DNA of 64,000 nucleotides from Venturia oleaginea (taxonomy: Eukaryota > Ascomycota > Dothideomycetes > Venturiales > Venturiaceae), in contig JABMLP010000022.1 in assembly GCA_013176395.1 (NCBI GenBank), forward strand, positions 186,001 to 250,000, read 5' to 3'. The notes below the pieces were generated by a model. It saw only the letters and a program-made list of their open reading frames with translations. It had not been told where the DNA came from and ran no database searches. Below, piece by piece: positions 1 through 64,000 of the stretch (position 1 is its first letter; every line of letters begins with the position of its first letter). Both the position numbers and the translations under genes were made by a program.

Positions 1-42
1 TCCCATCCTCTATACAAACCTGCCTTCAACCATCTCTCCAAA

Positions 43-1467
43 ATGGACACAACAGCAGATCCCTCCACTCTTCCCCTGGCCTCAATTTTCCTCCCAATCT
101 TCTCCTTCATCTCCATCCTCCTCTCCCTCCCACCTCTAATCTGGCACGCTCGCAACCGCAATATCGCCGCCACAAGTCTAATCACCTGGCTAATCCTCCT
201 AAACACAAACAACTTCCTCAACCCCCTCATCTGGCCCTCCGGAAAGTACTACTGCGATGTCCAAGTCCGAATCATGGTTGGAGCAACCATTGGTGCCATC
301 CCTGCCTGCATTTCGGCCATTTCGAGAAGTCTTGCGAGAGCTTTGGATACGTCCAAAGATACGCGACAGGATGGGAGGGGAAGATGAAGCAAATGGGTTT
401 CGAGGGTGTGCTTTGTGTGGGTGTTCTGGTATTCTTTATGGTGGCTATCATGTTGTTCAGGGAGTGAGGTATTTCCTTGTTCCAGTGTATGGATGCGATG
501 GACGGCACGATGCGAGTTGGTTCAGTGTGGTGATGTTTTTCGTGCCTTCGATCATCAATCATCATGTGTCTGGGTTCGACGTACTATACTGATAAGTATT
601 CCCTCCTCCCACTTCCATCAACGAACATCTTACTAATCTCCTCTCAACAGCCCTAGTAATCTACCGCATGTACACCCATCGCTGCTCAATAAGCATCCTC
701 CTCGCCTCCTCCAAGACAACCAAAACCCACTTCCTCCGCCTCTTCGCCCTAAGTCTCCTCATCCTTCTCCCAGCCCTCCCAAGCTACATCTTCACCCTCA
801 TCAACTTCCTCAAACCGGATCCAACAACCGGCCTCACACTCCACCCTTACTCCTGGTCCGCCGTCCGCAGCGGCTGGAACCAAGTCATGCTCATCCCTAC
901 CGGCTGGGGCGCCCCTCAATGGGACCGTTGGTTCTGGGTCGCCTATGGATATATCGTTTTCTTTTGTTTTGGGGTTGGTGAGGATGCGAGGAGGGAATAT
1001 AGGGCTTGTGCTGCTGCTGTCAGATTCGCACGATGTTTCCCGAGTTTGAAAAGGGAAATCATGGAGTCGAAAAAATTGTTCCGACAAGCAGCAGCACGAG
1101 TCTTGGGAGCGTGGCCAGTTATCTCGCGCGGAAAATTGAGTGGTTCTCTGGCAAGAGTGGTCACGATATGAGCGTGGATGTGGAGTCGAGGAAGGTGTCT
1201 TGGATGAGTGGATCGACTGCGTACGAGTTACCGCTCGTTGAACCCCCGCACCAACCGAAGGCGAGCGAAGCAGGCGACAAGATCAAAGGGAGCAAGACAA
1301 GCAAATGGTCTTCCTTCGTCAACATGCCGGGATCCTTCGCCCAAGCCGTCGCTGGAGCTCAAACCCTAACACAACGACCTCTTACATCAGCAACTTCCTT
1401 GTCCAGCTCGAGCTCTATTGGTTCGGACTTTGCTGGAGATGTTATCAAGGGAATTGAATATGTTTGA
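43..1467 (+). pseudogene. STE3-type (a-factor) pheromone receptor, frame broken
   Basis: Seven-transmembrane G-protein-coupled receptor of the STE3/PRE-1 family, which in fungi senses the lipopeptide mating pheromone at the plasma membrane. The start at 43 opens with two hydrophobic helices and the family segment ending NPLIWPSG, followed by GATIGAIPACIS. The next recognisable pieces lie in other frames: VLCVGVLVFFMVA, then YHVVQGVRYFLVP with GCDG and SW, then LGSTYYT. An intron ends at 650 and is followed by ALVIYRMYTHRC and further helices; the Ser-rich tail ends at 1467. Frame changes are needed near 385, 445, 555 and 1070, the last at a run of six A. The expected intron donor at 592 reads ATAAGT instead of GTAAGT. 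I infer a pseudogene; uncorrected sequencing errors are the alternative. Family call is sure, functional state is not. Confidence 0.75.
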
Positions 1468-2831
1468 TTTCATGGGTTGGAATGTATGAGATAGCGTTGA
1501 GGTTCGTTCATGATGGGTGTATGGTTATCTCTGGCGTTCAAAGATTATCCCGAGAATTCTTCTGATGTCCGTATAGCTTAATCGAGTTGATAATGGAGAG
1601 GGAGCAGGAACTTATATTATCAGTCAGTGGATTCTCTAGAAGTCGGTACCCAGTTTTTAATTCATGACAATCGTGCAAGGAAAACAAACATGAAGAAGTG
1701 AAAAGTCTCGCGCTGCATACATACTCCCACGGACTCACAGTCTCATGTCATAATTCCCGATCTCAAGCAAGACTAAACATCCACTACCCGCGCCTAAACT
1801 CGAAAATCAATGCCTCTCCCACTTCCCGCCAACCCCTGCTACCTACTCTAAAACCACGCAAAACCCACCATACTAGCAACTCCCCCTCTCCCCAACAATC
1901 ACTCCCATCCCCTTGCCCAACTCAAAGCCATGCGCCCTCGGCAATCTCGTCCCCCTCGGCGCCAATCAAAGTCGCGTCTTACCATCATCCCATGATTCCC
2001 CGCCCTCAATGAAATCCGCACACTGTCCGATCCGAAGACTGTCTGTGTCTCTACAGAAGACGATCTAGTCTTAGAAGAAGGGTCCATCACATATTCGTCA
2101 GCGTAAGGGTGAATACAAGATAAGTGACAATTAAAAAATCAAAAAAAAATCTCATGTACGAGTACATCTTTCCACAAGGCCAAATAGAAAAATATGCATC
2201 TCTGCAGGTCAACGGGATCGAGACCCACGAGAGAGAAGAGCTTGTCCCAGTCTCAAAGAGATAGGTAAGAGGGATCAAAGGATAGGGCGTCAGTAAAAGG
2301 ATACTGCGGTCGATGAGCTCCTCGTCGCTGCTTTCATGGCGCCAAGTTGGAAAGTGATCTTGCAGCTCAAGTTAAAGTACATGGAATCGAGAACGGTAAA
2401 AGGCCGGTTATGGACGCGGTGCATGATACGACACAAGACTGTACGAAGCTAGAGATTGATTTAGCGACGAATGTGAAAAGGCACCACCGATAGAGCGCAG
2501 TGGAGTGTTGTTCGAACACCTAGTAGATAATTACTGAGTCGAGGCAGTGTCGGAGTCAAGGCATGTATTGTCGGGGCGCTAGGAGCGAGACTCTTGCGCT
2601 TACGGTGCCTTCCTTTTCGAGCTCTCATGCAAGATCCGACTCGTGTGCATTATGATGGCGACTTAAGCCTTTGACCGAATAACTCCAATGACATTCACTG
2701 CCATCTCAATTGGTAAAAGCTGTTTTCCCCACGTTGACAGCTTCGCCGGAAATATTAGATGCATCCACTGTCTAACAAATGTAAGCGAATGGTGTCATGA
2801 GTGGCCATGTGCTTGCCGTGCATACATATTA
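1468..2831. other. Intergenic, STE3-like to VPS18
   Basis: No coding signal seen. The stretch should hold the 3' ends of the convergent STE3-like and VPS18 genes. Open frames here are short and lack family motifs. Confidence 0.6.
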
Positions 2832-5800
2832 TTACAACGCCCACTCATTCTTATCATCGCTCGATAAGACAAAAGGCTCGTCAATCTGCTTGACGGCCAA
2901 TTCACTACATAATACACTACGCGCACGTTAGCAAAATATCCGCAATAAAGCAAGGATACTCAAACTTACCAAGCCCCAGCAACTACCTCATCCAATTCTC
3001 TAACGGCCCTCTCCCTCCTCTTTCCCTGAACAACTCCTCTTCCAACCTCTCCTTGTAATTTCCTAATCCGCATTCCCTCCGCCACTCCCGCCATTTCCAC
3101 AACCCTCTTTCCAAGACACTCAGCGTGAAAAGCATGCTGACAAGGAAACACAAAAAACTGTCTCGCCAGCAATGGTAACCTGCAAATGTAACACCTCTCC
3201 CCAGGCTCAACAATCGCATACCTCCTGTCCAAGGACAAGATATCGCGTTTGATGTGTTGCGCGGTAAGTGCCGAGTCATCCATTTCTTTCTTCAAGGAGT
3301 CAATATGTTGGGAATATTCTTCAAGAGCTTGACAGATTTCCTCTTTGAAATCGTCAATGACTACGAAGTCGGGGAAGAACGGGATCAAATCCTCGATGCG
3401 GAGAAGTTCACATCGCTTGAGGAATTCGATGGCTGCTTTGATACCGGACGTCTTTTTGATGACCTCTTTGGCAATGGCAAGCCAGAGTTTCTTGCGAAGC
3501 GCAGGGTTGCCATCACAGCGATCTGCAACGCTGGAGGCAAGGTCGATATTATCGTGTTTGAGGGCTAGTGCTACGGCGCGGCTGTACTGTTCCATGCTTG
3601 TGTATATATGAACGCATGATTGAACACGCTGATGTTGGATACAGAGGCGAAGTGCAAAGTCGGCATCGTAAGATTGTTCTTGAGCATAGGATTGAGCCCG
3701 GAGGTACGTGAGGAGTGCAGTCTCATCCTTCGTTGATGCGGCGGCATAGATGGAGACGAGTGTGTTGTGGATGGACGGATCGAGAGACTGTAGCTGATTG
3801 ATAACAAAGTTGAGATACCGAATGGCTTGGTTTTGATTCAAAGGGACGGTTGTGATCTTGTTGTAGTTGAGTAGTGCAGGAATTAGCCGTTCTGGATCAA
3901 GATTAGACTGTCGCATTAGAATGTCAACCAAATCGACAGGCACATTCGCCATCAAGACACTGCTGTATTTGTAGAAGTTCTCAGGACTCGTTTGCTTCTT
4001 CAGAACGGCAAGCGATTCTTCCCACCTATCGCGTTGAATCCAGTATGACAAAACATAATTGTAATCATTGACCACTGTTGCAAAGTACAACAGCTCTTCT
4101 TCTCGCCCATGACTGCTGATAACTTCGTAAGTCATTTTCACGTCGAGATCAGCTTTGTACTTGGCCACGAAATCTTGATACTCTTGTCGGATGGATGACA
4201 GTTGATTTTTGCTCTCGGCAGTATTCATGCCCTCCGCAAGCTCGGCTTTTGTCGTGATAGTATCATCCAGGATATTAAGTTCGGCCATGTATAGCTCAAC
4301 AAGCCATGCGGCGACCATCATTCTCTGCATAATCGATGCCTTCTTCAAGGTAGAAAGCTTTGTCAAAAGATACCTTCGAAGGGCCTCTTGCTCGCCATTA
4401 TCAATGAACGTGAGGGCAACCTGCTCGAACGCTTTGGTACTTCTGCCATACACTGTTGCAGCTTCCATGAACTGTTTTTTGTTCACCAAATAGTCCCCAG
4501 ATGCAGTGGCAACAGCATCTTTCTGAGCAGGCGTTTTCGAGTATTGCGATGCTGCGTCAAATTTTTGAGCTTTGAGCATGATTTTCCAGATATCCCGACT
4601 TTCGTCATTCGCGGCAATCTCGAACAACTCATCCGAAGTAACGAGCCAGAAGGTGTTTTTAGTGACATCGGAAAACAGCCCAAGAGCAGTCTGACCGGTT
4701 TCGAGTATAGACTGATCAAGCACAACAGTATCATCCAATTTATTCGTAATGACAATACGACCCTCCACAAGCTGGATGATATGCCATGTGCTCAGCAGCA
4801 TAGAGGTACTGGCTTCTTGAGAAGCTCGTGGTCGCCCACTTGGTCCAACAGAAGGGGGCAATTGTGATCTCGCAAGCAATTTCGAATCCACGAAGATTCT
4901 ATTGCCCAGTTCCGAGGATGGGGGGCTCGAAAGAAGTTCGCCACGAAAGACACCCTGCGAAGAAAGCCAAGCATAATCCCGGTTCGGGACAGAGAGATCT
5001 GTAGGCAACGAATTTTGTGGTTCTGGAGATATGGACAAACAAGATGGTGCGTCTCCAGGGGCGCTTTCGTTGTCGTGCACTACAGGACTCTCGCTCTCGA
5101 AGAACTTGGAGAAGATTGAGCCGCTTCCCTCATGCGCATGCTGACTTGTCTTTCCAACAAAGTGCAACAGCTGCTTTGGAGTGGCCAGCAACACCCTCCG
5201 TATCTCTGGCCTTGTAGAGATTGTGTCCGTCCATATCCCAACGATAGGGCCGTGTGATGTCCGGTAGACCCCCTTTACGTACTTCTCCTCTCGCCTGTAG
5301 AATTCTGGTGAAGGCTCTATGAACGTCTCATACACATTCCCATCTGTTGTTCCAAGTAATATTTCGCGAGTGGATGCGGTGGGGTGTGAGGGATTCCATG
5401 CGACACTATCGATGGACACGCCTTTCAGTCTATTGAGGGGTTTGGGTTGTTTCGATTGCGAGTGGAGGTAGAAGTTCTCGCCGAAAGTCGTGGATATAAT
5501 TAGGTGGGAGGCTGTCGGATCGAAGAACATGCGCCGTATAACGCCGACTTCTGTTGCCTTCTTGGGCAGGTCAATATCTGCATGTTGAATTAGCAGTTTG
5601 TTTGTCTGGGTCCTTTGCTGTTGAGTACGTCTGTCTACCTTCAATCTCTCCAGCATTCTCCAAGTCTGAGTCCTCGTGTTAGTCTAAACTCAAGATATCC
5701 CTGGCTATAAGGTATGTAGTACCTATCCGCAATATGCGTCCAGTGGTGAAGGCGAGTATTATGGCATTGTTCGCAACCTGAGCGGCGACGAAATCAGAGG

Positions 5801-5912
5801 GCCTCGAGAATTGCAACTGTACGCGCTCGACATTGAATATGGGCAATGAGATACCGACACCATCCTGGAAGTCCGTCGTGGGGACATAACCCGCTGCTGC
5901 TTCAAAGTCCAT
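2832..5912 (-). CDS. VPS18: Vps18/Pep3, HOPS/CORVET subunit with C-terminal RING
   Basis: Core subunit of the HOPS and CORVET tethering complexes, acting in endosome-vacuole fusion. Four exons close in phase: 5912-5723, 5665-5639 (27 nt), 5577-2970 and 2916-2832, giving 969 residues, usual for the family. The N-terminal half is the beta-propeller region; TGRILRID is joined through the microexon to DIDLPKKATEVGVIRRMF, a strongly family-like stretch. The C-terminal half is helical (clathrin-repeat type). The RING starts with CYIC and FPCQHAFHAEC; its last CxxC (CVLC) is supplied only by the final exon. Stopping at the in-frame stop near 2966 would remove it. The start at 5912 lies about 260 bp from the tRNA upstream. 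Confidence 0.95.
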
Positions 5913-6176
5913 GCTTGCGGGCTATAATGTGACTCCTCCGAGGTGTTATGGAGGAGCCGTTCAGTATTTGCATATCGTTTTTGCGATTGTGATTCGAGAT
6001 TGTGCAACCGTGAGCATTCTTGTTGCCGTTAAGTGTAAATAAATGGAAGCTCGTCAACTTCGGAAGCTGGGAGAGCTGGAGTCTTGTCTCAGCTTGGGCC
6101 CTAGTCATCATCTTGCTCTTTTGGGATATATGATTTTCTTTGTTGAGTTTTGAGACTAGCATACAGATTTGTCCCG

Positions 6177-6248
6177 GGCCGGTTGGCGCAATGGTAGCGC
6201 GTGTCCCTCCTAAGGATGAGGCTGCGCGTTCGAGTCGCGTGCTGGTCG
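6177..6248 (+). tRNA. tRNA-Arg(CCT)
   Basis: A 72-nt cloverleaf folds completely by eye. The acceptor stem GGCCGGT pairs with GCTGGTC (6241-6247). The D stem is GCGC/GCGC around AATGGTA. The anticodon stem TGTCC/GGATG encloses CTCCTAA, giving anticodon CCT for AGG codons. The T stem GCGCG/CGCGT encloses TTCGAGT. There is no intron; the discriminator base is G. Confidence 0.93.
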
Positions 6249-6629
6249 TACCACCTTAGGACTACCTTTTTGTCCGATTGATGCAATATCACGCTCAAAC
6301 ATCCAACTAAGTCCCAAGATAGGTGAGCAACCAATAACTCCTAGCTTAAGTGTTACGCTGGATGAAAGTGCGTTTAGTTGACGATACTAGGAACAACTTC
6401 CAATGTTTTTGATGATATTAGGATAGAACTTCATATTCAACACTCCCTTAGCAATTATTAACCTAATGTAATTGCCTGCAATTTAATATCGCTACGGTTT
6501 ATAAATTTCTGGCAAGATCATTCCGCCAAGTTACTTCAACTTCAAAGATGTCGCTCACCAACACCTTTCTACGTTGCTACTTAATTTTACATGATTACAA
6601 CGTTATTGCTTACTTATTCAACCTGGCAA
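6249..6629. other. Intergenic, no gene seen
   Basis: Moderately AT-rich sequence between the tRNA and the BTB relic. No promoter or coding signal could be supported. Confidence 0.5.
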
Positions 6630-7268
6630 TCATGATTTTACTCTCCTGCCTACCGGGAAAAACAACACCACAAATGACTTAGGTTGCTGCAACAAATCTA
6701 ACCCAGCGCGAGCATCGACCCAAACATAATTGCAGAAGGGTCGCACACACCGTCTCTTCGCCCAACCATAGAACTGCGTAGCGACATGTAGTGTTGTAGC
6801 AAGAGCCAGATCTTTTCCAACCTCTGCGTTATTCGAGATAACGTCCGTTAGACTGGGATTATACTCAAGTTCGGGATCGAACAGCTCCGTGTAATGCTCG
6901 ATGGTCAATTTGATCACTGGATCGCCTAGGCCGCGATCGTTGTCAACAGTGGTGGCATAAATTTTCTATACTGCTCCGGAGAAATATTGTTCCTCCTCTT
7001 CCCAGACCCCACGGAAAGCGGCGTTGAACTTGACGACAGCTTAAGTTTTGAGAGGCTGGATGTCATAGAAATCCGTGGCTGAGTACTTATTGACGAGCAG
7101 GCGACTGCCTTCATGAATGTCGAGCTGGCTTTGGTCGTTGGAGTCAAAATTGTGTAGAGAGACCACTGTACGATAGCTAGATTCATGGGTTTGAAGGCAG
7201 CGAAAGGAACATAAGATAAAGGCTCTCAATCCCAGTATTCCTTTCAAGATCGAATCCAGAACTCCCAT
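6630..7268 (-). pseudogene. BTB/POZ-domain protein relic
   Basis: One minus-strand frame runs from 7268 to 6630 and is interrupted by only two stops, TAA at 7043-7041 and TAG at 6968-6966. The text around them resembles the C-terminal half of fungal BTB/POZ proteins: FYDIQPLKT before the first stop, VVKFNAAFRGVWEEEEQYF between the stops, and KIYATTVDNDRGLGDPVIK followed by TIEHYTELFDPE after. Both stops are one C-to-T change away from CAA and CAG (Gln), the pattern left by repeat-induced point mutation. The BTB fold itself, expected upstream, is not recognisable. Functional product unlikely. Confidence 0.6.
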
Positions 7269-8440
7269 TTCCTCTTAGCCCACCTTAATCAACGACACAA
7301 TTCTCTCAAAGATTGGATGGATTGGCTAGGTTTTGAGCATATTCTGTTCATTTCAATCAATCCAACTCGTGCACATAGCCAAATCTGGGCTGGATTAGCT
7401 GAAAAACGCATTCTGGCCAATCCATCCATATTCCTCGTACACGCCCTCTATATCATCTTCTGCCCGCTATGTTAGATTACCAACACAGTGTTATGATCAG
7501 GCGAAACTCAGCCGCGGAGTTAAGAGCTTCATATGAAATCCCGAGATTTAATTAGAATCCTATAAAAATGAAAATCCAATGAAAATCCTGTGGGTCTTGA
7601 TGTGCTACTATCTTGGCTCTCAGAAAACGTTGCAAAATATCCTCGTTTATTGGAGAATAACGTTAGAAACTTGAAAAATGTCGGAGAGATCTTGCAAGGC
7701 AGCTATCCGGTTCATTCCAATTCGTGGTAGCGACGCCAATTGATCTACTTACAGTCGGAGGTTTTCTGGAAATTACAATTGCAAACCTATCCCATAGGAA
7801 GCTTGCAGTCAGCCCTCGTGTCAGGAATCTTATCACATGACGCACTGTAATCCTGTAATTAGAAAATAAAGGACAAGCGTAAAGATCCTAAGATCTTTAG
7901 CGACTGTCTTATCAATACACAATACCATTACTGTTCTATCTTCAAACCTACTATTCGTGACACCTCGTATGAACAGGTAGGCCGTCTAAATCGACGCTGC
8001 CCCCCTATAAATAGATATGGATCGATCGACCAGAATAAGTAATATCAATTCTCAATGGATTATATTCTATATGTGGAAAGACTCAGATCAGTCTCCATAC
8101 GGGCAAAGACCATCAAATAAAAGGCACACACAAACAGATTCAGGGGGAAATCCATCCTCTACAACCATTCCGCTCAAACGTCTTGCCGTACCAATTCTCA
8201 CATGTCCACACCCAAAGTTGAGAACTAGGGGTGTATGTATCTATGTGGTGACAGGAGTGAGAAAGGAACTTGCAGAAGGAAAGGGGGGTGCGCCAAATCC
8301 AGACCCGCTCTTTTGAGTCTCGACCTCACCTTCTCTTCCTCACCCACCAACGACCACCAACCATCACCTCAACCTGTAACTACTGACCTACGACTCCCGC
8401 GGCCGTCGAATACCTTTATACCAACGCTCATGGCTCATTT
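7269..8440. other. Intergenic, no gene seen
   Basis: Noncoding by inspection, AT-rich to about 8.0 kb. It may contain the lost 5' half of the BTB relic, but I could not recognise it. Confidence 0.4.
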
Positions 8441-8446
8441 CTCGTC

Positions 8447-11400
8447 CTACGGCTCCCGCTGGGTCCAACCCAAGAACCTGTCGGCAAATCCCTCCGCCGA
8501 TTCTCCTGGGAGGCTTCCCACCGCCAAAATCCGTGGACCCACAGTACCATCAGAAAGAGTAGGATAAATTCTCTGCGCAGAAGCGGCTGGATCTGGGATG
8601 CTTCCAATGAATGAATTCGGTCTTCCCGCTGCTTCAAAGCCACCAGGACGGTTGGAGCCTGAGTGAAAGCCTCCAATTCCTCCACTCGAGAACCCATCGA
8701 CACGCCCAATAGCGTCTACCGCATAGCCTCTCTGATAAGGATCTGCTTGAGCACGGTTGTTCATGTTCGGGTCGCCGCCTATACCGAATAAACCCAGGCC
8801 CTGTTCACGGACGTGCACATTCCACGACGGTTGGAGTCTGGGTTGATGCTTCCCATTCCCTCATTCGCGAACCCATCAATGCGCCCAACGCTCTCTTCCA
8901 CATAATCACCACGATATGGGCCTGTTTTGCGCGGTTTCTCATGTTCAAGCTGTTGCCAGCATCACCGTAGCCCTTTCCATATTGGTCTCCGCCTTTGACT
9001 CTTGATTTTGGCTAGGCCTGGCTTCCCGCAATATTTTGATGGACACGCGGATCGTGGATCTGACCATGGCTCTTTCCAAAGTTCTGGCTATCGAGAATGC
9101 TCGGGTGGTCGGGCATGCGCCGCAAAGAAAGATCTGGTCGTCCATCAACTCCGTTGTTGGCTCGCTGGTGATTGAGCATCTGATACCCGGCGAATGATTG
9201 GGATTCAGCGGGAAAAAGAGCTGCATTGCTGTTTTGCAACCTTCGAGCTTGACGATCCTCCGATAATCCTACCCCCCGCATTTGTCGAAAGGACCCCATC
9301 TGTAGGAACGGAATTACCATCTTGATCATTTACTACCTGTTCGACCAGGAGGGAAAGCGCATCATTCTGAACGCTATGCGTATCCTGCCTTGATTCCACA
9401 TCGTAGGACACGAAAGAATCCTGTGAAGCTGCTGGATCTTCAAAAAACTGGCCACTCGGTTCGATTCCGAGGCTGTTGTTGGCATGACTCAGTTCCGCTG
9501 GTCATGGCGACGATTCCGCTTGGCTTTTCGACATGTCTGATGCTCACCACGATCCGTCGCTTCCTTGGCTTGCATCATCAACATTTGTGCTACCGGCGGG
9601 ATCTGAGAAAACACCTGACCTGAAAGGTATTCCTCATTGTTCTGTATATAGTACCTGTGATCACGTAGCTGGGGCCTTTTCAGTCAGCGTGGAGAAGAGG
9701 ATAGTCGGGTATTGGTTCTCCAAGAACATACACCAGCTCATTGTTGATCACCGTATTAGTTGGTTCGGGCATCCTCAGTGATCGCGTGGTCATAGAACTT
9801 AGAGCAGCTGCGCTGTTCTGGCGTCCTTCTAAAGAGCTTGGAAATTACCGCTTTCGCTCCCCGCTTTTTGAAGATGTTGCTCGGGTTCCCCCTTGGTCAC
9901 CGATACTCTGAGCTGGGGCAAAGATAGGCTCGGATAGCTGGTCTTCAGCTAGGCAAGATCTGGAACAGAGAATTCGAGAGATTGTAGCAACCGTTGGACT
10001 TGGGGATCGACGATTTGCGGGGGAGGCAACGGATGTCAAGCTCACTGGTCGAAGTGAGACCACATGGTCAGGCTGTTGACGTCCAAATCCCACCACACGT
10101 CAAATACGAAGTTCTCGTTCTTCAGGGCCGTGTTACCATTCAAACTCGTTTTTAGGTCCACGCACAACTTCCCCCGGCCTCGATTCATACGGAAATCTCT
10201 TGCCCACCCACAGCCTCTTAAAGAGTGGCGATACTTTGTCTCTCTCGAAGTCTCTTCCCAATGATCTTTGAAGCATCCTTCCATGCCATGTTTTCTGAAT
10301 CTGCAATCGACGCTCGGGCCACCATATCAATGAAGGAGACACCAAATTGTCGAAGGGAGTAGATAATCTGCCCTGTCAAGGAACCCTTCAAACTCATCAG
10401 ATTAGGATGGAAGGCAATTCGACGAAGCTGCTGGTCATTCCAGCAATCACTGCTGACGCCTGACGGTGGAAACCCGGGATCCATTGGTGCCACAAGCCGG
10501 GCGGTTTCTGGTGGAGGTGGTCTTGTGCTAAGAGAGCTCAAGTTGGCGCCATTGATACCGAAGTGCTGAATGCCACGCTGTTCAAACTCTTGCCAGGTGG
10601 TGGGAAATGTGAAACCCTATTGCGTGTATGTGGGGGACACATTGCTGGATGGTGTACCAGCTGGCATTGATGGTTGTGTTATAGCAAGGAAAGACGATCG
10701 TGCATTGCTCGTGCTACCATAGACCATTGTTCCAGCTCCGCCGCCATGGTTCGGAGTCCTTGAAAATTGCTGCTGCAAAGGCGGTCGTGACAGTCCGGAT
10801 GCTGCAGACTCAGGAGACATTCCGTATGTCAATTGTCGCGTGCTACCTGCCACTGGTGTGCTGTGTTTTTCTGGGAAATCTCATGCGTAGCTACGCGGTC
10901 CGGAGAAAGACTGGGGGAGCGACTGTTGAGATGGAGGCAGGTTTACAAATGGCGAGCATTGGAATTGCTATCGCTCATTTGCCCGACAGTCCTCCTACCG
11001 ACAGCGGACTGATTGAATAGCCGCCGATCTTGTGATGGGACAAGTTCATTCGCATCATTCGTATCATTCGTGAGATTAGCTGAGGAATCGTCATCTTGTT
11101 GCCCATCAGCCATCTGGTTTGTCGGACCGCCTCTTCCCGGGGTGCGGCTATGGGACTTGCTCCAAATCGGCTCTTGGTGTACGTCGTGCTGTCGCTGTTG
11201 CCTGTTTCGTGGTTGGGATTGCTAGGGTATGTTAGTGTACGGTCAGAATCCTCTGAAGCGGAGGACGTTGATTCCATGTCCATAAACTGCATGCCAACAC
11301 AAGCGTTTACAACAAGCAGTGCAGGAGTTACATACAACGAAGAGCCTGACATGCTCGGAAATGTGGTGAACAGCAGCAATATGGCCCCTTGTTCGCGCCC

Positions 11401-13264
11401 TTCACAAAAGAGTGAATGCGTGAACACCGACTTGCGACTAGGCGAGTTGGGAGAACGCGCCGATTTCTCGCAACGTTGAAGGTTTAATCTTTGTCTGTAA
11501 GGAGATTCAGCTTTCAATCTCTTAGTAGTACCTTTCAAGCAGCTCAAGACTCGGCGAATGTATCGTCATACAGCATGCGTTGGAAACACAGGCAAAAGAT
11601 CGAAACTTTCACGCACCGACTCGGCTGGTGGATTGAGATGGGCAGGCCAAGCGACCGTCGAAGAATTTTTGGGAGAGCAAAACGTGCTGGAAAGATTGCT
11701 TTCATCGTTTTGATTTGGGAATCTTAAGGACGATTGAGATCTGTGCTACCACAACTTCGTCTGACACATGCTCAAGGACACGCCATCCAGGTCCTCCAGC
11801 TTCAGGCCGGGCATCAGATCGATGTTCAGATCTTTCTCTACTGCTAATACTGTTATGGTGGCAAGTGGAGCTTGACGCATGGTCATGACCCGAAACTGGA
11901 TATGGTTCGCCAAAGATAGAATTCAATGTGCTCTGAACCGTGAAAGACCAGCAGCTGCCTTGCTGTATACATAGTGGATATTATAAAGATGTACGACTTT
12001 GTTTGGAAGCCCGGTATACAATCACAGCGAGCAAAGGCACCTCTGGCACCTTCATTTATCGGAGAAGAGAAGTGAAAACTGCTTCGCTTCCATCTTGCTC
12101 GCTTGGACAGAAGAACCACACTATCACATTGGAAAATCAGTTCAATCCTTCGCGCTTGTCAAATTCGAGGTCTCGCTGGATCCACAGCATCTCTTTATGG
12201 CACCGCGAAGGCCCAATTTTTGGAGGGCTCGTGGATACGCAAATAACATCGCAATCGAAATATCGCACGATTTCGCGGATTCGACATGCTAGCAGGGAAC
12301 ACATTTTGGGATGGTTCTGGCTGCGATCACTCACTTGGAATCACATGAGGTACACGGCACAAGATTTCGCAAAATGAACCTCTCATTGGATCTTTGCCTT
12401 GCTCAAAAACTATTTATAATGTGCCCCTTTTGAGACGTGCTGGAGACTGCCTTACCAGCCATTCAGCGATCAACCACACCTAAACCAGTTTCTTGCTCAC
12501 GAGAGCAGCCTTGTCAATACTGCCATCCACACTAGATCACTCTCACCTCGATACGATTCTGAGAATCACGAGCCATAGAAGCGAAAGTCATACTCCGGCT
12601 CAATATTGCCCTTTTGCTATGCCATCACAACCGTGGTGTGTCCATTTGCATCAACCGCTAGGGCTGGTCGACCGTGCATTTGCGGTGGCGGCATTGGCAT
12701 GTCAAGAGAGAACAGTGAGCTTCGCATGTCTCCTTGGCCCAAGTCCGCTATTGAAGCAGGTCCTCGTCGTGGTTGTTGACTCTCCATAAACGATCTTAGG
12801 TGGAATGTCGGAAAGCCGGTGTTATCACTGTCGTTGAGAGCGGTATCCAAGAACCCCGACTTGTTCTTCTTGGGCATGTTACCGAAAGGCCCAGCCACAC
12901 CTTCGAAATCCGCGTGGCGATCTCGCTTCTTCTATTCCTCGTCTCTTGGGTTGATATCGCTGGGTCGTTCATTCTCTTGCATGCCAATCGATGTTGTTGA
13001 CTGGCTTCTGCATGAAAAGGGTGACGTTGAGGAGTGCCAGCTTGCGTTGGTGCAACTGGGCGAGTACCTTGGTGGGACGCTTGCGGATTGACACTACGAC
13101 TCGACTGGGCAAGTGCATGCCCCCGTGGATCATTTGCTTGCATTCCCGCAGACTGGCGATTAGCTGAACCAGTTTGGCTTGTGGTATTCGCACCAGCAAC
13201 AGTACGAGTTGTATTTGGCATATATTTCCAAAATTTGGCGCGATCTCTGGCTGGGTGGTCCAAC
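8447..13264 (-). pseudogene. Decayed coding region for a Pro/Ser/Gln/Gly-rich protein
   Basis: Minus-strand open segments hand over from frame to frame without plausible introns. Around 13.26-12.8 kb the frame containing RAKFWKYMPNTTRTVAG runs out, and the next coherent frame carries GPFGNMPKKNKSGFLDTA down to about 12.62 kb. Further islands include a Pro/Gly-rich one at 10.85-10.62 kb, a possibly folded one at 10.54-10.2 kb (QLRRIAFHPNLMSLKGSL) and a Gly/Asn/Ser-rich one at 8.82-8.45 kb. Composition is that of a disordered protein, and no known domain was recognised. It may be the 3' remainder of the gene starting at 15299, or a second decayed gene. Many small unannotated introns are a less likely explanation. 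Confidence 0.45.
8648..8960 (-). repeat. Diverged tandem duplication, ~180-bp unit, within the decayed region
   Basis: Two successive blocks, about 8648-8785 and 8826-8960, share a layout on the minus strand. One reads DPYQRGYAVDAIGRVDGF then SNRPG; the other reads GPYRGDYVEESVGRIDGF then SNRRG. The two copies are now in different reading frames, so they diverged by indels as well as substitutions. Confidence 0.55.
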
Positions 13265-15299
13265 GCGGTCGAGTATCAGGCAAGTGCGGGTACTTCGTGA
13301 TCAGCCAATCCATCGTAGGAATCTCGCGACTCAGGCCTACCAACACCTTCTTCAGCATTTCTGATTCGATCTCACGAGGAGGTGGCAATGGAAAGGTCTG
13401 AGCATCGTCCGCTCCACCGCTCTGCTTCATCGTTCCTCGCCAGATGTCGATGTCCCAGGTTACGTTCTAGCTGGTTGATAAGCGAATTGAGCAAAACCAC
13501 GCTGTGAGGGGACTACTACGAACAAAAGCTGCTCATCCGTCAGCGATGGAAAGGACTCGGATTGTCTGCCGATCCTACCTGTCCCATTCACGATCTGGTC
13601 CGCAATTTCGGTCACTTGTCCCTTCCTCATTGTAATTGTATCTGGGTCCAAAATTCGCTGTACAGTTCGCTTGTAGGCTATTCGCTTTCGGATCAAGTTG
13701 CGACATGTGTTCCAATTATCTGTGATCACAACGCGCTCTGCCATTTCACCTTCGTCAACTCCATATATGTAGGCCAGAAACTCCTGGAACTCGGTCAAAG
13801 TGGAATGGAGTTTGACGTCTGCGATTTTGTAAGGATACGGGTCGGGAAGGAACGGGATGTCTCCCTTCGAGTATACGTGTGTCCGACTATGGGGTTCCTC
13901 CCCGTCTCTGTCTTCCTCGTTCTCTTCCTCGACCTCCTCCTCTTCGGCCTCCTGGCTATCGCTATCGATATCGCTACAATCCTCTATGAGCTCATCGTCA
14001 CTGGCTTCCTTAGCGGTCACTTCCTCCTCCAACTTCTTCGGCGGGAGCTGTGGCTGCGGGAGCTTTGGGAAAGTGATGCGTGAAAGAGGAAGCAACAAGG
14101 CTACTTCGTATGGGAGATGACCGTATGGGAAATCTTGTCTTGCTAGGGCTTGCCAAGGACGGGTGAATCGGTGCATGGCCTGATCGCGATTCCAAGGTCA
14201 GTACACCTCATCTAGCACTCATGTTAGCACAGTCTTTCAGCGTAGATGCCGTAACTTACGGTAGCTGATGCTCAAGTTGATGTCTAGCGGACTATCAGGC
14301 TGGGCATAGCTCGACTCCGGCCAATACTTGCCGGCCTCACTCCGCATTTTCCGATCAAACTCGGCGAAACGTGCGCGATACTCTAGAGCTTTATGCAACG
14401 ACACTCGAAGTTGTTGTTCGTCATGGCCAGCTGTCGGCGTGCTGATCAGACGATTGAGGATCAATCCCTGATAATGTTCTGGCTTGGCTGTCCATATTGT
14501 ATTACCGTTGTAATAATCTTCAGCCAATTCGAATACCGACTTGCCGCTCTTCACGTCGGATGCTTGTTCAATGAGTGCCGCTTCACGGTCCAGGTCCATT
14601 TCCTCTTGATCTAAGACCCTAGATTTCTCCTGCATCACTTGAAGGACTTTCAGCAGCCGTTCGAATCTACGAGTGTTTGGCTCTTCTAGCGCTAAACGAT
14701 CCAGGACTTTATCCCATACCTCAAGAGCAGCGCGACGCTCATCTCGATTGACTTCCATCCAGAATCGGAAGTTGTGGCTGGACCATTGTACGAGTTGAGT
14801 GTATGTCAATTGGAAAAGAGTATTGTCGGCGAGTTGATATGCGCGCTGGATGGCGACATGGGCAACTCCTAAGAGCGCCTGAAAGTCTTTTCGAGAACTA
14901 TCGAGTCCGAAGGGAGAGATGTGATCGAGCATTTCCAAGCGCATGCCACGCAGAAACTTGCGCTGATAAGCCTCGTCTTTCTCGTGCCAGTCAGGCTCAC
15001 TCTCGTTGCGAATGTCCGCCGCCTGTTCGATGTAGGATCGGTGCTGAGGGTGCTGAGGGTGCTGAATGTGCTTGGAGCGATTGAACACCCGGCTGGTCTG
15101 TTGGACATTCATGGCTCCATTCGCCATTGCTGCTACGCGTTAGTGAATTGTGGTCGCCAGATTGACTAGCGCTCGAGTGTCTACTCGTCTTGCCTGATCG
15201 ACTATTGTCGACGCGCTGGAGAGGACCACCGTTACCTTCTCTGGACTGCAGCGGCATGCTTCCATTTGAGCCCATGTTTACGTTGTATTGGCCGTCCAT
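13265..15299 (-). pseudogene. Unrecognised gene, paralogue of the 16.0-17.8 kb gene, frame-disrupted
   Basis: Exon 1 (15299-15236) and exon 2 (15132-14260) join in phase across an intron with CTAAC and a TAG/CAG acceptor. Exon 2 has a GTAAGT donor. The only usable acceptor (CAG at 14182-14180) then puts the obvious exon 3 reading, which contains RPWQALARQDFPYGHLPYEV and an acidic stretch, one base out of phase. Exon 3 (to 13520) joins exon 4 (from 13466) in phase over a 53-nt intron, giving NVTWDIDIWRGTMKQ. The frame is lost again near 13265. Exon 4 resembles the last exon of the neighbouring gene (NTTWEVDIKLGVMRQ), also after a phase-0 intron, so I infer paralogy. A separate gene starting at 14176 is an alternative. 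No function can be assigned. Confidence 0.5.
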
Positions 15300-15982
15300 G
15301 GCGAAGAGTGTAGTGGTGGCTGTTGAAAGGCTGAAAAGCATTGTATATGCTGCTAATGGTTGGCAGTAGTATTGCTGTAGGCTTTGATTTTGAACAAGTA
15401 TGGAGAGAGGAAGGGTTCAGGTGGGACTTGAAGGGTCCGAGTTTGAGGATTGGTGTGTTCAAGCTGGACAGGCTTGTGAGTGATATCAAAACGTGACTTA
15501 TGACAGTTTCCCCGCCAAACTCGAAAGCACAAGCAATCGAGCACTAACATCACATTTTCTAGGGCGCAGGTGATTAATTGGCTCACGTCAAGGTTGTCAT
15601 CCATGCTATGGAGCTGGTTATGCTAGAAATCGGCAATCTGGAGACTTTGTTTGGCCCAGTAGTATTGATTATGAGAACGACAGTTCCAGAGACCCTCAGT
15701 CTGGGGTACTCATTTGGCCAAGTCTGATTGATATCAAGCACCTTCATCAGCTAGAGAATCTTCATTTTACGTCTCTTTTTCTCTGGAGGCTTTGATGGTC
15801 GGAGAGCTCGACAACGTGTGTTTCTTGGGAGAGGGAGGTCGATCGCCTGAGCCATCAGCGAAGCCACCCGCTTTTTCATCGTCTTCTGGCAATGTTCCCC
15901 CCTCAAGACCAGACCCTACTCCAGGCATGGCCTGCTCATCCTCCTAGACAGCTTCCATTCCTGGCATGCCCTGCTCATCCTC
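15300..15982. other. Intergenic between two tandem minus-strand paralogues
   Basis: Should hold the promoter of the gene starting at 15299 and the 3' end of the gene ending at 15983. No further coding signal was seen. Confidence 0.5.
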
Positions 15983-17844
15983 TTAGTAATCGTCCTCGAG
16001 GTCAATCTCTGGTGCATAACCATCGACCAAGTCTTGCAGGTCGGGCAGATCAGGCAGCTTGGCGACTTCCTTCCTCCAGTCCAGAAGCAACTGCGGAATT
16101 TCTTTGCGGGTTCTGGGCGCCCACAGAGGATGAGGGGTTCTCGTCGAATTTGGCTGCCGCATTACGCCGAGCTTGATGTCCACCTCCCAAGTTGTGTTCT
16201 ACAAGATGTTAATGTAGTGATGAATTGGGGAGAGAATTCACCTACGAAGTAATAGCCTAAGTCTGAGACTGCCTGGCGTCTATCACCCCAGCCAGCAAGA
16301 ACAGCCTTCGCGAACTCGTGCCCCTGCTCTTTGGCTTCACTGCTGTCTTTGGTTTCACTATTCTCTTTGACTCCGTTGTCGTCTCCATCTTCACCAGACT
16401 TCCGCTCTTGCGCTTTACGGTTGTCTCTGCGAGTACGAGACTTCCTCTTTCGCGCTTTACTCTTGTCTTTGCTTGCACGGGACCTCTGCTCTGGCTCTTC
16501 AGACTTCTCCTTGGGTTCTTCGGACTCCTCCTTGGGTTCTTCAGACTTCTCCTCGGGCTCCCCAGACTTCTCCTCGGGTTCTTCAGACTTCTCCTCGGGC
16601 TCCCCAGACTTCTCCTCGGGCTCCCCAGACTTCTGCTCTGACTTTTCACTGTAGTCCTTGCGGGCGCGAGTCTTCTGCCGATCTCCCAGCCACTGGAAAC
16701 CTCCGTGGTAGAGTTTCAACCAATCGTCGATTTTCTTCTTGATGTTATTTCTGATCTGCTGATGGCTGACAACCCGGTCGTCCAGGGCGGCATCGGTCTT
16801 GGAAACTCTGTGCGCAATATCGTCTGGTGTAGCTCCAAGTGTGGTATATAGTGCCAATTTCCAAGACGGCGTATCAAGAGGAACAGGGTTTGGCAGGAAA
16901 GTAACTTCGCGGACCACACCGTATCTATCGGCCTCGAGGATCTCATCGCGGTATGCTCGTATTGGTCGACTCACGCCGCCGTTGGCTGTTTTGTCTGCCA
17001 ATCTTTGGTTCTTCGTGGGTTTAGCCTTACGCCATGGGCTACGGATGGGTTTGTCTGCTGCATCGCGCTGCTCGTGGAATTTTGGACGTTTCTCCCATGG
17101 GGAGGATAAGAAACTTAGGAAGGGATGGAGGTTGAAGTCTCCTGTAGCTGTTCCCAACCCATCCACCTGTGCTATGATTTGGTCACCAAATTCGTTGAAA
17201 TCCTCTGGTGTTTGGAGGATGGGCAATGTTACTAAGTTCACATTAGTATGTAAGTGGAGGAGAAGATGGTGAAGACGGAAATACGGTAATCCGTCTTGTT
17301 CACCAGTCTACCAGAATCGCTTGCACGTTGCTCGTTCAGAAGAGCCTCCGCCACATGTGCGAGAGCTGCACTACGCTTCTGGACCTCTTCCGGCTCCTGG
17401 GGAATCTCCCGTTTGCGCTTCATTGGGTTCGGATTAACTTTCCGTCTCTTCGCTTTAGACGCGGAGGTCTCCAGGATATCTGACCTCATGTTAGCACATA
17501 ACGGCGGCGAAATCATTGAGTACTGTACTCACCATCCTCGTTGCTAGCAGGGCTGGAACCGTTCAAATCTTTCTGGTCAGCGTCCAAGTTGCTGTCGTCG
17601 TAGTTGTTGTCGTCTTCCATTTCGTCTTGGCCTTCTTTGGCGTCGTAATTGCTTCCTTCGCTATCGTTATCGGAGTCACTGTCGAGCATGGAGGCGTTGC
17701 GCTCTCGCTCGGAGTCTTCGTCTTCGTCGATGGAAACACCGCGGTCGTATTGGGCGTAGCTGTTATTGTTAGCACTGAGAGAAGGTATAACAACTTTTTG
17801 GCGACCTACTTCACGGGTTTGACCGCGCGTGATGGCCGTCCCAT
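15983..17844 (-). CDS. Hypothetical nuclear-type protein with acidic N-terminus and heptad repeats
   Basis: Five exons close in phase: 17844-17810, 17759-17533, 17479-17285, 17231-16246 and 16198-15983, giving 552 residues. I do not recognise the family. After a short basic start comes a ~75-residue Asp/Glu/Ser/Asn-rich acidic region, then a basic cluster around KAKRRK and MKRKRE that could be a nuclear localisation signal. A probably folded region follows (TLPILQTPEDFNEF, EVTFLPNPVPLD). Next are seven-residue repeats of the type SGEPEEK, a Lys/Arg-rich stretch, and a conserved-looking end starting NTTWEVDIKLG. The last exon resembles exon 4 of the broken gene just downstream, so the two look like tandem paralogues. 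Introns are 41-54 nt with good branch sites. Intact and probably expressed; function unknown. Confidence 0.75.
16484..16637 (-). repeat. Coding minisatellite, 21-bp unit, about 7 copies
   Basis: Inside the hypothetical gene a 21-bp unit encodes heptapeptides SGEPEEK, SEEPEEK, SEEPKEE and SEEPEQR in register. The copies nearest 16600 are almost identical; those towards 16500 have drifted. This is typical of replication slippage under frame selection. Confidence 0.9.
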
Positions 17845-18898
17845 TGCTACAATGTAGCGTGAGACACTGGGCTTAGGAAAGGTGGCTCGAGGCTGGTGTT
17901 GTACAGGGGCTATGTTTTTGTAGGAGGTGGTTCAGTGTTTGTTGGGGGTGGTTGGGTGGGTGAAAAGTTGGTAGGTCATTGAGGTAAGGTGTAGGAATTT
18001 TGCAGTGTATGGCCAACACCGGACCTCCGGCACGATGGCTAGATACAATTCAATTCGAAGTCAAGAACAATTCTGTTCACTGACTTCGAATGAAGACAAA
18101 GGGGCCTTTGATTTGGAAAAAAGAATCAGGGGCCGGAAGCGGATTCTGAGGCACAATGGCACACTGGAGAAATAGTCTCGAAACAGACACAACGCCCCGT
18201 ACGAGATGGCTCTTCCACTTACAGGATTGCAGAAGAGTGCAAGAAAAGATGGCTGACAATTCAAACTGAAACTACTATGGCATTCAACATGGTCCAGAGA
18301 GCTTGTGATGGGATGGAATACCAATTCGGCAGCTAATTGGTATGCAGCCATGGTACACACATCTGATAGTCCAGCTTGTATCGACCAAGACGTCGTCAGC
18401 GCCCTGAGCTAAGCCCTATTTTCCCTCAACGTTGATATTTTTCCTATGGAAAAAATCCAGAAAGGGGTATAGGTCACAGTAGTATGGACAGGTCTATTGG
18501 GTGTATCATTCACAATACTTAACTTACCCGTGCGTTACTAAGCCGCGTGACTGACTCCTATCTAGCCCACCATCGTTGCCAAAACTTCGACTCTGCCTTT
18601 ACACCGCAACCACTTTCGTTCCTTGAGGCGCCTACAATCCTCTTCCTTCATCCACTCTATCTCCTTGTAGTAGAACTCATCGGCTTCTGCTACTCTTCTC
18701 TACCCGCGTAAGAATCTCCTCTCTGTGCACCTACCTTCCTTCCGTCCACCGACAAAACCGGCACTTTGTGTGAACCGGCCAAAAGACGAACAAATTCTGT
18801 CATCGCGCCACTTGTTTGACAGATAACTATCCTTGAGGTATGTAAGAGCTTCCTCCCATGTTACTGGCATCTCTTTCGAGGCTAACAAGCATCAAGTC
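17845..18898. promoter_or_regulatory. Divergent promoter region with a 5' UTR intron
   Basis: Shared upstream region of the minus gene starting at 17844 and the plus gene starting at 18899. Just before the plus start a GTATGT donor (18838) and a CTAAC...AAG end (18896) outline a 59-nt 5' UTR intron that stops two bases before the ATG. A hairpin lies at 18053-18091. Confidence 0.5.
18053..18091. repeat. Near-perfect 39-nt hairpin
   Basis: ATTCGAAGTCA (18053-18063) is exactly complementary to TGACTTCGAAT (18081-18091). Inside it, GAACA pairs with TGTTC around a four-base loop. It lies about 210 bp upstream of the 17844 start. Function unknown. Confidence 0.7.
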
Positions 18899-20110
18899 AT
18901 GGCTTCCTCTGGCAACACCATGGCAGGTCTCATCAGCCCCGCCTATGGCGCTAGCACACCTCGTCGAGAAGTCATCCATTTGTATCCATGCTATCCACCT
19001 GAGGCCAAGACCGACACTCTGCAAAAGGTTGTCGACGCGAACGGTATCGTCGTCAAAGGCAACACCTTGTGGAACTGCCCCGACCTGTACCAGATCGCTG
19101 GTCTTCCTGACCGCATCACAGATGCTGAGTGTCATGGTGCTCAAATAGAGTTTTGGATCTCACAAGGTGCTACCATGCGTCGCGATATCCTACCTCGAAT
19201 CACCGGCATTGTAGTCAACGACGTTGCAAATCTTCAAAGCCAGCGAGGTCAATACAAGAATAAGCTTGTCAAGCGACGCCAAGATTACCGCGCCAGCCAG
19301 CTGGCAGGATTGCAGCATCAATACGTACACACATCTAAGACGTTCGCTGCCATCATGAGTGGTTTGTCTGCTGACCAATTGATTTTGGTAAAAGAATACC
19401 TGAGCTACCTACAATACACTGCTAACCCTTCTTTCAGGCTTCACCATGGCCTGTCGATCTAGATAAGAAAGTCATGATCAACCCAAGATCGAACCCTGGC
19501 GCCGAGGAGCCGCTTTTCAAGCCGATGGAAGTTTCACAGAAGGTTCGTATGGAGCTTGCTGCAATCCGAGCCAAGAGCGCCGAGGATAGAGCTGCTATGG
19601 GATGGGATGCTGTCCCTGCAGACCCTCCTACGTTGGCCGACTGGCTCCTCACACATCCTGAGTTCGTCGGCTATGACCCTGAAGCTGGCGAAGAAGCCGA
19701 TGGCGAGGAGGATGCCGAAGGTTTCACCAAATCGGAAGACGAGGCTGTCCTTCAGCCTCTTTCAGCACGTGACCTCACCGTCGCTCCGATCTTCAATCCA
19801 CTTCTTGAGGCTATTGTAGCCAAATTCACCCTGTACGAAACGGACAGGGTGCGCTATCGAGATGGGTACAACAACTTCGCCGCGGGAAGAATGAGCCGCG
19901 AGGCATTCGAGCAGTCCGTCATTCACCAGTTGTACGTGAACAGCGACGAGTGCATGGCGATGCATGAGCAACTCATGCGCATGCACGGTGGAGAGGCGTG
20001 GCAGTTCGTCAACAAGCAGACCTACAACAATGTAAGTCATACTTTCAGAGAGAGATATATGAGCTTGTACTGACGTTTTCTAGGAGTTTTGGACCGGAGG
20101 ACATTCCTGA
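18899..20110 (+). CDS. Hypothetical conserved-looking protein, three exons
   Basis: Exons 18899-19387, 19438-20031 and 20084-20110 join in phase (369 residues), with textbook donors GTAAAA and GTAAGT, a CTAAC branch and CAG/TAG acceptors. The last exon encodes only EFWTGGHS. The N-terminal half is globular-looking (GNTLWNCPDLYQIAGLPDRI). A basic helical stretch follows (KRRQDYRASQLAGLQHQY), then an acidic linker rich in Glu/Asp/Gly and a helical C-terminus (LYETDRVRYRDGYNNFA). There is no signal peptide or membrane segment. I do not recognise the family. The start at 18899 is preferred because the in-frame upstream ATG-like codons fall in the putative 5' UTR intron. Confidence 0.8.
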
Positions 20111-20506
20111 CCCGGGAATAGAAGATTGTTGAAGTTGTGGATTTTACGTTGAGTGGAGTTTTGGTGTTCTCAGTGTTCCTGAGATCTTGAGTGAAACACG
20201 ATAGTAATAGCCAAAGAAGAGTAATGATATTCAAAATCAGAGATTACTCATAGTAAATAAGATTGTTTGCACCATCTTTTATTCATTTAAGCTTTGTACT
20301 AATAACAAGTAGGACAACTAGTGTATTAATTGCCCATATAGTAAATACCTCACTGTCCTTCGCATCTCGTAATGTTTCGGAGTATCTGGAAGTGTGAATT
20401 AATAATATATTGAGGAAAGATACAATAAATGAGAGATATTTTAATAATCAACGATATATAGATGATGAATAGTTATAATAATGAGAGTAAATAGTAACTT
20501 ACCTTA
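20111..20506. other. AT-rich flank left of the transposon
   Basis: Mostly A+T with no coding signal. It holds the 3' UTR of the upstream gene and then AT-rich DNA up to the element boundary. The contrast with the GC-balanced neighbours would suit RIP spreading from the element, but this is inference. Confidence 0.5.
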
Positions 20507-20577
20507 AAACGTACTTCACAAGCGAGTGGGCCACCCAAGCGAGTGGGCCACCTCACAAACGTAAACCGCCTTCGTAA
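20507..20577 (+). repeat. Left terminal inverted repeat with internal 17-bp duplication
   Basis: CAAGCGAGTGGGCCACC occurs twice in tandem at 20519-20535 and 20536-20552. Removing one copy makes this end match the right repeat along its 54 nt with only a few changes. Confidence 0.9.
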
Positions 20578-20630
20578 AAATACTACGCAACCCTACAACA
20601 ATTTATAATATTAAATAGAATAGAATAATA

Positions 20631-22260
20631 TTATTTAGAAGCTTCGCTATCATCTATATTCTCTATTTCTACCTCACAAGTGCGGGAGTTATGCCCAGTC
20701 TCGCCGCAACGGCCGCAGTGCCTCTCTCCACGTACCCTCTTCGCAGGCTTCTCACCATCGTTACGATTACCATCCTCCCTTATAGTAACTAAGTCAGTTA
20801 ATTCACCAGCTGTCAAGGTCTGCTCAGTCCGTATATATCTCCCTTTGCGACTCTTACGCTTTGTAACTGCCCCAATTGCGTCTCGAAGGCGCGCTGTTTC
20901 TTCGCGCATCAACACCATTTCATGTACTATCTGCTGCGCGCCTTTACTCAACTGCCTGATCTGCTCATCAATAGAAATTGCAGAGGATCCTGGGCGCTTT
21001 TGCATCCTCTTTCGAATAAGCGTTGCCTGCGCCTCAATCTCGTGGGCGTTGCGCGGTGTCTTTGCCTCCCATGCGACAGTACCTGATCGTGGCGGAGTCG
21101 GCGTACGTAGCCTCACATCAAGCTTCGATAACACTGCATCTGGGTTGTGTGGGACTAGCCCAGCTGCTCTAAACCCTGCGCAGATATTCTCCCTTGAAAA
21201 TGCCTTGTCGTAGGCTGCTTTGAATGCTGGTAGGAAGTCTTCTTTTGATATATGGTAGGTATGGTTGCGTGCCAAGGCCGAGATCTCATCGCCGTACCTA
21301 CGCTTCAATGGCGAGAAGCAGGCAACGTCAAGAGGCTGTAACAGGTGCGACGAGTGTGGAGGCATACAGAGAGTAATAATCTTCCTCTCTCTACATAGAT
21401 CCTGGAAATCGACCGAACAATGGCTCTCATGGCCGTCGATAATAAGTAGTCTGTATACTCCAATTGGTTTCGTATACGTGTCGAAGTGTTCAAGCCAGGC
21501 AAGCGCTAGGTTATTGTTCGTCCAGCCATTGGGGCTAACTTCAATAATCCAGTCGCGAGGGACGCCTTCGAACCAAGTAGAGATGAGGACCTTGCCCGCA
21601 AAGATAAGGAAGGGTGGGATCGCCTTCCCTGATGAACCGACGCCTTGTATCAGGGTAACCCACTCACGATCGCCTGGCTGTAGTTTTTTCTGCTTGCCAG
21701 GTTTCTCTGAGCCTGTAACGACTAGCTGAGACGATATCTTGCCTATTAAGAAGCCAGATTCATCAAAATTGTAGGTATAATCGTCTATGATACCGTACTC
21801 TGCCTTTCTCCTCTGAACAAGTGTGAACCAGAGTAAAATAACCGCCGGGTCTTCGCAGGCAGCTCGCTGGCGATCGTATGGACGGCTTCATCGGGTGGTA
21901 AGCTCTGGCGTACGCTTTACCAAGTTGTTAACCCAGTTCTTGCCAACAGGCTTCCCACCCCGCTCTCTTAGTAGTTTATTAGCCATATCTTGTACGTAGG
22001 CCTTCGACGGCGGTAGGCCGCGTAAGCTTTCGTTAAGGATACGCTTTATAACCACCTCCTCTTCTAGCTTTGTCAATCACTTCGAGTTCGGCTCGCATTC
22101 GCGTCGAGGGCGCTGTCCGGCGCGTCGGCGTTGTACTGTTGTTCGAGGTACGCTATATATTACTGCAGCGCGTCTTTCGCTTTGGATTTGCTTTGAATTG
22201 ATATCTGAGATAGCAAGGAATATATCTCCTTCTCTTCTGCTTTTCGTCTTGTTGAGGCAT
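20631..22260 (-). pseudogene. pogo/Fot1 transposase, inactivated
   Basis: Cut-and-paste transposase with an N-terminal CENP-B-like helix-turn-helix (TTVQRRRAG, then LTKLEEEVVIKRIL, then NWVNNLVKRTPELTTR), a DDE core, and a C-terminal zinc knuckle CGRCGETGHNSRTC (CX2CX4HX4C). Core acids are visible in NFDESGF, LLIIDGHESH and LLQPLDVACF. The frame is open from about 21887 to 20631. Three lesions kill it: a small deletion near 22240 shifts the frame after the ATG, and TGA stops lie at 22079-22077 and 21890-21888. The second fits a CGA-to-TGA transition, as RIP would produce. It could still be bound or mobilised by an active relative. Confidence 0.9.
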
Positions 22261-22272
22261 TACGCGACGTTG

Positions 22273-22326
22273 TTACGAAGGCGGTTTACGTTTGTGAGGT
22301 GGTCCACTCGCTTGTGAAGTACGTTG
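22273..22326 (-). repeat. Right terminal inverted repeat
   Basis: Reverse complement of the left repeat, with GGACCACC where the left has GGGCCACC. It is followed directly by the TA duplication. Confidence 0.9.
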
Positions 22327-22328
22327 TA

Positions 22329-22811
22329 TCTAGAGTATACTTAACTATCGTATAAATCTCTCTATTATTCTCAGGATCTAGAAGTACTAAGTACGACTAA
22401 GGTGAAGGGAAAAACACTAACAGATCTGGATATTATCGTTTAGCGTGAGAGATATACTAGTTTTTCAAGTCAAATACAGTTTTCGTATTGAGACTACTAG
22501 GAATATATAACTACTTCATACTTTTGAGAGCTAGCTAATCGACAGCATTGTCTCTATACATCTTAAGAGTTCCCTTGGGACGATTAGTAGCTACTAGAGT
22601 CAATGGTGGTTTTGAGAGATTAATATTATCTTGGAATAATTGAGATACCTCGATCATTCACGGCATAGAGAGCTTTTGTATTAGTGACTATAGAAACAAC
22701 TAGTATCCTCAATATCCTAGGATAGATCACCCATGTTTGAAGCAACGAGATCTCCTAGTAGGCATTCATCGCTTGAGATATTATTGCCCGGACATTTGAT
22801 AACGTTCGATT
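22329..22811. other. AT-rich flank right of the transposon
   Basis: AT-rich sequence without a coding signal between the transposon and the 3' end of the carboxypeptidase gene. Its last part should be 3' UTR of that gene. Confidence 0.5.
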
Positions 22812-25158
22812 TTATAGACTTTCTCTTTTGCCCAAAAGCCATTCCAGGTGCTGGAAAGCCACTTCTGGGGCATGCTCTGGTCCCTTTGGATTTTTCAGTT
22901 AGCTCGGAATTCTTCTCGTAGAATCGAGTTTTCTGACTCGTTTGCATCGATGAGTTTTATTGACTTACCGTATGACCTGTTTTGAAAGCCTGACTCCACA
23001 TCAGTCCGCGCTCATAATGCTGAATCCCTGCGGGAGAATTCTGGCCTGGAAGACTGATTGGTGTGACCGGAGCATTTTGAAAGCCGAGTGAACCACTCCA
23101 TGTCATGTTCTGGATTGCCAGCAATGTCCCATTCGTAATGATGATCATGTCGTAGTCGCCGTTTGCCACCAATACGCGATTAGTGGCTTGAATCAATTTC
23201 GGAAGCACTGCTTGAATTGGATCTGCAGAGAGGTCTCCCTTTCGTTGAGGTCCTCCGCGACCGACAAACGTTTTCACGTCGTTACACATGACCCATTTGC
23301 TTGAAAAGGGTGCATGAAGCGCAGTCTTGACATCAGCACGATCGAAGTAAGCTGGGTTTGATCCTGAAGCCTTCATAACGTCGACACCTCTCGGGCAGGT
23401 TTTGTTGATCATGTAAATGTCGAAACAGCTATTAGCAGAGGCAGCTGCCCTCTCTACGAGCGTGAGAACGTCGCAGCTCATGTTCCTTGGACGGATGTTT
23501 GCTGGTTGGAGTCCTGGAGGTGGAAACTTCAAAAACTTTTCCAAAAGGTCTTCGTACCCGCAGAACTTGTGAAGTTCGTCTAGATCGCTTATTTGGCCCT
23601 TGTCAAAACCGAAAAGGTCATTGTTTGCTTTCACGAACGGTACCACAGGAACTTGCTGCTGGATCGCATCGTATTGGCCTATAGTTGGATCATACAACAA
23701 TGCACCTGGGGGCACAGTAAGTCAGTCAATCTTGATTTACAACACGTCAGGCAGGTCTTGACCGACGAGTCGAGGCGACTAGTCCATGAGCTATGCGTTC
23801 TCTAGCAGTATCCTCACGTCCGGCTTAAACTCTGAGCCCGTGATTGAAGTTGATGAATCTCCGGCAACTTCTAGAATGTTTAGCCAGAAACTAATCATCA
23901 TCTATCCTACTTTGAGAATCTTTATAGCCAACGACATCTTTGACGAAAAGGGAGAAGCAAGATGAAGGCGATGGCCTCGTTGTGAGGCCGCAAAAGAAAA
24001 TGTTCCATACCTTTCAAATCGAATAGGCTCGTGTCTTTCTGATCGAGGAATGCCGATGATATGTAAGGAATGTATCGTCCTGTAACGCTAATATTAGAAC
24101 GCTTCCCTAGAGAAGTTAACTCCACTTGCCTGCATATGACTGTCCTGCGTAATGCTGTTAGTATGTTCTTTCCAAAAGAATGACACGACCTACCAGTAAT
24201 ATAGATCTTGAAGTTCTTGATGCCAAAAGTTTCTTGGAAGTTTTTGAAGAAGCCAACGAAGTCGTTTGCGATATCCTCCTCAGAAGTCGCTGTCGGCTTT
24301 CCAACAGTATATCCAGTGCCAATGGGCTGCTCAACCCTATCTTCATATTCAGCGGTGGGCTCTCAGTTCACGACACATCGATTCTGTGTTCTCTCATATT
24401 TGAGAGGAACAAAGCTATCTTTCGAATACAGCTCATCCAACTTCGAACTGACCTCGATAAATCTATGATAGGTTGACTTGGATATTGCCAGAATATTTTC
24501 GAGGCCGATCACAAGTCGAGGTACTTGACACAGGAGACCTGTTACCGATCTCTAGACTTGGAGATGGAACAGAACGGCGCATACCATTGGGGATCTGCTT
24601 ACCAAAGCATGTTTGTCATATTAACCCTAATTTGTCATTCAGTCTAGGTCATATGCGCACAATTTCCATAATTATCACGTACCAGGAATGATCATTCAAT
24701 ACTGGCGCTGACTTGCCTTCATGCCACACAAATCGACCGTTCTCCTGAAAGAATCCTTCAAGCGAACTGCAGCCAGGACCCCCATTTAGCCAGATAGTGA
24801 TAGTGTCGACTGGTGGGCCAATCGTTGGCTGATAAACGAAGAAGAGTTGTCTCGAGAGGTCTCCAGCTTTCACTGGCATGAGGCCAGAATACATTTCTCC
24901 TACGGTGAATGGAACATCAGGCAGACTGTTGACGCGGAACCCTGATGTGTCGTTGTTATAGAATCGGAATTGGGACGGATCAGCCTCATGGCCACTTGGT
25001 TGTGAAATGGTCCGCTGCGTACTAGTCCACAGCTTCATCTTCGCCTCGCGATATACATCTTCAAAAGGTCGATATGTTTGGTATGTGGCTGCCAAAGTCC
25101 CACTGATCCAAGACATCCCAAAACAGAGCAGCAAGCCTACTAAAAAGGAAAGAGGCAT
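22812..25158 (-). CDS. Secreted serine carboxypeptidase, peptidase family S10
   Basis: Removes C-terminal residues from peptides; expected to be secreted or vacuolar. Six exons close in phase: 25158-24683, 24336-24194, 24144-24130 (15 nt), 24079-24011, 23705-22969 and 22883-22812, giving 503 residues. A hydrophobic signal peptide spans residues 1-23. The substrate-binding motif WLNGGPGCSS is present, then VEQPIGTGY. The nucleophile motif is GQSYAG (usually GESYAG). The Asp motif is NGDYDMI and the His lies in FKTGHT. The last exon gives FQHLEWLLG, the usual end. The intron after the microexon begins GCAAGT, a GC-AG intron. Direct splicing of exon 1 to exon 2 omits the usual ~8 residues around NLTNMVW, so a second microexon in the 346-nt intron 1 is possible. 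Two short repeats lie in its introns. Confidence 0.8.
23838..23906 (-). repeat. Intron-nested short element, copy in carboxypeptidase intron 4
   Basis: Diverged copy of the ~75-bp family inside the 305-nt intron 24010-23706. On the gene strand it shows TTTCTGGCTAAACATTC and AAGTTGCCGGAGATTCATCA, matching TATCTGGCAATTTCC and AAGTTGCCAGAAATTCATCG of other copies. Confidence 0.65.
24436..24510 (-). repeat. Intron-nested short element, copy in carboxypeptidase intron 1
   Basis: Lies inside intron 24682-24337. On the gene strand it carries AATATTCTGGCAATATCCAA and ends ATCGAGGTCAGTTCGAAG-TTGGA. These match the copy at 36547-36622 (AAATATCTGGCAATTTCCAA ... ATCGATGTCGATCTCGAG-TTGGA). Confidence 0.75.
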
Positions 25159-27774
25159 TGTTGAACAAGATGCGAGCAAGAAAGGGAAGCAGTCGCAATC
25201 AAAAGGAGAGATCTGGCATGAGGAGGGCATGCAATTTTGACAGCTACAAGGCCGCCCAGCTTCAGGTATCGCCCATCGAGTCAGTGCCCCAAGAACAAGC
25301 CTATATCTATATTGTTCCGTCCATTGTCGGTAAAGCATATAGATGAGGGGAACACAGGGCCAGCGAAAGGCTCAACAAAGGTAGCAAATAATGTATACTC
25401 CTGCCATGCTGGCATCGATCCGGCTCATGGGAGCCGAGGGAGCCATGAGAGCGTACAGTGTCACCTAGGCTAGGCCAGAGACTATCGTTAAGCGAAAGCG
25501 CATGATATCGCGGGGGCAGCGGATGTGTTTGATGGCACTATAATTGTGCTCTTCTGAGATTGGGATCATGGAGCTTGGTAAAATTGCGCGATACGGCTAA
25601 AGTTCTAGAGTGCCTCCTACTATTCTATACCAAACTTGCCTAGTGCTTGGGGGCTTGTACGAGTCCTAGATGGAAATTATTCCAGCTATTCCAACCTACA
25701 TAGTGGATCTGGCGACGTGTACGAGTATTCTAACCCAGCTAAATTTGACTGGGCTCGGATGATCCTACCGCAATATAACCACAGAATTTTTCAATATAAT
25801 CAAATACTTCGTACACCTCAACACAGATTGGAACGATTGCAAATGAAAATAAGCGCGTTAAGTCTCGACCCCAATCATTTCAACCCAGATCTCGTACAAG
25901 CCCTGACCCTTCCACGAACAGGCTTTGTAAAACTGCACCTTCGTCGTCGTTGAATTACCGGTTTCTATTCTACCGTCCAACCATGAAGCCATTGGAAGGC
26001 TGCCTAAGGCAATCGTCGTAGGTGCGTCAACCGAACAGCAAACCTTGATCCATCGATCTTTCGTCCACCATTCAGATAATCCTGCTTTCCAATAGAGACT
26101 CCCTTTGATCTCGGAATCGCACACGGAATCGAAACAGAAGGGAGAATTCAGCAACGAGTTCCGAGCCAAAAACTAAGCCAGTAAAATTCTGGCCACCCCT
26201 CTCGACCGTCTACCGTCTTAGACTCCAGCCCATCAAATGCCCTTACATTAGCTCCCTTGAGAGCGTTGAGTGTCAAGGAAATGCGCTATTGTAGCTCGGC
26301 TGAAATTCATCATTCTCGACACCGATGACAGCTACGACCTTAATGTGGATGACAAGCGTAAGAGCATTGCGGACGACATTGGATGTGTTTTAGACTTGGA
26401 AGGTCAATGGTAGCATGTCTGGTACTAGCCGGGCATTTGTGAAGTCGGACTCCAAGATATTGTTCTCTTTTGCCTAATTCTCGCCGGGGGTGAGGATATG
26501 AGATAAAGATGGCAAGCCTCGGACGATTTCCCGGCCAGATCACGCAAGGTATTCTGGATAACTTATCTCTTCGGACTTTTTCAATCCTCTCATGCATTAT
26601 GAGAAGTCCATTCCATCTCGGATTCATAATAATCCCATCTCGAGCCAGAGCTTGGGAGGCTGAAATTCCTTGTAAGATAGAAGCTAGGCCAATAAAAGAT
26701 CGGCATCCCTCAATTCCAACCTTTGGCGGCTGGAAGACCGAAAAGTTGTGCTCTTCGTGCTCAATCATGTAACATTTCTTTATTACAAAGTTACACTCTT
26801 CTTCTTTCAAATCTGAAGTAGTTGAAAAGCATACGACCCATTCCATCTTTGCTCGAAGTACTTGCGACTCGCTCAATAGGAACTTAAACCTACATGATGG
26901 ACAGGTTAGGTACAAGAAAAAACACTAGTATTCAATTTCCACCCCAATTCCAGCACTAATCTTCTGGGTCTACTGCAATTACAAAATCTGGAAACAGGGA
27001 CCTCAACAATCAGATGATAAAGCAACGAAAACCGAATTCACCTCATACGCACGTAAACAGAACACAATCGCAATCGGAAATCAAATGTCCCAAGTCCCGA
27101 ACAAATCCATTCGCGCAACCAGCTAGATTTCCCCTTTTAATCTGTAGGCAGCATCGCCATTGAAATTGGTTTCGCTTACCGCCGACCCTCTAAAAACACT
27201 TCCGCGCATGAAGAAGCAATCTCATCACCACCAATCCGCAATTATGAGATTTTATGTGGGACCAGAAACTGGTTTTCCCTCGACTCGAGGGAAGTTTTGA
27301 TTTACTTGCAGCGATGGTGTTGAGAAAGAGATCAGGTAGTAAGTATAGATAGTAAGGACGTTCGTAATACTATGTGTAGTTAAGAGCTCGATGACCCGAA
27401 GAAAACGTCAAGTTCATCATTCGGAGCTGGTTTATTATGGTGGCGGTGAGCGACATTTTTTCACGATAACCTACTGTTGTTGTTGTGGGATAAATGGGAG
27501 TGCGACATTGGGATGAGGAGAAGATATTTCGGCCGTGCCAGCCAATCATTATAAGCTCCAACGCCCAAAACGATTCTTTCTCACCATGAATGTTTCAACT
27601 AGCATTCTTGGTGTTGAGCCTGTTACCTGCTCAGCCACGAAAGGGGGTCGTGGACTGTGAGTTTGTTTGAGGTATATATGGTTTTTGCCATCCGGCCATC
27701 AAATCCTTTCTCAACTCCCATTTACCTTTCTGTCACTCAGACATTCGTTCTGCGGTTCTTCTTCAATCGGCACC
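25159..27774. other. Long intergenic region, weak ORFs only
   Basis: Contains the carboxypeptidase promoter and about 2 kb without a supported gene. Two minus-strand open stretches were considered: 26169-25858 (104 codons, with WWTKDRWIKVCCSVDAP, looks protein-like) and 26915-26340 (191 codons, no recognisable motif). Neither has a clear family, intron signals or a neighbouring exon. Treat them as possible relics at best. Confidence 0.35.
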
Positions 27775-28762
27775 ATGCTGGCCCTTGGTGTGATCTTGTT
27801 GCTTCCAACATTCTTTGTTCCAATTGCTGCGTCGCCACTTTCGATTCACATCCGTTCCTTTACCGATATCTTCTCACGCGCAGATACATGCAACGGTAAC
27901 GCAGCACTATGCGACCGTAAATATTCGGAAGTTACATTTATCGGCACTCACGACTCCCCTTTTGTTGGACTCCTTCCAACGCAAAACCAGGTCAAATCCA
28001 TTACCGATCAATTGAATGGAGGGATTCGATATCTTCAATCTCAAACCCACAATTTTGAGAATAAGTTGAAGATGTGCCATACATCTTGCGATCTGGAGGA
28101 TGCTGGACCTGTTGAGGATTACTTGAGAGAGTTGAAGACGTGGATGGATAAGAATCCGAGGGATGTGGTTACCTTGCTGTTGACAAATCCTGATAAAGTA
28201 CCTATGAGCACTTTTGATGACGTTTTCAAGAAGGTTGGGCTGGATCAGATGGCATTCAAGCCCGATCGTGCTTTAAGCCCGCTCGCGATGGATGTCTGGC
28301 CTACTATTGGAAATATGATCGCCTCTGGACAGAGACTTATTACGTTCATTGGTGTGTATTAGCCCTGTAGATTTGGACGATGAAAGCTAACTCTCAACAG
28401 ACTATGGAGCCGACGAAAATGCGGTCCCCTATCTCCTCGACGAATTTAATTACTATTTCGAAACGCCCTACGGCGTGACCGACTCCAAGTTCGCCCAATG
28501 CAAGATCGATCGGGCGAATAAAAGGAACGCAGACGGCAAAGCTAGCATGTTCATTGTCAATCACATGTTAAATGTCAAGCTCCCCTTCGATATAGTCATG
28601 CCGGACAGAATCAATGCAGGAAAAACGAATGCAGCATCGAGCATCAATGCGCAGACGGATCTCTGCAAAGGATTGTATGGGAAAAATCCTAATGTTGTGT
28701 TGATCGATTTCTTCGGCCAGGGAGATCCGATGCCAGCGCAGATTAGGATGAATGGATTGTGA
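27775..28762 (+). CDS. Secreted PLC-like phosphodiesterase (PI-PLC X-type TIM barrel)
   Basis: Exons 27775-28351 and 28401-28762 join in phase (GT...AG with CTAAC) for 312 residues. Residues 1-20 form a signal peptide. The X-type core starts at FIGTHDSPF, whose His would be the first catalytic one, then LNGGIRYLQSQTH, MCHTSCDLEDAGPVEDYL and DVVTLLLTNPDK. These are hallmarks of the fungal PLC-like phosphodiesterase superfamily. The protein ends without a GPI signal. Substrate unknown: such proteins may cleave phosphoinositides or GPI anchors, or be inactive. The more upstream ATG at 27667 is disfavoured because the signal peptide begins at 27775. Confidence 0.85.
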
Positions 28763-29493
28763 ATTTGGTCGATATACCACGATGGAGTTTGATAGCACCT
28801 TTAATATATTGCTGGTTGAGAGGGAACAGAAGACTGGTGAGATGTAGGCTTCAATTCTGCCCCTTGTGAGGAAGGAAATAATGCTGTGATTGAGTAGCCT
28901 CACCAAAGATTGATTAATCCCTTACCATTCATCCATTCCCTGGCGCTGTTGCCGAAGTGTGTGAAATTACCCGGAATTCCGTCATCATGACTGGTTGAGC
29001 GCATGAATGAGACAAGAAGATTTGTGAGTTGTAAGATATCATCCATCCTCCCTACTTGTCAAACATCGGCAGGCCTTGACGGGAATTGTTCCAATGCATA
29101 GGTAACAATTATGTGAGGACCCTGGATGGTTGCTTCTTGAACTCCAAGCGCACCAATGTGATGATGTTAACTTCAAGATGAGAATCCAGAAAGGAAAATG
29201 GTATCGACCCTGACCCTCTGAATGTTAAAAGGCAATAGAATAGGATTGGAGGAGTATTTCAGTCCCAGCGAGGACTCAATGATTTATACAATGTTTTGTA
29301 TTTCAGTTGAGGTTGAAGATGATAGAGAAGGAGAGGTGGAAGGCTCAGATGAGCGACTCGGGTCCATGTCACGTGACTCACACTTAGTTCTGTGCGAAAT
29401 CCCTAAAAATGAGGGTGGCCTTATAACTGATTTACCTCAACGCCAACTCCAACACCACGCAGTTCGTTCGACAAGATCCCACACATCTTCACA
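28763..29493. other. Intergenic and RPL33 promoter
   Basis: No gene seen. The final part should be the promoter of the ribosomal protein gene. The open stretch 29222-29728 overlaps its first exon in another frame and is not coding. Confidence 0.5.
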
Positions 29494-30222
29494 ATGCCTG
29501 AATCTGGTCACCGGTTATACGTCAAGGGTGAGCCTTTCCTCGATCCCGCCGCGCACACTCAAACTCGAATTCAACGCAGTCGCACAAACCGCCGGCGAGA
29601 AGGGCCATGTCTCCCTCTTTCACTTACCTTGGGAGCGGGATGGTTTGGGTTCTGTTATCGGACTGGTACCTTCTGCAGGCTTGGATTGGAGGCTATCTTT
29701 GGGCAGAAACAAAATCTGGACAGAATAGTGGCTAATATTGTCCCTCTCAGGTCGTCACGTATCCTACCAGCGTGCCAAGCGCAACACAAACCCCGATACA
29801 TCTCTGCTACAATTGGAGGGTGTCGGATCATCAGAGGCAGCACAGTAGGTGGCACACTATGAAAGAGCGAAGGCATGATATTGACAAGAAACAGGTTCTA
29901 CTGCGGAAAGAAGGTCGCATACGTTTACCGTGCGTCCAAGGAGATCCGAGGCACCAAGATTAGGTCAGTCAACATGCAGATCGAACAATCGGCAGTTATA
30001 TATGTCGAGATTGAGGAATATTTACTAACATCATCCAGAGTTATCTGGGGCAAGATCACCAGAACGTAAGCTAGACGCGATTGAAATACCAAGCGCGCAT
30101 TGACTAATAATTCCTACAGCCACGGTAACAGCGGCATCGTACGAGCACAGTTCCGTAACAACCTCCCACCAAAGTCCTTCGGTGCTTCAGTTCGTGTCAT
30201 GCTTTACCCAAGCAACGTGTAA
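29494..30222 (+). CDS. RPL33: 60S ribosomal protein L33 (eL33, L35Ae family)
   Basis: Large-subunit ribosomal protein of 108 residues, the normal length. Five exons close in phase: 29494-29527, 29751-29844, 29895-29963, 30039-30065 (27 nt) and 30120-30222. The spliced text runs [67 protein letters not shown] and ends [11 protein letters not shown]. The acceptor at 29894 is preferred over 29888 because it gives AAQFY as in yeast. The 223-nt first intron right after the start region is typical of ribosomal protein genes. Confidence 0.95.
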
Positions 30223-30886
30223 GGGAGGCAATGTGTTGATGTGGGGAAAATAAAGCAAGCGGGATATATCAAGGCGCCTTTGCAACAGACGACTGCACAA
30301 CTGCTCGACCAGTCTTCTATTACTCAAGGTTGGTGTCACGGATGACTTTATGGGCAAGGGGTCAACCCAATTCACATAGGGATGAATAAAACCTGAAGCA
30401 ATCAAGATGCTTTCTTGAACCCAACCAGTAATCACACGAATCCTTTCTTACATTTGTAACGGTCATTCCTCGTTCCAAAGCAAAATGGGCAAACCCTTAA
30501 AGGGAGTTTGGGCCTGGCAAGTGGAGCCGTGAATTCAAGACGCTTAAATCGAGATGAACATGATTAAACTTCCCAAAATTGGTTTTCGACGCTCGTCAGA
30601 AAATTTTCGCTATCGATGTCCAGCCGGAGGAGTCATCCATTCGTGTGACAGTTCGTCGTCGCAGGGCAATCGCCCTGTTCCTGGCCGTGATGACGTTGGG
30701 AAAACCGAGAACTTGTACCTAGATTCAAAGCGAGCAGAGACTGAAAACGCTTCATAACAACCAAATCATTTCACACTTCTGACTTGCGCGTGTCCCTCGT
30801 TACCCACCGCTTCTAATGCTAATCAGGTAACATTCACTCACTCATTCACAATCGCACCATGCCATAAATCGCACCCACTCGATATC
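30223..30886. other. Intergenic, RPL33 to P5B ATPase
   Basis: Presumed 3' UTR, then promoter of the ATPase. A degraded copy of the short repeat family lies at 30548-30624. Confidence 0.5.
30548..30624 (+). repeat. Short element, degraded copy upstream of the ATPase gene
   Basis: Seventy-seven bases starting ATCGAGATGAACATG and ending TCGTCAGAAAATTTTCGCTA then TCGATGTCCAG. The end resembles TTGTCAGAAAATTATCGATT of the copy at 34812. Weakest member of the set. Confidence 0.45.
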
Positions 30887-33800
30887 ATGAGCAACAACCA
30901 CGATGCTGCCGATAGGCGCAGCTTCATGGAGGATGGAGGAAGAGACGCAAGGAGAAGCAGCTTATACAGACGTAGCTCCAACATGAGCGAGGTGAGCTTC
31001 ATGACCGAAGTCGAAATGGCTACCGAGGAGGTTTTCTCTGGGCCGCTGGCTGAAAGTGTGCCTACGAGCGTGTCTGCCTTTTCCCACCGCGGCCATTTTC
31101 GATCCGACTCGACCCCCAGCTTCCAATTTTTCGATGAAGAGCAGGATGGACTGGAATGGAGTGAAGAGGACGTGATAATTGACGAGGATGCGGAAAGCTT
31201 GAATGGCGACCTCCAATATGAACACTACGACTCGGATCATCTCGAATCTGGCAGGCGGCCATCGGGTAATAGGCGAAAATCTTCTGGAGATTCAAGGCAC
31301 AGAGCACAACCGGATGAACCTCTATTGCTGCGCCGGACTTCGAGTTCTTCAAGTACGCGTAGTGGGCGGCATGCGAATGGGAGACACAACCAGAAGATCT
31401 ACATTCTTACCGAAGACTTGACGATTGTAGTCGCTGGATTCACGACTTCCTGGATAGGCTTCTCTATATACATTATACTATGTGTCTTAACTGGCGGCCT
31501 GGGGTATTTGCTTTTGCGATGGCTCCCAAGATGGCGTATTGGACTGGTTGGCAAATCCACACCACTTCGCAAAGCCGATTGGGTCGTGATAGAGAATCAA
31601 TGGGGTGAGGTAGCAACACAGGACATTGTTCAGGTACCTTATGGACGCTCCCTGTCATCTGTGTTTGGAACTCACGAGAAAGCCATTCTCCGAGATTACC
31701 ACGAGGATGATGACCCAGGTAGGTCTATCTCATATAAAGTCCCCCAGATCAAGATCGATATCGCTGAAAATTCCAAAGACGGTCAAAATCAAGTTGCCAG
31801 AAATTCATCGATGTCGATCTCGGTTTGGAAGTTTTTGAAAGGAAGTGGCTAACCCACGCCCAGTCATCAGAACCTTGCGATCTCTGGACTACCGGTATAT
31901 TCGATTTTGCTTCCATCCAATCAAAGACAAGTTCCTCCTTGGGAATACCTGGAAAGATCCTGGCTGGACGGAGGTTCGCGCAGTTCGCGTCGGATTAGAT
32001 GAGGAAGAGAAAGAATATCGAGACCGAGTCTTTGGAAAGAATGTAATCGACATTGAGGAGAAGACCACCATGCAGCTGCTAATCGACGAGGCGTTTCACC
32101 CTTTCTACGTCTTTCAAATTGCTAGTCTTGTCCTTTGGTCCCTGGACGAATACTACTATTATGCTACCTGTATCTTCATCATTTCGATTATCAGCATTGT
32201 TACCACACTCATCGAGACAAGGGCAACTATGCGACGCCTGCGGGAAGTGTCACGCTTTGAGTGCGATGTTCGCGTACTTCGAAATGGATTTTGGCGCTCA
32301 ATTGAGTCCAGCGACCTAGTACCAGGTGATGTCTACGAAGTCACGGATCCAAATCTTCCTCAATTTCCATGCGACAGCTTGCTGCTCTCGGGAGATTGCA
32401 TCGTCAATGAGAGCATGTTGACAGGAGAGTCGGTTCCTGTCTCCAAGGTTCCAGCGACTGATGAGTCCTTACAGTTGCTCTCACTAGGATCCGCTTCCGT
32501 CCATCCGGACGTCGCGAAACATCTCCTGTTCAGCGGTACAAAGATCATCCGAGCAAGAAGACCTCAAGAAGGTACTGACGATGAAGCCGCTGCGTTGGCT
32601 ATGGTGGTCAGGACTGGCTTCAATACCACAAAAGGAGCCCTCGTGCGATCAATGCTATTTCCAAAGCCATCAGGATTCAAATTCTATCGAGACTCGTTCC
32701 GATACATCTCTGTCATGGGCGGCATTGCTGCCATTGGTTTCATCGTCTCGTTCGTCAACTTCGTGAACCTGGGACTCGCGTGGCACTTGATTGTGGTTCG
32801 AGCCCTCGACCTGATCACCATAGTCGTCCCTCCAGCACTACCGGCCACGCTCACAATTGGAACAAACTTCGCGCTATCACGACTCAAGCAGAAAATGATC
32901 TTCTGCATCAGCCCGCAGAGAGTAAATGTTGGTGGTAAGCTCGATGTTATCTGCTTCGACAAGACAGGAACCTTGACCGAGGATGGCCTTGATGTTCTGG
33001 GTGTACGGGTTGCTCAAAAGAACAACTTCAGCGATCTACTCACTGACACGGACGCTATTCTACCTCGATCGTCGTATGAACGAGATCCGACTATCGACTA
33101 CGACACCAATCGAGCAATACTGCATACAATGGCCACCTGCCATTCTTTGAGGAATATCGATGGAGAGCTCCTCGGAGACCCGCTTGACGTAAAGATGTTC
33201 GAATTTACCGGCTGGCAGTACGAAGAAGGAGAACAACGGGGGAATCAGGACGAAGATGATGGCACTACCTTGACACCATCTGTTGCTCGACCCCCTAGCG
33301 GTCAAGAATATGACGCCGATGACGACCCACGGGACCCAAACAGAAAACCCGTCGAGTTAGGGGTGCTCAAATCCTACGAATTCGTCTCGCAGCTGCGCAG
33401 AGCCAGCGTTGTCGTGAGACAGTTTGGAGCCAAAAGCGGTGACATATATGTGAAAGGCGCACCTGAAGTCATGAAGGAGATTTGCCGACCTGAGAGTTTT
33501 CCACAGGACTATGAGGAACTTCTCGGATACTATACACACAGAGGCTTCCGAGTTATTGCTTGCGCCACAAAGTCGATTCCTAAGCTTAACTGGGTCAAAG
33601 TCCAGAAAATGGGTCGCGAACAGGCAGAATCTGACCTTGACTTTCTCGGATTCATCATCTTTGAGAACAAATTGAAGGAGAAGACTACGGAGGTCATTAA
33701 AGAGCTCGCCACCGCCAACATTCGCAAGATCATGTGCACTGGAGACAACATCTTGACGGCTATTAGCGTTGCCAGAGAATGCCACCTGATTGATCCAACT

Positions 33801-35283
33801 GCGCACTGCTTTGTGCCCCATTTTGTTGAAGGCAATGCGAGGACAGCATTGTCGAAGCTGAGCTGGGAAAGTGTGGATAACTCGATCTATACTCTGGACG
33901 AGAACACGTTACTACCCTTGCCAGCGCCTGCAGAAGGTGATGCATCTCTACCTTACGACGTTTCCAACCTTCGAAACTATTCCGTTGCTGTCAGCGGTGA
34001 TGTCTTCCGCTGGATTGTCGACTTTGCGCCCGAAAAGGCCATGCGAGAGATGCTCTTAGTGGGACAAGTCTTTGCCCGCATGTCTCCCGATGAGAAACAT
34101 GAGCTGGTAGAAAAGTTACAAGGCAAAGACTACTGCGTTGGTTTCTGCGGTGATGGCGCAAACGACTGCGGAGCCCTCAAGGCTGCTGACGTAGGCATCT
34201 CCCTCTCTGAAGCCGAAGCATCGGTCGCTGCACCTTTCACCAGCCGTGTCTTTGACATCTCCTGCGTTCCTGAAGTCATTCGCGAGGGACGAGCTGCTCT
34301 CGTGACCAGTTTCAGCTGCTTCAAGTATATGAGCTTGTATTCAGCGATTCAATTCACGTCTGTAAGCTTCTTGTATGCCACAGCTAGTAACTTGGGCGAC
34401 TTCCAATTCTTATACATCGATCTGGCGTTGATCTTACCGATTGCCATCTTCATGGGGTGGAGTGGGCCATATCCCTACCTTAGCAAGAAGAGGCCAACAG
34501 CGAGTTTGGTGTCGCGGAAAGTTCTTACACCACTTCTTGGCCAAATCACTATCACAGTCATCATTCAATTCATTGGATGGTGGGTTGTACAGAAGCAACC
34601 GTGGTACCAGCCTCCAGTTCTCGATAGAAATCGCTCCAACTCGCTCAACTCGCAAGATACGGCACTTTTCCTGCTCTCATGTTTTCTCTACATCCTGTCA
34701 GCAATTGTGCTGAGCGTTGGCAAGCCGTTCAGGCAGCCGATGTCGAAGAATCGTGAGTATTCCCCTCGCCCTTTTGAACCAATTTATGCCCATGTATCAC
34801 TACCATTGTGAGATCGATATAAGTGAATTTCCGGCAATTTGCAAAGTTATCTTGTCAGAAAATTATCGATTTCGATCTCACATTGAAGGTCTCCAGGTCA
34901 AAAGCGACTGTCGTCTTACAAAAATCTGAAAGCAGATATGACTGGAGCTTCTTCTGAGCTGACTCGCTCATGCAAAACTATGCTAACCATGGACAGTGCC
35001 GTTTGTAATCACTATGATGACAGCCCTTTTCCTCTCCGCCTACATGCTTACTGACCCGGCTCAGTGGCTCACTGATCTTATGGACCTCACTTATATGAGT
35101 TTTGACTTTAAATTGTTCCTACTCGGGCTCGCGGCGGGGGGATTTGCGGTCATGTATTTGAGCGAGATATTCGTCTTTCCAGCCCTAGCGAGGTGGATTG
35201 GTATAGTGAAAGTCAAGGTGGCGCCAAGTACGAAGAAGAAGAGAAAGGAATACAAGATTATTGCTGAAGGAATGAGGTTTTAG
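30887..35283 (+). CDS. P5B-type cation/polyamine-transporting ATPase (Ypk9/ATP13A2 family)
   Basis: Membrane P-type ATPase of the vacuole or late endosome; relatives (yeast Ypk9, human ATP13A2) export polyamines and confer metal tolerance. Exons 30887-31718, 31864-34752 and 34997-35283 close in phase (1,335 residues). Residues 1-165 are Ser/Arg-rich and probably cytosolic. The first hydrophobic hairpin (WIGFSIYIILCVLTGGLGYL) follows near residue 190. The A-domain motif MLTGESVPVSK is near 460. VPPALPAT, the P5B membrane signature, is near 600; P5A pumps have PPELP instead. FDKTGTLTEDG with the phosphorylated Asp is near 643, and GDGANDCGALK near 1040. Six C-terminal helices are split by the last intron. 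Two introns each contain a ~75-bp repeat. Confidence 0.95.
31753..31829 (+). repeat. Intron-nested short element, ATPase intron 1
   Basis: Begins GATCGATATCGCTGAAAATT and ends ATTCATCGATGTCGATCTCG, then GTTTGGA. It fills 77 of the 145 nt of intron 31719-31863; the remainder is the size of an ordinary intron here. Confidence 0.8.
34812..34886 (+). repeat. Intron-nested short element, ATPase intron 2
   Basis: Begins GATCGATATAAGTGAATTTC and ends AAATTATCGATTTCGATCTC, then ACATTGA. It lies inside the 244-nt intron 34753-34996. Confidence 0.8.
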
Positions 35284-36179
35284 TCGCGTGGAGAGTGTGT
35301 GTACGATAGGATTGGTGTATGGATTATAGAGAGAAGGGTGTTATTGGTGATCTCAAACGGATAGATGACTGGCCACTGAATATTTGAGATTGCGAGGGAT
35401 TTAGAAATTGAAGATGAATTGCTTTACTTTGATTTAGGATGGATCGTCATTATCCAATTTTGAAAACAGGGTGGCGAGGAAATACAAGAACAATCGCTAC
35501 TGTGCTAGCGATTCCAGTCTTCTGGACACCCTCATATTGACAGGAGTCTTCGTCCACGCTTCTGCCAATCGTGAATCATTCCGAGCATTAATTTTCAGCT
35601 CTTTATAGCCTGCTTACGGTCTGGCATCACCAGTAATACTCCATGGACTATACAATAGACCGACTGGCTAGCCAGCGCGCGCTCCACACTCTGCCATTTC
35701 AAACCCCCATCATCTCGCTCCGGAGCTTCATCGCACCAGAACAGGGCACTACTACACGGAAAGAGGCCTAACTCCTTTGTTGCACAAACCTCTTTACCCG
35801 TTACATCAGCTTGAGGTACAAGTGTATGCTCTCACCAAGGAGCCCTCAGAGCAAAAGAGTGTGCTGTGTCGAAAGGTATGTATACAATCGCGAAGCTTCC
35901 CATTCTATACCGGTATCAGGTGAAAATAACTAGTGACCGATTCCTTTCTCTCCTATCGTTTGAGGAAAATAAGTCACTAGCTATCGATGGCATGGCTTTC
36001 GAATTGGGATCGATCTCGAGAATTTTCTAGCGACTTTGAAAATCGTTTCCGCCAAAAAATCTTCGATATCGATCTCGAATCGGCAGTCACAGATTGGATG
36101 GAGTAAGGGAATCGTCAGCGAGGTGCAAGCAAACTGGACATCCCGTTCAACCATTGTGCTATAGAAATCTAGCAAGTGT
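35284..36179. other. Convergent intergenic region, ATPase and RPA49 3' ends
   Basis: Noncoding. Contains 3' UTRs of the two convergent genes and one copy of the short repeat family (36008-36083). Confidence 0.6.
36008..36083 (+). repeat. Short element, intergenic copy
   Basis: Begins GATCGATCTCGAGAATTTTC and ends TCTTCGATATCGATCTCGAA. Its 76-nt length equals the intronic copies. It lies within 100 bp of the RPA49 stop, possibly in the 3' UTR. Confidence 0.75.
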
Positions 36180-37739
36180 CTACCTCTTCTTCCTCTGTGT
36201 GATGACCCTCTGCTTTGGCCACACCAATGGAATGTTTAGCCTTGCCACTGCATGTCCTTGTCCCTCGGCCTTTGATTTCAAGCCAAATTTGGCTCTCTCC
36301 TTCTCTGAAGGCGGTGATACCTTACAGCCCAATTCCGAGTAGTATTGGTTCATTTGTTGGGGTTCCATACGCAGATCTTCGCGGATATTGTGGGTGTCGG
36401 TGATGAAATCGTCAATGTGGAGGGTCATGGCGCAGATGTGTAGAATTAGTTTATCGAGGTGCCACTTGGATAGTTCGCTGCCGATAATCGTCAGTGAAGC
36501 TTCTTAAAGTAGAAGTGTGATGGGACAATGCGATCCCTCAAATCCGGATCGATATCGATAAATATCTGGCAATTTCCAAGAATGAATTTCCATAAGTTCA
36601 TCGATGTCGATCTCGAGTTGGACATTATGACCGGTTTTGAGCTATGTAATGGATAGTACTGACCTGCCCTGTGCAAAGGTTCGTCGTATGCCGTCTAGAA
36701 TGCCCCCGTCTACACCTGTGGCTTTCTTCAGATCCTCCCTCGTAGGCAGCTTCTTCCCTCCACCTCTCAAAGGCTTCAATGCGACGTAGAAGTTCAGAAG
36801 GATGTACAAGTATTTCATGACCTTCAGCATTCTCGTCTTGCCGTTCAGAGCGTCCAGTCTGAATGCGACGAAGCGCATATTTGTCTCAATCTTCTCGCCT
36901 GCAGCAATGGCATCTTCCCAGTCTTTAACTGCCAGTTTCGAGAGGTCTTCATCACTAACCAGATCCTTCAATGCATATGCTTCGGAAGGTCTTATAGCAT
37001 CAAGGTTGGGCTTAGGACGTGGGTGCGCGCTATCGATTGTGGCCTGTTTGGCTTCACGAGTTGGTATTGAGGCCGTTGTCGCCGCGAGATTGTCCATTAT
37101 AGCTCCTGCACGGGCGTCTTGACGCGTGCCAGCAGAAGCGGCGCCATTTTGCGGTGTAATGGCATTCTCTGTGAGCGATGCAATGGCCTTCTTCGCCTTC
37201 TTGGTACCAAATTCCATGCCCAATGTCTGTCGCAAAGAGCCCATGGTCTGTCTCTTCTGTTCTCTGGCAGCTGCTTCGTCCAACTCTTCTTGACTTGGCC
37301 GTAACGTGCTTCTTATGGTGACATGTGGTACCTCGATGACAGTGAGCTTTCCTGCCGCAGGATCAAAGACGGCGGCATAGTGCTTCAACAGCTTTTCGCC
37401 ATTTCCCGAACTCTCCTCCTGTCCCTTGTAGTCTAGTCGCGGGTGTGTAGAGCTGTGTAGTAGAATTTCGCTTTCGGCGTCTTCGTCACGTCGCGATTTG
37501 TTGGATTTCTTGTAGGCTTTGAAAATGAGGTTCTGAGGCACGGAAAAGCCTGGTGTAGATGCTGGGACAGTGTGTTAGACTTGGCAGAAATTGATCTCTT
37601 CTCACCCACCGATTACTGGGCCTTGTCCGATGCTTTCTTTGGGGAGATGCGTCACCCTGATTGTGTTGGATCTAGCGACTCTTTTGTGGGGCCTCTCCTC
37701 ACGGCCCTCTCTCTTGCGCTTCTTGTCTCTGTCGGCCAT
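36180..37739 (-). CDS. RPA49: RNA polymerase I subunit Rpa49 (A49)
   Basis: Pol I-specific subunit; with A34.5 it forms a TFIIF-like module, and its C-terminal tandem winged helix helps initiation and elongation of rRNA synthesis in the nucleolus. Exons 37739-37610, 37561-36664 and 36477-36180 close in phase (441 residues). It starts MADRDKKRKREGREERPHKR, a basic nucleolar-type tail. The dimerisation-domain region includes YAAVFDPAAGKLTVIEVPHV. The linker and winged-helix part includes LPTREDLKKATGV and, after the last intron, ELSKWHLDKLILHICAMTLH. The protein ends at VITQRKKR. The 186-nt second intron holds a short repeat. It is divergent from the gene at 38167. Confidence 0.92.
36547..36622 (+). 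repeat. Intron-nested short element, RPA49 intron 2 (best-preserved ends)
   Basis: Begins GATCGATATCGATAAATATC and ends TTCATCGATGTCGATCTCGA, then GTTGGA. The first and last ~17 bases are nearly inverted repeats of each other. It lies inside intron 36663-36478, antisense to the gene relative to the ATPase copies. Confidence 0.85.
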
Positions 37740-38166
37740 TTTGGGGCAGTTGTAGGTCGCAAGATGGCTTCAAAAATATTTTTCGAGATCAAACCTCCGA
37801 CGGCCGATGTGCGCCACTGTGGCGTCAAGACGCGAACTTCTACCGAAGACGCGTTCCGCCTTCAATGCCCGACTTTCATTCAACACGTCCAACAAAAGAG
37901 CGATCTTGATAAAATCCCGGCAATAGGGCTCTCAACTCAATACAAGGCTTCTGTCATGAAATCGTCTGCTTGAATCCTCCATCTCTGGCATGTGGTGACC
38001 GTTAGGAGTTAGGTCGTTGCATCACCATCGTTGCCTCCACCACTGGAATCGGGTACCGGAGACCGTTGACACCCAAATATTGCTGGCAGCATGCAAACTT
38101 TCTGATTGCTGACTCCTTCGAGCAAGATACTCAACACTATCCAACGCGAGACCACCAGAGTTAGCC
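37740..38166. promoter_or_regulatory. Divergent promoter, RPA49 / promethin-like gene
   Basis: A 427-bp gap between two starts in opposite orientation, so both promoters must lie here. No specific element could be supported. Confidence 0.6.
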
Positions 38167-40303
38167 ATGTATGCAGCAAAACACCTCGTGCAATGCTTGT
38201 CCAATGCCTTCAACGCGATCCTACCACCAAAGAAGAGACATGCTATAAGACAAGTGCTCCAGGACTTTGCTTATGTCTATCCAAGGCTTGCCGTGTGTTC
38301 ACCTCCACCTTACCGCCGCACCAAGAAAGACTCGCCGATGCTACGGGTACAATGCTAACACCATGTTACAGGTCTTCCTCTCCCTCAACATGGTCCTTAC
38401 AGCCATTCCACTGCTTTGTTTCGCCGCATTTGCTCTCACCGTTCTCTTGTCATCCTTGATTGCAGCCCTGTTCGTTGCTATTGTAGTCACGCTGTTTACA
38501 ACAGCACTCGCCATCTTTGCTGCCTCGTTAATACTCCTTCCAACCATGTTTCTCACCACTCTCGCCGCCTTTTCCCTCTACTTCTGGGGTCTTATGGTAT
38601 ACTACACATTTGTCTATCTTCAAGGTGCAGGTATTGCTCGTTCGGAAAATGCCGTTAAAAGCACGGGTGCTGTCCCTTCAGACAATGACGAGTGGGAAGA
38701 TGTAGAGGATGGTGAATGTGGTGGAACCAGTAGGAGCATGGATGCCGTCACTTCAGACAATGCCATCCTTTCAAAAGACGAGACGCCTTCCAAAAGTGCC
38801 TCTCGTTCTGCCGACGCCGCTCCTGCCGATGCCACCCCCTCTGACGATGCCAATCAGAGCACGGATGTCGTCCGTCCAGACAATGCTATGGATTTTAAGG
38901 TCAATGATTGGTCTGAGGGAAGGCTCGGCTGTACTTCAAGGACAGATGCCCGCCCAAAGGTCGAAGCAAAGGACAGTGCCATTGGGTTTGAGGGCCTTGA
39001 AGGGAAGCCGATTCGCAAATTCGAGACGATGACGTCTGAGGTTCACCACGAGGGTGCTGTGAATCCGCACCTGTCGTCGCTGGCTGAATCAATCCATTCT
39101 GAAATTGCATACACGGGTGAGTTTTTATTATTTTATCCCGTTAGCCACATTGGCCTCAGTCCTGGAAGATCTCTTTTCTCCATAAACTCGGTATGAGTGA
39201 GTGCACTTCCAGCAGCAGGCTGGGCGTTCTTTTCATGCCTCTCGATCTCACAGCGAAGAACAATTTATCATCATTGATGTGAAATCGATATCAAGGAATA
39301 TCTGGCCTTTCGGATCCGAGAGTTACCAGAAACTCTCTATTGATCTTGATTCAGTGAGCTCTGTTCCGAGATGCCTATCAAAATGGTCAAAAGCACATGA
39401 ATTGGCGGCCCCGTTGGGAGCACATTTGTTCTTCATGTGAATAAAGTTTGAGAGGCTAGGAACCAACTAACGCTCGCGTTTTGCCTAGCTACCTCGCCCG
39501 CCGTTCCCAGAAGTCCCGACAGCCGTAGGAACTCCAAGAACTTTGTGTTCCCAATGCCACCTATCATAACGGGGGCGGGACAGCCATTTCGGTACGCCCA
39601 TCTAAGGGGAGAACACCCCGATGGATTGCGCCAAGATAGCAAAGGCTTGTTCAAGGTTGATGAAATCGCTTCTGACTCATCGCTCGAGGAGGCCGACAGA
39701 AAGCTGCGGCCGGATAGTAAACAGCACCTACGCAAACGCTCGGCCAGCTCCTTTACCCCCGTATCGCACGACCCGATAAAAGCTATCCCTAGCCTCAAAA
39801 GAGGACAAACGGCAGTCCACCTTCCTACGAGTGCAAAATTGGAAAGGCTCGATCCACCAGCTGCTGTAATTCAAGACCCCTTTGATGACACTACTGCTCA
39901 CGATTCGTTGTCGAACTAACTCTCGCCACAGACCTCCCCAACAACACGTTTGTCATTGCTTGGGTTCAAAAGATCGCTAGACGTTACCAAGGTCAAAACA
40001 GCCATGCTGAAGGAGGGAACCAATCCCGCAACTGGAAATATCATGTTTGCCCCCGTGGATTTGAATGCAGCCAATGCAGATATTGAGGACAACTGCGACA
40101 GCGGGCACAGCTCTGGGAAGTCGTCAGGTGAGATCGAGAGATTGGTGGAGGATACGACCTCGGCGGACGAAATGGATTTTGCGAGAATGCCGTCTACTCC
40201 TGAGGACGAACGCGGGCCCATCATCAAGTCAAGCATCTCGCCTTATACGGGCGAGATTGTTGAATCTTATTTTGGCGGCACAAGCCCGAAAACCGGAATT
40301 TGA
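38167..40303 (+). CDS. Promethin/LDO-like membrane protein with long disordered tail
   Basis: Exons 38167-38292, 38372-39116, 39489-39865 and 39932-40303 close in phase (539 residues). Residues ~43-115 are almost continuously hydrophobic (NMVLTAIPLLCFAAFALTVL, then LILLPTMFLTTLAAFSLYFW), resembling the hairpin-forming promethin domain of lipid-droplet organisation proteins (yeast LDO16/LDO45, human TMEM159), which act with seipin at ER-droplet contacts. The rest is a long Ser/Asp/Ala-rich, probably disordered tail with drifting short repeats (SDNA, SADA, SDDA), ending ISPYTGEIVESYFGG. Family call is from remembered pattern, moderate certainty. The first intron donor is GTGTGT. Skipping the 66-nt third intron would end the protein at 39919, a possible isoform. 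A short repeat sits in intron 2. Confidence 0.65.
39283..39357 (+). repeat. Intron-nested short element, promethin-like gene intron 2
   Basis: Begins AATCGATATCAAGGAATATC then TGGCC, contains GTTACCAGAAACTCTC and ends ATTGATCTTGATTCAG. It lies inside the 372-nt intron 39117-39488. Confidence 0.7.
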
Positions 40304-43300
40304 GGGCCGATGAAGGTAGTGGCATGGGTTGGCGTCAATTACGATGGCCAGTATCTGTACATGGTCGTCTTAGCAAACCCACCGGCACCGGATGTATCAT
40401 ATCTTAATTACAATCCTTAATTCCAAACCTTACTGATCAACCCCTGGCAACATATTTCACAACATCGCTACAAGAATATCAATCAACGTAGGCCAAGAAT
40501 GCGTCACGTCTCTTTCTGCCCCTTCCCTTTCAGGTATCTACTCCTTTCCAATCACTTGTTCGATGGGTGATGTTCACCATGTCAGTAGATACTGGCAGTT
40601 TTTCGATAGGATTCGGAAAAAAAAACAGAAGATAGGTAATCATCGCTACCTACCTTCACGCAATGGTATAGGCAAAGACTAGCGTAGTTCTCCAAACACG
40701 GCAGTCGGTACTCGCTCCATCCACCTCTCCATCGCAACTTCAGCAACAAAAAAGTAGAAGAAACTACTTGATCAAAGCTATTTCTTAATTTACAACCATG
40801 ACTCTGAACTAAACAGTACGTCTCCATCTCCACTACGGCAGCGTTAAATCCACTTGTTGCATCGTCGCTTTTAGATGGTGATACACTATAGCTTCAACCA
40901 CTTGTCCTCGTTGACATATCCGACTACATCGCCCGTTATAAGCCATGGATGGGAAGTCAAGGGCCCCATCGCTGGCGCTATCCTCGGCCAGCAGAATGAA
41001 CGTGAAGTGAACGTGAAGGTAGCGTGGAGGTTGCCTTTGATTGTGAGATTGTGTCCGGTCTGATTTGGCGCTCGATCGGGCGGCGCGGAATGGCGCTGAT
41101 GGTCTCGGGATATATATACATGGTGACCAAAGGCTAGGCAGCGCTTATAGTTTGGTTAGAACGGGTAGACTAGGGGAGACGCGAGTACGGCTCTTGCGAG
41201 TGAAGTCCTTTTACTGACTAGGTTAGAATAGGAGGGATAGTGGGGTGATGGTATGAGATACTTTGTCTGTTCCGATTCCCCGGTATGGGTATCTTATTCC
41301 CTTTTTTTTTTTTTTTTCATCTCACTCGATACGATGATGATGTTGATTATCTGTGTCTATATCTAGCACCTTTGCCTCGGGACGTCTCTTCCAAGGAGGA
41401 CTTGATTACAATGCCGTGGGAATATTTGTACCGCGTACTATTCCTCTTCCTTTCTGTTCCTGAAAACTCGCATTGTACTGATGGAGGTAGATGGCATTGT
41501 GATCGCGATGTTTGGGAGTGGTTGTGGGTTATATGGACTCTCCGTTACTTCGATTATTGGCTTTGGAACAAGTCCGTCGTTTCTTTACGATACCCGTGCT
41601 GGACGGGATACTCTCGGTTTGGTTATTGGGGGTTTGGAATCGTGTCTTCCCATCGAGCATTAGTAGAAGAACTGTATATACGTGATTCTGATATCACGAT
41701 GGCTTTATAAGATATTTTTTGATTCCTATGGAGGGTAGGGGAGGACTAGACGGGATGCGTGTTTGGGGAATATGATTCTCGTCGTTTTTAGGATTAGAGA
41801 GAGAAAGTAGAGAGGGGAGATGAAAGGAAAAGTTTTGATTAAAGCAGCTCAAACGAAGTAAACGGGGAGAAGAAAATGGTGAAGTAGCAAGGGATTCTTC
41901 ATGAGATAAATGTAACGCTTTGCGAAATACCACTGTCTACTTCCGCTTTACAATAGAAATCCTGATGGGGCGTGTAAAGGATATGTGTGGGCGTTTGTTG
42001 AACTAGCTGTATATTCCCAAGTTCCTGAATGACAAGGCGACCGGTGGATCGTCCTACTGCCACGATACTGCTGTTCCTAGAGAAGTTCGAGCATATGTAT
42101 GTACTTTGATATCGCTTCTTCTGAATTGAGGAAAGAGGGATGTGAAACCTGCGCGAAGGCTTTTCTCAATGCTTGCTGGGATTGATGGAGGATCAGGCAT
42201 GAGGTTACGAGGCTGATTGATTGTTGCTGGTCTTGAAAGAGTTGGTATGTAGCAAGTTTGGGGAAGTTGTCTAGGAATCGCAAGGCCCGGATTGTTTAGT
42301 TGGAGACAGATGTTTTCATCGCTTTGAGGCTTTGAGGTAGATAGTTTGGGGTACGGAAAAGACACAGAAGCAAAGAGGATGGTGAGGCAGAAAAGCACAA
42401 CAGCAAATGATACAAGAATCACAAGTACAAGGTATCAACGAAAGTACACCACCACAAGAAACAATGACATACAACTCATCACTAGAGTCAAACAGACATC
42501 TCAATAACATCGGTCCTTTCCACCCAAGACACCAAGACCACCTCTAACCATCTCGTAAAGCTCCAATGCCTTCCGCAGACGCCGTAGCATATACCACTTC
42601 CCCCATCAAATCCACAATCAAATCAACCACCGTCTTCCGTCGGTCCGTCCATCAAGCATTGATACCCGTCATGCCGAATCCTCTTACGCTCCCGACGGCA
42701 CCCACAACGCCGGCTTCGTCTTCTCTTTTTTCTCCTTGGGTATCAATTCCGACTCCAACTCGGCCCGTTCCTCAAGTGTCGAATAATCCTTCGGCTTGAT
42801 CAAGTTTTTAGTCTTGCTGAACACGGCGGACACATACTGTACCTCGCAGAATTAGTGGAGTTCCATGGTAAAAGCGACGAGTATTTGGCCAACAAAGACT
42901 CACGACGGGAAGGGTGAGTGGAGGGGGATGGATGTTGGAAGAAGGCGCACGAACATCTCTAAGCATCTTCAACGCCAACCTTTTCCTCTCAAGCTCCTCA
43001 TGTTCCTTGTGAGTCCGTCTCGTAGCATCACACCTCGACCTGACCGTTCTCGTTCGCATGATAGTCTGCAAGCCAATAGCTTGTCCATCCACGCATCCTC
43101 CAACCGCCCTTGATTGATCTCGAAGGTTCCACACACGCGCGCGCGCGATGCTCAATCACACATCCATCCCGCGGGGCCCGCATGCATCGATACCGCTCTC
43201 CTCTCCGCCCGCAAACACACCCTCCCATCCATCGTACACGCAGTGACTAGGATCCTCGATGCCAATACACCCCAAAGCCAAGAAAACATGGCCCACATCA

Positions 43301-46241
43301 CCTACCGACACCCCTTCCCTCCGCTCATGCTTTCCAACAGGGTCAAGGACAGGCGAAGCGGCTTTCCCGACACAGCGGCTACACCCAGTCCAAACTATCG
43401 ACGCTCTAGTGTTTGAGGAGCTTCATGCAAATTTCAAAGGAGAAAGCCTCAGAGCTTTTTTTGTGGTTCCCCGTAATCTCTTCGAGGTTAGAAGACCGTC
43501 TCGTGCCGTTTACCGTGGCTAGAGGGATAGCATCCTTCTCCGCGTGGCTGTGAAGAAGAGGCCCCGGGTTGTGCGTTATGCACATCGTCTGAAACGGTTA
43601 TCCACAAATTTCCCAGATATCTCCGAGTATAATTCGCATGCTTGCTGCCGATGTGGAAGCAATGACTCGGAAGACAATGATTGAATCATGTTGTAGGTTG
43701 CAACGTACGTCTTCAATGTGCTAACAATGCCACCATAATCATGAACCTCGCAATACAAGGACGGACGTATTGCTTTATCTTGAGTTCGTGGGATATCTTT
43801 AGGGCCGGGTGGAAGTGGAGAGCGTCGCCGTAATATGGGGAGACGCGTTTTGTCACCTGTCAGTTCTCAAGCCATGTAGAATACGGACTCGTCCATGAAC
43901 AACCTCAGTTGCGCGTCGCCCCATTATTCGCCGCAAGCAAACTCTGCAAGCCCGGGGATTTGCCCTCGATGTGAAGCTTGATGAAAGTGGAGCCTTAGGG
44001 CATAAAAACGTGTAGTACTACAGTAGTATTAGCATGGCAGTGATGGAAAGCAATGCGCAGCAGAGCATCATACATCGGAAGAGTGGATGAAGATTCCGCA
44101 GTACCATGAAAGCAACGCGTAGTACCCCATGGGGAAGGAAGCAAAAGAACTGAAACCCACCGTCTAGTTCACACGCTGAGCCTACAAACCATGACAAATC
44201 GTAAATATCAACAGGTTCGTCTTGCCATCCATGTCCATAGTGAGCTAGGGAGTAGAAATTCCGTAACCTTCTCCCGCCCTTCTGTCCGGCCAAGAAGTGG
44301 ATCGGTACCATCTTTCAATTTTGACACTCATACAACCGGACAAAGTTCTCGAATGTATGTCTGAAACTATGGACCTATGGCTCACTCGAAAGATGTGGAT
44401 ATATGTCTGGACGTCTGTCACCTTCCAGACGGAGCGATGCAAAACATGTCATGACGAGGCAGGCGTGGAATAGTTGATGGCGCGGCATGCAACCCGCATG
44501 CCTATCGAAAAATGGACACGCCATCATCGGTAAGATGAAATGCCCATAGCAATGTTTGATGGATATTGGTCCTTTGGCGTGGGCGGCGTGGGAAATACCG
44601 TTAAGCTACATTGTGACAATGCGTATGGCTATATCCCGCTGCATGTTATCGATACAGCAAGCGCATCGGAAGGCGAGGGTTCAAGGGTCTAAAGTCGTGG
44701 CCATGAGGCAAGTTTACATAAATTGTCGTTGGTAACAAGAATCGTGCGCCATCAAATGGAAATACTTCTAGTCGGAAAGATCAACGAACGGACCGACAGG
44801 GTTGGCCATGGGCCATGTCCATGATGGCAATCAGTCTAGCAATTGCCAGGTACATGGGACGACAGGTGCGAAGGCGTTTTGTCGAGAGGAGTTACCCGGA
44901 TGGGCTGGAGAGGAGCAGTTTCCATCTTCTGCCCCTTTCGTGCAGGAGGAGTATGCTACGAAGAAGGCAGCCAAACGGAGAATTAGTTGATTCTATGCAC
45001 ACGGAGTAGCCGTTTCCTGTCTGCGGCGAGTATGCAAGGGGTGCCGGGGGCATGAAAATCGCGGGAAGGCGGGGCTCGTCGTCAACTCGCAATTCGGAGC
45101 ACTCGCCCTTCAAGTAATACAGGCTACACGAGACGGTCCATTCATAGCCAACACTGCCATGGTGTGAAGTAAAAGAGATTCGCTTATTATTTGATGCAGA
45201 GGAACTGATTGTTGGTTGACGACGGTTTGCCCCAAGACTATCATCAGGGCGAGATATGCTGTGACGATTAAAGTGGCGGCTGTTCAATGCGATCAACCGT
45301 GCCGCAGCGGTTCATCTGGAGTAGGACGTGCGAGCACAGGGGTCAATACCGATAAAGCTGCCTGTTTGGTCTCCTTGCATATCGACATGGTGGATCCGTC
45401 GAAGCGAGCCGACTTCATGACTGGCTAAACTCCACAGATGGACAATTTGGAGCCGGCGATAATCTTCACTTCTCTCTCGCGACCATTGTCAACAACGGGT
45501 ATCGCGTGTAACGTCGCGCATGTAGCTCCGCACAGCGAATGTCAATTCCTACATTTCACACCTATCCTGTGTCAATTCAGGCAATATATTATACAAGACC
45601 TGATGGCCTGAGCTCGCCTATCAGAGCCACCTTGGAGCACATCCCAGCCCAACGCACCAGTATACACCAGGAGACATCGTCTGAAGGATGAATACGTTCC
45701 CTGGAATCCTAGGCAGTCTTGCTTCGCCTGGCCGTTGGATGACGCTGCTTGTCCAGTCCCGAGCAGAGTAGAACCAAGGTAAACGGTGGCACGACTGCGA
45801 AAACGGCCATCCTAGCCCGTAGGCAATTCGCTCTCAATCTTCATGTCCGGGAGAATGCCCATCCAGGAAAGCCAGCTGAGAGGCCTGACTCGTCAGGTTT
45901 CGGGATATATGCAGAGAGCGACAGTGAAGCAACTACATGACCACCCATGATGATATTGAGCAAGAACGACCGTGTGACAAGGTACAGTTCGTAGCCGTGT
46001 CAGAGCTATGGCCCGGTTGTTTTTGCATCTTGCGAATTTCGACTCCTCCAAAGTTGAGAACTGTACCCTGAAATATTTACATTGAATCGTCGTTCATGAC
46101 AAAGGTCTGAACGCTTGGCACTGCTAGCTACGAACGCAGCATTATTAGTGAGGGTATCAATTCGGTTAGCGACCAGGGGGAAGATTGTGACCAATTTCAA
46201 AGACAATCATCTTGCCCTCCTTTTCACAGCTCGGAGAGCTT
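40304..46241. other. 5.9-kb region without a supported gene
   Basis: Only short open stretches. Considered and not called: 40875-41063 (+), 41285-41710 (+, starts in a poly-T run), 42566-42799 (+, 77 codons, Ser/Thr/Pro-rich with a reasonable ATG context) and 42422-42054 (-, hydrophobic start but begins with GTG). Alternating CG at about 43136-43149 and poly-T near 41302-41318 are simple-sequence features. A degraded copy of the short repeat family may lie at 43579-43645 (minus, AGATATCTGGGAAATTTG). Confidence 0.4.
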
Positions 46242-47412
46242 TCATTGCAGCTTCTTTGCTTGTTCTTCGGGAAGGTAGGTTCTGTCGTCTGAGCCTTCCA
46301 CTTCCACGACGATCTTCTCCATCTCTTTGGTTTGCCTCGCCCATTCTTTGGTGCTCATCTTCAAGTCTTTTCGGAACAACTCGTCGTTTGGCTTTCGGTA
46401 GCTGCCAAACATACGATCAAAAAGGGTGGTGAATTGACCGTAGTTGTAATTGACTAGGAGACATTAGATCTTTGCAGAAACATGGTAATGAAGGGGATAT
46501 ACTAACAGTAGAGATGATGTAAAGTGTGGCAAGCTGCACCATTGATGATTGGCGATTCTGCAACGTATTCTCCATCGTGAATCATGACCGTCCATACGTT
46601 GAGAAATACGAACAAGATCACATATGCAAACTTCTGCAATGGGAAGATGAATGGAAATATATGGTAGGGAAGGGACTGCGCGTAGCCATCTATAGGATGA
46701 AAGGCATGCGACGCGTATGGAGTTGGCATGATCCACTTGTGATGAGGCTTGTGGATATGCTTGTAGAGTCGAGGGTGGTGTTCGGCTCGGTGGATCCAGT
46801 AGATGAAGAAATCGGTGAAAGTGAGGAAAAGTGGGAATTGAAGATAAGTGTACCACAAGCCAGGCCCATCCTCGATGGTGTCATACATCTTGCTATAACC
46901 TCGCACTTCGGCCAGGAAAAATGGCACGGTGAAGATGGTCATGACAGGCAGAGCCCGCAGCGTCTGTTGGATCTCGAGACGGACTTGATTCTTCAGGTAC
47001 TTGGGATGGTTGAACGTCGCTTTGTCGAAGATGAAAACATATGAGAGAGAGGCAAATATGAAGTAGATGACAATGCCGAAGATCCTGGGTACAAGAATGT
47101 TAGCCCCTTCCACGATGCATCATCCGCTACCAGACAAACAACGCACCAAGTTATGAGGAAGAGACTCAATGCCTGTCGGCCAATATCATCCCGGGTCCAT
47201 GAAGTAGTATATGCATAACTCGAAGGCGTGAAAGACAGATATTTGCTTGCGGGTTTGTATATGAAATTGTTGCGGAAGGTCGTAGGAATGTCCCGGCTCG
47301 ATATAGTCCCGTTGGCCACGTTCGTGATGGTGCTGTAGGAGGTCGCAGGGAAGAGGGTGGCGTATATGGGATCGAAGAGGAAGGTATCAAAGCCTTCCAG
47401 TATGAAGTCCAT
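46242..47412 (-). CDS. ERG3: C-5 sterol desaturase (ERG3)
   Basis: ER membrane di-iron enzyme that introduces the C-5(6) double bond late in ergosterol synthesis; loss alters azole response in fungi. Exons 47412-47147, 47084-46507 and 46453-46242 close in phase (351 residues, normal). All three histidine boxes are present: HRAEHH, HKPHH and HTLHH, the last running across intron 2 into LYFNYNYGQFTTLFDRMFGS. Hydrophobic helices include WIFGIVIYFIFASLSYVFIF and LWYTYLQFPLFLTFTDFFIY. The start at 47412 (MDFILEGFDTFLFDP) matches the family N-terminus; the frame stays open upstream to 47904 but that text is not family-like. Confidence 0.95.
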
Positions 47413-50225
47413 GGCTGTAGCAAGGTTCCAAGCGCCGAGAACGGGCGAGTGTTTGTTTGTTTGTTGGAATGCTTCGTATGCGCTCTCGGGAGTTGCGCTG
47501 TCGGGCTCTCGTGGACAACGGGTATTATATGTAGATGATTGAAGGAGAGAGGGAAGGAGGCAGCGAAGCGCTTTGGAGGAGTAGCCGAGAGGTGGAGTGA
47601 GGGTGAGGAGTAGTCGGAAGGCGATGGCTCGATAAATTTGTTTGAATGGCTTCTCCTGGCGAGCAAGGGTCTCTTTTGCCTGCGTTCCCCCGGTTATCCA
47701 ATCAGAAGCGGATCTGAGGCGGAAAGGGGCCCAACGAAAACTCTTTCCGAGAGCTGGATTGTGCTTCTGAATTCTGATTGAGCCCGCCTCGCCCGCCATC
47801 GCCGCGAGAGCCGGATCTGATAAAACAGCACGGCCGAGATCATGTGACGGGGCAAGCGATTCAGGTATACTCATGCTGTATTTCTGCAGTGGCCATGGCG
47901 ACATTGTGAAGAAGGAGTAAATTAAACAACCCAGTCACTTTGTTTTCATGAGACGCAAGACGTGAGGATACTTGCAAGGCTGAAGCTGTATCGCATTTAA
48001 GCCATGGTCTTACCAGGCTGAATCATTTGCAGAACCATAACTAGTACAACTTGATTGTGGAATCGAAGTTCCGACTACACGACTTTCAAGCACACTGATT
48101 CTTGCTACCCATGATGAGACTGGCAGATTCAGATTCATCTAGCATATAGTTATCTCCAGCTCATTTACCATGTCAAATTCGGATAAACTCCTGATTACAT
48201 ATCGGTAGAGATCTAGCCCATCAATGTCTACCCCGAGTCAAGAGACCACGATTACTTCCGAAGCTAGACTGCGGGAATTCCAGATTGCAATGTGGAAGAC
48301 ATTTCCAACTGGACGTTTTCAACCGGAACCACTAAGCGGAATATAAAGACGGCGCCAGAAATTTGGATCAGGCACTCCCACAGATGAACTCGCGCCTGGG
48401 TTATCGACAGATACTGTTATTAGACGCCAGAATAAAGGCATATTGATCCTCGAAGAACAAGTAATCACATGATCAGGGCTTCCTCTTTCGACAATCATCT
48501 GTCAGGGGTACATGAAAGTACAAACCCACAACGAAAGTAAATGATAGCGGTGAGAGCAAGTTCGTGGAGTGCAGTAGTAGGCACATAACTACTTGTCCGA
48601 AATCTGCTCACCGTCTCGTAAGATCGACATGCCAATTCGCCAGGCATGCTTTGCGAAGTGAGGACCTACCGCCAAACCCATCAGCAAGATCGCTAAGTTG
48701 GCCGAGATGATGAGCAGTCGCAAGGTCGCCAACGCGGTCCGCTCATTCCCACCTGTCTGTTACCCTAGCCATGCGAGCTTCTTGTCAAAGGACTGAATAT
48801 CATGATAAGATAATGGACTCCAGGCAGCAGCAGCAGCAGCAGCAGAGTAAGGCCTTTCTCGCGCGCGCGCAATCTCAAAGAATTGGGGCGTACGTAGCTT
48901 CGAAATCGCCGCAGCACCCACAGATCGACAGTCATGAACCTCGATGCCCGGTCGAGATAATACATGGTTGGATCTCCCATCTTGCGCCATGTACGGCCAG
49001 AAATACACTACATCCCAACCCACCCAGTGAGGCGGGCGAAAACAAAAGAGATGCCACCTACAAATGCACGCAGCCAGATGCCGTAGTGGGACTGGATCAT
49101 CACCGTGCAAAAAAATAATCTTAACCCACCTAGCCCATCTGCGCACATCACCACGCTGTCCCAAGATGCCGGGTCACCAGCAGAGAGAGACACACGCTCT
49201 TGGCGCGCAAGAACAGCGCCAGGACATTCGCGGTTGACTGTCTGTCTGTGTCTGCGCGGCACCCGTGCGTCGATTCCGACTCCATCCACTTTCCGAATGC
49301 AGAGAAGACCGGCTGCCTTTCCACATCGACTGCGACAAGTCCCACACCGCAATATTGTATCGAGGACCAAGAGCCACCTCGATCGTGTTTCGCACTCGAG
49401 AAAATCACTCGCGCCCAATCTCAAAGGAGTTTCGGGAACCCGGTCGTTGGGCGCGAGGTGGCTACTAGAGATGACTAGATAGGTCCATCTGATCATGGCT
49501 TGGCTTTGCATATTTCCCGTCCCATTCCTCTTACATAACATTTACTTTGTACATGACTAGCCCATTTTTCCGCCTGATAACCCCAGACCCTGGTCCGAGT
49601 CACGCTTCAGCCTAACAAGCTAAACCACCAAGGATACAGTAGTCACCTTGCGACAGCAGCATGGCCTGGAGAAGCCGTCTTTGTATGATGATGATTGATG
49701 AATTTGATGATTAGGGTATCGACGCTTGAAGATCCTTGCCTCCCACCAACGATGCTACCAATACAATGTACCTCTAGAGTTTCTAATGAGCTACCCGGCC
49801 TGCGGCGCCCACGGCGACGACGACCATGGAAAAAAGAGAAAATGCGATCCCATCCTAGGTATAACAGACACCAGAAAAGACAAAGAAAAAAACAGCATTA
49901 ACTATCAGCGAAGTATCGGTGCGCTGTCACCATGAACGAAGCCGCCGAAGACTACGAGCCTCGCAGGCCAAACCCATCCCACGCTTTGTCCCGAAAACAC
50001 CGCAACTCCCCCATTTGCATTTCCTCCGGGCCCAGGATGCAACCTGGCCAATACAGGCTCATGAATGGACACTCATCTGTTACGAGGTGCCCTCGTAATA
50101 TGTTGCTGTTGTACACGTGATGTTTATCACTTTTGACTCTAATCGTTTCAAACGTCTGTGGTGCGTCGCGCAATCAGCTGCACAAGGTATAGCGGCCGTT
50201 AATAATTATGTAGCTCCATGCTGAC
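47413..50225. other. Intergenic, ERG3 promoter to AZF1-like 3' end
   Basis: ERG3 promoter, then about 2.5 kb with no supported gene. Overlapping open frames on both strands at 48.8-49.5 kb have no motifs and mirror each other, as expected of GC-rich noncoding DNA. Simple repeats include (CAG)7 and short alternating CG near 48860. Confidence 0.45.
48825..48845 (+). repeat. (CAG)7 microsatellite
   Basis: Seven perfect CAG units. No gene could be assigned around it, so it is treated as noncoding. Confidence 0.95.
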
Positions 50226-51845
50226 TCATCGTTCTGGAAAGACCATGTTACCGTAATGAGTGTGGTCCTCAAAGGTGTATGCTTGGTGCTGCTGTTGTGG
50301 CTGCTGCTGTTGGTGATGATGGTGATGTTGCGTCATAGCAGGCTCTGATGCGTACGAGGAGCAACGGCTTGCACGTTCATCAGCGCTAGGTGTTGCTGTG
50401 CTGTGGTTGCGAGAGTCGTGGGAGCCGGCATTGGAGTGATACGAGGCTGTGGATGAGTTTGATGACGGAACGGTCCAGATTCTCCGGTCCTTTCCTCGTC
50501 CTTTGATTCCTTTGTTGGAGTTTTTGTAGAGGCCTGCGAAGTATTCCCAGAGCTCCTTGTCTTGGACGGTCACTGGATCACCCTCGCGGATGGTAGCGAA
50601 TTTTGTTGTGAGATAGCGGAGTGTTCCTGTATGGAACTTGTTCTGATGAGACTGGAGTTTGGTCAGCTATTGACAGCCTGAAGCTTGATGTAAACATGTT
50701 ATACCTTCAAATTTCCAAGCTGGGTGAACTGCTTGCCACAGTCATCAAGCTTGCAGGTGAACGGCTTGATCTGTTGGTGCACGATCTTGTGTGCTCTGAC
50801 ATTTCCACGTTGTGCGAACGTCTTGCCACAAATGTCGCACTGGTAAGGGCGTTCACCAGTATGGCGTCTTTCGTGCGTCTGACCGAGCATTAGTACATGC
50901 TAGGCTTGTTGATGGGTAATAGTACAAACCTTGAGATTGCCTAGCTGCGAGAAACGTTGACCGCACGATGGTTCTTTGCAAAGCTTTTTATTTCCGTTAG
51001 CGGGCTGTTCTGTAAGAAGAGCGTAATGTGCTTACGAATGGCTTGACACCAGTGTGGGCCCGGGTGTGAATCTCGAGGTGCGTCTTTTGATAAAAGCTTT
51101 TGTTGCAGTTGGGCATACTACATTGATACCGCTTCCTGGCCTTGACGATCTTGATTTCTGGTGGTGGAGGTGGAGCTGGCGCAACAACGACTGGGGCTGG
51201 TGCAGGGCCTGTTGGTGCAGGGCCTGTTGATGCTGGTGTGGTTTGTGATTTTTGCTGAATAGCCTTCATCAGGCAATCCACATCGGTAGAGAAAGCAATA
51301 CCACCAGGTGATTCTGTTGGCTCCCCAGACGCATTCGTTTTTGGCTCCTGTGCTGGACTTGGATTGAATGACGTTCTGTTAGCCTCGACAGGTGATGGTT
51401 CCGATTTAACAGACGGGCTGCGATGCAGGGCGGAAATGCTGTGGCGCGGCATGCTGGTGATGAGTGGTGCGGTTTGGGTGAGATCGTGGGTTACTTGTGG
51501 GAATGTGGCTGGGTGCTGCACCGCTGGCTGGAATGAAAAATTCATAGGCTGTTGCTGAAGAGGGAAGTGGTTCATCGCCCCCAGGTCGAAGCCATAAGAA
51601 CCAGGCTGAAAGTTCATGGAGTTGCCCATTGTCGATTGGGGAAACATGGGCATGCTGAGCTCGATTTGGTTCGATTGATATGGTCTTGACGTTGGTGGAG
51701 CAGATGTGGGAATCATGGCAGACATGCCCATTGGCGAGAGATGCTGTTGCTGTTGCTGCATATGTTGAGTTGATCGACGTTGTTGCTGGTGTTGCTGTTG
51801 CTGCTGCCAAAGGCCTGCGTGCTGAGAGGCAACCATGGCAGCCAT
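50226..51845 (-). CDS. C2H2 zinc-finger transcription factor, AZF1-like
   Basis: Exons 51845-51036, 50983-50930, 50878-50705 and 50651-50226 close in phase (487 residues). The N-terminus is Gln- and Pro-rich (glutamine runs, then an ~80-residue Pro/Ala/Thr linker), as in transcriptional activators. Four C2H2 fingers follow: [58 protein letters not shown] and [19 protein letters not shown]. Introns cut through the finger array. The block after the fingers ([30 protein letters not shown]) is characteristic of fungal AZF1-like factors; yeast Azf1 controls glucose-dependent and cell-wall genes. The C-terminus has His and Gln runs. Target genes here unknown. Confidence 0.88.
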
Positions 51846-54800
51846 CGCTTGTTCGTGAACTGTCGAAGAAGGAAACAGAAAGAAGAGAACAGTCTGACTC
51901 GAAGGCTTCTTCGTTCGGAGGATTTAAGGGTTCGATATGTGGAGAGGGTGGAGTAGCAAGCGAGGGATAACAAAGAGCTGGAACGATGAAGCTGGTAAAC
52001 GGATTGCATGTAAGAAGCAGCGCGAGACTGGCGGAGCGGGGGGGCCTATGTATAAGACGTAGGAGAATAGCAGGAGGTGTCAATGGTCCGAGTGTTTGTG
52101 GGTGAGATAGTCGCAGGAGAGTGTGCTGTTACACATGGGGGATAATGGCTACTGGACATCCCACGAGATACCAGGATGACGAAAAGAGGTGGGACATAGT
52201 CGCTAGCAGACGGGGGAGTACTCTGAGCGCACGGAGATCGAGACCGGAGCTGCAGCTCCCAGGACCAGCAGGCTATGCATGATCCAGGTGATGAGAAGCC
52301 AGCCTACGTACAAGGCAAGGCGCTCGGCTGCTCGATGGGTCTGTTTGTCTCTGCGGCCAGCGACTGCTGGGATTTCCCATCAGCGCGCCGGATCCGCAAT
52401 CCCTTGAAGCCCTTTCTTGGACCGACCGGGGACCATGGCAGACGTTCGATGCTATGGCTGGCCGGGGGCCCAGGCTACAGTGCTGGAGGCATTCCCAGAC
52501 GGGCCGTAGTGGCTTGGAGCGGACGGCGGCTTCCATCCATAGCGCCCTCTTAGGGTCAGTGGGGGCCCTTCGGTGTATATACAGCATACAGTACAGCGGG
52601 ATCCTCCCTTGGTCGGCCTTCGGTCCAAACACGCTCACCACCACGACAACATCACCGAACACCCTTCAATCCCCATCCACCACCCACTTGCTCAGCTGTA
52701 GACGTGCCGAGCTGTTGCCCATTCTATTGTCCACATCCTTTCCCTGCACAACACATTGGCCCAGACAAACAGCCTTCAAGAATACTGTCCGTCCTCTTAT
52801 GGCTCGTCTGCAGGGAGTGGTTATGTGACGAGCGGCGGCCATTTCACCCGTCACAGCTTCACCGACTGGGGTGCTACGAGATCCTGCCAGGTACCCTCTT
52901 GCTCAGATCATGGCCCCAAATCTCGCTTGCTGAGCATACCCAAGAAGCCCATTATCCTGGGGGCATTCATCGTTTTCCGCTTCATGGCGCACATCAATAG
53001 TAATTGCTCGTCTGAAATCTGCCTCGATAAGCGCAACCCCCGGCTTAAAACCAATTCATTTCCCTCGAGGGCTGTCTGCAAAATTACGAGTGGTTCATAG
53101 CCGAGAGCAGCGTCGAAACGTGAAGCCTCTCTGCGCGTCCGCCAATGCCATGCGAGTAAATTTGTTATTGGTTCAATGCCGGGAACCATCGAAATGGCTG
53201 ACATCTGCGTTGTGCAATTGGGGAGGGACTGCTTTGATTACCTACATTACACAGCCCATTCTGTCAGAGCCTTGGGTACCATGTGGAAGCTGCTTCCTCT
53301 TTGCCAGGAAATTCCCAAATTTGACCCTTCGCGAACGCTCTGGCTTGTCACTGGCTCACATCACAAGGTAATCACATAGTTTGGCAATGATGAGTGGAGC
53401 TGTGCCGACTTGGCCATCGGCTCCAAACAGATGGAGGCTGAGACTGATGAAGTGAATTACACTGGGTCAAGATCGGTTAACAGTCCGTTTCTCCAAGTCT
53501 CATCTTCGTCCATTTCGGGCCTGTCGCGTTGTCCCAGGGCTGTGTTCAGTAAGGTACACGCAGATATCCAGGTTGCAAATCGCGATGGGCCCAGAAGATG
53601 GCATCATGACCGAGTTCAATAGTACCATGTTAATATCGAGTATCGAACGATGTAACTGACTAAAGTGAATCCCACCGCAATGGTTAGGCTTCTACAGACG
53701 AGATGCGCGGCTATCTGTAGGGTGCATGAATAATTAGAATAAGTAAATGGGCTGAGAAGCGGACCTATCACCGAGTTATATTAACTGTGATGGACCTTGC
53801 GTCGCACCACCGGTCGGTTCAAGCCCTTCCAGCCATGGGGTACCCACTACAAAATCCCGACTGTTTGGAAGGCCCAGTTGCTGGCGTGGCCCTTAGCAAG
53901 GGTAGCCCCATCGTGGCTCTCCCAGGAAACCGTGAAGCAAAGCTACATAGTAGTACTCGGTACGCAGGTGAGACGATTTGATAGGGTGCAGCAAATCCGT
54001 ACATCTATCTACCGATACATAAGCTTTGTCGTTCTTTACTTTGTGCGCTTATACCTAAAATGGATGTTCTTCGACGATATATACTGGTTATCTTCTGAAG
54101 AATCGGAGTTTTTTATAGCCTGCATACCTAATTCAACGCGCCGGAAGCCTCCGCATCGTGCCTATATCGATTCGTCTCGGTGGCCCATGCTACATCCTCA
54201 GTAGTATTCAGGCTAATACACGGACGAGCTCGAAATCTCTGGACTAGCACATCTATTGTTCCCGCAGTCCCAATCATCAAAGCCAGGGTCCATGTCTATA
54301 GCTACGGCACCCCTTCCCCGGTTTCGACTTTGACACTGTGTGCCCCTGAGAAACACCACCCGTTGGAGAGCTCAACGTCTTGCTGTCTCCCTCTGCTGTT
54401 ACCAGTACGCTGCCGTCTGCCATGGAGCTCCACATTCCACCGCCGACATGGATCAACATCGTATCTGAGAGTTGACGATATTGGTAGTGAAATATAGGCA
54501 TGGCTTCTGCAATTTGCTATTTCGACCCGAGAAGGGTGAATACTTCCGTACCCGCCTCGTGCCCTCTGCCTCAGGTTATGCACGTCACCCACGCGAGCTT
54601 TCAAGCCCTTTGGTCTGCTTTGTTTTGCGGGATTCCCAATTCAGGAAGCTTCAGGTACACAGTCAACAGGACTGTTTGTGTCTACTACGCCCGGCGCGAA
54701 CTGTCTTTAAACAGAACCGTCAACTCGTTCCTCTTTGCCCTCACGCAAGCCTCACCATATTTAACACACGCTAGTGCTTTTGCCCGCGAGCTATTCCGCC

Positions 54801-57800
54801 ATACTCTTCTTCCATTCAAACCATAAGCTCCCTCGACTCTTGTTCATCTAGCTAGCTGCCGAATTCCGCTTCCCCTTCCATCACCAACACAACAATTGAC
54901 CATATCCCAGCTCTAACAGTGTGTATCGTTATGATACGTGTATGGTAGGTACGGATTGCGCAAACGGTAGGTGCGTGCGCCGTATGACTCCGTGCTGAAG
55001 CGCAATACCCACGTACAGCTGACTCAGTTCAACGACTTGCCGTGGATATGTCTCTCGCCTACACTGTGTGTTTAGCTTTGTCTCACTTCCTTGGCTGATA
55101 AGGAGGATCGTGTCTCTAAATGGCTGCTTGATATATACTGAGGGATGACAGATTGGACTATGGCATATGTTAACAAAGACTCTGCACTACCCAGTTCCCA
55201 TTGGATCAAGACCGGACAGTTCATCTTCGCATGAGCCGCTCCTCGCGACATTATCAAGGCAACAGCGCTCTCTTCCCTGAATCAAGCAACTGTAACGGAC
55301 ATACCGTTCATGTCTCCAACTTCAGATCCTGCAGACCCATGCGCCAACGATGGCAAGTTCTTAGCACTATGAACAGACTGATATATCACATCTTTACGTA
55401 TATTATCATTCAGGAACAGAACGAATCAGAGTACGTCATCGGCCAGTCTCCGCGGGATTATTTCCAGACGTTCGGGACCTTTTCACCAACAGATCCTGCA
55501 CGCTTCTTTCCCTCGATCTTGGATGCCAGGAAACTCCTGCTTCCACCATCTATTCCATCCCAGCAGCATGCAAAACCGTAGGATTCAACTCGTTGTGGCT
55601 AAGCCCCAAAGAGAACGAGAAACATAGCCAATGACTTCACTTCATGTCTTATCGATCCCCACGGTAAACGGCACACTAGAAGATCCGAAACTCCTATGTC
55701 TTCGCCACTACGAGTGTTCCCACGAGAGCGGACAATTCCCATCGACTTAGTCTGGGCTGCAGCCGCACAAACGAGGCCCACAGCACAAGACACAGCCGAA
55801 ACCAATTATAGCGCCAAGAGGGCCATCGCCTCACCACCGAATCGCTGCATCTGCAATCGCCAGTCTCCCAATCCGTACACTCCACAACTTGATTGCACAG
55901 CACGAACAATCCCGAGAAGCAGGAATCTAGTCCCCCCAGGAACAACCCTTCCATACTCGACTCCCATGCGATGAAATCGATCGCTCCAGCCGGCAAGACC
56001 GAACAGCCTCACCCACTTACGTATCTCATAACTGCCAGAACGTCCACGATCCGCCTTCAGCTAGTACGCCTCACAGCTGTCAACATTCCCATTCCATCAC
56101 CATCCCAGAATGGCAGTACGGTTGATCTCCATCTTCAAGCCAATGATGACCGCAACTGCCAGGATGGGCCCTTGAGCAGATCCCGGTCAGGCGCATTCTG
56201 ACAGGTGAAACAACAAATTGGTTTCTCCATATGACATCTCCATCTCGCCGCCCCTGCTCCTCCAGAGCCTCGATTCGGCTTCTCCCGCGTCTTGCCATAT
56301 TTTGCTACGTGTAAATTTACCAGATCCAATGCCATCTCGTCGCGAGAGCGAACGAAATGGACATCGCAACCGACTGAACGACTCGTACAAGTGGAGATTT
56401 ATTTTCCTTTTTCCTTGAAACATGCACGAATGCGCAATTGCGATCGCAGAATTATCCATTAGGAAGAAAACTCGACCCTTTTCAGCGAGCTGCAGTAGTC
56501 GAGGTCAAAAGTGAACCCTTGATCTAGGAACTGGATCCGATTTGTGAAATCCGTCCTGCATCTGCGTACATTTAGCGTGCAGGATCGATCTCCCAGCCCG
56601 TCGTATGGATAGATATCGTGGTCGAGCTGCCTTGTCGATCTTCCATCCTGATTTGTCGACGGGCATGAAGTCACATCGAATTCTACGATAAGTGCATCTT
56701 CGGGTTATCTGAAGCGATAGTAGTTTGAGACATCGCATCTCGGCAGCTCCATGGACGGTTTCTTCCAAATTCCGTCGGGAATTATATTGGACGTTAGACA
56801 GCTGGGTAGTGTGACAGGACTTTTGGTAAACGAGTCACGAATCGCACATGTTCAAGACAGCACGAAAGACAAACTGGCACGGAATGCCCCACGTTCGTTT
56901 CGCGAACATGATTCAAATAGCTCAAGGATTGGCTGTGCCACTTATCATGAAGAGATCGGAAGACTTGATCAATCTGATTTGTCTAAGATAAGGTTGACAC
57001 TGTCTTGTCAAATCGACCTGTAAAAGGGACAACAATGTCTCTTCATCAATCAATCAAACACAGTAACTGTCGGGAGAGCTCGACATCAATATCAAGTAAG
57101 AAAAAATATGTCCAAGATTCAGTTCTCCCACACTAGTAGCAAAACACCACTAAATCAATAAAGCAGCGATGTGATGTCACCCACCAAAACGTAAATCGAA
57201 AACACCAAACTCGTCTCAATCAGCACCTCCCACAACCCTTGCATCCAATATAACAAAACCTCACAGCTGAATCATCACCCACCACATCTTCTCCACCCTT
57301 TTCCCTCTTCTTCCCCAATATCCAAATAATAAAACCGCCCTTCCAACTCCTAACGAATGATTGTCACTCACACCAACCCCAAGACGAGGAAGCAAGTACC
57401 GACGTCCCCGCATGCCGTGCGGCTCGATCCTCCTCTATTGACGTTTGCTTTGCTTCGCCCCCCTCTGCGTCTTCTCTCGTATACATGCGCCAAAGAATCC
57501 CAACGCTTCGACAGTGAGATGATAGATCAGGGTAGGGGCGTTCACTTTGACTAAGGCAAGGCAAGATCATATATTCTCAAGGAGGCCTCAGGGAGGGGAG
57601 GACTACATCTCTAATAAGCCAACTGTAAATAAATTGCTGTACAAGGCTGTTGCTATATAAAATATACCAGCAATGTACGATGTTGTACTATATCTAGGTA
57701 TAAACTACCAGGACGATAGCGTGTAATCTAAACGAATAACTAAATGGTAATATATACCTTGGCGAAAATGATTCCAAAAAAATTAATTACATCACAGTAT

Positions 57801-59856
57801 ATATATATCCATTAGTACCTTGCTTACTCCCCCTCTCTCTACTACAATTCATAGCAGTAGTAAGAACTCCCCTCCATCCCCAGCTCCCCTTTCTTTCCAT
57901 CCCACCTACCCAAGGCGGAAAAGGGATTCGAGGACGAGGCAAGAATAGGCGGGCACAACATACCCAGTCCACTTTCTAAATATCGAGGCAAAAAGTAGGT
58001 GTTTTATAAGTAAACATACATATACGCACCTTTATATGTACAAGCTCCAACTGCACACCTGCAAGTATCATCAAGCCAGCATGGCAGCAGCGGCAGCGGC
58101 AGCGGGTTAAACAAGTATCGCGGTAAGAACAATACCTCCTCACTCCTACATCGAGAGACCAATCGAAAATAGTTCAGTGGTCAAGTTCCACGTACATCAA
58201 GCGGAAAGGCAAACGCACTACCTCCAAAGGACGCGACGGTAATCAGCAGGCCACCTGGTGGGAGGGGATGATGGGTTTCACTATGTTTGTTTGTTGGTTG
58301 ATAGGTTGGGTGCGATGAGTATATCGTTATTGAGAATTTATTCTTTCATTTCATCATCAAAGTCGCCTCACCGAACAGGACCGAGACCGCAAAACTGTGA
58401 AGAAACGATAAACACCACGAGGGAAACCCACCGGGAAAGAGAAGAGAAAGAAAAGAAAAAATCATACATTACCCCAATCAAGAAAAAAAATCACAAATCC
58501 CCCGTCAAAGAAGAATCCCCACCAAAGAGAGAAGAAGCGAAACCAGCCTCCCCCTCCAAACCCGAACCCCAGAAGATAAAACGCCGACAACATTTCCCAG
58601 GCGGCGCGGCGCGGCCAGTCCGATGGAGTGACAACCACCTACCTCTACCAAAAGAATCTCGGCAATTCTCTTGTGATTATTTTCGGAATATACATATATC
58701 GATCCTGCAGTAATGGGGGTTTGTTAGAGGAGAAAAACATGTGGCAGCAAGTAAAAAGAAGGACAAGTTGCAATACTGAATGGCAAGTGCCGAGCGGAGG
58801 AAGGAGGAAGACATTCATTCTACGTATTTCTGAAATGGTAAAACTAACCGACAATCCGAACAAGTAAAACAATAAAGGGCGGAGAAAACGTGGAAGAGCG
58901 ATCAAATCCAAACCTGCACAACAGTAACCATGTCTTTCGAAACGTTTTCCCAGGCGCCCAACCTTGCCAGGCCCATAAGACACAACACCTCCCAAAAACC
59001 AACCAGAGATGAGGTCCAGTGTTCAAGATCATGCAGATGAGATTTTGCGCAGTTGTTTGGACTGGAAACGGCGACAGCGGGAGGGTATCGAAGCGTGAAG
59101 GGGGCGTTGAAAAGAGTGAGAGACACGACGACGACGACGATGTTCATTGGAGGAGAGACATCAATACTCATCTCACTGGCCCAAGCGCAAATCCAGATGA
59201 TGCACCATGTATATAGAGCAAGATTATGCAATGCATGCTGTGCAGCATCCATTGAAAAAGGGCAACAATCGAATCAAAGAGAGCCTCAATCGAACCTGTG
59301 AGCCCAGCTGACTGACACAGAACCTATCAGGCGCAAGGCTTGGACACTTTGGCGCAAAACCCGGCATCGTGGTTTGACTGCGGCGAAGACAGATCTTCGT
59401 TGGGTGGTTTCGAAATTATTCATGATTTGAATTGTTTATTGTGGGCCGAGATATGGTTCGTACCTGTGGAAAGAGAAAAAGTATCAGTCAGCATATTCTA
59501 GGTGCACAGCACATCGGTTCTTGACGCGCGCATCATGTAATGTTGGCCCGTGGTGTATCCTATGAGGGAGATGGAGAGCTGCACGCATGGCATGAGGAGA
59601 TATCGAGCCCCGATTGCTGGGCAATTAGTAAAAGGAGGAACCGACTCCGAGGAAGACAGTTGGTGAGGGAATTTGGTGGCGCCGAATTACGCGCTCTTGG
59701 GTAGGGGCAGATCCTGCAGCCTGCGGGTGAAGCGAGTGGATTGAGATCTTCAACTCCGCCTTTGTGCAGGAGATAGAAATCTTGATGAAATGAAGGTGTG
59801 GTGTATGAGACACGAAAGAGGTCGATGAAGGGGTGTGTAGGAAAGAGACTTGAGAC
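51846..59856. other. 8-kb gene-free stretch upstream of the AZF1-like gene
   Basis: Promoter and probably long 5' UTR of the transcription-factor gene, then the 3' flank of TUP1. Open frames reach 135 codons (53797-54204) but show no family motif, no codon-level consistency with neighbours, and are contradicted by frames of similar length on the other strand. Simple A-rich and purine-rich tracts occur around 58.4-58.6 kb. Noncoding RNAs or upstream ORFs cannot be excluded from sequence alone. Confidence 0.45.
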
Positions 59857-62396
59857 TTACTTCCAGATTCTTGCGCGTAGATCGCCGCTACCAGTAGCAA
59901 AGAGTTTGCCCATCGGGCTTGGGGCGACGGAAATTACTGTGAGCAATAAGTGTCAGCCGTGGACTCTACGAACGGCAGGTACTCTGTTGGCCGGCTCAGA
60001 TAATACTCGGCCTAGGTTTGCTATGGCATGCATGGCATCTGCAACACGTGGGAGTGTTGCAGATGTCTTTACCCGCCATGGTTGGTGAGCAACCCAGTAT
60101 GGGTCATTCTCTTACCTGAGTTCTTGTGACCCTGGAGCATGAGTTGTGCTGTCCCGGTGTTTGGGTCCCAGAACTGCACTCCTCTATCCTTCGAGCCGCT
60201 GAGCACCCACTGTCCATCCGGAGTCAGTGCGACACTAAGAACGAAATCCTGCGTTTTTCACGTTAGCATAATTACTGACGCATGCAGTCAGGAATCAACA
60301 GATCATACCTTGTGACCTTCAAAAGTCCTAATACACTTTCCACCACGAGGTCCTTGGCCGGGAGGCACTCGAGGTGGTGCAGCCAATTCCCACATCTTGA
60401 TGGTCTTGTCTAAGCTGCCACTCACGAGATCGCGACCATTGGGAGCAAAAGCAACAGAGTACACACTGTCATTGTGGCCATGATCACCCTCGAGGCGTTC
60501 GACAAGGAAACCGGTGCTGGTGTCCCAGACGCGCACGCTCTTATCAAGAGAGCCTGCCGCAACATAGCGATTATCAGGTGAAATGGCAACTGTGGTGACT
60601 CCATCGTCAATCAAAAGAGACAAGGCTTGCTGACCAGACTCAACGTCCCAGAGACGAACAGTACGATCGCCACTCCCCGAAGCAATCATTCGACCGTTGC
60701 TCGCGTAATCTAGAGAGTAGATGTCTTGTTCGTGGCCGGTGAACTGGGTCTTGATCGTGCGGGAGGAGATATCCCAGACCCTAATCACTTTGTCTTCGGC
60801 TCCAGTTGCAAGGAATTGGCCATCGGGACTGAAGCAAACGCTGCGGATGTACAAATCACCTTCGTCTGGCAAGCTGCTGTCTTGCAAGACCGCGACGATA
60901 GACCCGGTGGTGACGTCGAAGATCTGAGCAGATCGATTGCATCCAGTGGCAACATACTTGCCATCTCTACTGAATCGTACACAGCACACAACACTCTTGT
61001 GAGTAAGATTGTGCACGAGGTCGACATCGAGAACTCGGCGGACTCGCGGGTTGAAAACGGCATACCAGTCATTCCCTTCACGCTTGAGCTGCGGTGTTAC
61101 TTGTTCAGGGTCAAGCTCAGCGAGGCTGTTCCCGACGTTAGGCATTTGCTGGACTTGCTGGGCTTGCAGGGCAAGTTGATGCTGAGACTGCCCTGGTGGC
61201 GGAGTTGGACGAGGGACTTGAGGCGAGCTTGGATATGGAGCCGCCTGGTTCTGAAGAGGAGTAGCAGGTCCTGGAGGACCGCGTTGCCCCCGAGCTCTGC
61301 TGCCAGGCCCAGGAGATTGGGTTGGCTGAGGTGGTTGAGTTTGTTGTGGGGCATATCCTGTTATCAAATTAGCCATCAGAAGCCACTCCTAATTTGTTGG
61401 TGCCTCATCCTTCACCACGGCCATGATGCCAACACGTGCACGCTTGCTTGAGATGGAACCAAATCATATTTCCTCGCCTACAGCGATCACTGCCATGGAG
61501 GAGATAATGTACTGAGATTCCTCTTCAAGATTTGTATTCATTCGCATGTAGTATAGAAGATAGACGGTCGTGGGAGGTTGAATATGCCTTACCATTGGAT
61601 GACGGTCCTCCGCCATATGGTCCACCAAATTGCGGAGGTCCTGGAGGCCCAGGTGGTGGATTCAAACCTGGTGGGCCGTGCATTTGTGGAGGTACGCCCT
61701 GTGGTTGAATAGGTTCCTGTGGAGGAGGAGCAAGACCTGGTCCACCTTGAGCCCCGTTCCCTGACATTATTCCACCGAAAAGATTACTGGGACCGTGACC
61801 GACGGAAGGAGGTGGGTGTGAAGGTGCGTTTTGTCCATGTCCTCCCAGGTGAGGAGGCTGGTTTGGACCACCTTGGGCCTCTAGCTGACGGCGCAAGTGC
61901 ATGATCTCTTCGTCATATCTGATGGGCTGTTAGTGTGGTGTTTTGATGGATTGTGTGAAGTGGCGCATACTTGGCTTTGATCTGGTTCTGGGCGGCCTCG
62001 AGATCGTAAATTTTGCGCCGAACCAGTTCCATCTCGTGAACTTGTGCGGAAACTGTAGCCAGAATGTCAGCATTGGAGTAATACCACGCCATTGGATTTG
62101 AGAGATCTGAGTTTTGAAATGCTGAGGGCCTGAAGTAGATGGAAACTATGTAGGTGGGAGTCCAGCACTATCATCGCAGTTCCAAGTGTCGCGCTGAATG
62201 GTGCTAGTGACAACTGTTGAGGGCCTTGCACCGGCCTCTAGCACTCTTATCCAGGCGCTGGGAGAGCAAACTTACGCTGCTGTTCATATTCGGCGGTGCG
62301 CGCAGCCTGATCCTGAAACTCCACACGGACGGATTCCAGCAGCTCAGAAAGGCGACCAGTCTGTTGGGCAGGAGGTGGCCTATGAGCGCCATACAT
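59857..62396 (-). CDS. TUP1: Transcriptional corepressor Tup1/RcoA
   Basis: WD40 corepressor that acts with Ssn6/Cyc8 to silence glucose-, mating- and development-controlled genes in the nucleus. Six exons close in phase: 62396-62276, 62052-61971, 61918-61593, 61357-60309, 60248-60116 and 59936-59857 (596 residues). Residues ~10-80 form the coiled-coil Tup_N tetramerisation region ([40 protein letters not shown]). A Pro/Gly/Gln-rich linker spans ~85-240. The [16 protein letters not shown] block precedes seven WD40 repeats with clear endings (VRLWDVE, VRVWDTS, IKMWELA, VQFWDPN, ARIWK). Two alternative upstream in-frame starts exist; 62396 (MYGAHRPPP) best fits family length. Confidence 0.95.
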
Positions 62397-64000
62397 TATG
62401 CCAGGATGAAAGCTGTAGTTGCGATGGACGGGAGGATGGGTGTGCTGCTCTACTCTCTGAGTCGAGCGCGTACTCCCGGATGCAATGGTGGAAATCAACA
62501 GGAATGGAGTGGGTTGGTTGATGGATCTGGTGTGGAGGATTGGATTGCGGGCGGTTGGAGTGGTGTGTGTAGGAGAGTCGGGTCGGGAAAAGCAGTTGTC
62601 CTTGTTGTTCTCTGGGTGGAGGTGCGGCAGCGCGTTCGACTCGCTACTTTAGCTCCGGGAACAGCTGTGGGTCAGAAATGCCTGAACCTGGCCCCGGCGC
62701 GTATTCGAATCTCTCTCCAACCACCACAGTGACCACCATATCAGTCAAGACACCAAGCGCCGTGAAGGCATCTTGCGTGGTGTCTTCATGTCGTGTCGTT
62801 AAGTCTATCTCTTCGTGCAGCGCGGTTCAATCGTTCTCTCCGTGCAGCACGTTCAATCGTTCTCTCCGTGTAGCACGTTCAATCGTCCTATCCGTGCAGC
62901 ATCATGCTATTCTGTACTCCCGATACCAATGCCTCGTCGTCCCTCGTAACACCATGTACTCTGCTGCAGGCCGCCGAGGAACAATGGCAAAGCTGTGCAT
63001 GGGTAGCCCGTTCCCGATCCAGCAAGCTGGTGAAGCGGATAGAGGGATATGTGGGCTTCACCTATGCGACGTTGACGTTCCAGCCCCCACAGCGGAAGTA
63101 ACAGTCAACTAAAGGGCCAAAGTCTGGCCTCCTAAAACCGCCTTCCCCAAGGTCGATGAAAATAATGAAGCAAAGAATCACAACCCGTGCATCGGCAATC
63201 TCACGTGGCGAGTCATGTATGGGTAACGTTTCTTACCGCGGGATACAGAAGCGAGTCAGGCAGTTGTACTCATCTCTTGGCCTCGACTAGCGAGGTCAGA
63301 TTGCCCAGACGTGAGGAACTGGATTTGACCGAGTCGAGGAAGTGGGCTAGGGCTGAATAGGCCGCGACGGAGGAATTGTAGGTATGGCCGGTAGATATGA
63401 GGATATACCCATGATTTGGGAGTATCCGCTTTCGGAAGTAGGCGGTACTTTGGTTGCTTGCACAAAAGGCGTTCCAACCGGCTGTGTATACGAGATTCAA
63501 GCTTGATACCCCAACTGTGGCTTTATTGGTTTAGTGGTTCTTGACCTGTCTGTAGTGTAGAATGGAGACATCTTATACCGACAAGATGGATTGATGAACC
63601 AAACTACTACGCCTTCTATCTCTATTCCAAATAGATCTTCACGTCACGTCACACCAAAGTTCCATCCTCCTCCTCCGACTGAATCTTAATACCACTCACC
63701 AAACAAAAAAAATCCTTCCATTCCGTCTAACATAATTCCATATATCGCACCCACATCCAAAACAATCAAATAACCCCATTCCAAAGCTCCCGTCCTTCCC
63801 ACACCTCACCAACCCGCACTTGAATAGATACCGCATCTCTTCTTCTCCAAATTCAAGAGCTTGCCGCAAACCATCTAAAAGAAGCCACCCGACTATCTCC
63901 ATCCAATACCAAAACCACGCCAATAGTGTGGCACATAGAAACCAAACGGAAACCACAGGTTCGAAAAAGTTGATTGTTTTTCCACCGGGAAAAGGGCCTA
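62397..64000. other. TUP1 upstream region to window end
   Basis: TUP1 promoter/5' UTR, a tandem repeat at 62814-62903, and no other supported gene. The open stretch 63956-63696 (minus) near the edge has no recognisable motif and could only be judged with the next sequence. Confidence 0.45.
62814..62903 (+). repeat. 26-27-bp tandem repeat, about 3.4 copies
   Basis: Units beginning CGTGCAGC and ending CGTTCTCTC or CGTCCTATC follow one another at 62814-62840, 62841-62866 and 62867-62892, with a partial fourth. It lies about 420 bp upstream of the TUP1 start. Confidence 0.9.

Follow-up and report, generated by a model that had tools for sequence, protein, structure and literature searches.

The window, by which we mean the whole stretch of 64,000 nucleotides of Venturia oleaginea DNA that was analysed, has neighbouring genes for an S10 peptidase, a P5B ATPase (nearest named relative of the protein: Venturia effusa), RPA49 and a promethin-like protein. 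Eight related short sequences are found in and between these genes. Six of the eight are in introns, two in the S10 peptidase gene, two in the P5B ATPase gene, and one each in the RPA49 and promethin-like genes, as the preliminary description had placed them. The features are as follows.

about 23679-24010, minus-strand gene: S10 peptidase intron (gene model; Peptidase_S10 domain spans it)
23830..23914: element core, weak and decayed, in this S10 peptidase intron (profile 23.4 bits, E 6.5e-6)
about 24327-24584, borders approximate: S10 peptidase intron (gene model; Peptidase_S10 domain spans it)
24450..24521: element core, weak and decayed, in this S10 peptidase intron (profile 22.6 bits, E 1.1e-5)
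30540..30627: element core preceding the P5B ATPase start codon, in intergenic DNA or the 5' leader (profile 38.8 bits)
31719..31863, plus strand: P5B ATPase intron of 145 nt, GTAGGT..CTAAC..CAG (tblastn with the V. effusa protein, gene model, sequence)
31740..31829: element core in the 145-nt P5B ATPase intron (profile 53.6 bits)
34753..34996, plus strand: P5B ATPase intron of 244 nt, GTGAGT..CTAAC..CAG (V. effusa tblastn exons meet at residue 1208; borders read by eye, the gene finder's 3' border being 35023)
34802..34886: element core in the 244-nt P5B ATPase intron (profile 55.8 bits)
35996..36083: element core in the DNA that separates the 3' ends of the P5B ATPase and RPA49 genes (profile 59.5 bits)
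36478..36663, minus strand: RPA49 intron of 186 nt (gene model; the junction, at residue 338, falls within the RNA_pol_I_A49 domain, 48-426)
36535..36621: element core in the RPA49 intron, best-scoring window copy (profile 70.8 bits, E 1e-20)
39117..39488, plus strand: predicted promethin-like gene intron of 372 nt (gene finder only; the Promethin domain, 14-125, stops short of the junction at residue 290)
39273..39352: element core in the promethin-like gene intron (profile 34.3 bits)

The claim of an eight-copy family is borne out, since every copy matches the family profile. A profile of six copies necessarily recovers its own six rows (E 5e-19 to 7e-15). It also matches the two copies left out of it, with E 4.5e-4 for the one starting at 23838 and 1e-3 for the one starting at 24436. 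With a genome-wide profile of 42 copies, whose rows include the same six window copies and exclude 23838 and 24436, the scores of all eight lie between 22.6 and 70.8 bits, with E values from 1.1e-5 down to 1e-20 in 191.6 kb. One further candidate, at 6485-6556, has E 0.009 and is excluded from the count. In the window the copies are old, with neither recognisable ends nor a duplication.

The copies of about 75 nt correspond to the middle of a longer element, of about 215 bp, whose inverted ends read CACAGTGGCTTCATCAATTCAGTGCCC. The length of 69-77 nt given earlier therefore holds for the core but not for the whole element. Copies with both ends, from several contigs, terminate in CACAGTGG...CCACTGTG and have a 27-bp inverted end; 13 of 16 such copies are 193-223 bp long, and the other three 113, 133 and 149 bp. 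The consensus of the core is a perfect 33-bp palindrome, from which the cores diverge by a median of 11.8% (42 copies). The core alone as a separate short mobile unit is unestablished, as the arm profiles fade with no sharp border. Half of the core has 712 matches in the genome at up to 3 mismatches, compared with 1 for the reversed pattern, and the 21-base end has 154, compared with 0 for the control. Thus the genome-wide search proposed for further copies finds the family throughout the genome, far above the reversed-pattern control. The exact core half has no match in viral contigs.

Copies with ends are flanked by a 4-bp target-site duplication (TSD). With ends refitted to the terminal inverted repeat (TIR) within 5 bases, 41 of 76 positions agree in 19 copies, while shuffled sequences give 20.8 (sd 4.2) and none of 2000 shuffles reaches the observed value. 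Of the lengths from 2 to 10, only 4 is significant. In an earlier scan the strong signals were all within the inverted ends, and outside them there was a weak one at 3-4 bp. The duplications whose search had been suggested are therefore found in genome-wide copies with ends, and not in the window copies.

Short length with high copy number, terminal inverted repeats and a fixed-length target-site duplication are marks of a MITE, and all three are found here. The reading that we prefer, with a probability of about 0.83, is that these are MITEs, non-autonomous DNA transposons of the cut-and-paste kind, forming an old family that inserted into existing introns and would survive there through splicing. 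The family is thus taken as a MITE family with CMC/Chapaev-like ends and not as introners. The preliminary description had called it MITE- or introner-like. The first name is supported by the inverted ends and the 4-bp duplication. The second is not supported, since it is the host intron that provides the splice sites, and the majority of the sampled copies were not placed in introns. A CMC/Chapaev-type transposase would have moved the copies in trans, selection would have removed those landing in coding exons, and intronic copies would survive through their removal by the spliceosome.

mimp and other fungal MITEs are short and non-coding with inverted ends, and the Venturia element is like them in all of these. 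mimp is TA-flanked and of Tc1/mariner type, whereas the Venturia element has 4-bp duplications. Such fungal MITEs reportedly occur in promoters (PMC3599309), and the Venturia element is in excess in introns. The literature matches listed include no published work describing this family, or MITEs within the introns of Venturia. A study of the V. inaequalis and V. pirina secretomes has the word MITE once, in its reference list only (PMC5412055).

The ends are like those of CMC (CACTA-Mirage-Chapaev)/Chapaev transposons. The stated hallmarks of Chapaev are a TSD of 3-4 bp and 5'-CAC and GTG-3' ends (PMC4079192), and the Venturia element has both CAC...GTG ends and a 4-bp duplication. The CMCT clade is described as having mostly CA..TG ends and TSDs of 2-5 bp (PMC12730594). 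Unlike in CMC, no transposase is linked to the ends of the Venturia element, which would be too short to hold a transposase gene. Inspection by eye of 37 ends and of 100 listed of the 154 end matches found no autonomous partner. Only one facing pair of ends in this set lies 1-10 kb apart (C61:301570-307963), and it represents a single element that a gag-pol retrotransposon has split; this copy is flanked by CCAA on both sides. Transposase_21 has 39 matches in the genome, none of them linked to element ends. Two Transposase_21 stretches of 4.5 kb have no element end (at best 11 mismatches in 27), those transposons' own ends not being identified. A KDZ search gave no matches, with an uninformative control.

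In loci selected by the core, the central copy is in a predicted intron in 14 of 47. In 50 kb of random sequence, the crude gene finder that was used for these loci puts 2.5% of the non-coding DNA in introns (p 5e-12; p 1.4e-4 when 10% is assumed). In loci selected by the ends, it is intronic in 1 of 17 (Fisher p 0.053 against 14/47, 0.34 against 4/19 for the two-kb core loci). Against a conservative 10%, p is 0.11 when only the two-kb core loci are taken, and neighbouring copies (6 of 29 intronic) give p 0.064 against 10%. Pooled, 18 of 71 central copies are intronic, and most sampled copies are outside predicted introns. The intron enrichment whose test had been proposed is thus seen in the core-selected loci, against a single intronic case among the end-selected ones. 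Counts are by locus, as the 17 of 52 central elements are inflated by three in one intron of L040 and two in one intron of L025. Loci without a central element (2 of 49 core-selected and 3 of 20 end-selected) were left out, duplicates (L001, L005, L006, L030, L034 and L035) were dropped before counting, and L018 was trimmed to its non-overlapping tail. The random control consists of 20 stretches hand-picked from 80 random positions, the first 2.5 kb of each. It replaced element density per intron base in element-centred loci, which is circular. The introns were called by a home-made gene finder of low sensitivity, trained on nine stretches of which one was mis-framed (11 stops), and it misses genes, e.g., S10 and the last P5B exon.

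If insertion were random, the intron excess would be an artefact of sampling or gene calling, a possibility that bears on the enrichment only and not on the MITE reading. That the crude gene finder found coding sequence in 6 of 20 random stretches, together with the 1/17 and 18/71 above, points this way. However, the same gene finder places only 2.5% of random non-coding bases in introns, a Pfam domain spans the element-bearing junction in seven genes (in one only at the domain edge), and six of the eight window copies are intronic. We consider such an artefact unlikely. The excess most likely comes from insertion into open, transcribed DNA plus a selective filter. Persistence where splicing removes the element, as earlier suggested, fits the excess, but selective persistence is unsupported because intronic copies are not distinguished from the others in divergence or hairpin stability. 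We suggest, tentatively and with more doubt than belief, that the transposase of an ascomycete DNA transposon preferred introns, or transcription or splicing, as its target. This would make the family a DNA-transposon counterpart of introners and possibly an intermediate on the way to them, and it would account for elements in two introns of some genes and for two or three copies per intron.

How copies sit within introns is seen in a GH18 chitinase gene (L017), in which GATG is found on both sides of a 223-bp copy. What remains without the copy is an intron of 48 nt that has splice sites of its own, and the GH18 domain spans the junction. Because host introns keep their own splice sites in the cases read, the intronic copies are taken to be inserted into existing introns. 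Element-bearing introns have a median length of 218 nt (n=23) and element-free introns 73 nt (n=34; p 4e-5). When the matched element is subtracted, the former median becomes 99 and the difference is gone (p 0.4). The range of about 70-110 nt first given for such remainders does not extend to the smallest host intron, in which 145 nt minus a core match of 90 nt leaves 55 nt. Distances from splice site to core vary widely, and single introns (L025, L040) hold two or three copies. The earlier view that the copies were inserted into existing introns rather than being whole introns thus gains support from inverted ends, 4-bp duplication, variable position, multiple copies per intron and ordinary residual lengths.

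In introner-like elements (ILEs), a copy either is an entire intron or gave rise to one, supplies the splice sites and multiplies by intron gain, e.g., by reverse splicing. ILEs of Dothideomycetes are described as high-copy intron repeats in unrelated genes, sometimes two per gene (PMC4457414). The Venturia element, from the same fungal class, is likewise high-copy and found in introns of unrelated genes, and several genes (P5B, S10, L011, L022, L025 and L047) have two element-bearing introns. The intron excess also agrees with an introner origin, as do the 145-nt P5B and the L022 introns, which by our reading exceed the core plus its near arms by little. Unlike ILEs, the Venturia elements insert within introns of ordinary residual length, have inverted ends and 4-bp duplications, and occur outside predicted introns too. 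Ascomycete introner families are reported without TIRs or TSDs (PMC9860276). Splice sites at no fixed position, several copies in one intron and the L017 duplication inside the intron make introners a very improbable explanation.

A conserved RNA or DNA element under selection in introns, such as a splicing hairpin or regulatory site, is scarcely credible: the consensus palindrome is perfect over 33 pairs and covariation is mild (of 500 shuffles, 5 reach the score and 9 to 29 the other measures), but RNAalifold gives no consensus pair, hairpin stability shows no difference between intronic copies (23) and the rest (51) among those scoring 30 bits or more (74 of 90 elements; p 0.29-0.33), divergence shows none between 16 intronic and 26 other copies (p 0.42), and most sampled copies are not placed in introns. 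The covariation excess may come from source-element evolution.

If the intron excess of this MITE family is real genome-wide, the family can be used to ask whether introns are a chosen target of transposons or simply a place that tolerates them, and how intron length increases in a compact genome. Intron targeting, if true, would mean a TIR/TSD element in a lineage whose introner families reportedly lack both. The presence or absence of individual copies may also provide markers among related Venturia species. Copies or remnants are carried by the RPA49, TRM1, histone deacetylase and P5B ATPase genes. Many introns are tiny, 16 of the 34 element-free predicted introns being only 47-66 nt long, and an insertion of about 215 bp therefore multiplies their length.

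The element family is a MITE with CMC/Chapaev-like ends, and its point of interest, in a MITE of otherwise known kind, is a likely excess of copies in introns. The preliminary description noted eight diverged, palindromic-ended copies of about 75 nt between positions 23838 and 39357, and all eight score in profile searches. A profile of six of them recovers its own six by construction (E 5e-19 to 7e-15) and also matches the two left out, at 23843 (E 4.5e-4) and 24451 (E 1e-3). With a profile of 42 genome-wide copies, six of whose rows are window copies, the eight reach 22.6 to 70.8 bits. Recognisable element ends are not found in the window copies. Six of the eight are indeed intronic, as had been claimed, and lie in the following introns:

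P5B ATPase, two introns, 31719-31863 and 34753-34996
S10 peptidase, two introns
RPA49, one intron, 36478-36663
Promethin-like gene, one intron, 39117-39488 (gene finder only)

The window corresponds to C15:186001-250000 in an assembly that comprises 61 contigs and 46.08 Mb. For the P5B ATPase reading frame, the top match comes from Venturia effusa (95% across 98% of the query), and the remaining named matches, among those inspected, are mostly from Dothideomycetes.

In the consensus, the core forms a perfect 33-pair palindrome with a loop of about 20 nt. When loci are compared, copies are found whose similarity extends to about 210-220 bp, with inverted ends. A 25-base end has 37 matches in the genome and a 21-base end has 154 (controls, 0 for each). 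Both ends are present in 16 copies, of which 13 measure 193-223 bp, eight of those 213-217, and three are short (113, 133, and 149 bp). For many sampled copies, alignment to a whole-element profile is limited to the core plus some of the arm sequence. Clustering of 164 arms, from a sample containing loci picked for their ends, gives two end types with 46 and 7 members, 6 arms in pairs, and 105 singletons.

Pattern and BLAST searches give further genomic copies. The pattern GATCGATATCGAT-N38..62-TCGATATCGATC occurs at 8 places, on both strands each and always spanning 67 bp (control 0), and BLAST with one window copy finds 27 places, the query included. Allowing up to 3 mismatches, the genome contains 712 matches to the half-core GCCAGAAATTTATCGATATCGATC, versus 1 for the control. 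This half-core is present in 16 of 37 neighbouring or window elements, with 20 halves in total; extrapolation from these counts gives a rough figure of about 1300 elements. Three elements in 50 kb of random sequence roughly extrapolate to about 2800. There are 29 neighbours in 127.6 kb of loci selected by core match versus these 3 in 50 kb, and copies seem to be clustered. Locus L014 has six elements within 3 kb and L025 has five, some members of these dense clusters being weak; in L025, two introns of a DNA polymerase phi gene hold two copies each.

A target-site duplication of 4 bp is supported by 19 copies with fixed ends, taken together. Their 4-base flanks are identical at 41 of 76 positions, compared with 20.8 (sd 4.2) for shuffled flank pairs, and 41 is reached in 0 of 2000 shuffles; in the same test, lengths of 2, 3, and 5 to 10 have no significance. 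The CAC...GTG ends and the 4-bp duplication match the Chapaev hallmarks as stated in part of PMC4079192 (CAC...GTG ends, duplications of 3-4 bp). Many TIR elements are reported in Venturia genomes (excerpt of PMC6686934). Among the literature search results listed, there was no description of this family.

Facing ends 1-10 kb apart occur as one pair among the matches listed for the 21-base end, C61:301570-307963. This candidate autonomous partner is rejected, being a single element, with CCAA on either side, interrupted by a retrotransposon. The nested retrotransposon (in L118, C61:301450-308080) is about 6.2 kb long and has one gag-like (340 aa) and one pol-like (1261 aa) open frame, so named by eye; the split element is therefore older than its insertion. 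Transposase_21 has 39 matches in the genome, and ends related to those of the element are not found in two 4.5-kb stretches around such genes. Many of these matches, which lie for example on C26, C31, C17, and C60, have near-identical scores and 288-aa open frames, suggesting a CMC-type transposon that was active recently; a pair of copies shares 98.8% identity over 2588 bp.

That the intronic copies were inserted into existing introns, as first proposed, is supported by a duplication in the GH18 chitinase gene (L017), by residual lengths, and by the variable distance between splice site and core. The chitinase intron consists of 20 nt ending in GATG, an element of 223 bp, a second GATG, and 28 nt with GCTAATGA, which by its sequence may be a branch site, and CAG. 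Removing the element and a single GATG leaves an intron of 48 nt, and element-free predicted introns (n = 34) have a minimum of 47 nt and a median of 73. The median of element-bearing introns (n = 23) falls from 218 to 99 nt once the matched element is subtracted, a residual that is over-estimated because only the profile match is removed; residual and element-free lengths do not differ (p 0.4). The inverted ends and the 4-bp duplication distinguish this element from ascomycete introner families, in which TIRs and TSDs are reported absent (PMC9860276). Introner-like elements are described as whole introns in an excerpt of PMC4457414.

A Pfam domain spans an element-bearing junction in seven genes: TRM1 (L040, three copies within a single intron), the chitinase, DNA polymerase phi, histone deacetylase (L050), RPA49, S10, and, as an edge case with the junction at the domain edge, LETM1 (L026). 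NAA35 (L019) has two domains, one on each side of the junction. No domain is shown spanning the junction in LANC-like (L011), ion channel (L002), SRP40 (L029), or promethin-like genes, or in L020, L037, and L047. This count covers 14 of 18 element-bearing gene models, plus S10.

Enrichment in introns is seen for core-selected loci and not for those selected by their ends. By element, predicted introns contain 17 of the 52 central elements and 6 of the 29 neighbours in core-selected loci, versus 1 of 19 central elements in end-selected loci. Counting by locus, taken as fairer, gives 14/47 (10/28 three-kb and 4/19 two-kb loci) versus 1/17. The random control is 20 stretches of 2.5 kb, hand-picked out of 80 randomly drawn positions; these fall on 19 contigs that total 31.9 of 46.1 Mb. 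There the same gene finder detects coding sequence in 6 of 20 stretches and places 994 of 40386 non-coding bases (2.5%) in introns. Against this 2.5% and a conservative 10%, respectively, p is 5e-12 and 1.4e-4 for core-selected loci, 6e-5 and 0.064 for neighbouring copies, and 0.001 and 0.11 for the two-kb core loci alone. The end-selected loci have no excess; their contrast with all core-selected loci has p 0.053, and that with the two-kb core loci p 0.34. The excess, of uncertain size, is likely real.

Intronic and other copies do not differ in hairpin stability (23 versus 51) or divergence (16 versus 26). RNAalifold predicts no consensus pairs, and a count on the given structure has a mild covariation excess, its score attained by 5 of 500 shuffles. 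These results are most simply explained by a mobile element that introns tolerate. Changes from the consensus are C to T 5.6%, G to A 8.8%, T to C 6.6%, and A to G 6.5%, among which no strong RIP-like pattern is seen.

The window holds other repeats. A long inverted repeat pair (66 nt at 82%, 31 nt at 94%) encloses about 1.8 kb at 20505-22328, where a 243-aa frame (20631-21362, minus strand) gives a match to the final portion of Pfam DDE_1 (E 1.2e-6); it looks like the remnant of a transposon that we take to be of pogo/Fot1 type. At 62798-62902, a 26-nt unit is repeated four times in tandem, with 77-96% similarity to the reference copy.
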